NCBI GenBank assembly: GCA_014526335.1
Contig: JACTAT010000048.1
Coordinates: 1,996,046 to 2,060,045, forward strand
Source of the DNA: Chrysaora quinquecirrha
Taxonomy: Eukaryota; Cnidaria; Scyphozoa; Semaeostomeae; Pelagiidae
Direction: 5' to 3'
Length of the DNA: 64,000 nt
Within the stretch, counting starts at the first letter, position 1, and the number at the start of each line of letters is the position of its first letter. The position numbers were made by a program, and so were the translations under genes. Shown piece by piece: positions 1-64,000 of the stretch. The notes beneath the pieces were generated by a model, which saw only the letters and a list, made by a program, of their open reading frames with translations, had not been told where the DNA came from and did no database searches.

Positions 1-1140
1 CTCCTTCATTTGGTCTTCATGCCAGGCAGCTCAATTTGTTTTCCGAACATAGTTTCTCATTTCGTGAAGTTCTACAAAAGTGAAACAATTCAAAGATAAC
101 AAATAGATATCAAGCTAGGAAATTAGAAAGCACCATCTCTTTGAATTTGGCACAGTTTATCATTTGATACCAATGACATGGTTGCTTAAAAACAAAATGC
201 CTTGGGTGGTTACTTTCTAAAATAGGCCTATGTTACTTAGGGCCTATCGTTGAATTTCAACGACCCATTTTGCCCCACATGCCCTACCCAACGGAAATAC
301 AAATTTATCACAATCCCAAATATGACAGATTTAGGATGGTTTCTCGCTAAAAGCATACAGTTTCAAGTGTTCAAAAGCTGCAACGTTATATGTTGCAGCG
401 TGATGTCATCATTTTAATGTACTTTCTTTCTCTGGCTTGAATCAAGTGCAGAGCATAAAATATAAAAAAAAATGTCGATACTTACATTTTGCGACAGCAC
501 GATGACAAAGATCCTCAAAGAAAGACTTTAGGCCGCTTCCATGACTGCTGAATAACAAACAGCGAGGGGAGTAACCCTATTTTCCTTCCCCAGGATATCC
601 CGCGGTAATTCTGCAGAATTTTATACAGAATGACCCATTTTGCCCCAAATTACGCAACTTGTGTCTTTTCTATTTGTCTACAAATCCTGCAAGTAAATCG
701 TTGTATAAGCGAGCTGCGCTACGTTAATTGCAGCATTAAAGCACGGCGTAAATGTGGTTTAACGGAGAAAGCGAGCCTCGTTTTCACCGTTCAGCCTCTA
801 TCCTATACCCCTGCAGATGACACGCCTTCCATGGCATGGCCCTTCAACCCGTCAGTCGATTACTGCCTTCCTTGAAAATAAGTTAGTGTTTTTAATCTCC
901 CTTGCCCTTCCCGCCCACGTCTCCTCTCCTTTCCATATACCTATATATAATGCACAAAGCAAAGAACACGATATATATAAATTTATATATATATACATAA
1001 AGGAACGTAATGAAATGAAAGTATGATCATAGTATTTGTTATCTTAACCCGTAATCTTACTGTTGCGTATTGTAGCTAGTTAACTCATGGTTACTACTTT
1101 TAAAATTCGATTATTTGTTGCCTTCAGTTGCAAGGTAAGT
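1..1140. other. non-coding sequence, no gene recognised
   Basis: No reading frame here resembles a known protein; the two short open frames at 630-1026 look like chance. A short TA-rich microsatellite lies near 970-1000. The phrase acccattttgcccca occurs near 262 and again near 631, but no paired element ends were found. Confidence 0.6.
662..727 (+). repeat. 66-bp direct repeat, copy 1
   Basis: This segment recurs at 1684-1749 with one visible mismatch, 1,022 bp downstream in the same orientation. The second copy abuts the LINE fragment. It could be a segmental duplication or the remains of a repeat pair flanking a lost element. It has no coding content. Confidence 0.85.
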
Positions 1141-1170
1141 TCTTTCTTAGCGTTGACCAGCCCTCATCAG

Positions 1171-1460
1171 CTGGCCTACTACCATAATAGATTACAGGTA
1201 CCCTAAGAAGGGCATACTACCTGGTATGTCTAAAAAATACTGGTTCCAGCGGATGGAGTGTACGCCACTGGCCTACTACCATAGTCAGTTATAGGTACTC
1301 CTAGAAGGGCCGACTACCTATTACTGCATACAAATATGGTACCAGTGCACGGATCAGTTACCACTGGCCTAGTACCATGGCTCCAAAAGATACCCGTTCA
1401 GGGCACACTATCTAATTGGCCTACAGCAATGATACCAGTGATACGCAGTCACCCAATCAG
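1171..1460 (+). repeat. degenerate 96-bp tandem repeat, about three units
   Basis: Units start with ctggcctactaccat-like sequence at 1171, 1268 and 1364, giving periods of 97 and 96 bp. Within each unit a 'ggta..c....aagggc..actac' block is recognisable but diverged. This is an old minisatellite with no coding potential. The stretch 1460-1683 to its right shows nothing further. Confidence 0.7.
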
Positions 1461-1683
1461 CCCTCTCAACAGTCGCACATCTAAACATCATAGGGTGGTA
1501 GGCAACACAGCTATGTGGCATTGTTTTATAGTTAGCTGGTAACTTTTACTTATTATAGCCTTATACCTTATCGATATGTGCTTACTTATGCAAGGGGCCT
1601 ACTACACCCTTCTCATGTGTACACCTCGCATGGGTATTAGGTCAAGGTGCGATCCCAATGACTGCCAAAACAAAATAAATACT

Positions 1684-1749
1684 TGTCTTTTCTATTGGTC
1701 TACAAATCCTGCAAGTAAATCGTTGTATAAGCGAGCTGCGCTACGTTAA
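1684..1749 (+). repeat. 66-bp direct repeat, copy 2
   Basis: Second copy of the 662-727 repeat. It ends exactly where the 3' side of the LINE-derived sequence begins, so the LINE junction and this repeat share a boundary. Confidence 0.85.
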
Positions 1750-3640
1750 CTATCAAATTCTTTACATTTGTTGATGAGTGCATAATATGCTTTACAAGCT
1801 TTTTCTTTTATTACATCAACATGTTCACTAAAAGATCCATTTGATTTGATTGTAACACCCAGGTATTTATAGGAATTGCATTCTTTTATTTTTTTTGAGC
1901 CGAGATGCCAATTTGATTGATTGTTACTTTTTCGTTGGTCTTTTTTGAGAACCATTACTTTAGTTTTTTTTTAACATTGACTTCCATTTGAATATCTTTT
2001 GTAAAAGTATTCAGAGCATCAAGTTGATTTGTAAATCCTCAGCTGATTCTGCTAGGAGAACTAAATCATCCGCATACAAAAGAGAACTGAATGTTTCATA
2101 TCCGATTAAATCATTAAGAAACAAAGCAAACAACATTGGACTTAGAATGCAAGCTTGACGCACACCAGGGGCGCAGCTAAAGAATTCATTTAAACCGTCA
2201 TTAGCACAAGCACAGGACTTTACTTTAGAGTATAACATCGAGATTATTTTCAAGAATTTACCCGAAATTCCATTAGCAAACAGTTTATTCAAGAGCAGCG
2301 AATGAGTAACTGAATCAAATGCTTTCCTAAAATTGACGAAACAAACATATAAACTATTATTATGATGAAAAGAGTTTTGAAGAGTAAACAGATGGTCTGA
2401 TGTTTGATGATTTTTTCTGTGAGCAATTTGGTTTTCATCAAGAGTATCAATGTAATCTAGTCTTTGCACGTAATGTAATCTAGTCTTTGCAACGGATTTA
2501 GTCTTTGCAAAAGAATACCTAAAAATAATTTACCAAAGATGCTAAGAAGAGTTATACCCCTCTAATTATCTAGATCTGACTTATCACCACCTTTAAAAAG
2601 AAAAGAAGTACAACTATGCCAATTGCCCACTCCTCGGGAATTAAAAATTTTGTTGAATAGTAAACAATCATGAAAGATTCATTCAAGCTTTTCAAAAGTT
2701 TAGCTGTTATGAGATCAATGCCTCAGGCTTTTCCTTTTTTAAGTCTAACAATCATTGTTTTAACTTCATCTTAGTGATCTCTGAATTTAACATATCATTA
2801 GCATGATTATCTAAATTTTCACCTACAGAGGGTTCCGTTATTTCCTCGGCAATTTCTGTTACATTATCAGCATCATTAGAAACATTAGAATTTAGTAAAC
2901 CACTGAAATAGTCGGAAAGTGTTGTTTTATGAAACTTATTTTCATTCGATATCATGCCATTGCCCAACATTCTCCAAATATCTTTTGGAGATGAAAAATT
3001 TCGAATTAACAAGTTCCTCCTTACGATAATTATTATACATTTTACGTTTTAACTTAAGTGTTTTATTATAGATACCTCTTTGAGAAAAATATGTCTCTAT
3101 CGATCCATTGGCATTGTTTTTTTAGGGCATCTTGATAATTTTTACGAACTTTATTTAAGCTTTTTTTAACCTCTTTACAACCATCATCGAACCAAGAACA
3201 CTTTTTAGATCTATCATCATTTCTCTTTTGCATTCCCTTAAACAATTTCTTCGTTTTCATTGAGGAGCTCCAAATGTCAACCAGTTTACAAAGTAACTTT
3301 GAAACAGATACTTCAACAGGAACAGAGGGATTGTCGAGTTCTTCACTTAAATGATTTAAAAACTCCTTGACTTGTTCATTTTGAACAGCTTCAATGATTC
3401 TTTCGTACGTATCTTCACTACTAACGAAATGCTTACTATAGTTGCTTTTTAAATTTTCCAAAGTAGAGTTGCTTGAAATTACCTTTTGAATTTCATCGGT
3501 GTTTATATTTGTCTGGTTAGCTATAGTGTTATTTAAAATTTCTGATTTTATGGCTACATGTACAGGCACATTAGACTTATTACTTGAGTCCCAGTTATGG
3601 CTCATCAGACCGAGACTAATACCAAACCTAGGTCGCTCAA
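1746..3640 (-). pseudogene. non-LTR retrotransposon (LINE) reverse-transcriptase fragment
   Basis: Read right to left, the sequence first encodes a charged linker (3605-3066, with WFDDGCKEVKK) like that between endonuclease and reverse transcriptase in LINEs. It then encodes reverse-transcriptase blocks: NFRKAFDSV, GVRQACILSP and the catalytic YADDLVLL (2469-2011). A thumb-like segment (YKYLGVTI, 1955-1746) follows. The three pieces are in different frames and separated by stops, so the copy is dead. The endonuclease and the 3' tail are missing, which means truncation at both ends. A CR1/Jockey-like clade is likely, but the fragment is too short to be sure. Confidence 0.8.
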
Positions 3641-3775
3641 ACTGGGACTCATAATATTACAGCATTTTTCTGGACTGGCCCGCGCAAAAAAGTTGGCACG
3701 CATTGAAACGAGGCCAGAGTGCAGCGGCAAAGCGTGGGCATTTTTTGAACTGATTTTCGTGAGCGAATTGTAATA

Positions 3776-4175
3776 ATGGAGGACGAACAGCTTGATGAAA
3801 TTGAAGCGATTGAATTAAAATACAACATTGTGTTTAAAGATTTTTAATTTTTATGTGGTAGCGATGTGATAGTTGTAGCGCCAACTGGGTAAAACTTATT
3901 GTTTTGCCTTTTTGACTGAGGTTTTCAACTTACAAGACGAGAAGAAGGGCCTAATGAATGCACCAGCACTTGCTATATCACCATTGACAGGACTAATTGT
4001 TGAACAAACGGAACGCTTAAAATCTCTTCGACTTAGTGCTGCTTTTATAGGCGAGATGCAGACAGATGAGACAGTTAAACAGTCGATAAAAGATGGGAAG
4101 GTGGACGTCCTCTTTTAAACCCCCGAGGCAGTCATAGAGTCCAAATGGAGAAAAGTTTTGTCGTCTGCTCACTAT
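3776..4175 (+). pseudogene. RecQ-like helicase, N-terminal exon piece (decayed)
   Basis: A weak frame from the ATG at 3776 encodes a RecQ-type start. The Walker A region (DVIVVAPTG then KT) is destroyed by a stop and a frame change near 3890. The frame continues with helicase motif Ia (LAISPLTGLIVEQ), and the 'VLF.TPEAVIESKW' block near 4110-4150 contains an in-frame TAA. The frame is cut at 4175 by an ISL2EU-type transposon and resumes at 8346. Superfamily-2 DNA helicases of this type unwind DNA in repair. The family is common in repeats of invertebrate genomes, so this may itself come from a mobile element. Non-functional. Confidence 0.75.
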
Positions 4176-4306
4176 AGACCTTTTCGGCCGGCCCTGACAA
4201 GCGCGCGTAGCAACCGTTACTGGGTGAAAACAGACCGCAATGGCTACGACTGGGCAGTGAAAGTAAACGCATAAAAGTCAAGTTTTTAAAGAATTTCGCT
4301 GCAAAA

Positions 4307-6031
4307 ATGCCAAAAAGCTGTGTTGCTGTAGGATGCACCAATCATAATATGATGGGGAAGGATTTAAGTTTTCATATTTTCCCGGACAAAGTTAAGAAAA
4401 ACGAGAAGTGGAAGAAATGGGTTCAGGCCATGAAGAGAATAAACGCTGATGGAAGTGCATGGCAACCCGGGAGCAACTATGTTTATGTTTGCTCAGAACA
4501 CTTTAAAACAGGTGAGATTATTCAAAATAAAATGTATTAGCCTCTATTAATTCATAATTTATCAAAAACACACTTCACATTACGTTCTCGACACACATTT
4601 TTCACGGGAATTTTGTTTCTACGTTCACGTAAACTTAGGCCCATTACATTTTAGGCCGGCCATCAGGAGACCAAAATCATCCTGATTATATTCCAAATGT
4701 ATTCCCCTTCAAGAAAGAAGATGAACTTAAATCGAAGATGCAGCTGCAAAGATACGAGAGTGCAAAAAAAAGAGCGAAATATGATATTCAGATACAACCA
4801 ACTCCTTGTGATTCGGCATCGTCATCTGTGTGATGGAAGAAGAACCTGTGCAACAGTCATTTGCAATCCTCGAAAGCATTACTGTTGATGAGCCCGAATT
4901 GAGCGAAGCCATGGAAATGGACTTTTTGAGGAGAGAGCGGAATCATTTGCTTACCAAAATTAGTTGCATTGAGCAACAGGTTAGTAATTCTGTTTATAAA
5001 TAAGAACAACAGATAGAACCTACATATACTGCAAGTTTCAAGTAGCCCCTATAAAAGTTTTTAATTTGCTTTATTCCATTTTTCAGGTTTTGTTATCAAC
5101 CTACAACCCAAGCGTAATGAGGGACAACGATGATGCTGCAAAATAACTGACTGGACTGTCATATAAGGTCTTTACAATAATTTCTGACATGCTGATACCA
5201 CATTTGAATTTGATGGGGCAAAGCAAACTGCCTGCTGAAAATCAAATTCTTTTGGTTCTTGTGCGGCTGAGACTAAATCTTCCGTTTCAGTTTCTGAGCA
5301 TGCAAACAAAGTTGGCTCTTAGTACCATCAATGTAATTTTTCAGAAAGTTGTTGATGTAATGTATCAGAATCTGAAATTTTTGATACATTGGCCAGATAG
5401 AGAGAATATACGTCAAACTATTCCTCCAGTTTTCAAGGCAAATTTTCCACGACTATCATCCATCATTGATTGCTTTGAAATATTTGTTGAGCGTCCAACT
5501 AATCTCAAAGCAAGAGCCCAAGTTTACTCAAATTACAAGAAGCATAGCACAGTAAAATTTTTGATATGTACCAATCCACTAGGAGCAATCACATTTTTAT
5601 CCCCTGCATGGGGTGGCAGAAGCACAGACAATCAAATTGTACGTGATTCTGGGTTTATAAGCTCAAACTACCACCACCCTCGGGATCAGATATTGGCAGA
5701 TAGGGGTTTTACTCTAGAAGATGACTTTGCTGCTCTATGTAGTGCTGAACTTATAATTCCAGCTTTCACGAAAGGAAAAAAACAATTAAGTGCGAAGGAA
5801 GTGGAAACAACAAGAAAAATTGCAAATGTGCGTATTCATGTAGAGAGAGTGATTGGTAATATGAAAAAGCGATTTGGAATTCTCTCACAAGGATCTCTCC
5901 CAATTAATCTAGTAAAGAGTCAATCAAATGAAGTCAAAGGTGAAACTCCAAACATTGAGAAATTGGTAACTGTCTGTGCATCCCTAACAAACCTAATGCC
6001 AAGCATTGTCTACAAAGAAGAAAAGAAATGA
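4307..6031 (+). pseudogene. THAP-domain DDE transposase of the ISL2EU-type element (broken)
   Basis: Exon 1 (4307-4511) encodes a THAP zinc finger: C-x4-C near the start, then the WxxW-like region and CSEHF. It ends at a gtgaga donor. The next exon begins after an acceptor near 4653 with a typical post-THAP 'HPDYIPNVFPFKK' segment and a coiled-coil stretch. The main exon to 6031 carries a DDE_Tnp_4 domain with all three catalytic acids visible: IIDCFEIF, ILADRGF and RIHVERVIG. Lesions are a frame change near 4833 and an in-frame TAA near 5143, so this copy should not make a full transposase. It would act in the nucleus on the element's inverted repeats. Confidence 0.85.
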
Positions 6032-6146
6032 GAAAAAAAATGTTACTTGACCTAATTCTTGATACTCAACTGATTTTACTGGCCTCTGTTTGAAAAGCTA
6101 ATCATGTGATATACATATATTAATAAACAGATTTGAAGTTGGCATC

Positions 6147-8192
6147 TTATTTTGTTTCTGCTTTTCTTGTTGTTTTCTTACAAAATTTGCAATACCAAAC
6201 CCCCTTTGGAGCTCTTTTTAGTTTTATGCAGGTAAAGTGGAACCACTTGTATTTGCAAGATGGGTTGTCACACCCTATCATTTCATCTCCCTCGCATTCA
6301 GGTTGTTGGCAGACACAAAATAACTCATTTGTATTTTTCTTGTGCTCTGTTTCATCAATTTCTAGCTCCAGTTTTCTTGTAACCAGCTCTGGTGCAATGT
6401 GACATTTGTGAAATTCCACCAATGTTTGTAAATGGTGATCAAACTCCTTATCATACTCAACTTGTGTATAAAAGCAGAACTGAGGATTCCAGACTGTAAA
6501 GTACGAATGCTTGATTCCATACACATTCATTTGCAGTTGCACTTGTGCCATGTAAGGATGATTTTCTTTGAGATTTAGGTCATCACCAATACAAAAAGAT
6601 TTATCTGTGAAGCATGAGTTGATTTTTGGCTTTTCCTTGTGCTTGAAAGGACATTTGATCTCTATCAAAAAATCCCCATGGCAATCGCATGTTCCCAGAC
6701 CATCTGCAGAGGCTCCAATGAAATCAAATTCAGGATGGAGTCTCAATCCTGTTTTCCTTGTTTTTAAGTTTTGATGACTTTTCATCAATTCCTTAGTTAA
6801 GGCCTGGAGTGCATTTTCTTCATTGTTTGTACCCCATAAAATGGCAGGGGTATTTATTTCTGGACCCTGTGTGCATATTTTCAAGATAAGAGATTTTGAG
6901 GGTTTTTCCATACTGGTATGCAGCACACTATGTGCAATTGATGCTGTGATGCGGCCAACCCTCATGTCATGCCATGCTAAAGACTTAGCTTGTGCCCTGG
7001 TGCTTCTCTCGATGAAATCTTTGTCTGCCTCAGAAATTTTGTTCTGATAAACCCTATCAATATCTTCACTTTTTGCATTAGGAGAATACAGCTCTCTCAG
7101 CGATTTTGGCAATTTTGGTATGTTTGGAATGGGAGCCTTGTGAATAAATGGCTTGGCAAAATTTGCAAATGTGCTGAGGCCAACAGGCTGATCATAATGT
7201 GGTAAATCACCAAGTCTCTTAAGGATTTCATTTTGTGATTGAATTATTAGACCAGTTGAGCTTTTCCTGCTGGCAGCTGAATTTTTCTCAGCTTTATAAA
7301 AATTAACACCTTTAATCTGGACTCCGGGTATCTCAGTCACAAAGTCATTATTCCATATACAGGCTTTGGACGTGCAAGCAGCTTCTTTGGTGTAACCAAG
7401 CCGTACTGCTGCCTCAATTTTAAAAAGCAGAGCTCCAATATGTGAGCAGGATTCACCAATGCTATGGAGGAAGTAAAATTATAATTACACTTTTAAACCT
7501 CATAACAATTACTCGGCAAACCCATTTATCAATGGAATCAATCACTGCAGCACTAAATTTCCAATATACTAAGACAATTCTTATACCTAATAAAAAGAAC
7601 ACATTGGTTGATCAGTTTATCAGAATAGTAAAAAGAAAGCAGGCATCTATATCCTACCCTGCCATGCAGTTGCAATGTGCACACATAACTGTCCCATCTT
7701 TTTTGATAGCTACCCATGGCCTCAGTGCATCTTCAGACAACCTTTGAGAATGAAGGACTTTTGCAATCAAAACACATGTGTCCGCTCTTGTGTTGAGGCT
7801 TAAAACCTTCTGTACCCAACCAGACTGAAACTGGTTGTAAGCCTCCAACCCCTTTCTGCATTTCATGGACTGGCGTGTGTAAGGTCCTGGAAGAAGAAAG
7901 ATGTTTGAAATCAGTAACAACAATAAAATGGTAGGGCTAAAGAAGATGTAATTCAAGTTCTAAATTTCTAATTATAGCATTAAATAAAAAAAACAATCGT
8001 AAATTTACCTGGTGTTTCGATTAAATACTCGTAAACATCCGGACACTCCAAATTAGGCCATTTTACCAGATCACCAGACCAACAGCCCTCTGGAAGCTTA
8101 TAAGGACATTCGTTCAGGTTTACGGCTTTCAGCTTTTCCAAATATCTTTTTTTTGCTTCCTCTGGTAACTCATCGAAGTATTGATACGACAT
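6147..8192 (-). CDS. SWIM zinc finger - YqaJ nuclease - PHD finger protein, three exons
   Basis: Proposed exons are 8192-8009, 7886-7658 and 7461-6147, with GT donors and AG acceptors that keep phase. The total is 1,728 nt or 575 aa without internal stops. I chose the ATG of MSYQYF (8192). Domains in order: an N-terminal basic region; a SWIM-type finger assembled across the second intron (CNC...CSHIGALLFKIE); a YqaJ recombinase/PD-(D/E)XK nuclease (WHDMRVGRITAS, then GASADGL and LIEIKCP as the acidic and ExK motifs); and a C-terminal PHD finger (FCVCQQ...WFHFTC...WYCKFC). YqaJ proteins are exonuclease-like. In ISL2EU elements the protein accompanies the transposase, and its exact job is unknown. 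It is intact while its partner transposase is broken. Confidence 0.82.
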
Positions 8193-8345
8193 TTTATTAA
8201 AAAATTCGACGAATAACGATGGAAAACGACTAGCAAAACAGTACCGTCCGTATACAAGAAGCTGCCATGAACCTGTTGTTTTCACCCAGTTAGAAATGGT
8301 TGTCACTGACAACGCTCCGCGTGACGTCACACCGAAAAGGTCTAT

Positions 8346-8380
8346 AGCATAAGGATTAGAGCCATTGTATTTCCAGTTGG
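8346..8380 (+). pseudogene. RecQ-like helicase, short exon remainder after transposon
   Basis: The codons here (SIRIRAIVF) continue the helicase frame interrupted at 4175 and correspond to the start of the DEAH-box region. A GTGAGT splice donor follows at 8380. The DEAH box is not recognisable, and the phase does not match the next acceptor near 11255, in keeping with decay. Confidence 0.6.
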
Positions 8381-8384
8381 TGAG

Positions 8385-9135
8385 TTGGTAGGAAAATTGA
8401 GGCTTGAACCATATCCACGCATTAGATAGTCATTTTTGACATTTTTTAGCTCGTAAATAGACTACCACTAGACAACTAATTTTTACATTATAATATGAGG
8501 CTGTAGCCTTGAACTAACATAAATTAGGCACAATTAATTATATTTCTATTGGTATTTGAACTACGTTTAATCGGTTTCTTGCTAAATTGACAAAAATATC
8601 ATGTAAAACAAATCAAAGATTACAGTAGGTACTACATTAACATTATTACAGATAATGATTGAAATTACATAAGCGTAGGTCTATGTAGCTACCTTTGCAT
8701 AATTGCTATGCACTGAATTAAAAAGTCAAATAAAGATATTGTTATCTTGGTTTGAATACCCTAATATTAAATATCTACCAAATAAAAATTGAGGTACATA
8801 ATGTTAACGGACAACCAAGCAAACAAATAAAATGTTGAATAAATTAATTTTTGAAATTATCAAAAGTTAAATTATTTACTATTATATAGCTTGAACTATT
8901 TACTATGATAAAGCCTTTCTCAAAACTGAACAAAACTCAAAATACGTGACAAACTAGTAAACTATATCTTTGGATATAATAATAGAAAAGGACCATTTGC
9001 TGTACAAGTTAATTGCTTTTTGAGTCTCAAAATGCTCTTGAATTTTCAGCGTACTTCAAGAGTTTTGTTCATTTCTAATTCATATTAGAATTTTCTATAA
9101 CAGTCTACTTTAACATTTTACTGCATTACACTTAC
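8385..9135. other. non-coding AT-rich stretch
   Basis: No coding frame, RNA gene or element end was recognised. It lies in the putative helicase intron and downstream of the last DUF6589 exon seen. Confidence 0.6.
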
Positions 9136-11255
9136 CTTACACGTTGATAAACATATTCTATAATTCCTTATCACATATATAGCAGTCAATGTCTTGTTTT
9201 TTGATAGCTCATTTATTTTCTCCTTCAGCCACTTGTCAAGTTTGTCCCAGTTGATCTGCCTTGAAATCTTGACATTTCGAAAACTGTAATGAAAATGCCC
9301 TGTTTTTTATTTCAAAAAGTTTCTCGTGCTGTAGTTCCTCCACCATCAAACAAACATCTTTCTCAAAAAAACTGGTTTTATGTCGTCCGATAGACAAGAG
9401 TTTTTCGATTTGAATGTCGATGCTTCTCTCTAACTCTTTGCATCCCTTTATTGATTTCACGACCCTTTCTATTGTCTATGATGTGAGGCTACCATACTTG
9501 TGCTTGAGATCAGGCTTTACTTCTCCGTTTAACAGTTCTATTGCGTAATCTAAAGGTACATTTCTTTCATCTCCGCCATGAAGGTTAACCGTCCTGTTGT
9601 ATAGAAGCTGAGCAAATTTTCTATTACTCAGCAAGAATTCAACTTGTGCTATGAAATTGAATGCCAACCCTGAGTACACAGTGTAACCGGTTGCAACAAA
9701 CTGAAGGAAATTATTCCAAATGAGAAACGTATGTTCACCATCCCCTTCACAACTTTCATGTTTTCTGGCGAGATGCAGCAGACCTTCCCGAAGCAGCTTC
9801 TTCGAATAATTGAGAATACGATCATCTAAAGGATTACCTTGATCTTGCTCTATCGTGTTCTCCAGTTGCTATCAACTTGAGAATCGCTGCAATGATTCCT
9901 CATCTCACAGGTCATTTTGTGCTTTTTCCTTACGATTCCATCATTTGCGAAGGTCTTAAAGCATCCAGGGAATCCACATTTGAATCTACCTTGTTCTGTT
10001 GATGGGCTTGTTGCTTGACTAGCTTCATGCAGACGTTTTGGTGAATCCTCATCAGGTAAAACATGCTTCTTCACTAGACTCATCGTGATGGCATTAAGGT
10101 ATTTTATCTTGTCATCGTCAGTTTCGTTCTAGTTGTCAACTGGTCTTGCATCTTTATCGTCGATTTTTAATTCTTCCATCGCAGCCAGAACAGTATATCC
10201 ATAGGTGACGAAATTGGTAAATTTGCGTGAGGCATGCACGGAAACTTTCACTTCTTTCTTTACATTTCGTCTGTCGAATCTTTGTTTGAGTTGGTACAAA
10301 GTGCCTTTTTAGCGACAGAAGAAGCCTTATACATATCAGTGAATAGCATCTGCATGGGATGAAAAAGGATTCTATGTAAGACTTTTACCCAACATTAGCT
10401 CATTTGTTCATAACAAAACACAATCAACACGGTGGCTACGACAGAAAAGTCAACGTACCTGTAAACAAAGTACAGTTTCATGCCAGTCTTCAGATTTCAT
10501 AATTAATCCTTCGAAGCGTTTTTCTAATGTTGGGGCATCTGCTCTGGCGTTTTGGGCTTCCACACCACATTTCGCTGTCAATCCGTCTCCACCGCAAAGA
10601 ATCTTTTTGTTGACCAGTTACCTTTACACAATACTGCTGATAATAATCTAATATTGAAATCATATCTTCAGTGAATATTTCGTTCTTTTCTAAAAGGCCA
10701 AGTGGAACCTGGGAAATGAGATATTTGATCTTAAGATTTTACCTTAAATATTATTTTGGAAAGTAACTCAATGATGTAAAACATGGCTCACCACTTTTGA
10801 TCTTTTTGACATTTCATCTTTGTATTTATGGGTCATACGTTTGGAAACCAGATGTGAATATTCTTCTCTGCGAGTTTTGCTTGTAATTTCTCGTATTCAT
10901 TTTCTGTCATTATCAACAGATCTGGATCGGCTGTAGCGATGCTATGGTTTTTTTCTACATCAGACAGATCTTCCACATTTACTCTATCTTTAGCTATTAT
11001 AGCTTGCACCAGGTCATATCGCATATTTGAATTATCTGCTGTTTTGTGACAACGAACATTGCCCTGAAGATTGAGGTTATCAAAGCAAATCATGAAGCCT
11101 GGTTTTAATGTCGGTACCTCTTTGCTCTGGCCTTCCTAAAGGAATAATTTGAAAAAAAATGATTGATATTTGAAATAAAAAGAAGAATTCTAGCTATACG
11201 CTCATCTCCATCAAATGACGATCTTGAGACAGGACTGTTTCTTTCTTTCTTTCTA

Positions 11256-12428
11256 GGGGCAATGATTTCAGATCATGCTATCGAAGGCTTGCAGAAATGA
11301 AATCTTTTCTGCAGAAAGATGCAATATTTATTACATTGACTGCAACAGCAACAAATCGAATAAAAGATTACATAAGTAAATGCTTGTTGTTGTCCGAGCC
11401 TAGCGTTATTTATGTGCCCACTGGGCAAAATAATGCGTATTACCAAGTCATAAGATGCAATCCAGGTGACTTTTCTTTTTTTGATTATTTTATTGCCCTT
11501 CTCCGCTCCAAGAAAAATTTGGCAAAAAAGATGATAATATATTGTAGAAATGTGAAGACAGTCTCAAAACTTTTTGGTTTCTTTAGTCTTGCACTGGGGA
11601 AGGAGCAGTTTCTTGGAAACATTGGAGTTTGCGACAAAAGGCTTCTTGCAATGTTTAATCGCTCAACAGCAGAAGAGAGCAAGGCCCATGTTTTGCAAGA
11701 ATTCAAAAAGCCTGATTTGGTTCTTCGTGTTGTCATTGCTACATCTTCATTTGAGATGGGTCTTGACTTCCCAGACGTAAGTCTAGTAGTCAATTATGGT
11801 GTTCCTCAAAGCCTTGAATCTTTCGTTCAGCAGAGTGGTAGAGGAGGAAGAAACATAGAGAGTGCATACTCAGTCATTTTATGCGACAGGGTAATAGGAA
11901 AAGGAACAACAACGGACGAGATGAGGAGATATGTGGTTTCTGCAAAACACTGTACAAGGCAGCACCTCAGGCAACACTTTGCAATGAACTTGGATCACTC
12001 AAAAGATTCATTTTTTCCCCAGTCTCTTGATAGCCCCGTAGGTTGTTGCTGTTGTGACATATACAGACAAGCCTGCGATTGTGGAAGTTGTTCTGCAACG
12101 CAATGAAAGTTTATCAGGTCATGAAACTGATATCGACAAAGACGGCGTCATGTCTGAAGCTGAAGAGTCTCTTCCAAGTTCAATTCTTTCTGATGAAAAA
12201 ATAAAGCTACTTGAAGCCAACTTTGAAGACTATTGTATTTACTTGTACGAACCAAAATTTGGTTCAAATCATGCGTCATATAGTTTGTGGACGTTGGTGG
12301 TCGAACAGATTTTAAGAATGTGCTCAACTATAGGTAGTGTGGACGACATTTTAACTGACACCCTTCTTGAAGACCTTGAACTTGCGGATGACATTTTTTC
12401 TTTGATAAATGAAGTAAGGCAGGTGTAG
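11256..12428 (+). pseudogene. RecQ-like helicase, C-terminal part
   Basis: After a polypyrimidine tract and tag acceptor near 11255 the frame reads GNDFR..YRRLAEMKSFL. It continues with motif III (ITLTATAT), motif IV (MIIYCRNVKT), motif V (VVIATSSFEMGLDFPDVSLVVNYG) and motif VI (FVQQSGRGGR). A zinc-binding-like CCCCDIYRQACDCGSC segment follows near 12050. The frame then ends at 12106 and coding character continues in another frame to 12428 (acidic C-terminus), so a frameshift or missed intron lies near 12050-12100. The helicase core motifs here are well kept, but the N-terminal piece is ruined, so the whole gene is a pseudogene. Confidence 0.8.
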
Positions 12429-12639
12429 ACTTTGATATGCTAGTTCCATACTTCAATCACAGATTCTATTTTTCAGTAGTTTTACTTCCATAAACATACC
12501 TTCCTTATGTTCAATATGTCATTGCAGTCTTTATTTTCTTCTCCAATTTCCATGTTTTCAGTGTTCTTTGGGTTTTCGATTATTTGCTGTTCGTGTTTGT
12601 TTGCATAATGATGATCATTGTCTATGACCTAAAATTTGA

Positions 12640-13205
12640 AAATTGATTTTCATCAAAGCAATCAAAACGCGTAAACCTAATAAATTTTAACCTAATATTG
12701 CAATATTGTAAACCTGATAAATTTAAATGAATCAAGCTAATATTGAAATTCACTGAAAAGGAGAGATTGAATGGTATATCAAGATTCTTAGAGCATTAAA
12801 AAGATACACAAATGACATTAGAAATATTAACATTAAAGTTATTGATTTATCTGTGTTTCAGACTTATTTCACATGCTATTAGTTATTGCTGAGTAGGGAG
12901 ATTGTATAGTTATTTCTTGGCTGATTGCTCATCTCAAATAGGTTTAAGCATTTAGTTTGGAAAAAGTTTTTCGGCGAGAGCAACAACTATTGGAATCATT
13001 ATACAGAGGAATGATGAAGCATCAACTTTGCCATAAGAATGGCTTACTTACTTTAAGCAGTGTGTCATTTAAGAAAGCAAGTGTATTTCACCAAAAAAGA
13101 ACATTTCATGATCGCATAATTTTAAGGTTGAGGGCCCTTATTTGTATGTCCTAAAGGTAACCACCATCGGCTACGCCACTGGTATGAGCTTCAATTTTTG
13201 AAAAC
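12640..13205. other. no recognisable gene
   Basis: Intron or intergenic sequence of the DUF6589-type gene. A 65-codon open frame at 12957-13154 has no recognisable motif and is probably chance. Confidence 0.5.
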
Positions 13206-13610
13206 TTACCTCTGTGGAAACTTCAGTTAGTTCTTGTTTCTCTAATTCGCCTTTCCACTGCCATACTTTAGCATCAAAATTCTTGCACATCTTGCTAAGA
13301 AGTGCCAGAGTTGCTGGATGGGACATTCAGAGATCCAGATACTGGAATCTATTGTATATCTGAAAAGGAGGAAACACATTGATAGTGAAAACAGCTTAAT
13401 ACAGTCCAGGAGAGTTTCTACTGATGATGATTTAGATGCATTGTATTTCTTGGGGGTAAGATGTTTTGACATAAGCTGCAATGAAAATGTGACCCAGGAA
13501 ATAACAAATCGCGATGTAGTCATCTTTTTCATTTGCCACATCACGTAACTTTTTTTTTTCAAGTTTTGAGTTTAGTTTCTCTTCTTGTCAAGTTCGTATT
13601 GGTAATCGTA

Positions 13611-14301
13611 TTGCCTCCGGTTAACGGATCGCCATCTGCCTTCTTTTTATATACAATCAGATACATAGCCTGGTGAGGTTGTATGCTGTCAGAAGTATTG
13701 TATTCAAAGTATGTCAATATTGAACCATTTGGCAAAGTGTGATTCATTTGATCTTCCAAACCGAGTAAATGAGCCAAAGGTCTTGAAAATTTCATGAGAA
13801 GTGCACTGGTAAATTTCAGTGGCTTTCCTTGATATGTTGCATATCCCAATGATTTCAAATCATCTTTCATTTCAAACTGTATCTTTCCACCAATCAATGA
13901 TACTGATAACATGTTTTTCAGCTCATAACCAAACTGAGGGAAATTCAATACCCTGTCATTGAAAAGCCTTTTGAATTCATAATACATGAGAGTATTATCG
14001 CGTGTTTCAATAATTTCTTTATCAAGATTTTTTCATTAAAAAAGTCATTTATACCCCAATCAAGCAATTTTCCCTCTTCATCCGTTACTGTTACATACTC
14101 ATTTGCTATTGAAAACCAATATTGATCTTGCAGTGATTTTTCTCCTCTATCCGGCAACGTCATTTATAACAATGCCATTTCCCACTTTCTCTTATTGTTT
14201 TATTGAAATACATGAGTTAAATCAACTGTGAAATCTACTAATTTTATTCTATCGGTAGCAAATCCCGAAGGAAGAACCAAATGGAATTCTTCATAAATCA
14301 T
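13611..14301 (-). pseudogene. penton-like minor capsid gene, N-terminal part only (unit 1)
   Basis: The ATG at 14301-14299 overlaps the integrase stop (ATGA). The first ~230 codons match those of the other copies until the array boundary at 13611. After that the frame runs into unrelated flank and stops at 13559, giving a chimeric tail. Frame changes lie near 14163 (extra base by 'cggcaacgtcatttataac') and 14030-14040 (T- and A-runs). Confidence 0.75.
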
Positions 14302-14882
14302 TTTGTCTCCAATTGACTTTCAGCTACCCACTCATTAAATTGTGGAGGATAACCTCTCCATCTGATTAAATAGAAGTTTTTGCCCCTCTTCTTCTTAGTT
14401 TTCAACACTTGCTCGACAACAAATGTTTTTGGAAGATACACACGCTGTAGCTCTTCTTTATAGAAACGATCAACTATCTTTTCACCTTGTAGATCTTCAA
14501 TTTCATACATTACAGGATATCTTTCTTTAAAGACTTTACTGATCTTCAATATTTCTTCAGTGTAGTTTTGCAAGTAACCTTTCTTAAATATTCTCTTCTT
14601 CAAACTCAATCTTACATAATCTCCAGTTTTGAAAAGCTTTTTATTTTTTCTGGTTTCTTTTTTAAACAGTCTTTTTCGAACAGTGTCAACATTGTCTTGG
14701 TTGACTTCAGAAGGTCTCATACCAATAGATCTGTGGTATGTATTATTGTATGAGTTGACAAAATTCTAGAGGTTTTACCCACGCATACTTGCTAAAAGTA
14801 TCAATACAGCATAAGAGGAATGTAATGTTGTCATTTTCTTTTTTAAAATGCGCCATATCAACAAAATCACATTCCCATAAAT
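14298..14882 (-). pseudogene. Polinton integrase remnant with intact chromodomain (unit 1)
   Basis: The core begins WECDFVDMAH and CCIDTFSKYAW (14877-14770), then jumps to NSYNNTYHRSIGMRP. About 90 residues are missing relative to Polinton integrases, including the second Asp and the Glu of the DDE triad. The ORF 14720-14298 carries an SH3-like basic segment (TGDYVRLSLKK), a linker, and a C-terminal chromodomain (VEQVLKTKKKRGKNFYLIRW-RGYPPQFNEWV). In this unit the chromodomain is complete. Chromodomains bind methylated histone tails and steer integration. Catalysis is impossible. Confidence 0.85.
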
Positions 14883-17140
14883 GAGATTCTCAAGCTATCA
14901 AAAAAGTAACAGCCTCTGCTCAGTATTAGCTTCAAGCTCCATGGACAACCTTTCTTTTCCTTTAAGGAATACAGTAGCTCCAAAAGCTTTTTGTCCCCTT
15001 CCGTTGTTAAGAAGGCCTTTTTCTAATAAGCTCTCCCCTAATAAACCCTCCCTCATTTTTGGTAGTTTCTGAGATTGAAGGACTTAAAACAATGAAGAGA
15101 AAAGAGGTTGAATACTCTGATATAAAAAATTTAAAAAAAATGAAGTTGTTGTGCATCTCAGATATAATGTTGATTTATAAAGGTGGCAATAATAAACTTC
15201 TTTACATTTTTGTTTAATTACATAAGTACTGAGCAATTATAAAAGTTCAATAATTATTGTTTTATTTTTAAGCACAATTGATTGCTTTCTGTTGAAGCAG
15301 CAAAAATGTTCACAACAGGCAACCTGCATTAGTAGCCCAAGAAAATGTACAGATTAAGAGAAAATATGTGAAAACTAAGTTGTCTTGATGATTTTATTTG
15401 AGGTATCTTGGGCAACAGTTGGTTTTCTAGATGCATTATGTCCCTCATTTGAAATATTGGGTGTTTCAGATTCACCGAGTTGTTCAATCCTTGTGCGTTT
15501 TCTAGGAGGTGTTAAATTTTCTCTTGCTAATGAGCTTGCTTTATATCTCGTTTCTGCTTCAAAATTTTTTCAAAAATACATTTAGAAGAGATTTCTTTAG
15601 GAATCTGAACCATTTGTTAATTCCAATTTACATTTTTTTTTAACTTTGCTTTTGCATTCTGTAAACTTTGCAGTTTTTGCTAACACTTCCTGCATACATA
15701 GAATTAAACAATATCATCATAGTGTTGAAGCCACTGACTAAACATCAGCACATTGCAACCATAAAAACTGGGCAGAAATTGAAGAGTGTCTTCAGTCAAG
15801 CAAAACTTTCTTTTGTTGTGACTAACCAAGGTAGAACAACAATTAACACATTCTTTGCTCAGCTGATGCAAGAAATCCGAGGATATTGACAAGTTCGGCA
15901 TTTTGAACAGGTAAGAGAAGACAACTATGGTGTAAGCATCATAGCTATAATCGACAAAAAACCAATTCCCCCTATAAACAAGAAGTAAGATACAAGAAAC
16001 TTACCGTTAGGCATTTTGGAAGGCACTATCGAGGTATTTTTCCGTTGAATTCCAAAGAAAGAACTAAGTGTTCATCCTTACGCCATCATTACCAGAGCCC
16101 AGATAGATAGGTGACTTTCGTTTCGAACTCTTCCGCTGACCAAATTTACCGCCATATTCCGCACTGACGATGAGTGTTTGATGCACCTCGTGGCGTAAAG
16201 TTTGGAGGAGAAAAGAAATCAAAGCAGAAAAGCATAATAAAGTGTATCTAATAACAGTGCGCAATAAGAATTTAATTACTTTCAATTGTATGAAGAACAA
16301 ATGTATTGTTAGTTTGATAGTGTAAACAAATGGATACATTCTGGACAAAGTTTGAGTTGCAAGTGTTGCCTTCTTATTAAGAGTGTGTTGTAGAAATGAA
16401 AATGGCCTGGCCAGTCTGCAATTTCAAAAATCATCAAAGACGTTGTGAGAAGTATAACAATCACAATTATTAAAGTATTTACAGAAACTTTTGAAGAACT
16501 CTTAACTGAGTTAAATCTAGCAAGAAAGCAAACCAATTATGAGATATACAATTTCAATTATCAACATTGCAGTCAAACTAAAGCTGAATGAAATTATCCT
16601 ACAACTTAAATTAGATACTAATTAACAACTGTGACATGATACTTGTTGATTTTCTTATATTTTTTCAAAAATCATGTTTTGATTATATAGTTAAATTTTG
16701 GAGATATGTTTCCAATGTCCTAGACCAAGAAAGTAAAAGAAACGAAATTCAACGAAACGAAACTACTCTCCCTAACCCTCCAAAACGAAACTACACTCCA
16801 AAACTACAGAACTAAACTTCCTATCGTTATAACTCAAGTGCAGCCCAAACTATACATATATAATGTTTGCAAGCAGTATGTATTTAAATAAACTTTAATT
16901 ATGGTAGATTTTCTTTCGGAATTTCATAAACTTTACATCTTTCCAGTGTGACGCGACATTCTTTTTTGATAAGCATCAAGATTCTTTTAACAACAAATGC
17001 TATTGTCATCAGGTCGCGCTATAGTGCGATGGTTTTTATGGATCTAGCATGCTGGTTTCTCCAACCTCGTTTTCAAGAGTTCTTACAATGCAACACACTT
17101 GTCTGAAACCGCTAGCCTCGTTTCCGATTTAACAACCTTT
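14883..17140. other. unassigned 2.3-kb block of unit 1
   Basis: Conserved in all units but not matched to a named Polinton gene. It holds short open frames on both strands: a minus frame with KERLSMELEAN (near 15060-14880), a plus/minus overlap at 15668-15901, and a minus frame with a clear gtaagt...tttatag intron (near 16005-15945). A plus frame with EELL.ELNL.RKQTNYEIYNF lies near 16390-16590, and a GAAAC-rich stretch with a downstream AATAAA near 16738-16890. Frames are too short or broken to call genes. Confidence 0.5.
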
Positions 17141-17192
17141 ACAATTGGTTTGGCTCTAGAAGTTTCCAGAAGAAGGGAAAGTCTCTATAAAA
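17141..17192 (+). promoter_or_regulatory. promoter A, unit 1 (CCAAT, heat-shock element, TATA)
   Basis: It contains caattgg (inverted CCAAT), then GAA-TTC-GAA spaced by two bases (17159-17171), then TATAAAA at 17186-17192. This lies about 35 nt upstream of the ATG at 17227, so the leader would be very short. Confidence 0.65.
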
Positions 17193-17226
17193 GAGATGAT
17201 AAGAAACGTTAAGTTAATAGATTAAA

Positions 17227-17378
17227 ATGGGTGCTGGTTCAAGTACAGTGGCTGCTTATTGGATGTTTGGCATAGACCATGGAGCTGAAAAGAAAAGAAC
17301 GTTTATTAAATGCTATGCATAAAAGGAAAGAAAGCAAGTGTATTTCGAAATATAAGTGGTTTTGGTAAATGGAAATAA
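17227..17378 (+). pseudogene. small glycine-2 basic protein ORF, unit 1 (frameshifted)
   Basis: Copy of the 53-aa ORF that is intact at 50008-50169. It starts MGAGSSTVAAYW, but the A-runs after GAE lack two bases and 2 bp are missing in the later gctatgcgc, so the frame is lost. The C-terminal KWKWK is shortened by a 6-bp deletion. Confidence 0.65.
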
Positions 17379-17462
17379 ATGGAAAAGACCTAAGAAAAAA
17401 GTAACTAATAAGAGGAAAAGATTTAGTAAAAGAAAACATTAAGATTATTTGGTTTGACTGTA

Positions 17463-17663
17463 GAAGTTTCCAGAATGTTCTAGAACGTCCCTAAGAATCC
17501 TCTTATCTGATTGGCTAGAACTTTCTAGAAGTTTCCAGAATGTTCCACAAGATTCTAGAAACAAGAAATCCTACAATCTCTCTGGTTAATAATTTGAACA
17601 TCACGTTCGAATCGTCTATATATATATATAATATATATATATATATATCTATATATATATAAA
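17463..17663 (+). promoter_or_regulatory. promoter B, unit 1 (multi-unit heat-shock elements, TA-repeat TATA)
   Basis: HSE1 at 17463-17485 has five alternating GAA/TTC trimers, each spaced by exactly two bases. HSE2 at 17518-17545 has six. A CCAAT box (gattgg) lies between them. CGTTCGAATC follows at about 17605, then a (TA)n tract of about 46 bp ending tataaatc. The ATG is at 17704. This matches the layout of animal hsp70 promoters. Confidence 0.8.
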
Positions 17664-17703
17664 TCAAAGCGTAAAGCGAAATCACTTCAGTTAGAAAATA
17701 ATC

Positions 17704-18346
17704 ATGAAGAGAAGCGAAGAAGAGAATTCGATTTCCTTGTGATGTTTGCCAGAAACACTACAGCACAAGAATCAAAATGAGATGCCACATGATGTCTATA
17801 CATTCAACTCCATCAATTATATTAACTTCTCAAATTATACGTTGTGGAAAGTATTTGCAACTACCTACATACATCCAAAACAAGAGGGCTGTTATCAATG
17901 TACAGAACAAAGACGATGCTTCATCTAGGCAATTCTATCCGCTCTAAATCCACCAGCAAAACATCCACAGAGAGTTGCAAAGTATTACCCATACTCAGAT
18001 GAACTTAATTGTGAAGGATTGACATATCCAGTAAAAGCAGACAATGAAAAGATGATTGATACATTTGAAATAAACAACAACATTTCAATCAACATCTATA
18101 TGGATGAAGATGGTGAAAATTTTACCCGTAAGAACAACTAAAGTTCATCGTGAAAAACAGGTGCATTTGCTATTGATAACCAATGAGGATGGTGAGAGTC
18201 ACTATTGCTGGATAAAGGACTTGAGTCGTCTTTTTGCAGGTCGTTTAGTTCATAAACATGGTGGAAAGCGTTTTTACTGTCCTCTATGTCTAACATCATG
18301 TATAACTCAAGACAATTTGGAAAAACATAAAAAGTTATGTAAATAA
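17704..18346 (+). pseudogene. PolB N-terminal fragment B (short), unit 1
   Basis: An ATG after promoter B begins MKRSEEEN. A C2H2 finger (FPCDVCQKHYSTR..H..H) follows, fused directly to the GGKYLQLPTYI..KRAVINVQN block typical of the Polinton protein-primed DNA polymerase B N-terminus. The region ends with HYCWIKDLSRL and a C-x2-C finger (CPLCL..H..LC). It lacks about 230 residues present in fragment C and everything after the second finger, so no exonuclease or polymerase domain exists. Frames break after the first finger and at a 4-bp deletion after gacgat. This unit also has a TAG at 17927 where others read TGG. Confidence 0.78.
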
Positions 18347-18550
18347 AAGACACGTTTTTAATTTCCCCGAAACATTCTAGTATGTTTAAATACGAACATT
18401 AGAATATCTATAAATTGTTTTAAAGTTGTAAAAATTTAGATTGTTGTAAGTTCTATAGAAATTGTTATAATTCAATTATTCAAGATTTACAAGAGTTTAA
18501 TTACAAAAGACTCCTCCTTAGCGTAAGATTCGCGGCGCTAAAAATGATGT

Positions 18551-18735
18551 AATAATCCTACAATCTGATTGGCTAGAACTTTCCAGAAAAAGGGAAAAGT
18601 CCCTAATAATCCTACAATCTGATTGGCTAGAACATTCTAGAAGTTTCCGAAGTTTCCACAAGATTCTAGAAACGTGAAATCCTACAATCTCTTTGGTTTA
18701 TAATTGGAACGCGACGTTCGAATCATCTATATAAA
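18551..18735 (+). promoter_or_regulatory. promoter C, unit 1 (tandem CCAAT/HSE modules, TATA)
   Basis: The module cctacaatctgattggctagaa occurs twice and a related cctacaatctctttgg once. Each is followed by GAA/TTC arrays (GAActTTCcaGAA near 18577; GAA-TTC-GAA-TTC near 18634-18648, continuing to 18671). ACGTTCGAATC sits at 18714-18724 and TATATAAA at 18728-18735. The ATG is 29 nt past the TATA end. Confidence 0.8.
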
Positions 18736-18763
18736 TCGAAGCAAGATCAGTTAGAAATTAATC

Positions 18764-20329
18764 ATGAAGAGCTCACACGAAGAAGAGAGCTCAGCGGCTA
18801 ATAATAGTAAGCAAAGAATAATCGCTTGCAATGTATGTGGGAAATTGTTTGAAAGAATGTTAAATCTCGCATCACATAGGCGAACAGCGCATGATATACA
18901 CCCATCAACAGCAGAACAAAATAAATTAGTCGGTGAAGGTAAGAAAATGAACAAGATGGATATGAAAGCATTTAGAATATATACCGAAAAAGAAGATATC
19001 AAAGACAGGGCAAGAATCACACAACATACTATTCAAGAAATTAAAGAAGATTGCCAGGCCACAAGCAGGGGATAAAGTATTATATCACTATTGATGTCGA
19101 ATTTAAAAAGTATGGTGATAAGCCTATGGTTACAGAAGCACCACCCACATTCAGAACCACCGTGCATGCGTTGTTAAGGTCAGAGTATGACTATGTTGAA
19201 GATCAAGTAGTTGAAGCTATCAACACACTACGAGATAAGGTTGATGAATTCTTGGAGAATGGAAGTGGTTGGATATTTGCAAAGTTTACCCAACTGCAAG
19301 TGAAGATGTTTAATTATGAAGCAATTCGGGTGGAAAGTATTTGCAACTACCTACATACATCAAAAACAAGCGAGCCGTCATCAATGTACAGAACAGAGAC
19401 GATAAATGCTTCATCTGGGCAATCCTATCCGCTCTACATCCATCAGCAGAACATCCACAGAGAGTTGCAAAGTATCGTCCATTCTTGGATGAACTTAACT
19501 GTGAAGGATTGACATATCCAGTGAATTTAACCGATAAAAAGATTATTAATACATTTGAAATAAACAACAACCTTTTAATCAACATCTATATGGATGAAGA
19601 TGACTCAATTGTACCAGTAAGAATAACTGAAGTTAAACGTAAAAAACATGTGCATTTGCTGTTGATATTCAATGACTATGGTGAGAGTCACTATTGCTGA
19701 ATAAAGGACTTGAGTTGTCTTTTGCAGGTCGAGATGGTGAAAAACATCACGGAAAACGTTTTATCTGTCCTCTATACTTTTCGGGGTGTACAACTCAACA
19801 AAATTTTTAAAAGCATGAAAAGCTATGTCAGACCCTTCAAGCTGTTGAATATCGTCGAGATACAGAATTGAAGTTTGAACATTTCAAGCATCAGAGCTGG
19901 CTACCATTTATCATCTATGCAGATACTGAATCCATTCTGGAAAGCTCAAACAGAAGAGCTGCTTATCAAGAACATAAGCTGATCAGTTATTGCATTTATG
20001 TCAAATGTATCGATGATAGATGGCAACAACTGTTGGAATGCTATAATGGTGAAGACTGCATGGAGGTGTTGATGAATCGGCTAGATGATTTGAATGAGGA
20101 AATCCGAGCAGTGTTCAAGAAAACCATGCCGATGATTAGATTAACACCTGAAGAAAGTGCAAGACATGATAGGGCTACACACTGTTATTGCTGCAAGCAG
20201 TTATTTGATGATAAGGATAAGAAGAAAGTCAAAGATCATTGTCAAATTACTGGGAAATACAGAGTTCCAGCTTGTAAGTATTGCAAATTTAATCATCTAT
20301 ACGATGCAGGATTTATAGTTGATCTATGA
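18764..20329 (+). pseudogene. PolB N-terminal fragment C (to exonuclease motif I), unit 1
   Basis: It starts MKSSHEEESS and carries a clean C2H2 finger (CNVCGKLFERMLNLASHRRTAH). Next come a ~110-residue segment (VTEAPPTFRTTVHALL...), the GGKYLQLP..DDKCFIWAILSALHP block, the HYC block, and YADTESILE, which matches exonuclease motif I of family B polymerases. The last conserved part is CYCCKQLF...VKDHCQITGKYRG..C.YCKFN, the treble-clef region before the palm. It then ends after YDAGFIVDL, so the polymerase palm and fingers are absent. Lesions: frame change near 19070, a lost G at 19327, TGA at 19698 where fragment B has TGG, and a TAA near 19807. Confidence 0.85.
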
Positions 20330-20422
20330 ATCGATTGCAAGTCATCAATAACTAGACCCAATAGAGGAACAGCATCCTTAATTATAATGAAATCACAACA
20401 AACAGCAAACACTTTTTCATTC

Positions 20423-20536
20423 TCATCTTTTTCTTTTTCGATATAGCATACAAGCAATCATGCTACATTTCCAGCTTGTATCCACTGGAAGTGGATTAAC
20501 AAAATTTACATGTCTATAATTTAAAGTTACATTCAT
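20423..20536 (-). CDS. 37-aa ORF overlapping the penton stop codon (ATGA), unit 1
   Basis: The ATG (20536-20534) overlaps the penton TGA (20535-20533). The product starts MNVTLNYRHVNF and ends YRKRKR, a basic nuclear-localisation-like tail. Its function is unknown; it may be the stump of a longer gene removed by the deletion that also ended PolB. Identical copies lie at 30825-30938 and 38278-38391; the copies before 45834 and 53334 have lost bases. Confidence 0.45.
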   Translation of the reverse strand: MNVTLNYRHVNFVNPLPVDTSWKCSMIACMLYRKRKR

Positions 20537-21561
20537 ATTACCGGTCTAATTCTAACTGTTAGTGATGTTTCTCCAATATATTGCTTTGCAGAATAGAGTG
20601 ATGTTAATTTTATAGGATTCCCATCATCATCTACCAATCTTATTGGAATTTTTTGAAACTGCAACCTCTCCAATGGTGTGAAAATTATATTCTTTGGAGC
20701 ATAATATCTAACATATGTATCAAGATCTGTATCGTAAAATGTTAGTTTTCTCAAAACTCGCCTTTTCTCAATACCACCAAGATAGTTACTTTCCAATAGG
20801 TCACATTCTATATTTATAGATGTATGTTCATTTAGATGAACACCATCCTTTATTCTACTCAAACAGTTGATCTTGCCTCCGGTTAACGGATCGCCATCTG
20901 CCTTCTTCTTATATACAATCAGATCCATAGCCTGGTGAGGTTGTATGCTGTCAGAAGTATTGTATTCAAAGTATGTCAATATTGAACCATTTGGCAAAGT
21001 GTGATTCATTTGATCTTCCAAACCGAGTAAATGAGCCAAAGGTCTTGAAACTTTCATGAGAAGTGCACTGGTACATTTCAGTGGCATTCCTTGATATGTT
21101 GCATATCCCAATGATTTCAAATCATCTTTCATTTCAAACTGTATCTTTCCACCAATCAATGATACTGATAACATGTTTTTCAGCTCATAACCAAACTGAG
21201 GGAAATTCAATACCCTGTCATTGAAAAGCCTTTTGAATTCATAATACATGAGAGTATTATCGCGTGTTTCAATAATTTCTTTATCAAGATTTTTTCATTA
21301 AAAAAGTCATTTATACCCCAATCAAGCAATTTTCCCTCTTCATCCGTGACTGTTACATACTCATTTGCTATTGAAAACCAATATTGATCTTGCAGTGATT
21401 TTTCTCCTCTATCCGCAACGTCATTTGTAACAATGCCATTTCCACTTTCTCTTATTGTTTAATTGAAATATATGAGTTAAATCAACTGTGAAATCTACTA
21501 ATTTTATTCTATCGGTAGCAAATCCCGAAGGAAGAACCAAATGGAATTCTTCATAAATCAT
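20533..21561 (-). pseudogene. Polinton penton-like minor capsid protein (unit 1/2 copy)
   Basis: Candidate minor capsid (penton-like) protein of about 342 codons. The N-terminus (MIYEEFHLVLPS... then DFTVDLTHIF...KWEMALLQM) matches the conserved opening of Polinton penton-like proteins (LPS, f.V.L, WE.gL.ei). The C-terminus (PLERLQFQKIPIRLVDDDGNPI...LTVRIRPVI) matches their closing strand. It would form capsid vertices together with a major capsid protein that is absent from this window. Breaks: a lost G near 21416 and longer T/A runs near 21293-21302. The uninterrupted ORF is 238 codons (21249-20533). Confidence 0.7.
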
Positions 21562-22140
21562 TTTGTCTCCAATTGACTTTCAGCTACCCACTCATCAAAT
21601 TGTGGAGGATAACCTCTCCATCTGATTAAATAGAAGTTTTGCCCTCTTCTTCTTAGTTTTCAACACTTGCTCGACAACAAATGTTTTTGGAAGATACACA
21701 CGCTGTAGCTCTTCTTTATAGAAACGATCAACTATCTTTTCACCTTGTAGATCTTCAATTTCATACATTACAGGATATCTTTCTTTAAATACTTTACTGA
21801 TCTTCAATATTTCTTCAGTGTAATTTTGCAAGTAACCTTTCTTAAATATTCTCTTCTTCAAACTCAATCTTACATAATCTCCAGTTTTGAAAAGCTTTTT
21901 ATTTTTTCTGGTTTCTTTTTTAAACAGTCTTTTTCGAACAGTGTCAACATTGTCTTGGTTGACTTCAGAAGGTCTCATGCCAATAGATCTGTGGTATGTA
22001 TTATTGTATGAGTTGACAAAATTCTAGAGGTTTTACCCACGCATACTTGCTAAAAGTATCAATACAGCATAAGAGGAATGTAATGTTGTCATTTTCTTTT
22101 TTAAAATGCGCCATATCAACAAAATCACATTCCCATAAAT
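21558..22140 (-). pseudogene. Polinton integrase remnant, unit 2
   Basis: Same core deletion as unit 1. A lost T in the gttttgccc run shifts the frame within the chromodomain, so the ORF 21978-21595 ends after KKKR with unrelated residues. Confidence 0.8.
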
Positions 22141-24604
22141 GAGATTCTCAAGCTATCAAAAAAGTAACAGCCTCTGCTCAGTATTAGCTTCAAGCTCCAT
22201 GGACAACCTTTCTTTTCCTTTAAGGAATACAGTAGCTCCAAAAGCTTTTTGTCCCCTTCCGTTGTTAAGAAGGCCTTTTTCTAATAAGCTCTCCCCTAAT
22301 AAACCCTCCCTCATTCTTGGTAGTTTCTGAGATTGAAGGATTTAAAACAATCAAGAGAAAAGAGGTTGAATACTCTGATATAAAAAATTTAAAAAAATTG
22401 AAGTTGTTGTGCATCTCAGATATAATGTTGATTTATAAAGGTGGCAATAATAAACTTCTTTACATTTTTGTTTAATTACATAAGTACTGAGCAATTATAA
22501 AAGTTCAATAATTATTGTTTTATTTTTAAGCACACTTGATTGCTTTCTGTTGAAGCAGCAAAAATCTTCACAACAGGCAACCTGCATTAGTAGCCCAAGA
22601 AAATGTACAGATTAAGAGAAAATATGTGAAAACTAAGTTGTCTTGATGATTTTATTTGAGGTATCTTGGGCAACAGTTGGTTTTCTAGATGCATTATGTC
22701 CCTCATTTGAAATATTGGGTGTTTCAGATTCACCGAGTTGTTCAATCCTTGTGCGTTTTCTAGGAGGTGTTAAGTTTTCTCTTGCTAATGAGCTTGCTTT
22801 ATGTCTCGTTTCTGCTTCAAAATTTTTTCAAAAATACATTTAGAAGAGATTTCTTTGGGAATCTGAACCATTTGTTAATTCCAATTTACATTTTTTTTTA
22901 ACTTTGCTTTTGCATTCTGTAAACTTTGCAGTTTTTGCTAACACTTCCTGCATACATAGAATTAAACAATATCATCATAGTGTTGAAGCCACTGACTAGA
23001 CATCAGCACATTGCAACCATAAAAACTGGGCAGAAATTGAAGAGTGTCTTCAGTCAAGCAAAACTTTCTTTTGTTGTGACTAACCAAGGTAGAACAACAA
23101 TTAACACATTCTTTGCTCAGCTGATGCAAGAAATCCGAGGATATTGACAAGTTCGGCATTTTGAACAGGTAAGAGAAGACAACTATGGTGTTAGCATCAT
23201 AGCTATAATCGACAAAAAACCAATTCCCCCCTATAAACAAGAAGTAAGATACAAGAAACTTACCGTTAGGCATTTTGGAAGGCACTATCGAGGTATTTTT
23301 CCGTTGAATTCCAAAGAAAGAACTAAGTGTTCATCCTTACGCCATCATTACCAGAGCCCAGCTAGATAGGTGACTTTCGTTTCGAACTCTTCCGCTGACC
23401 AAATTTACCGCCATATTCCGCACTGACGATGAGTGTTTGATGCACCTCGTGGCGTAAAGTTTGGAGGAGAAAAGAAATCAAAGCAGAAAAGCATAATAAA
23501 GTGTGTCTAATAACAGTGCGCAATAAGAATTTAATTACTTTCAATTGTATAAAGAACAAAAGTATTGTTAGTTTGATAGTGTAAACAAATGGATACATTC
23601 TGGACAAAGTTTGAGTTGCAAGTGTTGCCTTCTTATTAAGAGTGTGTTGTAGAAATGAAAATGGCCTGGCCAGTCTGCAATTTCAAAATCATCAAAGACG
23701 TTGTGAGAAGTATAACAATCACAATTATTAATGTATTTACAGAAACTTTTGAAGAACTCTTAATTGAGTTAAATCTACCAAGAAAACAAACCAATTATGA
23801 GATATACAATTTCAATTATCAACATCGCAGTCAAACTAAAGCTGAATGAAATTATCCTACAACTTAAATTAGATACTAATTAACAACCGTGACATGATAC
23901 TTGTTGATTTTCTTATATTTTTTCAATAATTATGTTTTGATTATATAGTGAAATTTTGGAGATATGTTTCCAATGTTCTAAAGTCAGGAAAACGTTTTTT
24001 TTTCACACGATTTAAAAGTGCGATTCCTATCCACGCAACAAAACTAAAACTGGACGAAATTATTCTACAACTTAAATTAGATGCTTATTAAAAACCGCAC
24101 CATGATACTTGTTGATTTTCTTATATTTTGTCAAAAATCATGTTTTGATTATATAGTTAAATTTTGGAGATATGTTTCCAATGTCCTAGACCAAGAAAGT
24201 AAAAGAAACGAAATTCAACGAAACGAAACTACTCTCCCTAACCCTCCAAAACGAAACTACACTCCAAAACTACAGAACTAAACTTCCTATCGTTATAACT
24301 CAAGTGCAGCCCAAACTATACATATATAATGTTTGCAGGCAGTATGTATTTAAATAAACTTTAATTATGGTAGATTTTCTTTCGGAATTTCATAAACTTT
24401 ACATCTTTCCAGTGTGACGCCCATTCTTTTTTGATAAGCATCAAGATTCTTTTAACAACAAATGCTATTGTCATCAGGTCGCGCTATAGTGCGATGGTTT
24501 TTATGGATCTAGCATGCTGGTTTCTCCAACCTCGTTTTCAAGAGTTCTTACAATGCAACACACTTGTCTGAAACCGCTAGCCTCGTTTCCGATTTAACAA
24601 CCTT
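22141..24604. other. unassigned block of unit 2
   Basis: As in unit 1, plus the 183-bp internal duplication (near 23860-24100) in which the 'aaactggacgaaattattctacaacttaaattagat' region and the following text occur twice. A minus frame at 23285-22962 spans a possible unspliced gtaagt...ttatag intron. The plus frame 23655-23849 is open (64 aa). Confidence 0.5.
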
Positions 24605-24922
24605 TAAGGCCCGATTACACTATCACATTCAGGTACAATTTGCTTCTAGTTTTTTCCGTGATCGCGGACAACGAGAGAATGTGATAGTGTAAATCACCGC
24701 TCCAAGGTGCTTGTATTTGCTTGTTGTGTGGAATTTTAATCCATCTTGAGGAAAAAACTTTTGATCGCTGTTCAAAAAGATTTCCATCATCTTGAAGTTT
24801 TTCAAAGGAGCCGACAATTAACCCAAAATATTGCGCCAAAATATTGATGAACGTTTTGGCGCGAAAACTGGTTGAGTTGGATTGGAAGGAAGGTTGAAAA
24901 TAATCAAGAAATTTAATCAAGA

Positions 24923-26263
24923 ATGACTAGTGAATTTGCGAGATTTAAGCAGTGGATGGCACAAAAACGTCACGACGAGCAAAGGTAAGATTAAGGTTGA
25001 ATATTTAATAATGATTATCACATTTCAAGTGGTGGAAATTCAAAAGGGATATATATATATAGACTATTATCATTTTTAGGCCAATTCCAACTTAGATTGC
25101 TGCACAATATCAACGTACCTCGCAAGTAACCTAGTTTGTTTTTCTTAGAAATGAAGATCCAGATAGTCTAGATGAAGACGAAGTTGAAGAAATGAGTATG
25201 CCTGAAGCTTCAATTATAACAGCGCCTGCAGCAACACCCCAATTGCAAACAACAGCAGTAGGCCCACCTAAGAAGCGTACAAGGAAGGACAAGAAATTCG
25301 AGTGGAAAGATCATGTGGTGGAAAAGTTAATTTTACTATGGCAAGAACAGCCATTGCTATACAACGTAAGCCACCCGCAATACCACATAAAGGAGAAAAG
25401 AAGAAATTGCATAAATGCAATTGTGAGTAGTTTGGGAGAAGATACTGAGGTAATGTTTTCCTTAAAACTCATCATCCTAGTAAGTAAACAAAACATTTTT
25501 TTAAACTTACATGCTTCCCTCCATCCCATTTAAGCTACTGTTTTATTTGCAGGTCGAACAAGTTCCATCCCTTGATGATGTGTCAAAAAAGATCAATGCC
25601 CTTCGGTCATACTTTGTTGGGGAGAGAAATAAAACTGAGCAATCCAAAGTTAGTGGTGCAGGTGCTGCTGAAGTTTACCGGTCAAAATGGCAGTTTTATG
25701 AAAGCTTATTATTTCTATCAGACAATGTGACACCACGCCCAACAATATCAAATGTGGCAAGGAGAACTGCCCTAGCCGAAGGAGTAGCCAATGATGTATC
25801 ACCAGCCTCTGCCTCAGCATACAAAATAGATAACAAGCCATCTTCCAAATCAGCAAAAGAAATGGATGCAGCAAGAACAAACAAATTGCTTGAGTCTGCT
25901 ATCCAAGTACTGAATGCACCCCAAGAGAAAAATGTTTCTCGAAAGTCAGATGACGATATTTTTGGAGAACTGATTGCCAATTTGCTGAAAAAAATCCCTG
26001 AAGGAGAAACAAAAGATTTCTTAAAAATGGATGTTCAAAGAATGATTCTGGAAGCAAAATATAGGGTACCACCCCAGAATATATTTGGCTCAAATCAGGC
26101 TGGCAACTTCAACAACTCTTTTCAAGGAACGCAATCCTGCTTTGAGAACCAGATGTTTAGCCAGCATATCATGCCATTCAACAGACCAAGTCCAAGTTCA
26201 TCCCATACAGAGTCATCTTCCTCAAGAAGTGCTGGCTTTAATAATGAGCTAACAGAACTATGA
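24923..26263 (+). CDS. Harbinger accessory DNA-binding protein (MADF domain), three exons
   Basis: Proposed exons are 24923-24984, 25149-25449 and 25553-26263, with GT-AG introns of 164 and 103 bp and consistent phase. The start MTSEFARFKQWM leads to an acidic stretch (LDEDEVEEM). A MADF domain is split by the second intron: VEKLILLWQEQPLLYNVSHPQY in part before it, then KWQFYESLLFL after it. The C-terminus is Ser/Asn-rich. In Harbinger elements this Myb-like partner carries the transposase into the nucleus and binds the ends. No stops or frameshifts were seen. Confidence 0.85.
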
Positions 26264-26431
26264 ACTACAATTTTGTGTTTATGGTGAGCAATTTGTGACA
26301 TTTACATGGGTTTTAGTATATTGATTTCATTTTTTCAGACACATTGACATTGAAAAATGCAATTCTTTATTTTAAATTGTTTGCAAGTTTGTTGCTGTAT
26401 AGATCTACTCTGAATACAAATAATCAGATGT

Positions 26432-27673
26432 TTAACTATTAGAAACAAGACATTTCCACTGCCATGGTACCTGGCCTGGTCCATAAAAATGGTCAGCAAA
26501 GATCTCTCTGATGGTTTCAGCTGATTTTGCTATCTTGTTTCCATGTCTTCTCGCTGGAAGGGATTGTAAGCCTGTTTCAGTGCTATCTTTCCTCCATATT
26601 CCATCAGTGATCCTGTCATTTATGATCTCATCTACATATCCTTTTGGTGTGTATGATTCTCTTGACCTTGTCCTTAAAAGATTGTGCAGCACCAGTGATG
26701 CTAATACGACTGAGGTAGCTTTGTCTGGCTGAAGATTGATCTTGGTAGAAAATATTCTAAAAACATTGGTAAGAATTCCAAAAGCATTCTCAGTTACCCT
26801 CCGAAAACGGGAAAGTCTGTAATTGAATATCCTTTTCCTATCTGTGCATCCACGGTCCGGGTATGGCTTCAAGCAATGCTTTGTCAAGGGAAATGCGTTA
26901 TCTCCAACAAACACAAAAGGTACAGCTTCATTTGACTCAAAGGGCTGCCAAGCAGGATCCCCTGACAAAGGCAGCTGCCTTGGTGATGGTAGATTCAAAT
27001 TGTTATCTGCAAGTAAGCTGCAAATCGCTGAGTTCCTATAGACACCACCGTCACTAATTCTCCCTTGACATCCAACATCAGCGAAAATAAACTTGTAGTC
27101 AAAATCGACAAGGGCAAGTAGCACAATACTGTAAAAGCCTTTGTAGTTATAGAAGTTTGCACCAGAGTTCACAGGGTGATATATGGAGATGTGCTTACCA
27201 TCTGCTGCACCAAATGCATTTGGGAATTGCCATCTTTCCTCTGCACCTTGAGCTAACTTGATCCAATCTGCCTCCGATGTTGGAAAATGAAAGTACTCTT
27301 CTTTCAGGTTGTTGTATATTGCATCACATACAACAGGAACAAACTTTGTGATAGTAGACTGATGTATTCGGAATTGATATTGGAGACTCTCGAAGCTCTC
27401 TCCAGTTCCAAGAAATCGTAGAGTTACTGCCAGTTTCTGTTCTGCACTTAAGTCCTCCGTGTCGTTCAGTCTCAGCTCATTTATCAAACTTCCATAGATG
27501 CCCTTTCCACTGGCCTCCCTCTCTTTTAGCCAAGGTTTTACCCAGCAACTTCTCCTTTTTCTTTTGGGTTTCTTTTCTTTCTTGATAACGCAATAAATTA
27601 TCATTGCCGCTGCAGCCTTCCTTCGCCCTTCATTGTAATCATCTTCTGAATCCTCCATTTTTGCTAACCTCAC
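26432..27673 (-). CDS. Harbinger DDE transposase
   Basis: 413 codons, uninterrupted. The DDE_Tnp_4 nuclease domain shows the three acids in context: FGAADGKHISIY (Asp), GRISDGGVYRNS (Asp) and RRVTENAFGIL (Glu). An N-terminal helix-turn-helix-like region (LRFLGTGESFESLQYQFRIHQSTI) is typical. It is convergent with the MADF gene. The start at 27673 gives MRLAKMEDSEDDYNEGRRK; the second Met, six codons in, is also possible. It likely catalyses cut-and-paste transposition into TWA sites. Confidence 0.93.
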   Translation of the reverse strand: MRLAKMEDSEDDYNEGRRKAAAAMIIYCVIKKEKKPKRKRRSCWVKPWLKEREASGKGIYGSLINELRLNDTEDLSAEQKLAVTLRFLGTGESFESLQYQFRIHQSTITKFVPVVCDAIYNNLKEEYFHFPTSEADWIKLAQGAEERWQFPNAFGAADGKHISIYHPVNSGANFYNYKGFYSIVLLALVDFDYKFIFADVGCQGRISDGGVYRNSAICSLLADNNLNLPSPRQLPLSGDPAWQPFESNEAVPFVFVGDNAFPLTKHCLKPYPDRGCTDRKRIFNYRLSRFRRVTENAFGILTNVFRIFSTKINLQPDKATSVVLASLVLHNLLRTRSRESYTPKGYVDEIINDRITDGIWRKDSTETGLQSLPARRHGNKIAKSAETIREIFADHFYGPGQVPWQWKCLVSNS

Positions 27674-28002
27674 TCGACCACTGCACTCGACACCTACTCA
27701 TCAGCAACTACAATCGCGCCAAAATGGTGGTTAACTCAACTAGTCTTCGCGCCAAAATGTTCATTGCATGACCAATATTTTATGTTAATTGTCGGCTCCT
27801 TTGAAAAACTTCAAGATGATGGAAATCTTTTTGAACAGCGATCAAAAGTTTTTTCCTCAAGATGGATTAAAATTCCACACAACAAGCAAATACAAGCACC
27901 TTGGAGCGGTGATTTACACTATCACATTCTCTCGTTGTCCGTGATCACGGAAAAACTAGAAGCAAATTGTACCTGAATGTGATAGTGTAATCTAGGGCCT
28001 AA

Positions 28003-28030
28003 ATTTGAACATCACGTTCGAATCGTCTAT

Positions 28031-28062
<32 letters not shown>

Positions 28063-28063
28063 A
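28003..28063 (+). promoter_or_regulatory. promoter B remnant, unit 2 (heat-shock elements lost)
   Basis: Only CGTTCGAATC and the (TA)n/TATA tract (about 36 bp) remain, immediately right of the Harbinger element. Both heat-shock arrays and the CCAAT box present in other units are gone. Confidence 0.7.
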
Positions 28064-28104
28064 ATCAAAGCGTAAAGCGAAATCACTTCAGTTAGAAAAT
28101 AATC

Positions 28105-28747
28105 ATGAAGAGAAGCAAAGAAGAGAATTCGATTTCCTTGTGATGTTTGCCAGAAACACTACAGCACAAGAATCAAAATGAGATGCCACATGATGTCTAT
28201 ACATTCAACTCCATCAATTATATTAACTTCTCAAATTATACGTTGTGGAAAGTATTTGCAACTACCTACATACATCCAAAACAAGAGGGCTGTTATCAAT
28301 GTACAGAACAAAGACGATGCTTCATCTGGGCAATTCTATCCGCTCTAAATCCACCAGCAAAACATCCACAGAGAGTTGCAAAGTATTACCCATACTCAGG
28401 TGAACTTAATTGTGAAGGATTGACATATCCAGTAAAAGCAGACAATGAAAAGATGATTGATACATTTGAAATAAACAACAACATTTCAATCAACATCTAT
28501 ATGGATGAAGATGGTGAAAATTGTACCCGTAAGAACAACTAAAGTTCATCGTGAAAAACAGGTGCATTTGCTATTGATAACCAATGAGGATGGTGAGAGT
28601 CACTATTGCTGGATAAAGGACTTGAGTCGTCTTTTTGCAGGTCGTTTAGTTCATAAACATGGTGGAAAGCGTTTTTACTGTCCTCTATGTCTAACATCAT
28701 GTATAACTCAAGACAATTTGGAAAAACATAAAAAGTTATGTAAATAA
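28105..28747 (+). pseudogene. PolB N-terminal fragment B, unit 2
   Basis: Same structure and same 4-bp deletion and frame changes as unit 1. The TAG of unit 1 reads TGG here, so the middle frame runs 28147-28542 and the last finger is in 28505-28747. Confidence 0.78.
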
Positions 28748-28950
28748 AAGACACGTTTTTAATTTCCCCGAAACATTCTAGTACGTTTAAATACGAACAT
28801 TAGAATATCTATAAATTATTTTAAATTTGTAAAAATTTAGATTGTTGTAAGTTCTATAGAAATTGTTATAATTCAATTATTCAAGATTTACAAGAGTTTA
28901 ATTACAAAAGACTCCTCCTTAGCATAAGATTCGCAGCGCTAAAAATGATG

Positions 28951-29135
28951 TAATAATCCTACAATCTGATTGGCTAGAACTTTCCAGAAAAAGGGAAAAG
29001 TCCCTAATAATCCTACAATCTGATTGGCTAGAACATTCTAGAAGTTTCCGAAGTTTCCACAAGATTCTAGAAACGTGAAATCCTACAATCTCTTTGGTTT
29101 ATAATTGGAACGCGACGTTCAATCATCTATATAAA
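28951..29135 (+). promoter_or_regulatory. promoter C, unit 2
   Basis: Same modules as unit 1; one base is lost in the CGTTCGAAT motif (acgttcaatc). TATATAAA is at 29128-29135 and the ATG at 29163. Confidence 0.75.
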
Positions 29136-29162
29136 TCAAGCGAAATCAGTTAGAAATTAATC

Positions 29163-30731
29163 ATGAAGAGCTCACACGAAGAAGAGAGCTCAGCGGCTAA
29201 TAATAGTAAGCAAAGAATAATCGCCATATGTATGTGGAAATTGTTTGAAAGAATGTTAAATCTCGCATCACATAGGCGAACAGCGCATGATATAGCTACA
29301 CCCATCAACAGCAGAACAAAATAAATTAGTCGGTGAAGGTAACAAAATGAACAAGATGGATATGAAAGCATTTAGAATATATACCGAAAAAGAAGATATC
29401 AAAGACAGGGCAAGAATCACACAACATACTATTCAAGAAATTAAAGAAGATTGCCAGGCCACAAGCAGGGGATAAAGTATTATATCACTATTGATGTCGA
29501 ATTTAAAAAGTATGGTGATAAGCCTATGGTTACAGAAGCACCACCCACATTCAGAACCACCGTGCATGCGTTGTTAAGGTCAGAGTATGACTATGTTGAA
29601 GATCAAGTAGTTGAAGCTATCAACACACTACGAGATAAGGTTGATGAATTCTTGGAGAATGGAAGTGGTTGGATATTTGCAAAGTTTACCCAACTGCAAG
29701 TGAAGATGTTTAATTATGAAGCAATTCGGGGTGGAAAGTATTTGCAACTACCTACATACATCAAAAACAAGCGAGCCGTCATCAATGTACAGAACAGAGA
29801 CGATAAATGCTTCATCTGGGCAATCCTATCCGCTCTACATCCATCAGCAGAACATCCACAGAGAGTTGCAAAGTATCGTCCATTCTTGGATGAACTTAAC
29901 TGTGAAGGATTGACATATCCAGTGAATTTAACCGATAAAAAGATTATTAATACATTTGAAATAAACAACAACCTTTTAATCAACATCTATATGGATGAAG
30001 ATGACTCAATTGTACCAGTAAGAATAACTGAAGTTAAACGTAAAAAACATGTGCATTTGCTGTTGATATTCAATGACTATGGTGAGAGTCACTATTGCTG
30101 AATAAAGGACTTGAGTTGTCTTTTTGCAGGTCGAGATGGTGAAAAACATCACGGAAAACGTTTTATCTGTCCTCTATACTTTTCGGGGTGTACAACTCAA
30201 CAAAATTTTTAAAAGCATGAAAAGCTATGTCAGACCCTTCAAGCTGTTGAATATCCTCGAGATACAGAATTGAAGTTTGAACATTTCAAGCATCAGAGCT
30301 GGCTACCATTTATCATCTATGCAGATACTGAATCCATTCTGGAAAGCTCAAACAGAAGAGCTGCTTATCAAGAACATAAGCTGATCAGTTATTGCATTTA
30401 TGTCAAATGTATCGATGATAGATGGCAACAACTGTTGGAATGCTATAATGGTGAAGACTGCATGGAGGTGTTGATGAATCGGCTAGATGATTTGAATGAG
30501 GAAATCCGAGCAGTGTTCAAGAAAACCATGCCGATGATTAGATTAACACCTGAAGAAAGTGCAAGACATGATAGGGCTACACACTGTTATTGCTGCAAGC
30601 AGTTATTTGATGATAAGGATAAGAAGAAAGTCAAAGATCATTGTCAAATTACTGGGAAATACAGAGGTCCAGCTTGTAAGTATTGCAAATTTAATCATCT
30701 ATACGATGCAGGATTTATAGTTGATCTATGA
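29163..30731 (+). pseudogene. PolB N-terminal fragment C, unit 2
   Basis: The first finger is destroyed here: cgccatatg replaces cgcttgcaatg near 29223. The frame 29451-30101 runs unbroken through the GGKYLQLP block to the shared TGA (30099-30101). The frame 30270-30731 carries YADTES and the treble-clef region, ending at the shared truncation. Confidence 0.83.
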
Positions 30732-30824
30732 ATCGATTGCAAGTCATCAATAACTAGACCCAATAGAGGAACAGCATCCTTAATTATAATGAAATCACAA
30801 CAAACAGCAAACACTTTTTCATTC

Positions 30825-30938
30825 TCATCTTTTTCTTTTTCGATATAGCATACAAGCAATCATGCTACATTTCCAGCTTGTATCCACTGGAAGTGGATTA
30901 ACAAAATTTACATGTCTATAATTTAAAGTTACATTCAT
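30825..30938 (-). CDS. 37-aa ORF overlapping the penton stop codon, unit 2
   Basis: Identical layout to 20423-20536, with the ATGA overlap at 30938-30935. Confidence 0.45.
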   Translation of the reverse strand: MNVTLNYRHVNFVNPLPVDTSWKCSMIACMLYRKRKR

Positions 30939-31961
30939 ATTACCGGTCTAATTCTAACTGTTAGTGATGTTTCTCCAATATATTGCTTTGCAGAATAGAG
31001 TGATGTTAATTTTATAGGATTCCCATCATCATCTACCAATCTTATTGGAATTTTTTGAAACTGCAACCTCTCCAATGGTGTGAAAATTATATTCTTTGGA
31101 GCATAATATCTAACATATGTATCAAGATCTGTATCGTAAAATGTTAGTTTTCTCAAAACTCGCCTTTTCTCAATACCACCAAGATAGTTACTTTCCAATA
31201 GGTCACATTCTATATTTATAGATGTATGTTCATTTAGATGAACACCATCCTTTATTCTACTCAAACAGTTGATCTTGCCTCCGGTTAACGGATCGCCATC
31301 TGCCTTCTTCTTATATACAATCAGATCCATAGCCTGGTGAGGTTGTATGCTGTCAGAAGTATTGTATTCAAAGTATGTCAATATTGAACCATTTGGCAAA
31401 GTGTGATTCATTTGATCTTCCAAACCGAGTAAATGAGCCAAAGGTCTTGAAACTTTCATGAGAAGTGCACTGGTACATTTCAGTGGCATTCCTTGATATG
31501 TTGCATATCCCAATGATTTCAAATCATCTTTCATTTCAAACTGTATCTTTCCACCAATCAATGATACTGATAACATGTTTTTCAGCTCATAACCAAACTG
31601 AGGGAAATTCAATACCCTGTCATTGAAAAGCCTTTTGAATTCATAATACATGAGAGTATTATCGCGTGTTTCAATAATTTCTTTATCAAGATTTTTCATT
31701 AAAAAGTCATTTATACCCCAATCAAGCAATTTTCCTCTTCATCCGTGACTGTTACATACTCATTTGCTATTGAAAACCAATATTGATCTTGCAGTGATTT
31801 TTCTCCTCTATCCGCAACGTCATTTGTAACAATGCCATTTCCCACTTTCTCTTATTGTTTAATTGAAATATATGAGTTAAATCAACTGTGAAATCTACTA
31901 ATTTTATTCTATCGGTAGCAAATCCCGAAGGAAGAACCAAATGGAATTCTTCATAAATCAT
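30935..31961 (-). pseudogene. penton-like minor capsid gene (unit 2/3 copy)
   Basis: The ORF 31729-30935 (264 codons) is open. Upstream breaks are one lost C near 31734 (ttttcctcttc) and one lost G near 31815. The ATG at 31961 overlaps the integrase stop. The T/A runs that break units 1 and 5 are normal length here. Confidence 0.72.
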
Positions 31962-32543
31962 TTTGTCTCCAATTGACTTTCAGCTACCCACTCATCAAAT
32001 TGTGGAGGATAACCTCTCCATCTGATTAAATAGAAGTTTTTGCCCCCTCTTCTTCTTAGTTTTCAACACTTGCTCGACAACAAATGTTTTTGGAAGATAC
32101 ACACGCTGTAGCTCTTCTTTATAGAAACGATCAACTATCTTTTCACCTTGTAGATCTTCAATTTCATACATTACAGGATATCTTTCTTTAAAGACTTTAC
32201 TGATCTTGAATATTTCTTCAGTGTAATTTTGCAAGTAACCTTTCTTAAATATTCTCTTCTTCAAACTCAATCTTACATAATCTCCAGTTCTGAAAAGCTT
32301 TTTATTTTTTCTGGTTTCTTTTTTAAACAATCTTTTTCGAACAGTGTCAACATTGTCTTGGTTGACTTCAGAAGGTCTCATACCAATAGATCTGTGGTAT
32401 GTATTATTGTATGAGTTGACAAAATTCTAGAGGTTTTACCCACGCATACTTGCTAAAAGTATTAATGCAGCATAAGAGGAATGTAATGTTGTCATTTTCT
32501 TTTTTAAAATGCGCCATATCAACAAAATCACATTCCCATGAAT
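31958..32543 (-). pseudogene. Polinton integrase remnant, unit 3
   Basis: Same core deletion. One extra C in the tgccccc run shifts the chromodomain frame (ORF 32381-31995). Confidence 0.8.
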
Positions 32544-35000
32544 GAGATTCTCAAGCTATCAAAAAAGTAACAGCCTCTGCTCAGTATTAGCTTCAAGCTC
32601 CATGGACAACCTTTCTTTTCCTTTAAGGAATACAGTAGCTCCAAAAGCTTTTGTCCCTTCCGTTGTTAAGAAGGCCTTTTCTAATAAGCTCTCCCTAATA
32701 AACCCTCCCTCATTCTTGGTAGTTTCTGAGATTGAAGGATTTAAAACAATCAAGAGAAAAGAGGTTGAATACTCTGATATAAAAAATTTAAAAAAATTGA
32801 AGTTGTTGTGCATCTCAGATATAATGTTGATTTATAAAGGTGGCAATAATAAACTTCTTTACATTTTGTTTAATTACATAAGTACTGAGCAATTATAAAA
32901 GTTCAATAATTATTGTTTTATTTTTAAGCACACTTGATTGCTTTCTGTTGAAGCAGCAAAAATCTTCACAACAGGCAACCTGCATTAGTAGCCCAAGAAA
33001 ATGTACAGATTAAGAGAAAATATGTGAAAACTAAGTTGTCTTGATGATTTTATTTGAGGTATCTTGGGCAACAGTTGGTTTTCTAGATGCATTATGTCGC
33101 TCATTTGAAATATTGGGTGTTTCAGATTCACCGAGTTGTTCAATCCTTGTGCGTTTTCTAGGAGGTGTTAAGTTTTCTCTTGCTAATGAGCTTGCTTTAT
33201 GTCTCGTTTCTGCTTCAAAATTTTTCAAAATACATTTAGAAGAGATTTCTTTGGGAATCTGAACCATTTGTTAATTCCAATTTACATTTTTTTTTAACTT
33301 TGCTTTTGCATTCTGTAAACTTTGCAGTTTTTGCTAACACTTCCTGCATACATAGAATTAAACAATATCATCATAGTGTTGAAGCCACTGACTAGACATC
33401 AGCACATTGCAACCATAAAAACTGGGCAGAAATTTTAGAGTGTCTTCAGTCAAGCAAAACTTTCTTTTGTTGTGACTAACCAAGGTAGAACAACAATTAA
33501 CACATTCTTTGCTCAGCTGATGCAAGAAATCCGAGGATATTGACAAGTTCGGCATTTTGAACAGGTAAGAGAAGACAACTATGGTGTTAGCATCATAGCT
33601 ATAATCGACAAAAAACCAATTCCCCCTATAAACAAGAAGTAAGATACAAGAAACTTACCGTTAGGCATTTTGGAAGGCACTATCGAGGTATTTTTCCGTT
33701 GAATTCCAAAGAAAGAACTAAGTGTTCATCCTTACGCCATCATTACCAGAGCCCAGCTAGATAGGTGACTTTCGTTTCGAACTCTTCCGCTGACCAAATT
33801 TACCGCCATATTCCGCACTGACGATGAGTGTTTGATGCACCTCGTGGCGTAAAGTTTGGAGGAGAAAAGAAATCAAAGCAGAAAAGCATAATAAAGTGTG
33901 TCTAATAACAGTGCGCAATAAGAATTTAATTACTTTCAATTGTATAAAGAACAAAAGTATTGTTAGTTTGATAGTGTAAACAAATGGATACATTCTGGAC
34001 AAAGTTTGAGTTGCAAGTGTTGCCTTCTTATTAAGAGTGTGTTGTAGAAATGAAAATGGCCTGGCCAGTCTGCAATTTCAAAAATCATCAAAGACGTTGT
34101 GAGAAGTATAACAATCACAATTATTAATGTATTTACAGAAACTTTTGAAGAACTCTTAATTGAGTTAAATCTACCAAGAAAACAAACCAATTATGAGATA
34201 TACAATTTCAATTATCAACATCGCAGTCAAACTAAAGCTGAATGAAATTATCCTACAACTTAAATTAGATACTAATTAACAACCGTGACATGATACTTGT
34301 TGATTTTCTTATATTTTTTCAATAATTATGTTTTGATTATATAATGAAATTTTGGAGATATGTTTCCAATGTTCTAAAGTCAGGAAAACGTTTTTTTTTC
34401 ACACGATTTAAAAGTGCGATTCCTATCCACGCAACAAAACTAAAACTGGACGAAATTATTCTACAACTTAAATTAGATGCTTATTAAAAACCGCACCATG
34501 ATACTTGTTGATTTTCTTATATTTTGTCAAAAATCATGTTTTGATTATATAGTTAAATTTTGGAGATATGTTTCCAATGTCCTAGACCAAGAAAGTAAAA
34601 GAAACGAAATTCAACGAAACGAAACTACTCCTCCCTAACCCTCCAAAACGAAACTACACTCCAAAACTACAGAACTAAACTTCCTATCGTTATAACTCAA
34701 GTGCAGCCCAAACTATACATATATAATGTTTGCAAGCAGTATGTATTTAAATAAACTTTAATTATGGTAGATTTTCTTTCGAATTTCATAAACTTTACAT
34801 CTTTCCAGTGTGACGCCCATTCTTTTTGATAAGCATCAAGATTCTTTTAACAACAAATGCTATTGTCATCAGGTCGCGCTATAGTGCGATGGTTTTATGG
34901 ATCTAGCATGCTGGTTTCTCCAACCTCGTTTTCAAGAGTTCTTACAATGCAACACACTTGTCTGAAACCGCTAGCCTCGCTTCCGATTTAACAACCTTTA
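32544..35000. other. unassigned block of unit 3
   Basis: The least damaged version of this block. Open minus frames: 32813-32559 (84 aa) and 33267-33031 (listed separately). The plus frame EELL.ELNL.RKQTNYEIYNF near 34050-34245 is shifted by one A at 34080. Confidence 0.5.
33031..33267 (-). CDS. 78-aa basic ORF with nuclear-localisation-like motif (unit 3)
   Basis: Open only in this unit; others have longer T-runs at the place equivalent to 33224-33231. It contains PPRKRTRIEQL, resembling a nuclear localisation signal, and is rich in Ser/Asn/Lys. It could be a DNA-packaging or core protein, or a chance frame. Not recognised. Confidence 0.35.
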   Translation of the reverse strand: MVQIPKEISSKCILKNFEAETRHKASSLARENLTPPRKRTRIEQLGESETPNISNERHNASRKPTVAQDTSNKIIKTT

Positions 35001-35050
35001 CAATTGGTTTGGCTCTAGAAGTTTCCAGAAGAAGGAAAGTCTCTATAAAA
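35001..35050 (+). promoter_or_regulatory. promoter A, unit 3
   Basis: caattgg, GAA-TTC-GAA array and TATAAAA as in unit 1; ATG at 35085. Confidence 0.65.
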
Positions 35051-35084
35051 GAGATGATAAGAAACGTTAAGTTAATAGATTAAA

Positions 35085-35244
35085 ATGGGTGCTGGTTCAA
35101 GTACAGTGGCTGCTTATTGGATGTTTGGCATAGACCATGGAGCTGAAAAGAAAAGAACGTTTATTAAATGCTATGCGCATAAAAGGAAAGAAAGCAAGTG
35201 TATTTCGAAATATAAGTAGTTTTGGTAAATGGAAATGGAAATAA
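35085..35244 (+). pseudogene. small glycine-2 basic protein ORF, unit 3 (frameshifted)
   Basis: Starts MGAGSS. Two As are missing in the A-runs after GAE relative to the intact copy, and agtggt reads agtagt. Confidence 0.65.
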
Positions 35245-35328
35245 ATGGAAAAGACCTAAGAAAAAAGTAACTAATAAGAGGAAAAGATTTAGTAAAAGAA
35301 AACATTAAGATTATTTGGTTTGACTGTA

Positions 35329-35515
35329 GAAGTTTCCAGAATGTTCTAGAACGTCCCTAAGAATCCTCTTATCTGATTGGCTAGAACTTTCTAGAAGTTT
35401 CCAGAATGTTCCACAAGATTCTAGAAACAAGAAATCCTACAATCTCTCTGGTTACTAATTTGAACATCACGTTCGAATCGTCTATATATATATATAATAT
35501 ATATATATATATAAA
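35329..35515 (+). promoter_or_regulatory. promoter B, unit 3
   Basis: Five-unit HSE at 35329-35351, CCAAT box, six-unit HSE, CGTTCGAATC and a (TA)n tract of about 33 bp. ATG at 35556. Confidence 0.8.
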
Positions 35516-35555
35516 TCAAAGCGTAAAGCGAAATCACTTCAGTTAGAAAATAATC

Positions 35556-36197
35556 ATGAAGAGAAGCAAAGAAGAGAATTCGATTTCCTTGTGATGTTTG
35601 CCAGAAACACTACAGCACAAGAATCAAAATGAGATGCCACATGATGTCTATACATTCAACTCCATCAATTATATTAACTTCTCAAATTATACGTTGTGGA
35701 AAGTATTTGCAACTACCTACATACATCCAAAACAAGAGGGCTGTTATCAATGTACAGAACAAAGACGATGCTTCATCTGGGCAATTCTATCCGCTCTAAA
35801 TCCACCAGCAAAACATCCACAGAGAGTTGCAAAGTATTACCCATACTCAGGTGAACTTAATTGTGAAGGATTGACATATCCAGTAAAAGCAGACAATGAA
35901 AAGATGATTGATACATTTGAAATAAACAACAACATTTCAATCAACATCTATATGGATGAAGATGGTGAAAATTGTACCCGTAAGAACAACTAAAGTTCAT
36001 CGTGAAAAACAGGTGCATTTGCTATTGATAACCAATGAGGATGGTGAGAGTCACTATTGCTGGATAAAGGACTTGAGTCGTCTTTTTGCAGGTCGTTTAG
36101 TTCATAAACATGGTGGAAAGCGTTTTACTGTCCTCTATGTCTAACATCATGTATAACTCAAGACAATTTGGAAAAACATAAAAAGTTATGTAAATAA
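35556..36197 (+). pseudogene. PolB N-terminal fragment B, unit 3
   Basis: As unit 2, with an additional lost T near 36124 that breaks the final finger (the frame ends KRFTVLYV). Confidence 0.78.
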
Positions 36198-36400
36198 AAG
36201 ACACGTTTTTAATTTCCCCGAAACATTCTAGTACGTTTAAATACGAACATTAGAATATCTATAAATTATTTTAAATTTGTAAAAATTTAGATTGTTGTAA
36301 GTTCTATAGAAATTGTTATAATTCAATTATTCAAGATTTACAAGAGTTTAATTACAAAAGACTCCTCCTTAGCATAAGATTCGCAGCGCTAAAAATGATG

Positions 36401-36585
36401 TAATAATCCTACAATCTGATTGGCTAGAACTTTCCAGAAAAAGGGAAAAGTCCCTAATAATCCTACAATCTGATTGGCTAGAACATTCTAGAAGTTTCCC
36501 AAAGTTTCCACAAGATTCTAGAAACGTGAAATCCTACAATCTCTTTGGTTTATAATTGAACGCGACGTTCAATCATCTATATAAA
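36401..36585 (+). promoter_or_regulatory. promoter C, unit 3
   Basis: Same modules; TATATAAA at 36578-36585; ATG at 36614. Confidence 0.75.
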
Positions 36586-36613
36586 TCGAAGCGAAATCAG
36601 TTAGAAATTAATC

Positions 36614-38184
36614 ATGAAGAGCTCACACGAAGAAGAGAGCTCAGCGGCTAATAATAGTAAGCAAAGAATAATCGCCATATGTATGTGGGAAATTGTTTGA
36701 AAGAATGTTAAATCTCGCATCACATAGGCGAACAGCGCATGATATAGCTACACCCATCAACAGCAGAACAAAATAAATTAGTCGGTGAAGGTAACAAAAT
36801 GAACAAGATGGATATGAAAGCATTTAGAATATATACCGAAAAAGAAGATATCAAAGACAGGGCAAGAATCACACAACATACTATTCAAGAAATTAAAGAA
36901 GATTGCCAGGCCACAAGCAGGGATAAAGTATTATATCACTATTGATGTCGAATTTAAAAAGTATGGTGATAAGCCTATGGTTACAGAAGCACCACCCACA
37001 TTCAGAACCACCGTGCATGCGTTGTTAAGGTCAGAGTATGACTATGTTGAAGATCAAGTAGTTGAAGCTATCAACACACTACGAGATAAGGTTGATGAAT
37101 TCTTGGAGAATGGAAGTGGTTGGATATTTGCAAAGTTTACTCAACTGCAAGTGAAGATGTTTGATTATGACGCAATTCGGGGTGGAAAGTATTTGCAACT
37201 ACCTACATACATCAAAAACAAGCGAGCCGTCATCAATGTACAGAACAGAGACGATAAATGCTTCATCTGGGCAATCCTATCTGCTCTACATCCATCAGCA
37301 GAACATCCACAGAGAGTTGCAAAGTATCGTCCATTCTTGGATGAACTTAACTGTGAAGGATTGACATATCCAGTGAATTTAACCGATAAAAAGATTATTA
37401 ATACATTTGAAATAAACAACAACCTTTTAATCAACATCTATATGGATGAAGATGACTCAATTGTACCAGTAAGAATAACTGAAGTTAAACGTAAAAAACA
37501 TGTGCATTTGCTGTTGATATTCAATGACTATGGTGAGAGTCACTATTGCTGAATAAAGGACTTGAGTTGTCTTTTTTGCAGGTCGAGATGGTGAAAAACA
37601 TCACGGAAAACGTTTTATCTGTCCTCTATACTTTTTTGGGGTGTACAACTCAACAAAATTTTTAAAAGTATGAAAAGCTATGTCAGACCCTTCAAGCTGT
37701 TGAATATCCTCGAGATACAGAATTGAAGTTTGAACATTTCAAGCATCAGAGCTGGCTACCATTTATCATCTATGCAGATACTGAATCCATTCTGGAAAGC
37801 TCAAACAGAAGAGCTGCTTATCAAGAACATAAGCTGATCAGTTATTGCATTTATGTCAAATGTATCGATGATAGATGGCAACAACTGTTGGAATGCTATA
37901 ATGGTGAAGACTGCATGGAGGTGTTGATGAATCGGCTAGATGATTTGAATGAGGAAATCCGAGCAGTGTTCAAGAAAACCATGCCGATGATTAGATTAAC
38001 ACCTGAAGAAAGTGCAAGACATGATAGGGCTACACACTGTTATTGCTGCAAGCAGTTATTTGATGATAAGGATAAGAAGAAAGTCAAAGATCATTGTCAA
38101 ATTACTGGGAAATACAGAGGTCCAGCTTGTAAGTATTGCAAATTTAATCATCTATACGATGCAGGATTTATAGTTGATCTATGA
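36614..38184 (+). pseudogene. PolB N-terminal fragment C, unit 3
   Basis: First finger destroyed as in unit 2. One G is missing near 36921 (gcagggataaag). The open frame 36977-37552 reaches the shared TGA, and 37723-38184 holds YADTES and the treble-clef region. Confidence 0.83.
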
Positions 38185-38277
38185 ATCGATTGCAAGTCAT
38201 CAATAACTAGACCCAATAGAGGAACAGCATCCTTAATTATAATGAAATCACAACAAACAGCAAACACTTTTTCATTC

Positions 38278-38391
38278 TCATCTTTTTCTTTTTCGATATA
38301 GCATACAAGCAATCATGCTACATTTCCAACTTGTATCCACTGGAAGTGGATTAACAAAATTTACATGTCTATAATTTAAAGTTACATTCAT
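38278..38391 (-). CDS. 37-aa ORF overlapping the penton stop codon, unit 3
   Basis: ATGA overlap at 38391-38388; same product as in units 1 and 2. Confidence 0.45.
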   Translation of the reverse strand: MNVTLNYRHVNFVNPLPVDTSWKCSMIACMLYRKRKR

Positions 38392-39413
38392 ATTACCGGT
38401 CTAATTCTAACTGTTAGTGATGTTTCTCCTATATATTGCTTTGCAGAATAGAGTGATGTTAATTTTATAGGATTCCCATCATCATCTACCAATCTTATTG
38501 GAATTTTTTGAAACTGCAACCTCTCCAATGGTGTGAAAATTATATTCTTTGGAGCATAATATCTAACATATGTATCGAGATCTGTATCGTAAAATGTTAG
38601 TTTTCTCAAAACTCGCCTTTTCTCAATACCACCAAGATAGTTACTTTCCAATAGGTCACATTCTATATTTATAGATGTATGTTCATTTAGATGAACACCA
38701 TCCTTTATTCTACTCAAACAGTTGATCTTGCCTCCGGTTAACGGATCGCCATCTGCCTTCTTCTTATATACAATCAGATCCATAGCCTGGTGAGGTTGTA
38801 TGCTGTCAGATATTGTATTCAAAGTATGTCAATATTGAACCATTTGGCAAAGTGTGATTCATTTGATCTTCCAAACCGAGTAAATGAGCCAAAGGTCTTG
38901 AAACTTTCATGAGAAGTGCACTGGTAAATTTCAGTGGCTTTCCTTGATATGTTGCATATCCCAATGATTTCAAATCATCTTTCATTTCAAACTGTATCTT
39001 TCCACCAATCAATGATACTGATAACATGTTTTTCAGCTCATAACCAAACTGAGGGAAATTCAATACCCTGTCATTGAAAAGCCTTTTGAATTCATAATAC
39101 ATGAGAGTATTATCGCGTGTTTCAATAACTTCTTTATCAAGATTTTTCATTAAAAAGTCATTTATACCCCAATCAAGCAATTTTCCCTCTTCATCCGTGA
39201 CTGTTACATACTCATTTGCTATTGAAAACCAATATTGATCTTGCAGTGATTTTTCTCCTCTATCCGGCAACGTCATTTGTAACAATGCCATTTCCCACTT
39301 TCTCTTATTGTTTAATTGAAATATATGAGTTAAATCAACTGTGAAATCTACTAATTTTATTCTATCGGTAGCAAATCCGAAGGAAGAACCAAATGGAATT
39401 CTTCATAAATCAT
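38388..39413 (-). pseudogene. penton-like minor capsid gene (unit 3/4 copy)
   Basis: Two open parts: 39291-38806 and 38822-38388. The break is a 4-bp loss (agaagt to aga) near 38810. A lost C near 39379 breaks the N-terminus. The regions that break in other copies are intact here. Confidence 0.72.
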
Positions 39414-39992
39414 TTTGTCTCCAATTGACTTTCAGCTACCCACTCATCAAATTGTGGAGGATAACCTCTCCATCTGATTAAATAGAAGTTTTGCCCTCTT
39501 CTTCTTAGTTTTCAACACTTGCTCGACAACAAATGTTTTTGGAAGATACACACGCTGTAGCTCTTCTTTATAGAAACGATCAACTATCTTTTCACCTTGT
39601 AGATCTTCAATTTCATACATTACAGGATATCTTTCTTTAAAGACTTTACTGATCTTCAATATTTCTTCAGTGTAATTTTGCAAGTAACCTTTCTTAAATA
39701 TTCTCTTCTTCAAACTCAATCTTACATAATCACCAGTTTTGAAAAGCTTTTTATTTTTTCTGGTTTCTTTTTTAAACAGTCTTTTTCGAACAGTGTCAAC
39801 ATTGTCTTGGTTGACTTCAGAAGGTCTCATACCAATAGATCTGTGGTATGTATTATTGTATGAGTTGACAAAATTCTAGAGGTTTTACCCACGCATACTT
39901 GCTAAAAGTATCAATACAGCATAAGAGGAATGTAATGTTGTCATTTTCTTTTTTAAAATGCGCCATATCAACAAAATCACATTCCCATGAAT
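39410..39992 (-). pseudogene. Polinton integrase remnant, unit 4
   Basis: Same core deletion; chromodomain frame broken as in unit 2. Confidence 0.8.
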
Positions 39993-42453
39993 GAGATTCT
40001 CAAGCTATCAAAAAAGTAACAGCCTCTGCTCAGTATTAGCTTCAAGCTCCATGGACAACCTTTCTTTTCCTTTAAGGAATACAGTAGCTCCAAAAGCTTT
40101 TTGTCCCCTTCCGTTGTTAAGAAGGCCTTTTTCTAATAAGCTCTCCCCTAATAAACCCTCCCTCATTTTTGGTAGTTTCTTAGATTGAAGGATTTAAAAC
40201 AATGAAGAGAAAAGAGGTTGAATACTCTGATATAAAAAATTTAAAAAAATTGAAGTTGTTGTGCATCTCAGATATAATGTTGATTTATAAAGGTGGCAAT
40301 AATAAACTTCTTTACATTTTTGTTTAATTACATAAGTACTGAGCAATTATAAAAGTTCAATAATTATTGTTTTATTTTTAAGCACACTTGATTGCTTTCT
40401 GTTGAAGCAGCAAAAATCTTCACAACAGGCAACCTGCATTAGTAGCCCAAGAAAATGTACAGATTAAGAGAAAATATGTGAAAACTAAGTTGTCTTGATG
40501 ATTTTATTTGAGGTATCTTGGGCAACAGTTGGTTTTCTAGATGCATTATGTCCCTCATTTGAAATATTGGGTGTTTCAGATTCACCGAGTTGTTCAATCC
40601 TTGTGCGTTTTCTAGGAGGTGTTCAATTTTCTCTTGCTAATGAGCTTGCTTTATGTCTCGTTTCTGCTTCAAAATTTTTTCAAAAATACATTTAGAAGAG
40701 ATTTCTTTGGGAATCTGAACCATTTGTTAATTCCAATTTACATTTTTTTTTAACTTTGCTTTTGCATTCTGTAAACTTTGCAGTTTTTGCTAACACTTCC
40801 TGCATACATAGAATTAAACAATATCATCATAGTGTTGAAGCCACTGACTAAACATCAGCACATTGCAACCATAAAACTGGGCAGAAATTGAAGAGTGTCT
40901 TCAGTCAAGCAAAACTTTCTTTTGTTGTGACTAACCAAGGTAGAACAACAATTAACACATTCTTTGCTCAGCTGATGCAAGAAATCCGAGGATATTGACA
41001 AGTTCGGCATTTTGAACAGGTAAGAGAAGACAACTATGGTGTTAGCATCATAGCTATAATCGACAAAAAACCAATTCCCCCTATAAACAAGAAGTAAGAT
41101 ACAAGAAACTTACCGTTAGGCATTTTGGAAGGCACTATCGAGGTATTTTTCCGTTGAATTCCAAAGAAAGAACTAAGTGTTCATCCTTACGCCATCATTA
41201 CCAGAGCCCAGCTAGATAGGTGACTTTCGTTTGAACTCTTCCGCTGACCAAATTTACGCTATATTCCGCACTGACGATGAGTGTTTGATGCACCTCGTGG
41301 CGTAAAGTTTGGAGGAGAAAAGAAATCAAAGCAGAAAAGCATAATAAAGTGTATCTAATAACAGTGCAATAAGAATTTAATTACTTTCAATTGTATGAAG
41401 AACAAAAGTATTGTTAGTTTGATAGTGTAAACAAATGGATACATTCTGGACAAAGTTTGAGTTGCAAGTGTTGCCTTCTTATTAAGAGTGTGTTGTAGAA
41501 ATGAAAATGGCCTGGCCAGTCTGCAATTTCAAAAATCATCAAAGACGTTGTGAGAAGTATAACAATCACAATTATTAATGTATTTACAGAAACTTTTGAA
41601 GAACTCTTAACTGATTTAAATCTACCAAGAAAGCAAACCAATTATGAGATATACAATTTCAATTATCAACATTGCAGTCAAACTAAAGCTGAATGAAATT
41701 ATCCTACAACTTAAATTAGATACTAATTAACAACCGTGACATGATACTTGTTGATTTTCTTATATTTTTTCAATAATTATGTTTTGATTATATAGTGAAA
41801 TTTTGGAGATATGTTTCCAATGTTCTAAAGTCAGGAAAACGTTTTTTTTTCACACGATTTAAAAGTGCGATTCCTATCCACGCAACAAAGCTAAAACTGG
41901 ACGAAATTATTCTACAACTTAAATTAGATGCTTATTAAAAACCGCACCATGATACTTGTTGATTTTCTTATATTTTGTCAAAAATCATGTTTTGATTATA
42001 TAGTTAAATTTTGGAGATATGTTTCCAATGTCCTAGACCAAGAAAGTAAAAGAAACGAAATTCAACGAAACGAAACTACTCTCCTAACCCTCCAAAACGA
42101 AACTACACTCCAAAACTACAGAACTAAACTTCCTATCGTTATAACTCAAGTGCAGCCCAAACTATACATATATAATGTTTGCAAGCAGTATGTATTTAAA
42201 TAAACTTTAATTATGGTAGATTTTCTTTCGGAATTTCATAAACTTTACATCTTTCCAGTGTGACGCCCCATTCTTTTTTGATAAGCATCAAGATTCTTTT
42301 AACAACAAATGCTATTGTCATCAGGTCGCGCTATAGTGCGATGGTTTTTATGGATCTAGCATGCTGGTTTCTCCAACCTCGTTTTCAAGAGTTCTTACAA
42401 TGCAACACACTTGTCTGAAACCGCTAGCCTCGTTTCCGATTTAACAACCTTTA
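39993..42453. other. unassigned block of unit 4
   Basis: Same content as in unit 3, with more indels (for example tttacgctatattcc near 41255). Confidence 0.5.
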
Positions 42454-42504
42454 CAATTGGTTTGGCTCTAGAAGTTTCCAGAAGAAGGGAAAGTCTCTAT
42501 AAAA
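42454..42504 (+). promoter_or_regulatory. promoter A, unit 4
   Basis: caattgg, GAA-TTC-GAA array and TATAAAA; ATG at 42539. Confidence 0.65.
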
Positions 42505-42538
42505 GAGATGATAAGAAACGTTAAGTTAATAGATTAAA

Positions 42539-42699
42539 ATGGGTGCTGGTTCAAGTACAGTGGCTGCTTATTGGATGTTTGGCATAGACCATGGAGCTGA
42601 AAAAGAAAAGAACGTTTATTAAATGCTATGCGCATAAAAGGAAAGAAAGCAAGTGTATTTCGAAATATAAGTGGTTTTGGTAAATGGAAATGGAAATAA
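42539..42699 (+). pseudogene. small glycine-2 basic protein ORF, unit 4 (one-base frameshift)
   Basis: Only one A is missing relative to the intact copy in unit 5 (gaaaagaacg for gaaaagaaacg). The rest of the frame is preserved. Confidence 0.68.
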
Positions 42700-42783
42700 A
42701 TGGAAAAGACCTAAGAAAAAAGTAACTAATAAGAGGAAAAGATTTAGTAAAAGAAAACATTAAGATTATTTTGTTTGACTGTA

Positions 42784-42954
42784 GAAGTTTCCAGAATGTT
42801 CTAGAACGTCCCTAAGAATCCTCTTATCTGATTGGCTAGAACTTTCTAGAAGTTTCCAGAATGTTCCACAAGATTCTAGAAACAAGAAATCCTACAATCT
42901 CTCTGGTTAATAATTTGAACATCACGTTCGAATCGTCTATATATATAATATAAA
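42784..42954 (+). promoter_or_regulatory. promoter B, unit 4 (short TA tract)
   Basis: Five-unit HSE at 42784-42806, CCAAT, six-unit HSE and CGTTCGAATC. The (TA)n tract is only about 17 bp, the shortest of the five. ATG at 42995. Confidence 0.8.
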
Positions 42955-42994
42955 TCGAAGCGTAAAGCGAAATCACTTCAGTTAGAAAATAATC

Positions 42995-43638
42995 ATGAAG
43001 AGAAGCAAAGAAGAGAATTCGATTTTCTTGTGATGTTTGCCAGAAACACTACAGCACAAGAATCAAAATGAGATGCCACATGATGTCTATACATTCAACT
43101 CCATCAATTATATTAACTTCTCAAATTATACGTTGTGGAAAGTATTTGCAACTACCTACATACATCCAAAACAAGAGGGCTGTTATCAATGTACAGAACA
43201 AAGACGATGCTTCATCTGGGCAATTCTATCCGCTCTAAATCCACCAGCAAAACATCCACAGAGAGTTGCAAAGTATTACCCATACTCAGGTGAACTTAAT
43301 TGTGAAGGATTGACATATCCAGTAAAAGCAGACAATGAAAAGATGATTGATACATTTGAAATAAACAACAACATTTCAATCAACATCTATATGGATGAAG
43401 ATGGTGAAAATTGTACCCGTAAGAACAACTAAAGTTCATCGTGAAAAACAGGTGCATTTGCTATTGATAACCAATGAGGATGGTGAGAGTCACTATTGCT
43501 GGATAAAGGACTTGAGTCGTCTTTTTTGCAGGTCGTTTAGTTCATAAACATGGTGGAAAGCGTTTTTACTGTCCTCTATGTCTAACATCATGTATAACTC
43601 AAGACAATTTGGAAAAACATAAAAAGTTATGTAAATAA
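42995..43638 (+). pseudogene. PolB N-terminal fragment B, unit 4
   Basis: As unit 2, with one extra T in the cttttttgcagg run near 43525 that shifts the last finger. Confidence 0.78.
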
Positions 43639-43841
43639 AAGACACGTTTTTAATTTCCCCGAAACATTCTAGTACGTTTAAATACAAACATTAGAATATC
43701 TATAAATTATTTTAAATTTGTAAAAATTTAGATTGTTGTAAGTTCTATAGAAATTGTTATAATTCAATTATTCAAGATTTACAAGAGTTTAATTACAAAA
43801 GACTCCTCCTTAGCATAAGATTCGCAGCGCTAAAAATGATG

Positions 43842-44028
43842 TAATAATCCTACAATCTGATTGGCTAGAACTTTCCAGAAAAAGGGAAAAGTCCCTAATA
43901 ATCCTACAATCTGATTGGCTAGAACATTCTAGAAGTTTCCCGAAGTTTCCACAAGATTCTAGAAACGTGAAATCCTACAATCTCTTTGGTTTATAATTGG
44001 AACGCGACGTTCGAATCATCTATATAAA
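43842..44028 (+). promoter_or_regulatory. promoter C, unit 4
   Basis: Complete modules including ACGTTCGAATC; TATATAAA at 44021-44028; ATG at 44057. Confidence 0.78.
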
Positions 44029-44056
44029 TCGAAGCGAAATCAGTTAGAAATTAATC

Positions 44057-45628
44057 ATGAAGAGCTCACACGAAGAAGAGAGCTCAGCGGCTAATAATAG
44101 TAAGCAAAGAATAATCGCTTGCGATGTATGTGGGAAATTGTTTGAAAGAATGTTAAATCTCGCATCACATAGGCGAACAGCGCATGATATAGCTACACCC
44201 ATCAACAGCAGAACAAAATAAATTAGTCGGTGAAGGTAACAAAATGAACAAGATGGATATGAAAGCATTTAGAATATATACCGAAAAAGAAGATATCAAA
44301 GACAGGGCAAGAATCACACAACATACTATTCAAGAAATTAAAGAAGATTGCCAGGCCACAAGCAGGGGATAAAGTATTATATCACTATTGATGTCGAATT
44401 TAAAAAGTATGGTGATAAGCCTATGGTTACAGAAGCACCACCCACATTCAGAACCACCGTGCATGCGTTGTTAAGGTCAGAGTATGACTATGTTGAAGAT
44501 CAAGTAGTTGAAGCTATCAACACACTACGAGATAAGGTTGATGAATTCTTGGAGAATGGAAGTGGTTGGATATTTGCAAAGTTTACTCAACTGCAAGTGA
44601 AGATGTTTGATTATGATGCAATTCGGGGTGGAAAGTATTTGCAACTACCTACATACATCAAAAACAAGCGAACCGTCATCAATGTACAGAACAGAGACGA
44701 TAAATGCTTCATCTGGGCAATCCTATCTGCTCTACATCCATCAGCAGAACATCCACAGAGAGTTGCAAAGTATCGTCCATTCTTGGATGAACTTAACTGT
44801 GAAGGATTGACATATCCAGTGAATTTAACCGATAAAAAGATTATTAATACATTTGAAATAAACAACAACCTTTTAATCAACATCTATATGGATGAAGATG
44901 ACTCAATTGTACCAGTAAGAATAACTGAAGTTAAACGTAAAAAACATGTGCATTTGCTGTTGATATTCAATGACTATGGTGAGAGTCACTATTGCTGAAT
45001 AAAGGACTTCAGTTGTCTTTTTGCAGGTCGAGATGGTGAAAAACATCACGGAAAACGTTTTATCTGTCCTCTATACTTTTTGGGGTGTACAACTGAACAA
45101 AATTTTTAAAAGTATGAAAAGCTATGTCAGACCCTTCAAGCTGTTGAATATCCTCGAGATACAGAATTGAAGTTTGAACATTTCAAGCATCAGAGCTGGC
45201 TACCATTTATCATCTATGCAGATACTGAATCCATTCTGGAAAGCTCAAACAGAAGAGCTGCTTATCAAGAACATAAGCTGATCAGTTATTGCATTTATGT
45301 CAAATGTATCGATGATAGATGGCAACAACTGTTGGAATGCTATAATGGTGAAGACTGCATGGAGGTGTTGATGAATCGGCTAGATGATTTGAATGAGGAA
45401 ATCCGAGCAGTGTTCAAGAAAACCATGCCGATGATTAGATTAACACCTGAAGAAAGTGCAAGACATGATAGGGCTACACACTGTTATTGCTGCAAGCAGT
45501 TATTTGATGATAAGGATAAGAAGAAAGTCAAAGATCATTGTCAAATTACTGGGAAATACAGAGGTCCAGCTTGTAAGCATTGCAAATTTAATCATCTATA
45601 CGATGCAGGATTTATAGTTGATCTATGA
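44057..45628 (+). pseudogene. PolB N-terminal fragment C, unit 4
   Basis: The first finger region is intact (cgcttgcgatgtatgtgg). The frame 44348-44998 is open to the shared TGA, and 45167-45628 holds the exonuclease motif and treble-clef region. Confidence 0.84.
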
Positions 45629-45830
45629 ATCGATTGCAAGTCATCAATAACTAGACCCAATAGAGGAACAGCATCCTTAATTATAATGAAATCACAACAA
45701 ACAGCAAACACTTTTTCATTCTCATCTTTTTCTTTTTCGATATAGCATACAAGCAATCATGCTACATTTCAACTTGTATCCACTGGAAGTGGATTAACAA
45801 AATTTACATGTCTATAATTTAAAGTTACAT

Positions 45831-46861
45831 TCATATTACTGGTCTAATTCTAACTGTTAGTGATGTTTCTCCTATATATTGCTTTGCAGAATAGAGTGAT
45901 GTTAATTTTATAGGATTCCCATCATCATCTACCAATCTTATTGGAATTTTTTGAAACTGCAACCTCTCCAATGGTGTGAAAATTATATTCTTTGGAGCAT
46001 AATATCTAACATATGTATCGAGATCTGTATCGTAAAATGTTAGTTTTCTCAAAACTCGCCTTTTCTCAATACCACCAAGATAGTTACTTTCCAATAGGTC
46101 ACATTCTATATTTATAGATGTATGTTCATTTAGATGAACACCATCCTTTATTCTACTCAAACAGTTGATCTTGCCTCCGGTTAACGGATCGCCATCTGCC
46201 TTCTTCTTATATACAATCAGATCCATAGCCTGGTGAGGTTGTATGCTGTCAGAAGTATTGTATTCAAAGTATGTCAATATTGAACCATTTGGCAAAGTGT
46301 GATTCATTTGATCTTCCAAACCGAGTAAATGAGCCAAAGGTCTTGAAACTTTCATGAGAAGTGCACTGGTAAATTTCAGTGGCTTTCCTTGATATGTTGC
46401 ATATCCCAATGATTTCAAATCATCTTTCATTTCAAACTGTATCTTTCCACCAATCAATGATACTGATAACATGTTTTTCAGCTCATAACCAAACTGAGGG
46501 AAATTCAATACCCTGTCATTGAAAAGCCTTTTGAATTCATAATACATGAGAGTATTATCGCGTGTTTCAATAATTTCTTTATCAAGATTTTTTCATTAAA
46601 AAAGTCATTTATACCCCAATCAAGCAATTTTCCCTCTTCATCCGTGACTGTTACATACTCATTTGCTATTGAAAACCAATATTGATCTTGCAGTGATTTT
46701 TCTCCTCTATCCGGCAACGTCATTTGTAACAATGCCATTTCCCACTTTCTCTTATTGTTTAATTGAAATATATGAGTTAAATCAACTGTGAAATCTACTA
46801 ATTTTATTCTATCGGTAGCAAATCCCGAAGGAAGAACCAAATGGAATTCTTCATAAATCAT
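45831..46861 (-). pseudogene. penton-like minor capsid gene (unit 4/5 copy)
   Basis: The N-terminal frame 46861-46505 and the C-terminal frame 46547-45831 overlap. The only break is the lengthened T6/A6 runs near 46588-46602 (gattttttcattaaaaaagtc). This is the most nearly complete copy. Confidence 0.75.
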
Positions 46862-47439
46862 TTTGTCTCCAATTGACTTTCAGCTACCCACTCATCAAAT
46901 TGTGGAGGATAACCTCTCCATCTGATTAAATAGAAGTTTTTGCCCCTCTTCTTCTTAGTTTTCAACACTTGCTCGACAACAAATGTTTTTGGAAGATACA
47001 CACGCTGTAGCTCTTCTTTATAGAAACGATCAACTATCTTTTCACCTTGTAGATCTTCAATTTCATACATTACAGGATATCTTTCTTTAAAGACTTTACT
47101 GATCTTCAATATTTCTTCAGTGTAATTTTGCAAGTAACCTTTCTTAAATATTCTCTTCTTCAAACTCAATCTTACATAATCTCCAGTTTTGAAAAGCTTT
47201 TATTTTTCTGGTTTCTTTTTAAACAGTCTTTTTCGAACAGTGTCAACATTGTCTTGGTTGACTTCAGAAGGTCTCATGCCAATAGATCTGTGGTATGTAT
47301 TATTGTATGAGTTGACAAAATTCTAGAGGTTTTACCCACGCATACTTGCTAAAAGTATCAATACAGCATAAGAGGAATGTAATGTTGTCATTTTCTTTTT
47401 TAAAATGCGCCATATCAACAAAATCACATTCCCATGAAT
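46858..47439 (-). pseudogene. Polinton integrase remnant, unit 5
   Basis: Same core deletion. The chromodomain is complete and in frame here (ORF 47169-46858, ...WRGYPPQFDEWV). Lost bases near 47200-47220 break the SH3-like region instead. Confidence 0.83.
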
Positions 47440-49922
47440 GAGATTCTCAAGCTATCAAAAAAGTAACAGCCTCTGCTCAGTATTAGCTTCAAGCTGCATG
47501 GACAACCTTTCTTTTCCTTTAAGGAATACAGTAGCTCCAAAAGCTTTTTGTCCCCTTCCGTTGTTAAGAAGGCCTTTTTCTAATAAGCTCTCCCCTAATA
47601 AACCCTCCCTCATTTTTGGTAGTTTCTGAGATTGAAGGATTTAAAACAATGAAGAGAAAAGAGGTTGAATACTATGATATAAAAAATTTAAAAAAATTGA
47701 AGTTGTTGTGCATCTCAGATATAATGTTGATTTATAAAGGTGGCAATAATAAACTTCTTTACATTTTTGTTTAATTACATAAGTACTGAGCAATTATAAA
47801 AGTTCAATAATTATTGTTTTATTTTTAAGCACACTTGATTGCTTTCTGTTGAAGCAGCAAAAATCTTCACAACAGGCAACCTGCATTAGTAGCCCAAGAA
47901 AATGTACAGATTAAGAGAAAATATGTGAAAACTAAGTTGTCTTGATGATTTTATTTGAGGTATCTTGGGCAACAGTTGGTTTTCTAGATGCATTATGTCC
48001 CTCATTTGAAATATTGGGTGTTTCAGATTCACCGAGTTGTTCAATCCTTGTGCGTTTTCTAGGAGGTGTTAAATTTTCTCTTGCTAATGAGCTTGCTTTA
48101 TGTCTCGTTTCTGCTTCAAAATTTTTTCAAAAATACATTTAGAAGAGATTTCTTTGGGAATCTGAACCATTTGTTAATTCCAATTTACATTCTTTTTTAA
48201 CTTTGCTTTTGCATTCTGTAAACTTTGCAGTTTTTGCTAACACTTCCTGCATACATAGAATTAAACAATATCATCATAGTGTTGAAGCCACTGACTAAAC
48301 ATCAGCACATTGCAACCATAAAAACTGGGCAGAAATTGAAGAGTGTCTTCAGTCAAGCAAAACTTTCTTTTGTTGTGACTAACCAAGGTAGAACAACAAT
48401 TAACACATTCTTTGCTCAGCTGATGCAAGAAATCCGAGGATATTGACAAGTTCGGCATTTTGAACAGGTAAGAGAAGACAACTATGGTGTTAGCATCATA
48501 GCTATAATCGACAAAAAACCAATTCCCCCTATAAACAAGAAGTAAGATACAAGAAACTTACCGTTAGGCATTTTGGAAGGCACTATCGAGGTATTTTTCC
48601 GTTGAATTCCAAAGAAAGAACTAAGTGTTCATCCTTACGCCATCATTACCAGAGCCCAGCTAGATAGGTGACTTTCGTTTCGAACTCTTCCGCTGACCAA
48701 ATTTACCGCCATATTCCGCACTGACGATGAGTGTTTGATGCACCTCGTGGCGTAAAGTTTGGAGGAGAAAAGAAATCAAAGCAGAAAAGCATAATAAAGT
48801 GTATCTAATAACAGTGCGCAATAAGAATTTAATTACTTTCAATTGTATGAAGAACAAAAGTATTGTTAGTTTGATAGTGTAAACAAATGGATACATTCTG
48901 GACAAAGTTTGAGTTGCAAGTGTTGCCTTCTTATTAAGAGTGTGTTGTAGAAATGAAAATGGCCTGGCCAGTCTGCAATTTCAAAAATCATCAAAGACGT
49001 TGTGAGAAGTATAACAATCACAATTATTAATGTATTTACAGAAACTTTTGAAGAACTCTTAACTGAGTTAAATCTACCAAGAAAGCAAACCAATTATGAG
49101 ATATACAATTTCAATTATCAACATTGCAGTCAAACTAAAGCTGAATGAAATTATCCTACAACTTAAATTAGATACTAATTAACAACCGTGACATGATACT
49201 TGTTGATTTTCTTATATTTTCTTATATTTTCTTATATTTCAATAATTATGTTTTGATTATATAGTGAAATTTTGGAGATATGTTTCCAATGTTCTAAAGT
49301 CAGGAAAACGTTTTTTTTCACACGATTTAAAAGTGCGATTCCTATCCACGCAACAAAACTAAAACTGGACGAAATTATTCTACAACTTAAATTAGATGCT
49401 TATTAAAAACCGCACCATGATACTTGTTGATTTTCTTATATTTTGTCAAAAATCATGTTTTGATTATATAGTTAAATTTTGGAGATATGTTTCCAATGTC
49501 CTAGACCAAGAAAGTAAAAGAAACGAAATTCAACGAAACGAAACTACTCTCCCTAACCCTCCAAAACGAAACTACACTCCAAAACTACAGAACTAAACTT
49601 CCTATCGTTATAACTCAAGTGCAGCCCAAACTATACATATATAATGTTTGCAAGCAGTATGTATTTAAATAAACTTTAATTATGGTAGATTTTCTTTCGG
49701 AATTTCATAAACTTTACATCTTTCCAGTGTGACGCCCCATTCTTTTTTGATAAGCATCAAGATTCTTTTAACAACAAATGCTATTGTCATCAGGTCGCGC
49801 TATAGTGCGATGGTTTTTATGGATCTAGCATGCTGGTTTCTCCAACCTCGTTTTCAAGAGTTCTTACAATGCAACACACTTGTCTGAAACCGCTAGCCTC
49901 GTTTCCGATTTAACAACCTTTA
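47440..49922. other. unassigned block of unit 5
   Basis: Same content as other units. The GAAAC-rich stretch lies near 49515-49575 and the AATAAA signal near 49668. Confidence 0.5.
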
Positions 49923-49973
49923 CAATTGGTTTGGCTCTAGAAGTTTCCAGAAGAAGGGAAAGTCTCTATAAAA
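49923..49973 (+). promoter_or_regulatory. promoter A, unit 5
   Basis: caattgg, GAA-TTC-GAA array and TATAAAA at 49967-49973, 35 nt before the ATG at 50008. Confidence 0.68.
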
Positions 49974-50007
49974 GAGATGATAAGAAACGTTAAGTTAATA
50001 GATTAAA

Positions 50008-50169
50008 ATGGGTGCTGGTTCAAGTACAGTGGCTGCTTATTGGATGTTTGGCATAGACCATGGAGCTGAAAAAGAAAAGAAACGTTTATTAAATGCTATG
50101 CGCATAAAAGGAAAGAAAGCAAGTGTATTTCGAAATATAAGTGGTTTTGGTAAATGGAAATGGAAATAA
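50008..50169 (+). CDS. small glycine-2 basic protein, 53 aa (intact copy)
   Basis: Open frame of 53 codons from ATG to TAA, too short for usual gene calling. The N-terminus MGAGSSTV fits an N-myristoylation motif (Gly2, Ser6). A hydrophobic AAYWMFGI segment follows, then a strongly basic half (KEKKRLLNAMRIKGKKASVFR) ending KWKWK. A lipid-anchored, membrane- or nucleic-acid-binding virion or matrix-like peptide is possible; no family was recognised. It has its own promoter A. Copies in units 1, 3 and 4 differ by run-length indels that break the frame, and unit 2 has lost the gene. Confidence 0.6.
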   Translation: MGAGSSTVAAYWMFGIDHGAEKEKKRLLNAMRIKGKKASVFRNISGFGKWKWK

Positions 50170-50253
50170 ATGGAAAAGACCTAAGAAAAAAGTAACTAAT
50201 AAGAGGAAAAGATTTAGTAAAAGAAAACATTAAGATTATTTGGTTTGACTGTA

Positions 50254-50407
50254 GAAGTTTCCAGAATGTTCTAGAACGTCCCTAAGAATCCTCTTATCTG
50301 ATTGGCTAGAACTTTCTAGAAGTTTCCAGAATGTTCCACAAGATTCTAGAAACAAGAAATCCTACAATCTCTCTGGTTAATAATTTGAACATCACGTTCG
50401 AATCGTC

Positions 50408-50470
<63 letters not shown>
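50254..50470 (+). promoter_or_regulatory. promoter B, unit 5 (expanded TA tract)
   Basis: Five-unit HSE from 50254, CCAAT, six-unit HSE and CGTTCGAATC, then about 62 bp of TA repeat ending tataaatc. ATG at 50511. Confidence 0.8.
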
Positions 50471-50471
<1 letters not shown>

Positions 50472-50510
50472 CAAAGCGTAAAGCGAAATCACTTCAGTTA
50501 GAAAATAATC

Positions 50511-51152
50511 ATGAAGAGAAGCGAAGAAGAGAATTGATTTCCTTGTGATGTTTGCCAGAAACACTACAGCACAAGAATCAAAATGAGATGCCACATGATG
50601 TCTATACATTCAACTCCATCAATTATATTAACTTCTCAAATTATACGTTGTGGAAAGTATTTGCAACTACCTACATACATCCAAAACAAGAGGGCTGTTA
50701 TCAATGTACAGAACAAAGACGATGCTTCATCTGGGCAATTCTATCCGCTCTAAATCCACCAGCAAAACATCCACAGAGAGTTGCAAAGTATTACCCATAC
50801 TCAGGTGAACTTAATTGTGAAGGATTGACATATCCAGTAAAAGCAGACAATGAAAAGATGATTGATACATTTGAAATAAACAACAACATTTCAATCAACA
50901 TCTATATGGATGAAGATGGTGAAAATTGTACCCGTAAGAACAACTAAAGTTCATCGTGAAAAACAGGTGCATTTGCTATTGATAACCAATGAGGATGGTG
51001 AGAGTCACTATTGCTGGATAAAGGACTTGAGTCGTCTTTTTGCAGGTCGTTTAGTTCATAAACATGGTGGAAAGCGTTTTTACTGTCCTCTATGTCTAAC
51101 ATCATGTATAACTCAAGACAATTTGGAAAAACATAAAAAGTTATGTAAATAA
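50511..51152 (+). pseudogene. PolB N-terminal fragment B, unit 5
   Basis: As unit 2, with a lost C near 50536 (gaattgattt). The last part, 50910-51152, is open with the complete second finger. Confidence 0.78.
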
Positions 51153-51355
51153 AAGACACGTTTTTAATTTCCCCGAAACATTCTAGTATGTTTAAATACG
51201 AACATTAGAATATCTATATATTGTTTTAAAGTTGTAAAAATTTAGATTGTTGTAAGTTCTATAGAAATTGTTATAATTCAATTATTCAAGATTTACAAGA
51301 GTTTAATTACAAAAGACTCCTCCTTAGCGTAAGATTCGCAGCGCTAAAAATGATG

Positions 51356-51542
51356 TAATAATCCTACAATCTGATTGGCTAGAACTTTCCAGAAAAAGGG
51401 ACAAGTCCCTAATAATCCTACAATCTGATTGGCTAGAACATTCTAGAAGTTTCCCGAAGTTTCCACAAGATTCTAGAAACGTGAAATCCTACAATCTCTT
51501 TGGTTTATAATTGGAACGCGACGTTCGAATCATCTATATAAA
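51356..51542 (+). promoter_or_regulatory. promoter C, unit 5
   Basis: Complete modules; TATATAAA at 51535-51542; ATG at 51571. Confidence 0.78.
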
Positions 51543-51570
51543 TCGAAGCAAAATCAGTTAGAAATTAATC

Positions 51571-53130
51571 ATGAAGAGCTCACACGAAGAAGAGAGCTCA
51601 GCGGCTAATAATAGTAAGCAAAGAATAATCGCCATATGTATGTGGGAAATTGTTTGAAAGAATGTTAAATCTGCATCACATAGGCGAACAGCGCATGATA
51701 TACACCCATCAACAGCAGAACAAAATAAATTAGTCGGTGAAGGTAAGAAAATGAACAAGATAGATATGAAAGCATTTAGAATATATACCGAAAAAGAAGA
51801 TATCAAAGACAGGGCAAGAATCACACAACATACTATTCAAGAAATTAAAGAAGATTGCCAGGCCACAAGCAGGGGATAAAGTATTATATCACTATTGATG
51901 TCGAATTTAAAAAGTATGGTGATAAGCCTATGGTTACAGAAGCACCACCCACATTCAGAACCACCGTGCATGCGTTGTTAAGGTCAGAGTATGACTATGT
52001 TGAAGATCAAGTAGTTGAAGCTATCAACACACTACGAGATAAGGTTGATGAATTCTTGGAGAATGGAAGTGGTTGGATATTTGCAAAGTTTACCCAACTG
52101 CAAGTGAAGATGTTTGATTATGAAGCAATTCGGGGTGGAAAGTATTTGCAACTATCTACATACATCAAAAACAAGCGAGCCGTCATCAATGTACAGAACA
52201 GAGACGATAAATGCTTCATCTGGGCAATCCTATCCGCTCTACATCCATCAGCAGAACATCCACAGAGAGTTGCAAAGTATCGTCCATTCTTGGATGAACT
52301 TAACTGTGAAGGATTGACATATCCAGTGAATTTAACCGATAAAAAGATTATTAATACATTTGAAATAAACAACAACCTTTTAATCAACATCTATATGGAT
52401 GAAGATGACTCAATTGTACCAGTAAGAATAACTGAAGTTAAACGTAAAAACATGTGCATTTGCTGTTGATATTCAATGACTATGGTGAGAGTCACTATTG
52501 CTGAATAAAGGACTTGAGTTGTCTTTTGCAGGTCGAGATGGTGAAAACATCACGGAAAACGTTTTATCTGTCCTCTATACTTTTCGGGTGTACAACTCAA
52601 CAAAATTTTAAAAGCATGAAAAGCTATGTCAGACCCTTCAAGCTGTTGAATATCCTCGAGATACAGAATTGAAGTTTGAACATTTCAAGCATCAGAGCTG
52701 GCTACCATTTATCATCTATGCAGATACTGAATCCATTCTGGAAAGCTCAAACAGAAGAGCTGCTTATCAAGAACATAAGCTGATCAGTTATTGCATTTAT
52801 GTCAAATGTATCGATGATAGATGGCAACAACTGTTGGAATGCTATAATGGTGAAGACTGCATGGAGGTGTTGATGAATCGGCTAGATGATTTGAATGAGG
52901 AAATCCGAGCAGTGTTCAAGAAAACCATGCCAATGATTAGATTAACACCTGAAGAAAGTGCAAGACATGATAGGGCTACACACTGTTATTGCTGCAAGCA
53001 GTTATTTGATGATAAGGATAAGAAGAAAGTCAAAGATCATTGTCAAATTACTGGGAAATACAGAGGTCCAGCTTGTAAGTATTGCAAATTTAATCATCTA
53101 TACGATGCAGGATTTATAGTTGATCTATGA
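51571..53130 (+). pseudogene. PolB N-terminal fragment C, unit 5
   Basis: First finger destroyed. The frame 51855-52469 ends early through a lost A near 52446. The treble-clef part, 52669-53130, is intact to the shared truncation. Confidence 0.83.
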
Positions 53131-53330
53131 ATCGATTGCAAGTCATCAATAACTAGACCCAATAGAGGAACAGCATCCTTAATTATAATGAAATCACAAC
53201 AAACAGCAAACACTTTTCATTCTCATCTTTTCTTTTCGATATAGCATACAAGCAATCATGCTACATTTCCAACTTGTATCCACTGGAAGTGGATTAACAA
53301 AATTTACATGTCTATAATTTAAAGTTACAT

Positions 53331-54356
53331 TCATATTACCGGTCTAATTCTAACTGTTAGTGATGTTTCTCCTATATATTGCTTTGCAGAATAGAGTGAT
53401 GTTAATTTTATAGGATTCCCATCATCATCTACCAATCTTATTGGAATTTTTTGAAACTGCAACCTCTCCAATGGTGTGAAAATAATAGTCTTTGGAGCAT
53501 AATATCTAACATATGTATCGAGATCTGTATCGTAAAATGTTAGTTTTCTCAAAACTCGCCTTTTCTCAATACCACCAAGATAGTTACTTTCCAATAGGTC
53601 ACATTCTATATTTATAGATGTATGTTCATTTAGATGAACACCATCCTTTATTCTACTCAAACAGTTGATCTTGCCTCCGGTTAACGGATCGCCATCTGCC
53701 TTCTTCTTATATACAATCAGATCCATAGCCTGGTGAGGTTGTATGCTGTCAGAAGTATTGTATTCAAAGTATGTCAATATTGAACCATTTGGCAAAGTGT
53801 GATTCATTTGATCTTCCAAACCGAGTAAATGAGCCAAAGGTCTTGAAACTTTCATGAGAAGTGCACTGGTAAATTTCAGTGGCTTTCCTTGATATGTTGC
53901 ATATCCCAATGATTTCAAATCATCTTTCATTTCAAACTGTATCTTTCCACCAATCAATGATACTGATAACATGTTTTTCAGCTCATAACCAAACTGAGGG
54001 AAATTCAATACCCTGTCATTGAAAAGCCTTTTGAATTCATAATACATGAGAGTATTATCGCGTGTTTCAATAATTTCTTTATCAAGATTTTTCATTAAAA
54101 AGTCATTTATACCCCAATCAAGCAATTTTCCTCTTCATCCGTGACTGTTACATACTCATTTGCTATTGAAAACCAATATTGATGTTGCAGTGATTTTTCT
54201 CCTCTATCCGCAACGTCATTTGTAACAATGCCATTTCCACTTTCTCTTATTGTTTAATTGAAATACATGAGTTAAATCAACTGTGAAATCTACTAATTTT
54301 ATTCTATCGGTAGCAAATCCCGAAGGAAGAACCAAATGGAATTCTTCATAAATCAT
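53331..54356 (-). pseudogene. penton-like minor capsid gene (unit 5/6 copy)
   Basis: The ORF 54125-53331 (264 codons) is open. Upstream breaks are a lost C near 54131 and lost bases near 54210-54238. The ATG at 54356 overlaps the integrase TGA. Confidence 0.72.
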
Positions 54357-54934
54357 TTTGTCTCCAATTGACTTTCAGCTACCCACTCATCAAATTGTGG
54401 AGGATAACCTCTCCATCTGATTAAATAGAAGTTTTGCCCTCTTCTTCTTAGTTTTCAACACTTGCTCGACAACAAATGTTTTTGGAAGATACACACGCTG
54501 TAGCTCTTCTTTATAGAAACGATCAACTATCTTTTCACCTTGTAGATCTTCAATTTCATACATTACAGGATATCTTTCTTTAAAGACTTTACTGATCTTC
54601 AATATTTCTTCAGTGTAATTTTGCAAGTAACCTTTCTTAAATATTCTCTTCTTCAAACTCAATCTTACATAATCTCCAGTTTTGAAAAGCTTTTTATTTT
54701 TTCTGGTTTCTTTTTTAAACAGTTTTTTTCGAACAGTGTCAACATTGTCTTGGTTGACTTCAGAAGGTCTCATACCAATAGATCTGTGGTATGTATTATT
54801 GTATGAGTTGACAAAATTCTAGAGGTTTTACCCACGCATACTTGCTAAAAGTATCAATACAGCATAAGAGGAATGTAATGTTGTCATTTTCTTTTTTAAA
54901 TGCGCCATATCAACAAGATCACATTCCCATAAAT
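53671..54934. repeat. Polinton-derived tandem unit 6 (partial)
   Basis: Identical in content to other units up to cccataaat at about 54934. There the text leaves the array consensus and continues into genuine Polinton integrase sequence, so this junction marks the 5' breakpoint of the deletion carried by units 1-5. Confidence 0.88.
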
Positions 54935-55397
54935 AATCAATGTTATTAGTTAGTATCCGCTCCGTTTAAAGTTCTTCCTACTTGGTTTGTGTAGTGAATA
55001 GGCAAGAATAGTTTTACTCCATTCTTCGACATCTTTCCTTTTCAAATTAGGAATGTGAAGTGTAGAAAGAGACAACACGTTGAAAACTATATACAAAACC
55101 TCATGAAATATATACAAAACATCTAACTAAGAATAACATCGTAATAATCGTGAATGAACATGAACGTTAACGTGAGAGCGAACGTAGAAAGCAAATAAAG
55201 CGAATAAATCTAAAAGCTAAGCTACACGATTATAAGGAAACAGGAAAACGTGACTAGTGTCCAGACTACTATGATTACTAGGACCCAGACCTCCGTACTT
55301 GTCAAGGAATTACTTTTTTGAATTCTCTATACGCTTTATCCAAACCCGCGAGAGAACCCGGAACAGAAGGATCAGAATATAACTTTTCTAAACTCAT
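54353..55397 (-). pseudogene. Polinton integrase, N-terminus plus core remnant plus chromodomain
   Basis: The only copy with its N-terminus: ATG at 55397 (MSLEKLYSDPSVPGSLAGLDKAY) matches the conserved opening of Polinton integrases. It resumes near 55080-54960 with EEWSKTILAYSLHKPSRKNF, then WECDLVDMAH. Between them (about 55313-55087) lies sequence resembling an intron or insertion; gt/ag ends exist but the phase does not fit. A frame change lies near 54970. The same core deletion as in the array follows, then the chromodomain, shifted in frame. The ATG overlaps the stop of the small basic ORF upstream (ATGA). Confidence 0.78.
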
Positions 55398-55564
55398 AAT
55401 AAATCAATTAACAATTCTAACAATTTAACATTTGTACACTTTTTTCTTCGTCGCTTTCTTTTCTTGCACTTTCTTCCTTTATTTATGATCTTTTTAGGCT
55501 TTTTCTTCACTGGTTCATCGAAAGATTTGCTTGGCTCCATGACTATCTTTTCAAAAGAATCCAT
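55394..55564 (-). CDS. small basic protein, 56 aa, overlapping the integrase start
   Basis: Open frame starting MDSFEKIVMEPSKSF, with a dense lysine/arginine tract in the middle (KKKPKKIINKG, RKCKKRKRRRKK) and a leucine-rich tail. Its TGA (55396-55394) overlaps the integrase ATG. A TATAAATA box at 55601-55594 lies 30 nt upstream and overlaps the ATPase stop codon. It looks like a nuclear or DNA-condensing virion peptide; family not recognised. Confidence 0.55.
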   Translation of the reverse strand: MDSFEKIVMEPSKSFDEPVKKKPKKIINKGRKCKKRKRRRKKCTNVKLLELLIDLL

Positions 55565-55592
55565 TTTTACTGTCTTATAGAATTGCTGATCT

Positions 55593-56267
55593 CTATTTAT
55601 AACCTTTTTTAGACTTGTACACCACTAAAGGAGCTTCATTAGGGAAAACATTAGTGCAAAATCTCATATCTTCTCCAATCGATTGTGTGAAATCACAAAG
55701 TAAGTAGCCGTACATTCTTACTGTTGCATCATTGTAAATGTCAAGGAATGTTTTTGGAGATGAGGGCATAATTTGTCGCACAAGAAATCTAATTTTACTT
55801 CTATCTCAAGGATTCTTGAAAAGAACTTGATACTGAGTATTGAGAGCTAAATTTCTCATTTCTGTTCCTCTTGGAAAAGGGTTTTGCATCATAACAATTA
55901 CATTGATGTTTTGATGAGATCTTCCTTTTGTGAACAATTTTCCCAAATCTTGAAAGTTGGCAATTTCATGCATTAAATCATCGACAACAATAGTCAATCG
56001 TTTGTCCAATCTTTCGATTTCTTCGTACAAGTTTTCAGGCAGCTCAGTAATAAATCTACAATTCCCGTTAAAACATTTTTTAACGTGCTCAAACAATTCC
56101 GGTTGATTTGTTCCCGAGATCCAAATAAGGTTGGGATATTGTCTGCCATTTTCAATTATATTGTTATAATTTTTTAACAGATTTTCTACCCAAGTCGTTT
56201 TGCCGCTTCCGCTTACTCCAGATAAAATCAAAGAAAAAGGTGCTTTAAATCTCAAATCGTAACTCAT
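55593..56267 (-). pseudogene. Polinton DNA-packaging ATPase (one in-frame stop)
   Basis: FtsK/HerA-like (A32-type) packaging ATPase. Walker A GVSGSGKTTW lies near residue 18-27 and Walker B LTIVVDDL near the middle, with the sensor-like NINVIVMMQNPFPRGTEMR. The family pumps DNA into capsids. I prefer the ATG at 56267 (MSYDLRF) because a TATAAATA box lies at 56317-56310, leaving only about 20 nt to the upstream ATG at 56294. A single TGA in FKNP-stop-DRSKIRF (near 55807) sits where an Arg CGA is expected, and the frame continues unshifted to 55593. Otherwise about 225 codons, normal for the family. Confidence 0.88.
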
Positions 56268-56309
56268 ATTTATAACAAATTTTAAACATCTCATACAACA
56301 GGTAACATC

Positions 56310-56317
56310 TATTTATA
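56310..56317 (-). promoter_or_regulatory. TATA box of the ATPase gene
   Basis: TATAAATA on the minus strand, 43 nt upstream of the chosen ATG. The same octamer precedes the basic/integrase unit (55601-55594) and the 92-aa ORF (58352-58345). Confidence 0.6.
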
Positions 56318-56409
56318 ACAAATTCTTAAAATGTAGCTATAACATCGAACTAATATCTATAACATCGAACTAATGTTCACCTAATTTTAAACATTTCATG
56401 AATAACAGT

Positions 56410-57380
56410 CTAGGCAAATGCCATGATTAAATTGTTTATTATTCTGCTCAATATTTGCAGCAGATACATTGATGTGAAGAGACTTGGATGAGATAATTCA
56501 TCATGCAGATTTTCAACTCTGGATTTGATTGTTTGATTCAGTCGACCATTCTTCTTCTTCAGCTCATCAAACATTGATTTCTTAAACGAATCTTTCCCTT
56601 CAGCTAGCATGTCGGAGTTAACATAACTAATGTGAAATGATAGAAATCTGAAAGCATTATGTACCATACAATCTTGCTTATGATCAGCAGCATCAATTTG
56701 TTTTGTCCACATCTCTGTAGTTGCACACGTATCTCAGGAGAACTTCCCCATATGCTTCTTGCACTTGAACATCAATCTTTGTTGGATCTTCTTCTTCTTG
56801 TTTCTTTTTCTTCTTTTGAATCTGCTCATCATCACTTGCTGGTCTTTTCCGGGATGGGTGTGGAAGCATCTTCAGCTCAGCAACCTTTCCATGCAATGCT
56901 TTCAGCATTTCTTCTTTCAGATTTATTCCCGTCTTTGATGGCTTCTCATTCTTCCATCTTCGGATTCCAAGACAGAGGGAAATCATCATTTTTCTGCAGA
57001 TAGATTTCCAGCTTATCCTCATACGCTTCTTCTTTACTCAAAACTTCAGTGTATAGTGTTAGAAACTGTGTGATCCTGCCAAAATACTGCTTTGATTGAA
57101 TGTGTACTTTGTTCTTCTCAAACAGACTTTCAACATCTTCTCCGCGGAACTGGAATTGATCGTTTATGTTTTCATCAACTATTTCCAGGAGACCTGCTGC
57201 ATGAGAAATACCCATTGACCTTACAGATGCACCTTTTAGGTTTCTTTCAGCACAGCCATTGTATCTTGCAACTGCTGCTGCATCTTTCAATACTAACAAC
57301 CATTTGTTAGAACCAGATTGTACAGCAAATGATGACTTGATTAGGCCCTCTTCATCTCTAACTTCATAAATTATAGCCAT
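56410..57380 (-). pseudogene. unknown Polinton gene X with heat-shock-type promoter
   Basis: No family recognised. Coding runs through three frames: 57446-56946, about 57000-56693 and 56712-56410. Two frameshifts or short introns are implied, near 56950-57000 and 56700. The N-terminus (MAIIYEVRDEEGL) is globular. The middle has a bipartite nuclear-localisation-like tract (RKRPASDDEQIQKKKKK) and the C-terminus is helical with EELKKKNGRLNQ-type heptads. The ATG at 57446 lies too close to the TATA box to be in the transcript, so I place the start at 57380. The promoter resembles those of the PolB fragments, so X may be an early regulatory or replication protein. Confidence 0.6.
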
Positions 57381-57454
57381 GATTTTTAAGCTCCACACTC
57401 TATGACAACTTGTTACAACTGAACTGATTTGGTTTTGCGCATCCATTTTATAGA

Positions 57455-57590
57455 TTGATCGAACGTGACATTCGAATTATTAACCAATCAGATTGCAGGA
57501 TTTCTCGTTTCTAGAATCTTGTGGAACATTCTGGAATCTTGTGGAACATTCTGGAAACTTCTGCAAAGTTCCAACCAATCAGATCACTAC
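57455..57590 (-). promoter_or_regulatory. promoter of gene X (CCAAT, HSE, CGTTCGA, TATA; minus strand)
   Basis: Read on the minus strand: gattgg near 57582, GAA-TTC arrays at about 57563-57530 (GAAgtTTC-type trimers at two-base spacing), and tctagaaac near 57512. Then cctgcaatctgattggt, CGTTCGATC at about 57468, and CTATAAAATGG at about 57455. Same order as promoters B and C. Confidence 0.75.
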
Positions 57591-57677
57591 GTCATTTTTT
57601 AGTAACGTGAAAACCGGTTTACCGAATTTTTCTCTTCTTTCGCCTGTGTTTTCTGGTTGTTTTTCTACCACCATTAA

Positions 57678-57764
57678 GTCGCTTTCTACGCTTTCTTCTC
57701 ACACCACCACCAGCTAATTGTGTCGCTTTCTACGCTTTCTTCTCACACCACCACCAGCTAATTG
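57678..57764. repeat. 44-bp tandem duplication
   Basis: gtcgctttctacgctttctt... starts at 57678 and again at 57722. It covers the C-terminal end of the 103-aa ORF. The minus strand beyond its stop reads an extremely basic frame (GGGVRRKRRKR...), suggesting that the original tail was longer. Confidence 0.85.
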
Positions 57765-58041
57765 CTATGGCACTACCTTTGGCAGCTGCTCTTGCGCCTT
57801 TTAATGCGAATTTTTTTACGGCTTGTTTGCTAATATTTCTAGTCACTGCTCTTCCTCCTTGCTTTATTGCTTGCCTAACTGCTGCTTGCGCTAATGCGGA
57901 CCCGATCTTTCTAGAATTTTCTAATGCTGACTTCCTTTTATAAACACCTCTCATCAACTCGGTTGCTTCCTGACCACCATCATTTTTTAACATATCATCA
58001 ATAATCATTGAAGCAATAATAGTTCCTGCCATTGACACCAT
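57730..58041 (-). CDS. 103-aa alanine/lysine-rich protein (candidate virion core protein)
   Basis: The start MVSMAGTIIASMIIDDML shares one base with the TAA of the 92-aa ORF (TAATG). A helical, Ala-rich, basic region follows (AQAAVRQAIKQGGRAV, KKFALKGARAAAKGSA). The end SWWWCEKKA may be a frameshifted tail caused near the 44-bp duplication. Small basic Ala/Gly-rich proteins of this kind occur among minor virion proteins of Polintons and relatives; the assignment is inference. Confidence 0.5.
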   Translation of the reverse strand: MVSMAGTIIASMIIDDMLKNDGGQEATELMRGVYKRKSALENSRKIGSALAQAAVRQAIKQGGRAVTRNISKQAVKKFALKGARAAAKGSAIAISWWWCEKKA

Positions 58042-58319
58042 TATTTTAAATTGGATTTTTTAGCATATGCGAATTTATTCAGCGTTTTCTTTGGTACCCC
58101 AGCAGCTCTCCAGACTTCTGTAGGGATAAATTGTAAAGGTTTATCTTTTTTCCACCCCTTTTTCCTAATTCTCGGTTTCAATTCGCGCTGTAAGCCTGGT
58201 AATGGTGTAATGCCAATCGCTGTTTTGACAATCCAATTTTGAAGGTTTTTAAAAAGACCTTTACCTCTAATTCTTTTTATACGCTGTTTCTTTCTATCCT
58301 GTCTCTTACGTTTACCCAT
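58041..58319 (-). CDS. 92-aa basic protein (candidate minor virion protein)
   Basis: Starts MGKRKRQDRKKQRIKRIRGK, then an amphipathic segment (LFKNLQNWIVKTAIGITPLPGL) and another basic half. A nucleic-acid-binding or membrane-active minor capsid peptide is plausible. Intact. A TATAAATA box at 58352-58345 lies 26 nt upstream of the ATG. The stop overlaps the start of the 103-aa ORF. Confidence 0.55.
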   Translation of the reverse strand: MGKRKRQDRKKQRIKRIRGKGLFKNLQNWIVKTAIGITPLPGLQRELKPRIRKKGWKKDKPLQFIPTEVWRAAGVPKKTLNKFAYAKKSNLK

Positions 58320-58344
58320 CTTTAATTACTAGGTGCATGCATTG

Positions 58345-58352
58345 TATTTATA
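58345..58352 (-). promoter_or_regulatory. TATA box of the 92/103-aa gene pair
   Basis: TATAAATA on the minus strand, 26 nt before the ATG at 58319. Further upstream (58560-58660) are a CCAAT box (accaatcag) and scattered GAA/TTC trimers in the same orientation as gene X's promoter, but less regular. Confidence 0.6.
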
Positions 58353-58399
58353 AGAGATTTGAGATGAAAGATATTTGTAAGTCATCAACTTCATTTCAT

Positions 58400-59290
58400 A
58401 AATTAAATAAAAACATTTCAACAACACTTCATTAATATGAAACAACCAGAGTCAATTAGTAGTTTTGCACCCCAATCTCCTAATGCTCTATCGTTGATTT
58501 TCATAATTAACTCTTCTTCGAGAGACAACACTGTTGTCCCGTTTTTCTTGGTAATTTCCCCGTTTTGTCTAACCAATCAGGTTGCCGAATCATTAGAAAC
58601 TTTCCCCAGACTTTCCCTTTGCATAAGATTCTAAACAATGAAATTGTGGGAACTTCCCTTACAAAAACACCTCTTCTTTAAAGAGTTGATTATGGCTATG
58701 CATAGGAAATGTTGGACATTGATGGAAATTGAGTATATTCAATTATCTCCTGAATATGTCTACAAAAACTTGTTATTTTGTTGAACAACAGAGAAACTTG
58801 TTTTCAACATGAATTCTTGTGTTGAATACAAACTGCTAGCAGATAAGTGAAAACACACATATTGCTGACGAAAGATACATTGCTTAAGTTATCATTCAAC
58901 AGTTGCTGCATCACCTTGCCATGACTTGATGTTAATTTTTTAAAGATATTCTAGACTGGAATGACGTTGGAATGGTGTGGCAGAGATATCGAACATTTGC
59001 AGACGTATTGGTATGCCATCGTTTTTAATATAGAACAATTTGGAGTGCCGAAAGCAGCATCGCACAACCCATTAGATGAGTTGAAAGAACATTATAAATT
59101 TTTGGAAGAAACTGTGTTAATTGAATGTTAGTTGAAGTTTCATGAATGCAGAGAAATAACTGTTTTCCTCAACTAAATATAAATATAAACATATAAACAA
59201 TATAAACAACTTATGGAACATATAAACAACATAAGATCAATTTGAACAACATATAAACTATAAAACGTCCAACATTAGTTCCGCCACTAC
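58400..59290. other. probable end of Polinton and flank, no gene seen
   Basis: After the promoter-like stretch at 58560-58660 no coding frame is recognisable. No Polinton terminal inverted repeat could be identified, so the element's right end is uncertain. The major capsid and protease genes expected in an intact Polinton were not found. Confidence 0.5.
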
Positions 59291-59292
59291 TA

Positions 59293-59693
59293 CACTGTAA
59301 AACTTATCAACACTTAAATTTATGGACAATGCGATTTTTTGACCTTAAAATACGACCATGATTTTGACCATAAGTTATCCCTAAATTGACCATAATTTGT
59401 CCATAAATTGACACTAAACGCTCTTTTGTAGAAATTGACAGTTTTTGACCAGAAAATCTAGCGTTCTTGTCCCTAAATCTATTTTTCTTAATCAACACAC
59501 CGTTCTTTTGTTTAGCATATGGGGACATTGACCCTAAATTTGCCTGAAATCTTGCATAGGGGCTTTGACCTTAAATTTCCCCGAAATCTGGTAATCTTGG
59601 GTTCTTGACCCTAAATTGTCCCAACTTATAGAATTCTGATCATTCTCTTGGATTTCGATCCTCAATGTGTCCTGGTTTTTTTTTCATCCAGTG
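59293..59693. mobile_element. candidate non-autonomous CACTG-type element (MITE)
   Basis: Begins CACTGTAAAA at 59293 and ends TTTTCATCCAGTG at 59693, forming short imperfect inverted ends like CACTA/EnSpm- or hAT-type elements. The inside is built of diverged 'ttgacc.taaattt' motifs repeated about every 20-40 bp. No convincing target duplication was found. Confidence 0.45.
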
Positions 59694-59854
59694 AAGCTGA
59701 CTAGTATTAAGTGACAATATAAAGAAGACCATTAGCACTCTGAAAAACTCTTTCTTGTGTAAAAACTACTAATAAACAAAAATAACAAAGTACAAATAGA
59801 AAAATAAAAGGATTAACATTTAAAGAAATAAGAACAAATAACTTTCGTTTGTGT

Positions 59855-60180
59855 TTATTTTTTTAAAACTGCGTCAGCCATTGGTGTTAGTGGCGTTATC
59901 TTTTTTTTCAACCAAAGCCTTTCCAACACAGCACACAGCGGTGACTGGCTTGTATTGTAGTATACATTGAATACAAAGGCACTTTCCATAAGAAACTGAA
60001 TACTGGTCGGAAAATCGCTGAAACAATGACGGTGATTCCCAACCAGCACAACAGGTTTCTGGGATCTTTGGTCTAAAACCAAGGCCAAGACTGCATTTTC
60101 TTCTGCTTTTTTTACTATATCACAGACGACAGGCAAGACTGTTTTTCTTCCTCTTTTCGGATGCAGTATTTGTTTAAATC
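59855..60180 (-). CDS. unassigned exon-like ORF
   Basis: The open frame extends upstream of the ATG at 60136 towards a possible acceptor near 60190 (tttttttag). It reads ILHPKRGRKTVLPVVCDIVKKAEENAVLALVLDQ... to AVLKK and stop. Amino-acid composition and absence of stops suggest a real exon, perhaps the last exon of a transposon gene. Family not recognised. Confidence 0.4.
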
Positions 60181-60189
60181 TTCAAGTCA

Positions 60190-60575
60190 TCATCTAAAAA
60201 AGAAGAAAAATGTCAAGATATACAAATTAAAATAATAAAAACTAGATTTTTAATGATACTAAGAATAAAATTAAGAATATGATATGAATAAGAATAATGG
60301 TAATAGTCAGAATAATCATTATCGAAATGCTGTGATTACTCAATCAATAAAGTACACTGCCCAATGTAAGCAATTAAAGTTTGGTTCCAAAATAATATCA
60401 ATTTCTTCAGGTTTATATATCCCTATTTTCACCAGTCTTTATTTTTTCAGTTATAAAGCGTGCACTTTACCAAAGGAAGTGTGCTTGATTGAGTAATTGG
60501 AGACATGTATAAGAGATAATTCATTATATAAAGACTACTGTTATTAATATTATAAAAGTTGTACTTTGTCAAAAG
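60190..60575. other. non-coding AT-rich stretch
   Basis: No gene, RNA or repeat recognised. Confidence 0.5.
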
Positions 60576-60578
60576 TAA

Positions 60579-60918
60579 AGCCTGGTTCTCATATGTTGCA
60601 AACCTGATCGCAGACAGTGGGCAACCGTCTGCAATCATCGCCGACCAAGTGTTCTCATATGCTGCTTTTCCACAATGATCTATGACCCTCCGTTTGACCA
60701 TTTGAGCTTTGGATTTGACCCAGAAATTATCGCCAATGGTCGCCGATGATGTTCTCATATGGATTTTCACATCGGCGATCATTGTCGACGATTGCAGGAA
60801 ACAAACTTTTTTGGTTCATCGGCGAAGGTCACCAATCATTGAAAATTCATGTTCTCATAAATTCAAAAAATTGTAAGGCCTTGATCGGCGATGGTCTGCG
60901 ACATATGAGAACCAGGCT
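60579..60918. mobile_element. 340-bp MITE, Harbinger-like (TAA duplication)
   Basis: Inverted ends AGCCTGGTTCTCATATGT (left, 60579) and its complement (right, ending 60918), flanked by TAA at 60576-60578 and 60919-60921. The inside has repeated 'gttctcatatg' and 'atcggcga' motifs and no coding capacity. The TAA duplication fits PIF/Harbinger mobilisation, but the ends differ from those of the Harbinger element at 24608. Confidence 0.8.
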
Positions 60919-60924
60919 TAAGAA

Positions 60925-61330
60925 AGAAAAACAAGTAGACAAGTAAGTAGGATGTCTACAGAACAAAGATTGAACTACTATGAACACACAATTGAAAAAG
61001 TAATTCATGTAGAAATATTACCAGACATCATAAGGCATGCATTTTTTAACAACTGAAATACAGTGTCAAAAACCCCAACATCATTGAGCATGCGACTAAA
61101 TTCAGTATTCACCTGAAGAAAATAGGAAAGGTGACAAAATATGCATATATTAAGGGTAACAAGTGTTAAGTACGAATACTGCACTCTATTGATTACCGCA
61201 CGTGTTCCTCTAGTTACATATATCTACAATTACAACAACCTAAAACTAACAAAACTAACATAAACTATAATTTTTTATTTTTTGTGTACATAAAGTGAAG
61301 TAAAAAATGTCAAGTGATGAACTGAATGAG
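60925..61330. other. possible 3' LTR region of the copia-like element
   Basis: It lies directly downstream of the pol stop on the minus strand, where a 3' LTR would be expected. Only one end of the element is in the window, so no LTR pair can be compared. No gene seen. Confidence 0.3.
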
Positions 61331-61333
61331 TCT

Positions 61334-64000
61334 TTAAAATATTGTTTGTCCTTCTTGAACCCACTTCAGCAGATCCAAACTGGATGCACCAGGCTTTGTT
61401 AAAGGATTGGCCACCATCTGGTCCCCTGGAATCCACTGAACTTTGTTTATGGTTTTTCTTTCTATCAATTCTTTAATTGATCCAACATCTATACGCAGTC
61501 GTTTGTCTTCAATTGATTTTGTTGAGTAGATTGCTTCTACAACTGACTTATTGTCAACAAGGGCATCAATAGGAAGGTCATCTGTTGATGTAAGCTCTGA
61601 AATCACTTGCTGTAGGTAAATTGCATGATCTAATGCATCAGATAAACTGAGCATTTCTGTGGCAAGAGTAGATTTGACTACACGTTTGATCTTTGCACAT
61701 GACCATGCTATTGCAGCAGCTGTATTGTACATTCCAAGTAGAAAAATGATGAGGCCTCCCATACTAGATACACCATCACACATATTAACATGGGATGCAT
61801 CAGAGAAGACAAGAATACGCAAATCTTTATTTGGTCCAAGATGTGGAATTTTAATGGTTGAGTTGTGCTGTCTAATTCTTAATAAACTTTTGTTGGCCCT
61901 AACTAGATCCGACACTTGGCTGCTGTTAAATTTTGAACTTATTTCAACAACATCAAATGCAAGATCTGGCCTTGTTCCTTGTGAAACCCAGTTGCATTGT
62001 CCAACAATTCTACGAAACTGCTTCTGTTCCTCAGATGTTAAGGGGCTTTTCTTTTCCTTGGCTCTTCCTGGATCAAGTGTAATACTCTGAATGCTGCCAA
62101 CATATGTCCCTTGACTGACAGTGATACCTCTACTGGTTTGCTTGATCTCAAAACCAATATATTTAAAGTGATCCTTTTTATGTCGCCCAACGGTAAACCT
62201 ATCCATAAGTGGTTGCAAAACTTTTTCTCAAAATCTTCATCTCCACAATGCAAAAAATCATCTATGTGCATAATGAGAGCACCATTTACTGTAGTATTGG
62301 ATGTCATGTAAAAAAGTGATGAATCAACTTTTGATTATTTCATCCAAAGCTTGATTAACTTGTCTTTCACACTATCATAATATTGTCTGACAGTATCAAC
62401 TAGGCCATAAAGGGTTTTTTCAGCTTCCACAAAGTCCCATTACTCTGAACAGCTTCTGGAGGAGGTTGGATGAACACCTCTCTTTGAATTTCTTTTCCTT
62501 GGAGAAAGGCAGATGTGATGTTGCTAGATTTTACTGTCCAACCATTGCTTACAGCAGTTGCCAGTAGTACTCACATGGTTGTTTTTGCAGCAGTTGGAGA
62601 ATTACTCTCAATATATTGGGTCTCTTCAAAACCTCTGGCAACTAATCGCGCTTTCATCCCAACATCTGTTCTAGTTATGACCCACTTTGTGGATATGCGA
62701 GGCTGACCTGTATCCTCAACTTCAGCATAAACATCAAAATCTTTTTTAACTTTTGTAGCTCAATATGTTTTGCTCTCAAAACATCATTATCATCAGAATT
62801 GGTTCTGGAGACAGTAATTTGGACAATGTTTTCATTCAATTTTCTCCAGTCACTCAGTTGTTCAAAGTTAAGACTATTCTTTTCACCAGTCACTTCGTCC
62901 TCCACATTATACCAGTTTTTTGTTGCTATGCTTGCTTTGCCTGCTCTACCTAAAACTGTTCCTGCAGTCCAAGGACTATTTTCATGAATCTTGTATTCAA
63001 CCTTGTCATTCTTTTTTAACAAGATTCGCTGCTGTGTTATTTGTTGTTGCTCTTCCAAAGAAATTTCTTCCTGCATATCAAAATCATGATGCTGATTATT
63101 ACAGTCTTGTTGCTGATGAACCCTTGATGCACCAAGGTTTTCACGCAGCTGTGGCTTTGATACAGTAGAACTAGTACTATCTCCTTGCAAAGCTACATCT
63201 TTGATTAGTCTGTTTGTTTGGCTATCTGGCGTTGATACAGTAGAACTAGTACTATCCCGTTGCAAAGCTACATCTTTGATTAGTCTGTTTGTTGATACAT
63301 GTAGGTATACACCCGCATGGCGTACAAAAACAACTTTTCCATCTTGAGAAAGAACTTTTCCTGGGCCAAGCCATTTATTACTTCCATCACGTTTGTAGAA
63401 TACCCTGTCACCAGGATTGAAGACATCATCATTTGCTCTGATTGGATGTCTAAGTGCTCTTCGTATCCGTTCATCAGCTTCAAATTGAATAAATGCTTTT
63501 CTTGCTGAAAAGAGAGCATCCAAATGCTTTTTCAAAATTTCACTTTAAGTTACCCCTTGCAATGCTGGGACTTTTTCCGACATAATATTTGGCAAGTTTG
63601 GATTTTTGCCAAGTACAAATTCATAGCTGCTATAACCATTCCATATCTGCAATGAATTTTTTGCTACATTTGCCCATGCTAGGAGAGTGGTCTCATCTGT
63701 CTTAGGATTCTCTTCTGTCAGTATTTTAAGCATCCAATCAGTAATCTGGTGGTTTCTTTCACATTAGCCATTGCTCCATGGGCTTTCAGCAGGAGTAGAG
63801 GACAGCTGGATATTGAGAAGACTAGCCACCTCTCGCATCTCAGAGCTGTTAAATTCTCCACCATTGTCAAAAAATATTCCTTCCATGACACCCCATCCTG
63901 CACCAATCCAATGTTGGATGATTTTCTCAACAACAACAGATGGGTATTTGTTAATAAAAACTTACACACTGAGTCTTGTGAACATATCAATCATGTGAAG
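61334..64000 (-). pseudogene. copia-like LTR retrotransposon pol (integrase, RT, RNase H), decayed and cut by window edge
   Basis: Read on the minus strand from 64000: integrase core (DNGGEFNSSEMRE, SPWSNG-stop-CERNH), then the integrase C-terminus 63535-62675 (RRALRHPIR...GDRVFYKRDGSNKWLGPGKV). Decayed reverse transcriptase follows at 62700-62300, then LHIDDFLHCG-like sequence (62307-62038). The ORF 62218-61334 holds RT thumb and RNase H (LVFSDASH, KSTLATEMLSL, DNKSVVEA, DKRLRIDVGSIKELI, WIPGDQMVANPLTK). The order INT-RT-RH defines Ty1/copia. Stops and frame changes in the integrase and RT make it non-functional. Confidence 0.87.
63158..63307. repeat. 75-bp tandem duplication within copia integrase C-terminus
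   Basis: tgatacagtagaactagtac begins at 63158 and again at 63233. The encoded NRLIKDVALQ-DSTSSTVS motif is therefore present twice, in frame. Confidence 0.85.

What the first reader, a model, noticed from the sequence alone, without database searches (positions are those of the whole stretch)
17463..17545. Perfect multi-unit heat-shock elements in Polinton promoters
In promoter B, five and then six alternating GAA/TTC trimers occur at exact two-base spacing (17463-17485, 17518-17545). The same arrays occur at 35329, 42784 and 50254. Shorter arrays lie in promoters A and C and in the gene X promoter (57455-57590). They are combined with CCAAT boxes and TATA boxes, the layout of hsp70 promoters. 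This suggests a virus-like transposon wired to heat-shock factor, so that it would be activated by host stress. I know of no description of this for Polintons.
Basis: partly seen in the sequence, partly recalled or inferred. Interest (0 to 1): 0.87.

Follow-up and report, generated by a model that had tools for sequence, protein, structure and literature searches.

The report
Heat-shock promoters in Polinton transposons
A large family of virus-like jumping DNA (Polintons), in what is probably a jellyfish-type animal genome, carries long, perfectly spaced runs of the heat-shock-factor binding motif just in front of its replication and integration genes, so heat or other protein-damaging stress in the host would likely switch the element on.

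Summary
The window holds 14 arrays of 4-6 perfect alternating GAA/TTC units at two-base spacing; shuffles give 0.03. The pattern is not local: the genome (328 Mb) has 1084 six-unit sites against 1 for the reversed motif. The 50 listed sites fall in 22 stretches; 22 of 22 match the Polinton promoter module, 11 of 22 lie beside Polinton genes. Chosen without regard to the motif, 27 of 30 ATPase loci and 7 of 7 readable PolB copies have arrays upstream. They sit mostly at one distance from TATA box and initiator, before PolB and before a gene X-ATPase-integrase row. A sister Polinton family lacks them upstream of ATPase, 0 of 7, and has far fewer ATPase matches. The host has HSF-type genes. Most likely one Polinton lineage acquired HSF-driven promoters before or during a large expansion; HSF binding and stress induction are inferred, untested. 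Heat-responsive transposons are known (ONSEN, HSE-Helitrons); my searches found none among Polintons. The window's B and C copies are broken tandem fragments; the genome-wide pattern is what matters.

The parts
17463..17485 (.). promoter B, distal HSE array, 5 perfect units
17518..17560 (.). promoter B, proximal HSE array; 6 perfect units to 17545, 9 units (8 perfect) with one mismatch per unit allowed
17510..17514 (+). CCAAT-type box (ATTGG) of promoter B, between its two arrays; TATA-like TA run 17617-17661; initiator-like motif 17687; ATG 17704
17708..18138 (+). truncated PolB-N-type ORFs with a weak C2H2-like finger (below Pfam cut-off), downstream of promoter B
18576..18647 (.). promoter C HSE arrays, 3 and 4 perfect units; TATA 18728, initiator-like 18747, ATG 18764
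18966..20326 (+). PolB N-terminal region fragments downstream of promoter C
28977..29048 (.). promoter C HSE arrays, second unit
35329..35411 (.). promoter B HSE arrays, third unit (5 + 6 perfect units)
36427..36523 (.). promoter C HSE arrays, third unit; 36481-36523 is 9 units with 7 perfect
36818..38181 (+). PolB N-terminal region ORFs (36818-37549, 37666-38181); the first gives 152 matches in the genome (150 candidates scored of 622)
39450..39875 (-). C-terminal part of Polinton-type integrase (a fuller ORF in copy L023 matches rve; the window copy at 14301-14765 matches Chromo)
42784..42866 (.). promoter B HSE arrays, fourth unit
43868..43949 (.). promoter C HSE arrays, fourth unit (3 + 6 perfect units)
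50254..50336 (.). promoter B HSE arrays, fifth unit
51382..51463 (.). promoter C HSE arrays, fifth unit (3 + 6 perfect units)
17159..17171 (.). promoter A HSE array, 3 units (also 35018-35030, 42471-42483, 49940-49952)
57509..57571 (.). gene X promoter HSE array, 13 units with 10 perfect; perfect cores 57524-57536 and 57544-57561; ATTGG at 57488 and 57579, TATA 57452, initiator-like 57427 (minus strand)
56949..57446 (-). gene X (no Pfam family over cut-off), directly downstream of the HSE promoter
55809..56294 (-). packaging-type ATPase (Pox_A32 3.3e-6, over cut-off); 150 scored matches in the genome, some partial and 7 of them the sister family
57730..58325 (-). two small ORFs upstream of promoter X, found in other copies

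Best explanation
Long, perfectly spaced heat-shock-element arrays stand in front of the DNA polymerase gene and of the gene X-ATPase-integrase row in one large Polinton family of this genome, and host heat-shock factor would likely bind them and switch the element's replication and integration genes on under heat or protein-damaging stress. Shown: array spacing, position upstream of TATA and initiator-like motifs, spread over many dispersed copies, absence upstream of ATPase in a sister family, presence of host HSF-type genes. Inferred: the alternating units are bound by HSF trimers; binding raises transcription during stress; higher transcription raises replication and new insertions; gain of these promoters helped this lineage outgrow its sister. 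Variation in array length (3 to 13 perfect units) would be explained by selection for a stronger HSF response.
For: Window: 14 arrays of >=4 units against 0.03 in shuffles, none of >=4 at five other spacings. Genome: 1084 six-unit and 2599 four-unit sites against 1 and 114 for the reversed motif (sites overlap within long arrays). The 50 listed six-unit sites fall in 22 stretches (7 clusters seen in 15 overlapping loci, plus 15 stretches): 22 of 22 match the promoter module by blastn, 11 of 22 also encode PolB-N, gene X, ATPase or the small ORFs beside it. Without selecting on the motif: 27 of 30 ATPase loci have a >=4-unit array upstream, shuffles 0-0.03 per locus; 7 of 7 readable PolB upstream stretches (8 fetched, one half N) have 2-6 arrays of 3-13 units. 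Geometry: the last array ends 72 bp before the TATA box in 21 of 27 X promoters and TATA to initiator is 26 bp in 24 of 27; in PolB promoters 5 of 7 showed the TATA-initiator pair, 61-76 bp after the last array. After a TTCnnGAA anchor the next two units are kept at 0.64-0.82 and the spacers around them at 0.34-0.56, fading further out (261 contexts). Gene X, ATPase and rve integrase follow each other downstream of promoter X in L023. HSF-type domains in the genome. The one host hsp70 pair read has shorter arrays of the same motif. In another cnidarian, Nematostella, top heat-induced genes with three or more promoter HSEs were on average more strongly induced in two of three populations (PMC13104882, section 16).
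Against: No expression or binding data. 3 of 30 ATPase loci lack arrays (L028, L041, L047); of 7 older copies 3 lack even a 3-unit array (L100, L101, L104) and only 2 have >=4 units. The sister family, with two copies reported 100% identical over 156 residues, does without arrays upstream of ATPase, so they are not needed for recent activity. 11 of 22 site stretches show no gene X or ATPase match and no strong PolB match (L082 and L083 give a 29-residue PolB match only). The Nematostella pattern did not hold in its third population. The family is young, so conservation beyond shared ancestry is only weakly tested.
Confidence: 0.72

Rival explanations
1. The arrays bind HSF but serve constitutive or developmental expression, for example in germ line or early embryo, rather than a response to stress.
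For: Same sequence evidence as the best explanation; TATA and ATTGG motifs could give the promoters basal activity. HSF roles in gametogenesis are recalled, from no call.
Against: Arrays longer than those of the one host hsp70 pair read fit a strong inducible response better; this is an inference.
Confidence: 0.18
2. The arrays bind a factor encoded by the element, such as a C2H2 protein, or act as replication or terminal structures; the match to HSEs is coincidental.
For: A PolB-N-type ORF has a weak C2H2-like match (below cut-off), and some arrays lie in inverted end stretches.
Against: The gene X array of the C2 copy is internal, and such arrays are mostly 72 bp from TATA in other copies; the exact 5-bp alternating register is that of HSF sites.
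Confidence: 0.06
3. The arrays are a passive tandem repeat that spread with the element and have no regulatory role.
For: Array length varies between copies, as slippage would produce.
Against: Spacers vary more than units; distance to TATA is the same in 21 of 27; in the copy at C2:9.051-9.068 Mb the 7 listed six-unit sites lie in the end stretches or at gene X, none in the 12 kb between.
Confidence: 0.04

Closest known systems
HSE-bearing Helitrons of Caenorhabditis (PMC6927752, passages seen)
   Same: A DNA transposon carries many HSEs genome-wide; there HSF-1 binds them and the transposase mRNA is heat-induced.
   Different: Here the element is a Polinton with packaging-type ATPase, PolB and rve integrase; arrays sit in at least two of its own gene promoters. 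HSF binding and induction are untested here.
ONSEN / COPIA78 and other heat-responsive COPIA elements of Brassicaceae (PMC3907296, PMC5059998, abstracts seen)
   Same: Element promoter acquired a heat-responsive element used by host HSF; the strong element arose by duplication of a proto-element; most gains are species-specific.
   Different: Those are plant LTR retrotransposons; this is a large virus-like DNA element of an animal.
Polintons / Mavericks (polintoviruses; PMC4028283, abstract seen)
   Same: PolB, rve integrase, packaging-type ATPase, long inverted end stretches.
   Different: No heat-shock promoter in the passages seen of the papers that my searches listed for both subjects.
Drosophila Copia with sequences like hsp promoters (mentioned in a passage of PMC12910113)
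   Same: Transposable element with heat-shock-promoter-like sequence.
   Different: LTR retrotransposon; not examined further.
DIRS-1 of Dictyostelium (recalled, no call)
   Same: Heat-shock-type promoter in the element's terminal repeats.
   Different: Tyrosine-recombinase retrotransposon of an amoeba.

Membership tests
Heat-shock element (HSF site) | at least three alternating nGAAn units in contiguous 5-bp register | tested here: met
   26 arrays in the window; one-mismatch arrays of 9-13 units in B, C and X
Heat-shock element (HSF site) | bound by HSF | not testable with these tools
   host HSF-type domains exist; no binding data
Polinton / Maverick | protein-primed family B DNA polymerase | tested here: met
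   25 PF03175 matches in the genome, several next to PolB-N matches of this family; the window holds only N-terminal fragments; protein priming itself not tested
Polinton / Maverick | retroviral-type (rve) integrase | tested here: met
   L023 ORF rve 2.4e-12; window C-terminal part Chromo 5.3e-10
Polinton / Maverick | packaging ATPase | tested here: met
   Pox_A32 3.3e-6, over cut-off
Polinton / Maverick | long terminal inverted repeats | tested here: inconclusive
   L078 and L080 are inverted and 89% alike over 1363 bp, outer edges about 16.6 kb apart; exact ends and target duplication not determined
Polinton / Maverick | major capsid protein, penton, protease | not tested
   no dedicated search; two window ORFs gave no Pfam match and one of them no PDB match below E 0.5
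Heat-responsive transposable element (ONSEN-like) | HSE in its own promoter | tested here: met
   27 of 30 ATPase loci and 7 of 7 readable PolB stretches
Heat-responsive transposable element (ONSEN-like) | transcription induced by heat through HSF | not testable with these tools
   no expression data
HSE-bearing Helitron | Rep-Helicase transposase | not tested
   no Rep-Helicase search was made; neighbouring genes found are Polinton genes

The most novel reading that the evidence does not exclude
An endogenous virus-like element of an animal has put its replication and integration programme (PolB; gene X-ATPase-integrase; perhaps a Bcl-2-like gene) under host heat-shock factor: a eukaryotic counterpart of stress-induced prophage, which multiplies or leaves when the host cell's proteins fail, and whose gain of this switch drove its expansion over a sister family without it.
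Probability: 0.35. Interest if true: 0.9.

Novelty: new variant of a known kind. Interest (0 to 1): 0.74.

Why it matters
Polintons are thought to sit near the root of many eukaryotic DNA viruses, yet what switches an integrated copy on is little known (recalled). A host stress signal written into the promoters makes that directly testable: heat the animal and look. If the 22 stretches read are typical of the 1084 six-unit sites, one element family has also spread hundreds of strong HSF sites over this genome, which could rewire the heat response of neighbouring genes, as shown for Helitrons in Caenorhabditis. Marine heat stress makes the question timely if the host is, as the mitochondrial genes suggest, a medusozoan.

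Tried and rejected
STAT-type sites (three-base spacing) and other spacings: no array of >=4 units at spacings 0, 1, 3, 4, 5. Chance in AT-rich DNA: shuffles 0.03; iid expectation 0.013 six-unit sites per genome against 1084. Ordinary hsp70 cluster: no Polinton module in the hsp70 stretch (L057). Viral database: the six-unit pattern occurs in 15 stretches of IMG/VR, which I did not examine, and no relative of the ATPase was found there. Other species: 31 ATPase homologues, the closest 93%, without DNA context, so whether sister species keep the arrays could not be tested. Sister family: I first took seven loci (L050-L056) for several families; one search shows they are one family, so the absence counts once. 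The stretches cover about 2.7 kb upstream of its ATPase, not its PolB promoter, and gene X was not recognised there. Trimer-against-spacer comparison is weakened by the family's youth and by overlapping contexts. A penton label for the ORFs at 38391-39402 rests on recall; PDB search gave nothing better than E 0.56. Bcl-2 identity of a neighbouring ORF is weak: best E 8.5e-4, below the Pfam cut-off, no PDB match. Promoter X as a DNA query gave 67 matches from 40 scored of 653 candidates; too capped to count copies.

Papers: one search listed one paper with both terms (PMC5056178; passages: unrelated uses); none. Of the 5 papers, PMC5056178 is the one above and the other 4 (PMC8947103, PMC12910113, PMC7922186, PMC11125864) were seen in passages; of the 3 all were seen in passages; of the 2 both in passages. 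None of these passages describes heat-shock elements in Polintons. Of only 12 of 162 were listed, and 12 of 23; of those 24 rows only one abstract was read (PMC4028283). The claim that no HSF-driven Polinton is in print rests on these searches of an open-access library only.

Full report
A scan of the window for alternating GAA/TTC at two-base spacing found 26 arrays of at least three units and 14 of at least four; 100 Markov shuffles gave means of 1.40 and 0.03, and five other spacings gave none of four units. With one mismatch per unit allowed, promoter B has 9 units (8 perfect), C has 9 (7 perfect) and gene X has 13 (10 perfect). In B, C and X a TATA-type motif, an initiator-like motif and a start codon follow; ATTGG lies beside or between the arrays; promoter A has neither ATTGG nor the initiator motif.

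Within the window the arrays are not independent. All but the gene X arrays and two stray three-unit arrays lie in a tandem array of units about 7.45 kb apart, 98-100% alike over many stretches and 70-92% over others, with broken PolB N-terminal ORFs, two ORFs without a family, and a piece of integrase. One unit lacks promoter B next to a Harbinger-like insertion. The decisive evidence therefore comes from the rest of the genome.

The genome (G000, 328 Mb) holds 1084 six-unit sites against 1 for the reversed motif, and 2599 four-unit sites against 114. Sites overlap in long arrays, so these are not counts of promoters. The tool lists only the first places: 50 six-unit sites on contigs C2, C46, C86 and C91, not a random sample. 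They fall in 22 stretches (7 clusters in the 15 overlapping loci L005-L019, and L075-L089). 22 of 22 match the window's promoter modules by blastn at E <= 1e-5; the four stretches around four-unit sites on C1 (L001-L004) and the hsp70 stretch (L057) do not. 11 of 22 encode PolB-N, gene X, ATPase or the small ORFs beside gene X. The other 11 align over more than 150 bp, arrays included, with PolB-linked stretches; part of this similarity is the motif itself.

Selected without regard to the motif, the picture is the same. Of the 30 ATPase loci cut out, the best of 150 scored from 399 candidates (one is the window copy), 27 have an array of at least four units upstream. I picked 8 PolB upstream stretches by hand from the 152 matches; one (L092) is half N, and 7 of the 7 others have two to six arrays, the longest of 13 perfect units. 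In 21 of 27 X promoters the last array ends 72 bp before the TATA box, and in 24 of 27 the initiator lies 26 bp after its start; 5 of 7 PolB promoters showed the TATA-initiator pair. Among 7 older copies (ATPase 73-89% identical) 4 have at least a three-unit array and 2 at least four units in the 700 bp read.

The genes behind the promoters are those an element needs to move. In copy L023 gene X, the ATPase (Pox_A32) and an rve integrase follow one another downstream of promoter X. Several PolB N-terminal matches of this family lie next to DNA_pol_B_2 matches. In a copy on C2 (about 9.051-9.068 Mb) the seven listed six-unit sites fall in the two inverted end stretches (six, one of them just before PolB-N) or at gene X (one), none in the 12 kb between.

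A sister family gives a contrast. Seven loci with ATPase 54-61% identical to the window copy turned out to be one family: searched with one of them, 8 long and 3 partial matches stand apart from 139 other ATPase matches among 150 scored of 375 candidates. None of the seven has even a three-unit array, exact or tolerant, in about 2.7 kb upstream, and these stretches hold no N. Its PolB promoter was not reached. This fits gain of the arrays in one lineage, which then grew large; it does not show that the arrays caused the growth, and two sister copies reported identical over 156 residues suggest recent activity without them.

The host side is present. HSF-type DNA-binding domains occur. The one divergent hsp70 pair read has shorter arrays of the same kind, at most 5 units with 4 perfect. 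A cox1 match has 10 in-frame TGA; the neighbouring cox2, read by code 4, keeps residues that I recall as conserved; a PolB-type match lies 2.5 kb from cox1. Together, by recall, this points to a medusozoan cnidarian; the species was not identified.

How it likely works: stress frees and trimerises host HSF, which would bind the arrays and raise transcription of PolB and of the integration row. Binding and induction are inferred. The nearest proven cases are Helitrons of Caenorhabditis, whose HSEs are bound by HSF-1 and whose transposase is heat-induced (PMC6927752, passages), and ONSEN in Arabidopsis (PMC3907296, abstract). In Brassicaceae COPIA elements such sites were gained repeatedly and mostly species-specifically (PMC5059998, abstract). 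In Nematostella, top heat-induced genes with three or more promoter HSEs were on average more strongly induced in two of three populations (PMC13104882, section 16).

Noticed in passing
window 13600-55000: Tandem array of units about 7.45 kb apart (five to six copies, 98-100% alike over many stretches) made of broken Polinton pieces.
   Followed up: partly
window 24651-27955: Harbinger-like transposon (DDE_Tnp_4 ORF and a MADF match just below cut-off, 183-bp inverted repeats 98% complementary) beside the PolB-N ORF of the unit that lacks promoter B.
   Followed up: partly
L081:911-1378, L085:1289-1693, L086:186-734: Bcl-2-like ORF next to HSE arrays in Polinton-derived stretches (Pfam E 8.5e-4 at best, below cut-off; no PDB match for the L086 ORF).
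   Followed up: partly
L074:886-1416: Fic-domain ORF (PF02661, 2.4e-10) near the small ORFs upstream of gene X in one Polinton copy.
   Followed up: no
L075:1-450, L076:1-465, L077:1608-1901: A related ORF, with a C2H2-finger match below cut-off in L075, repeated beside HSE arrays at C2:7.32 and 8.29 Mb; possibly a shortened derivative of the element.
   Followed up: no
L058 (G000:C179:1325925 region): Mitochondrial-type cox1 and cox2 with a PolB-type match 2.5 kb away in a long contig: nuclear insertion or assembly join.
   Followed up: partly
window 2011-12106: Other mobile-element pieces: reverse transcriptase (2011-2529), DDE_Tnp_4 (5189-6031), YqaJ (6147-7340), helicase C-terminal domain (11228-12106).
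   Followed up: no
L082, L083, L088: HSE-bearing stretches abut ORFs that look (by recall only) like BEL/Pao retroelement pieces, perhaps insertion sites.
   Followed up: no
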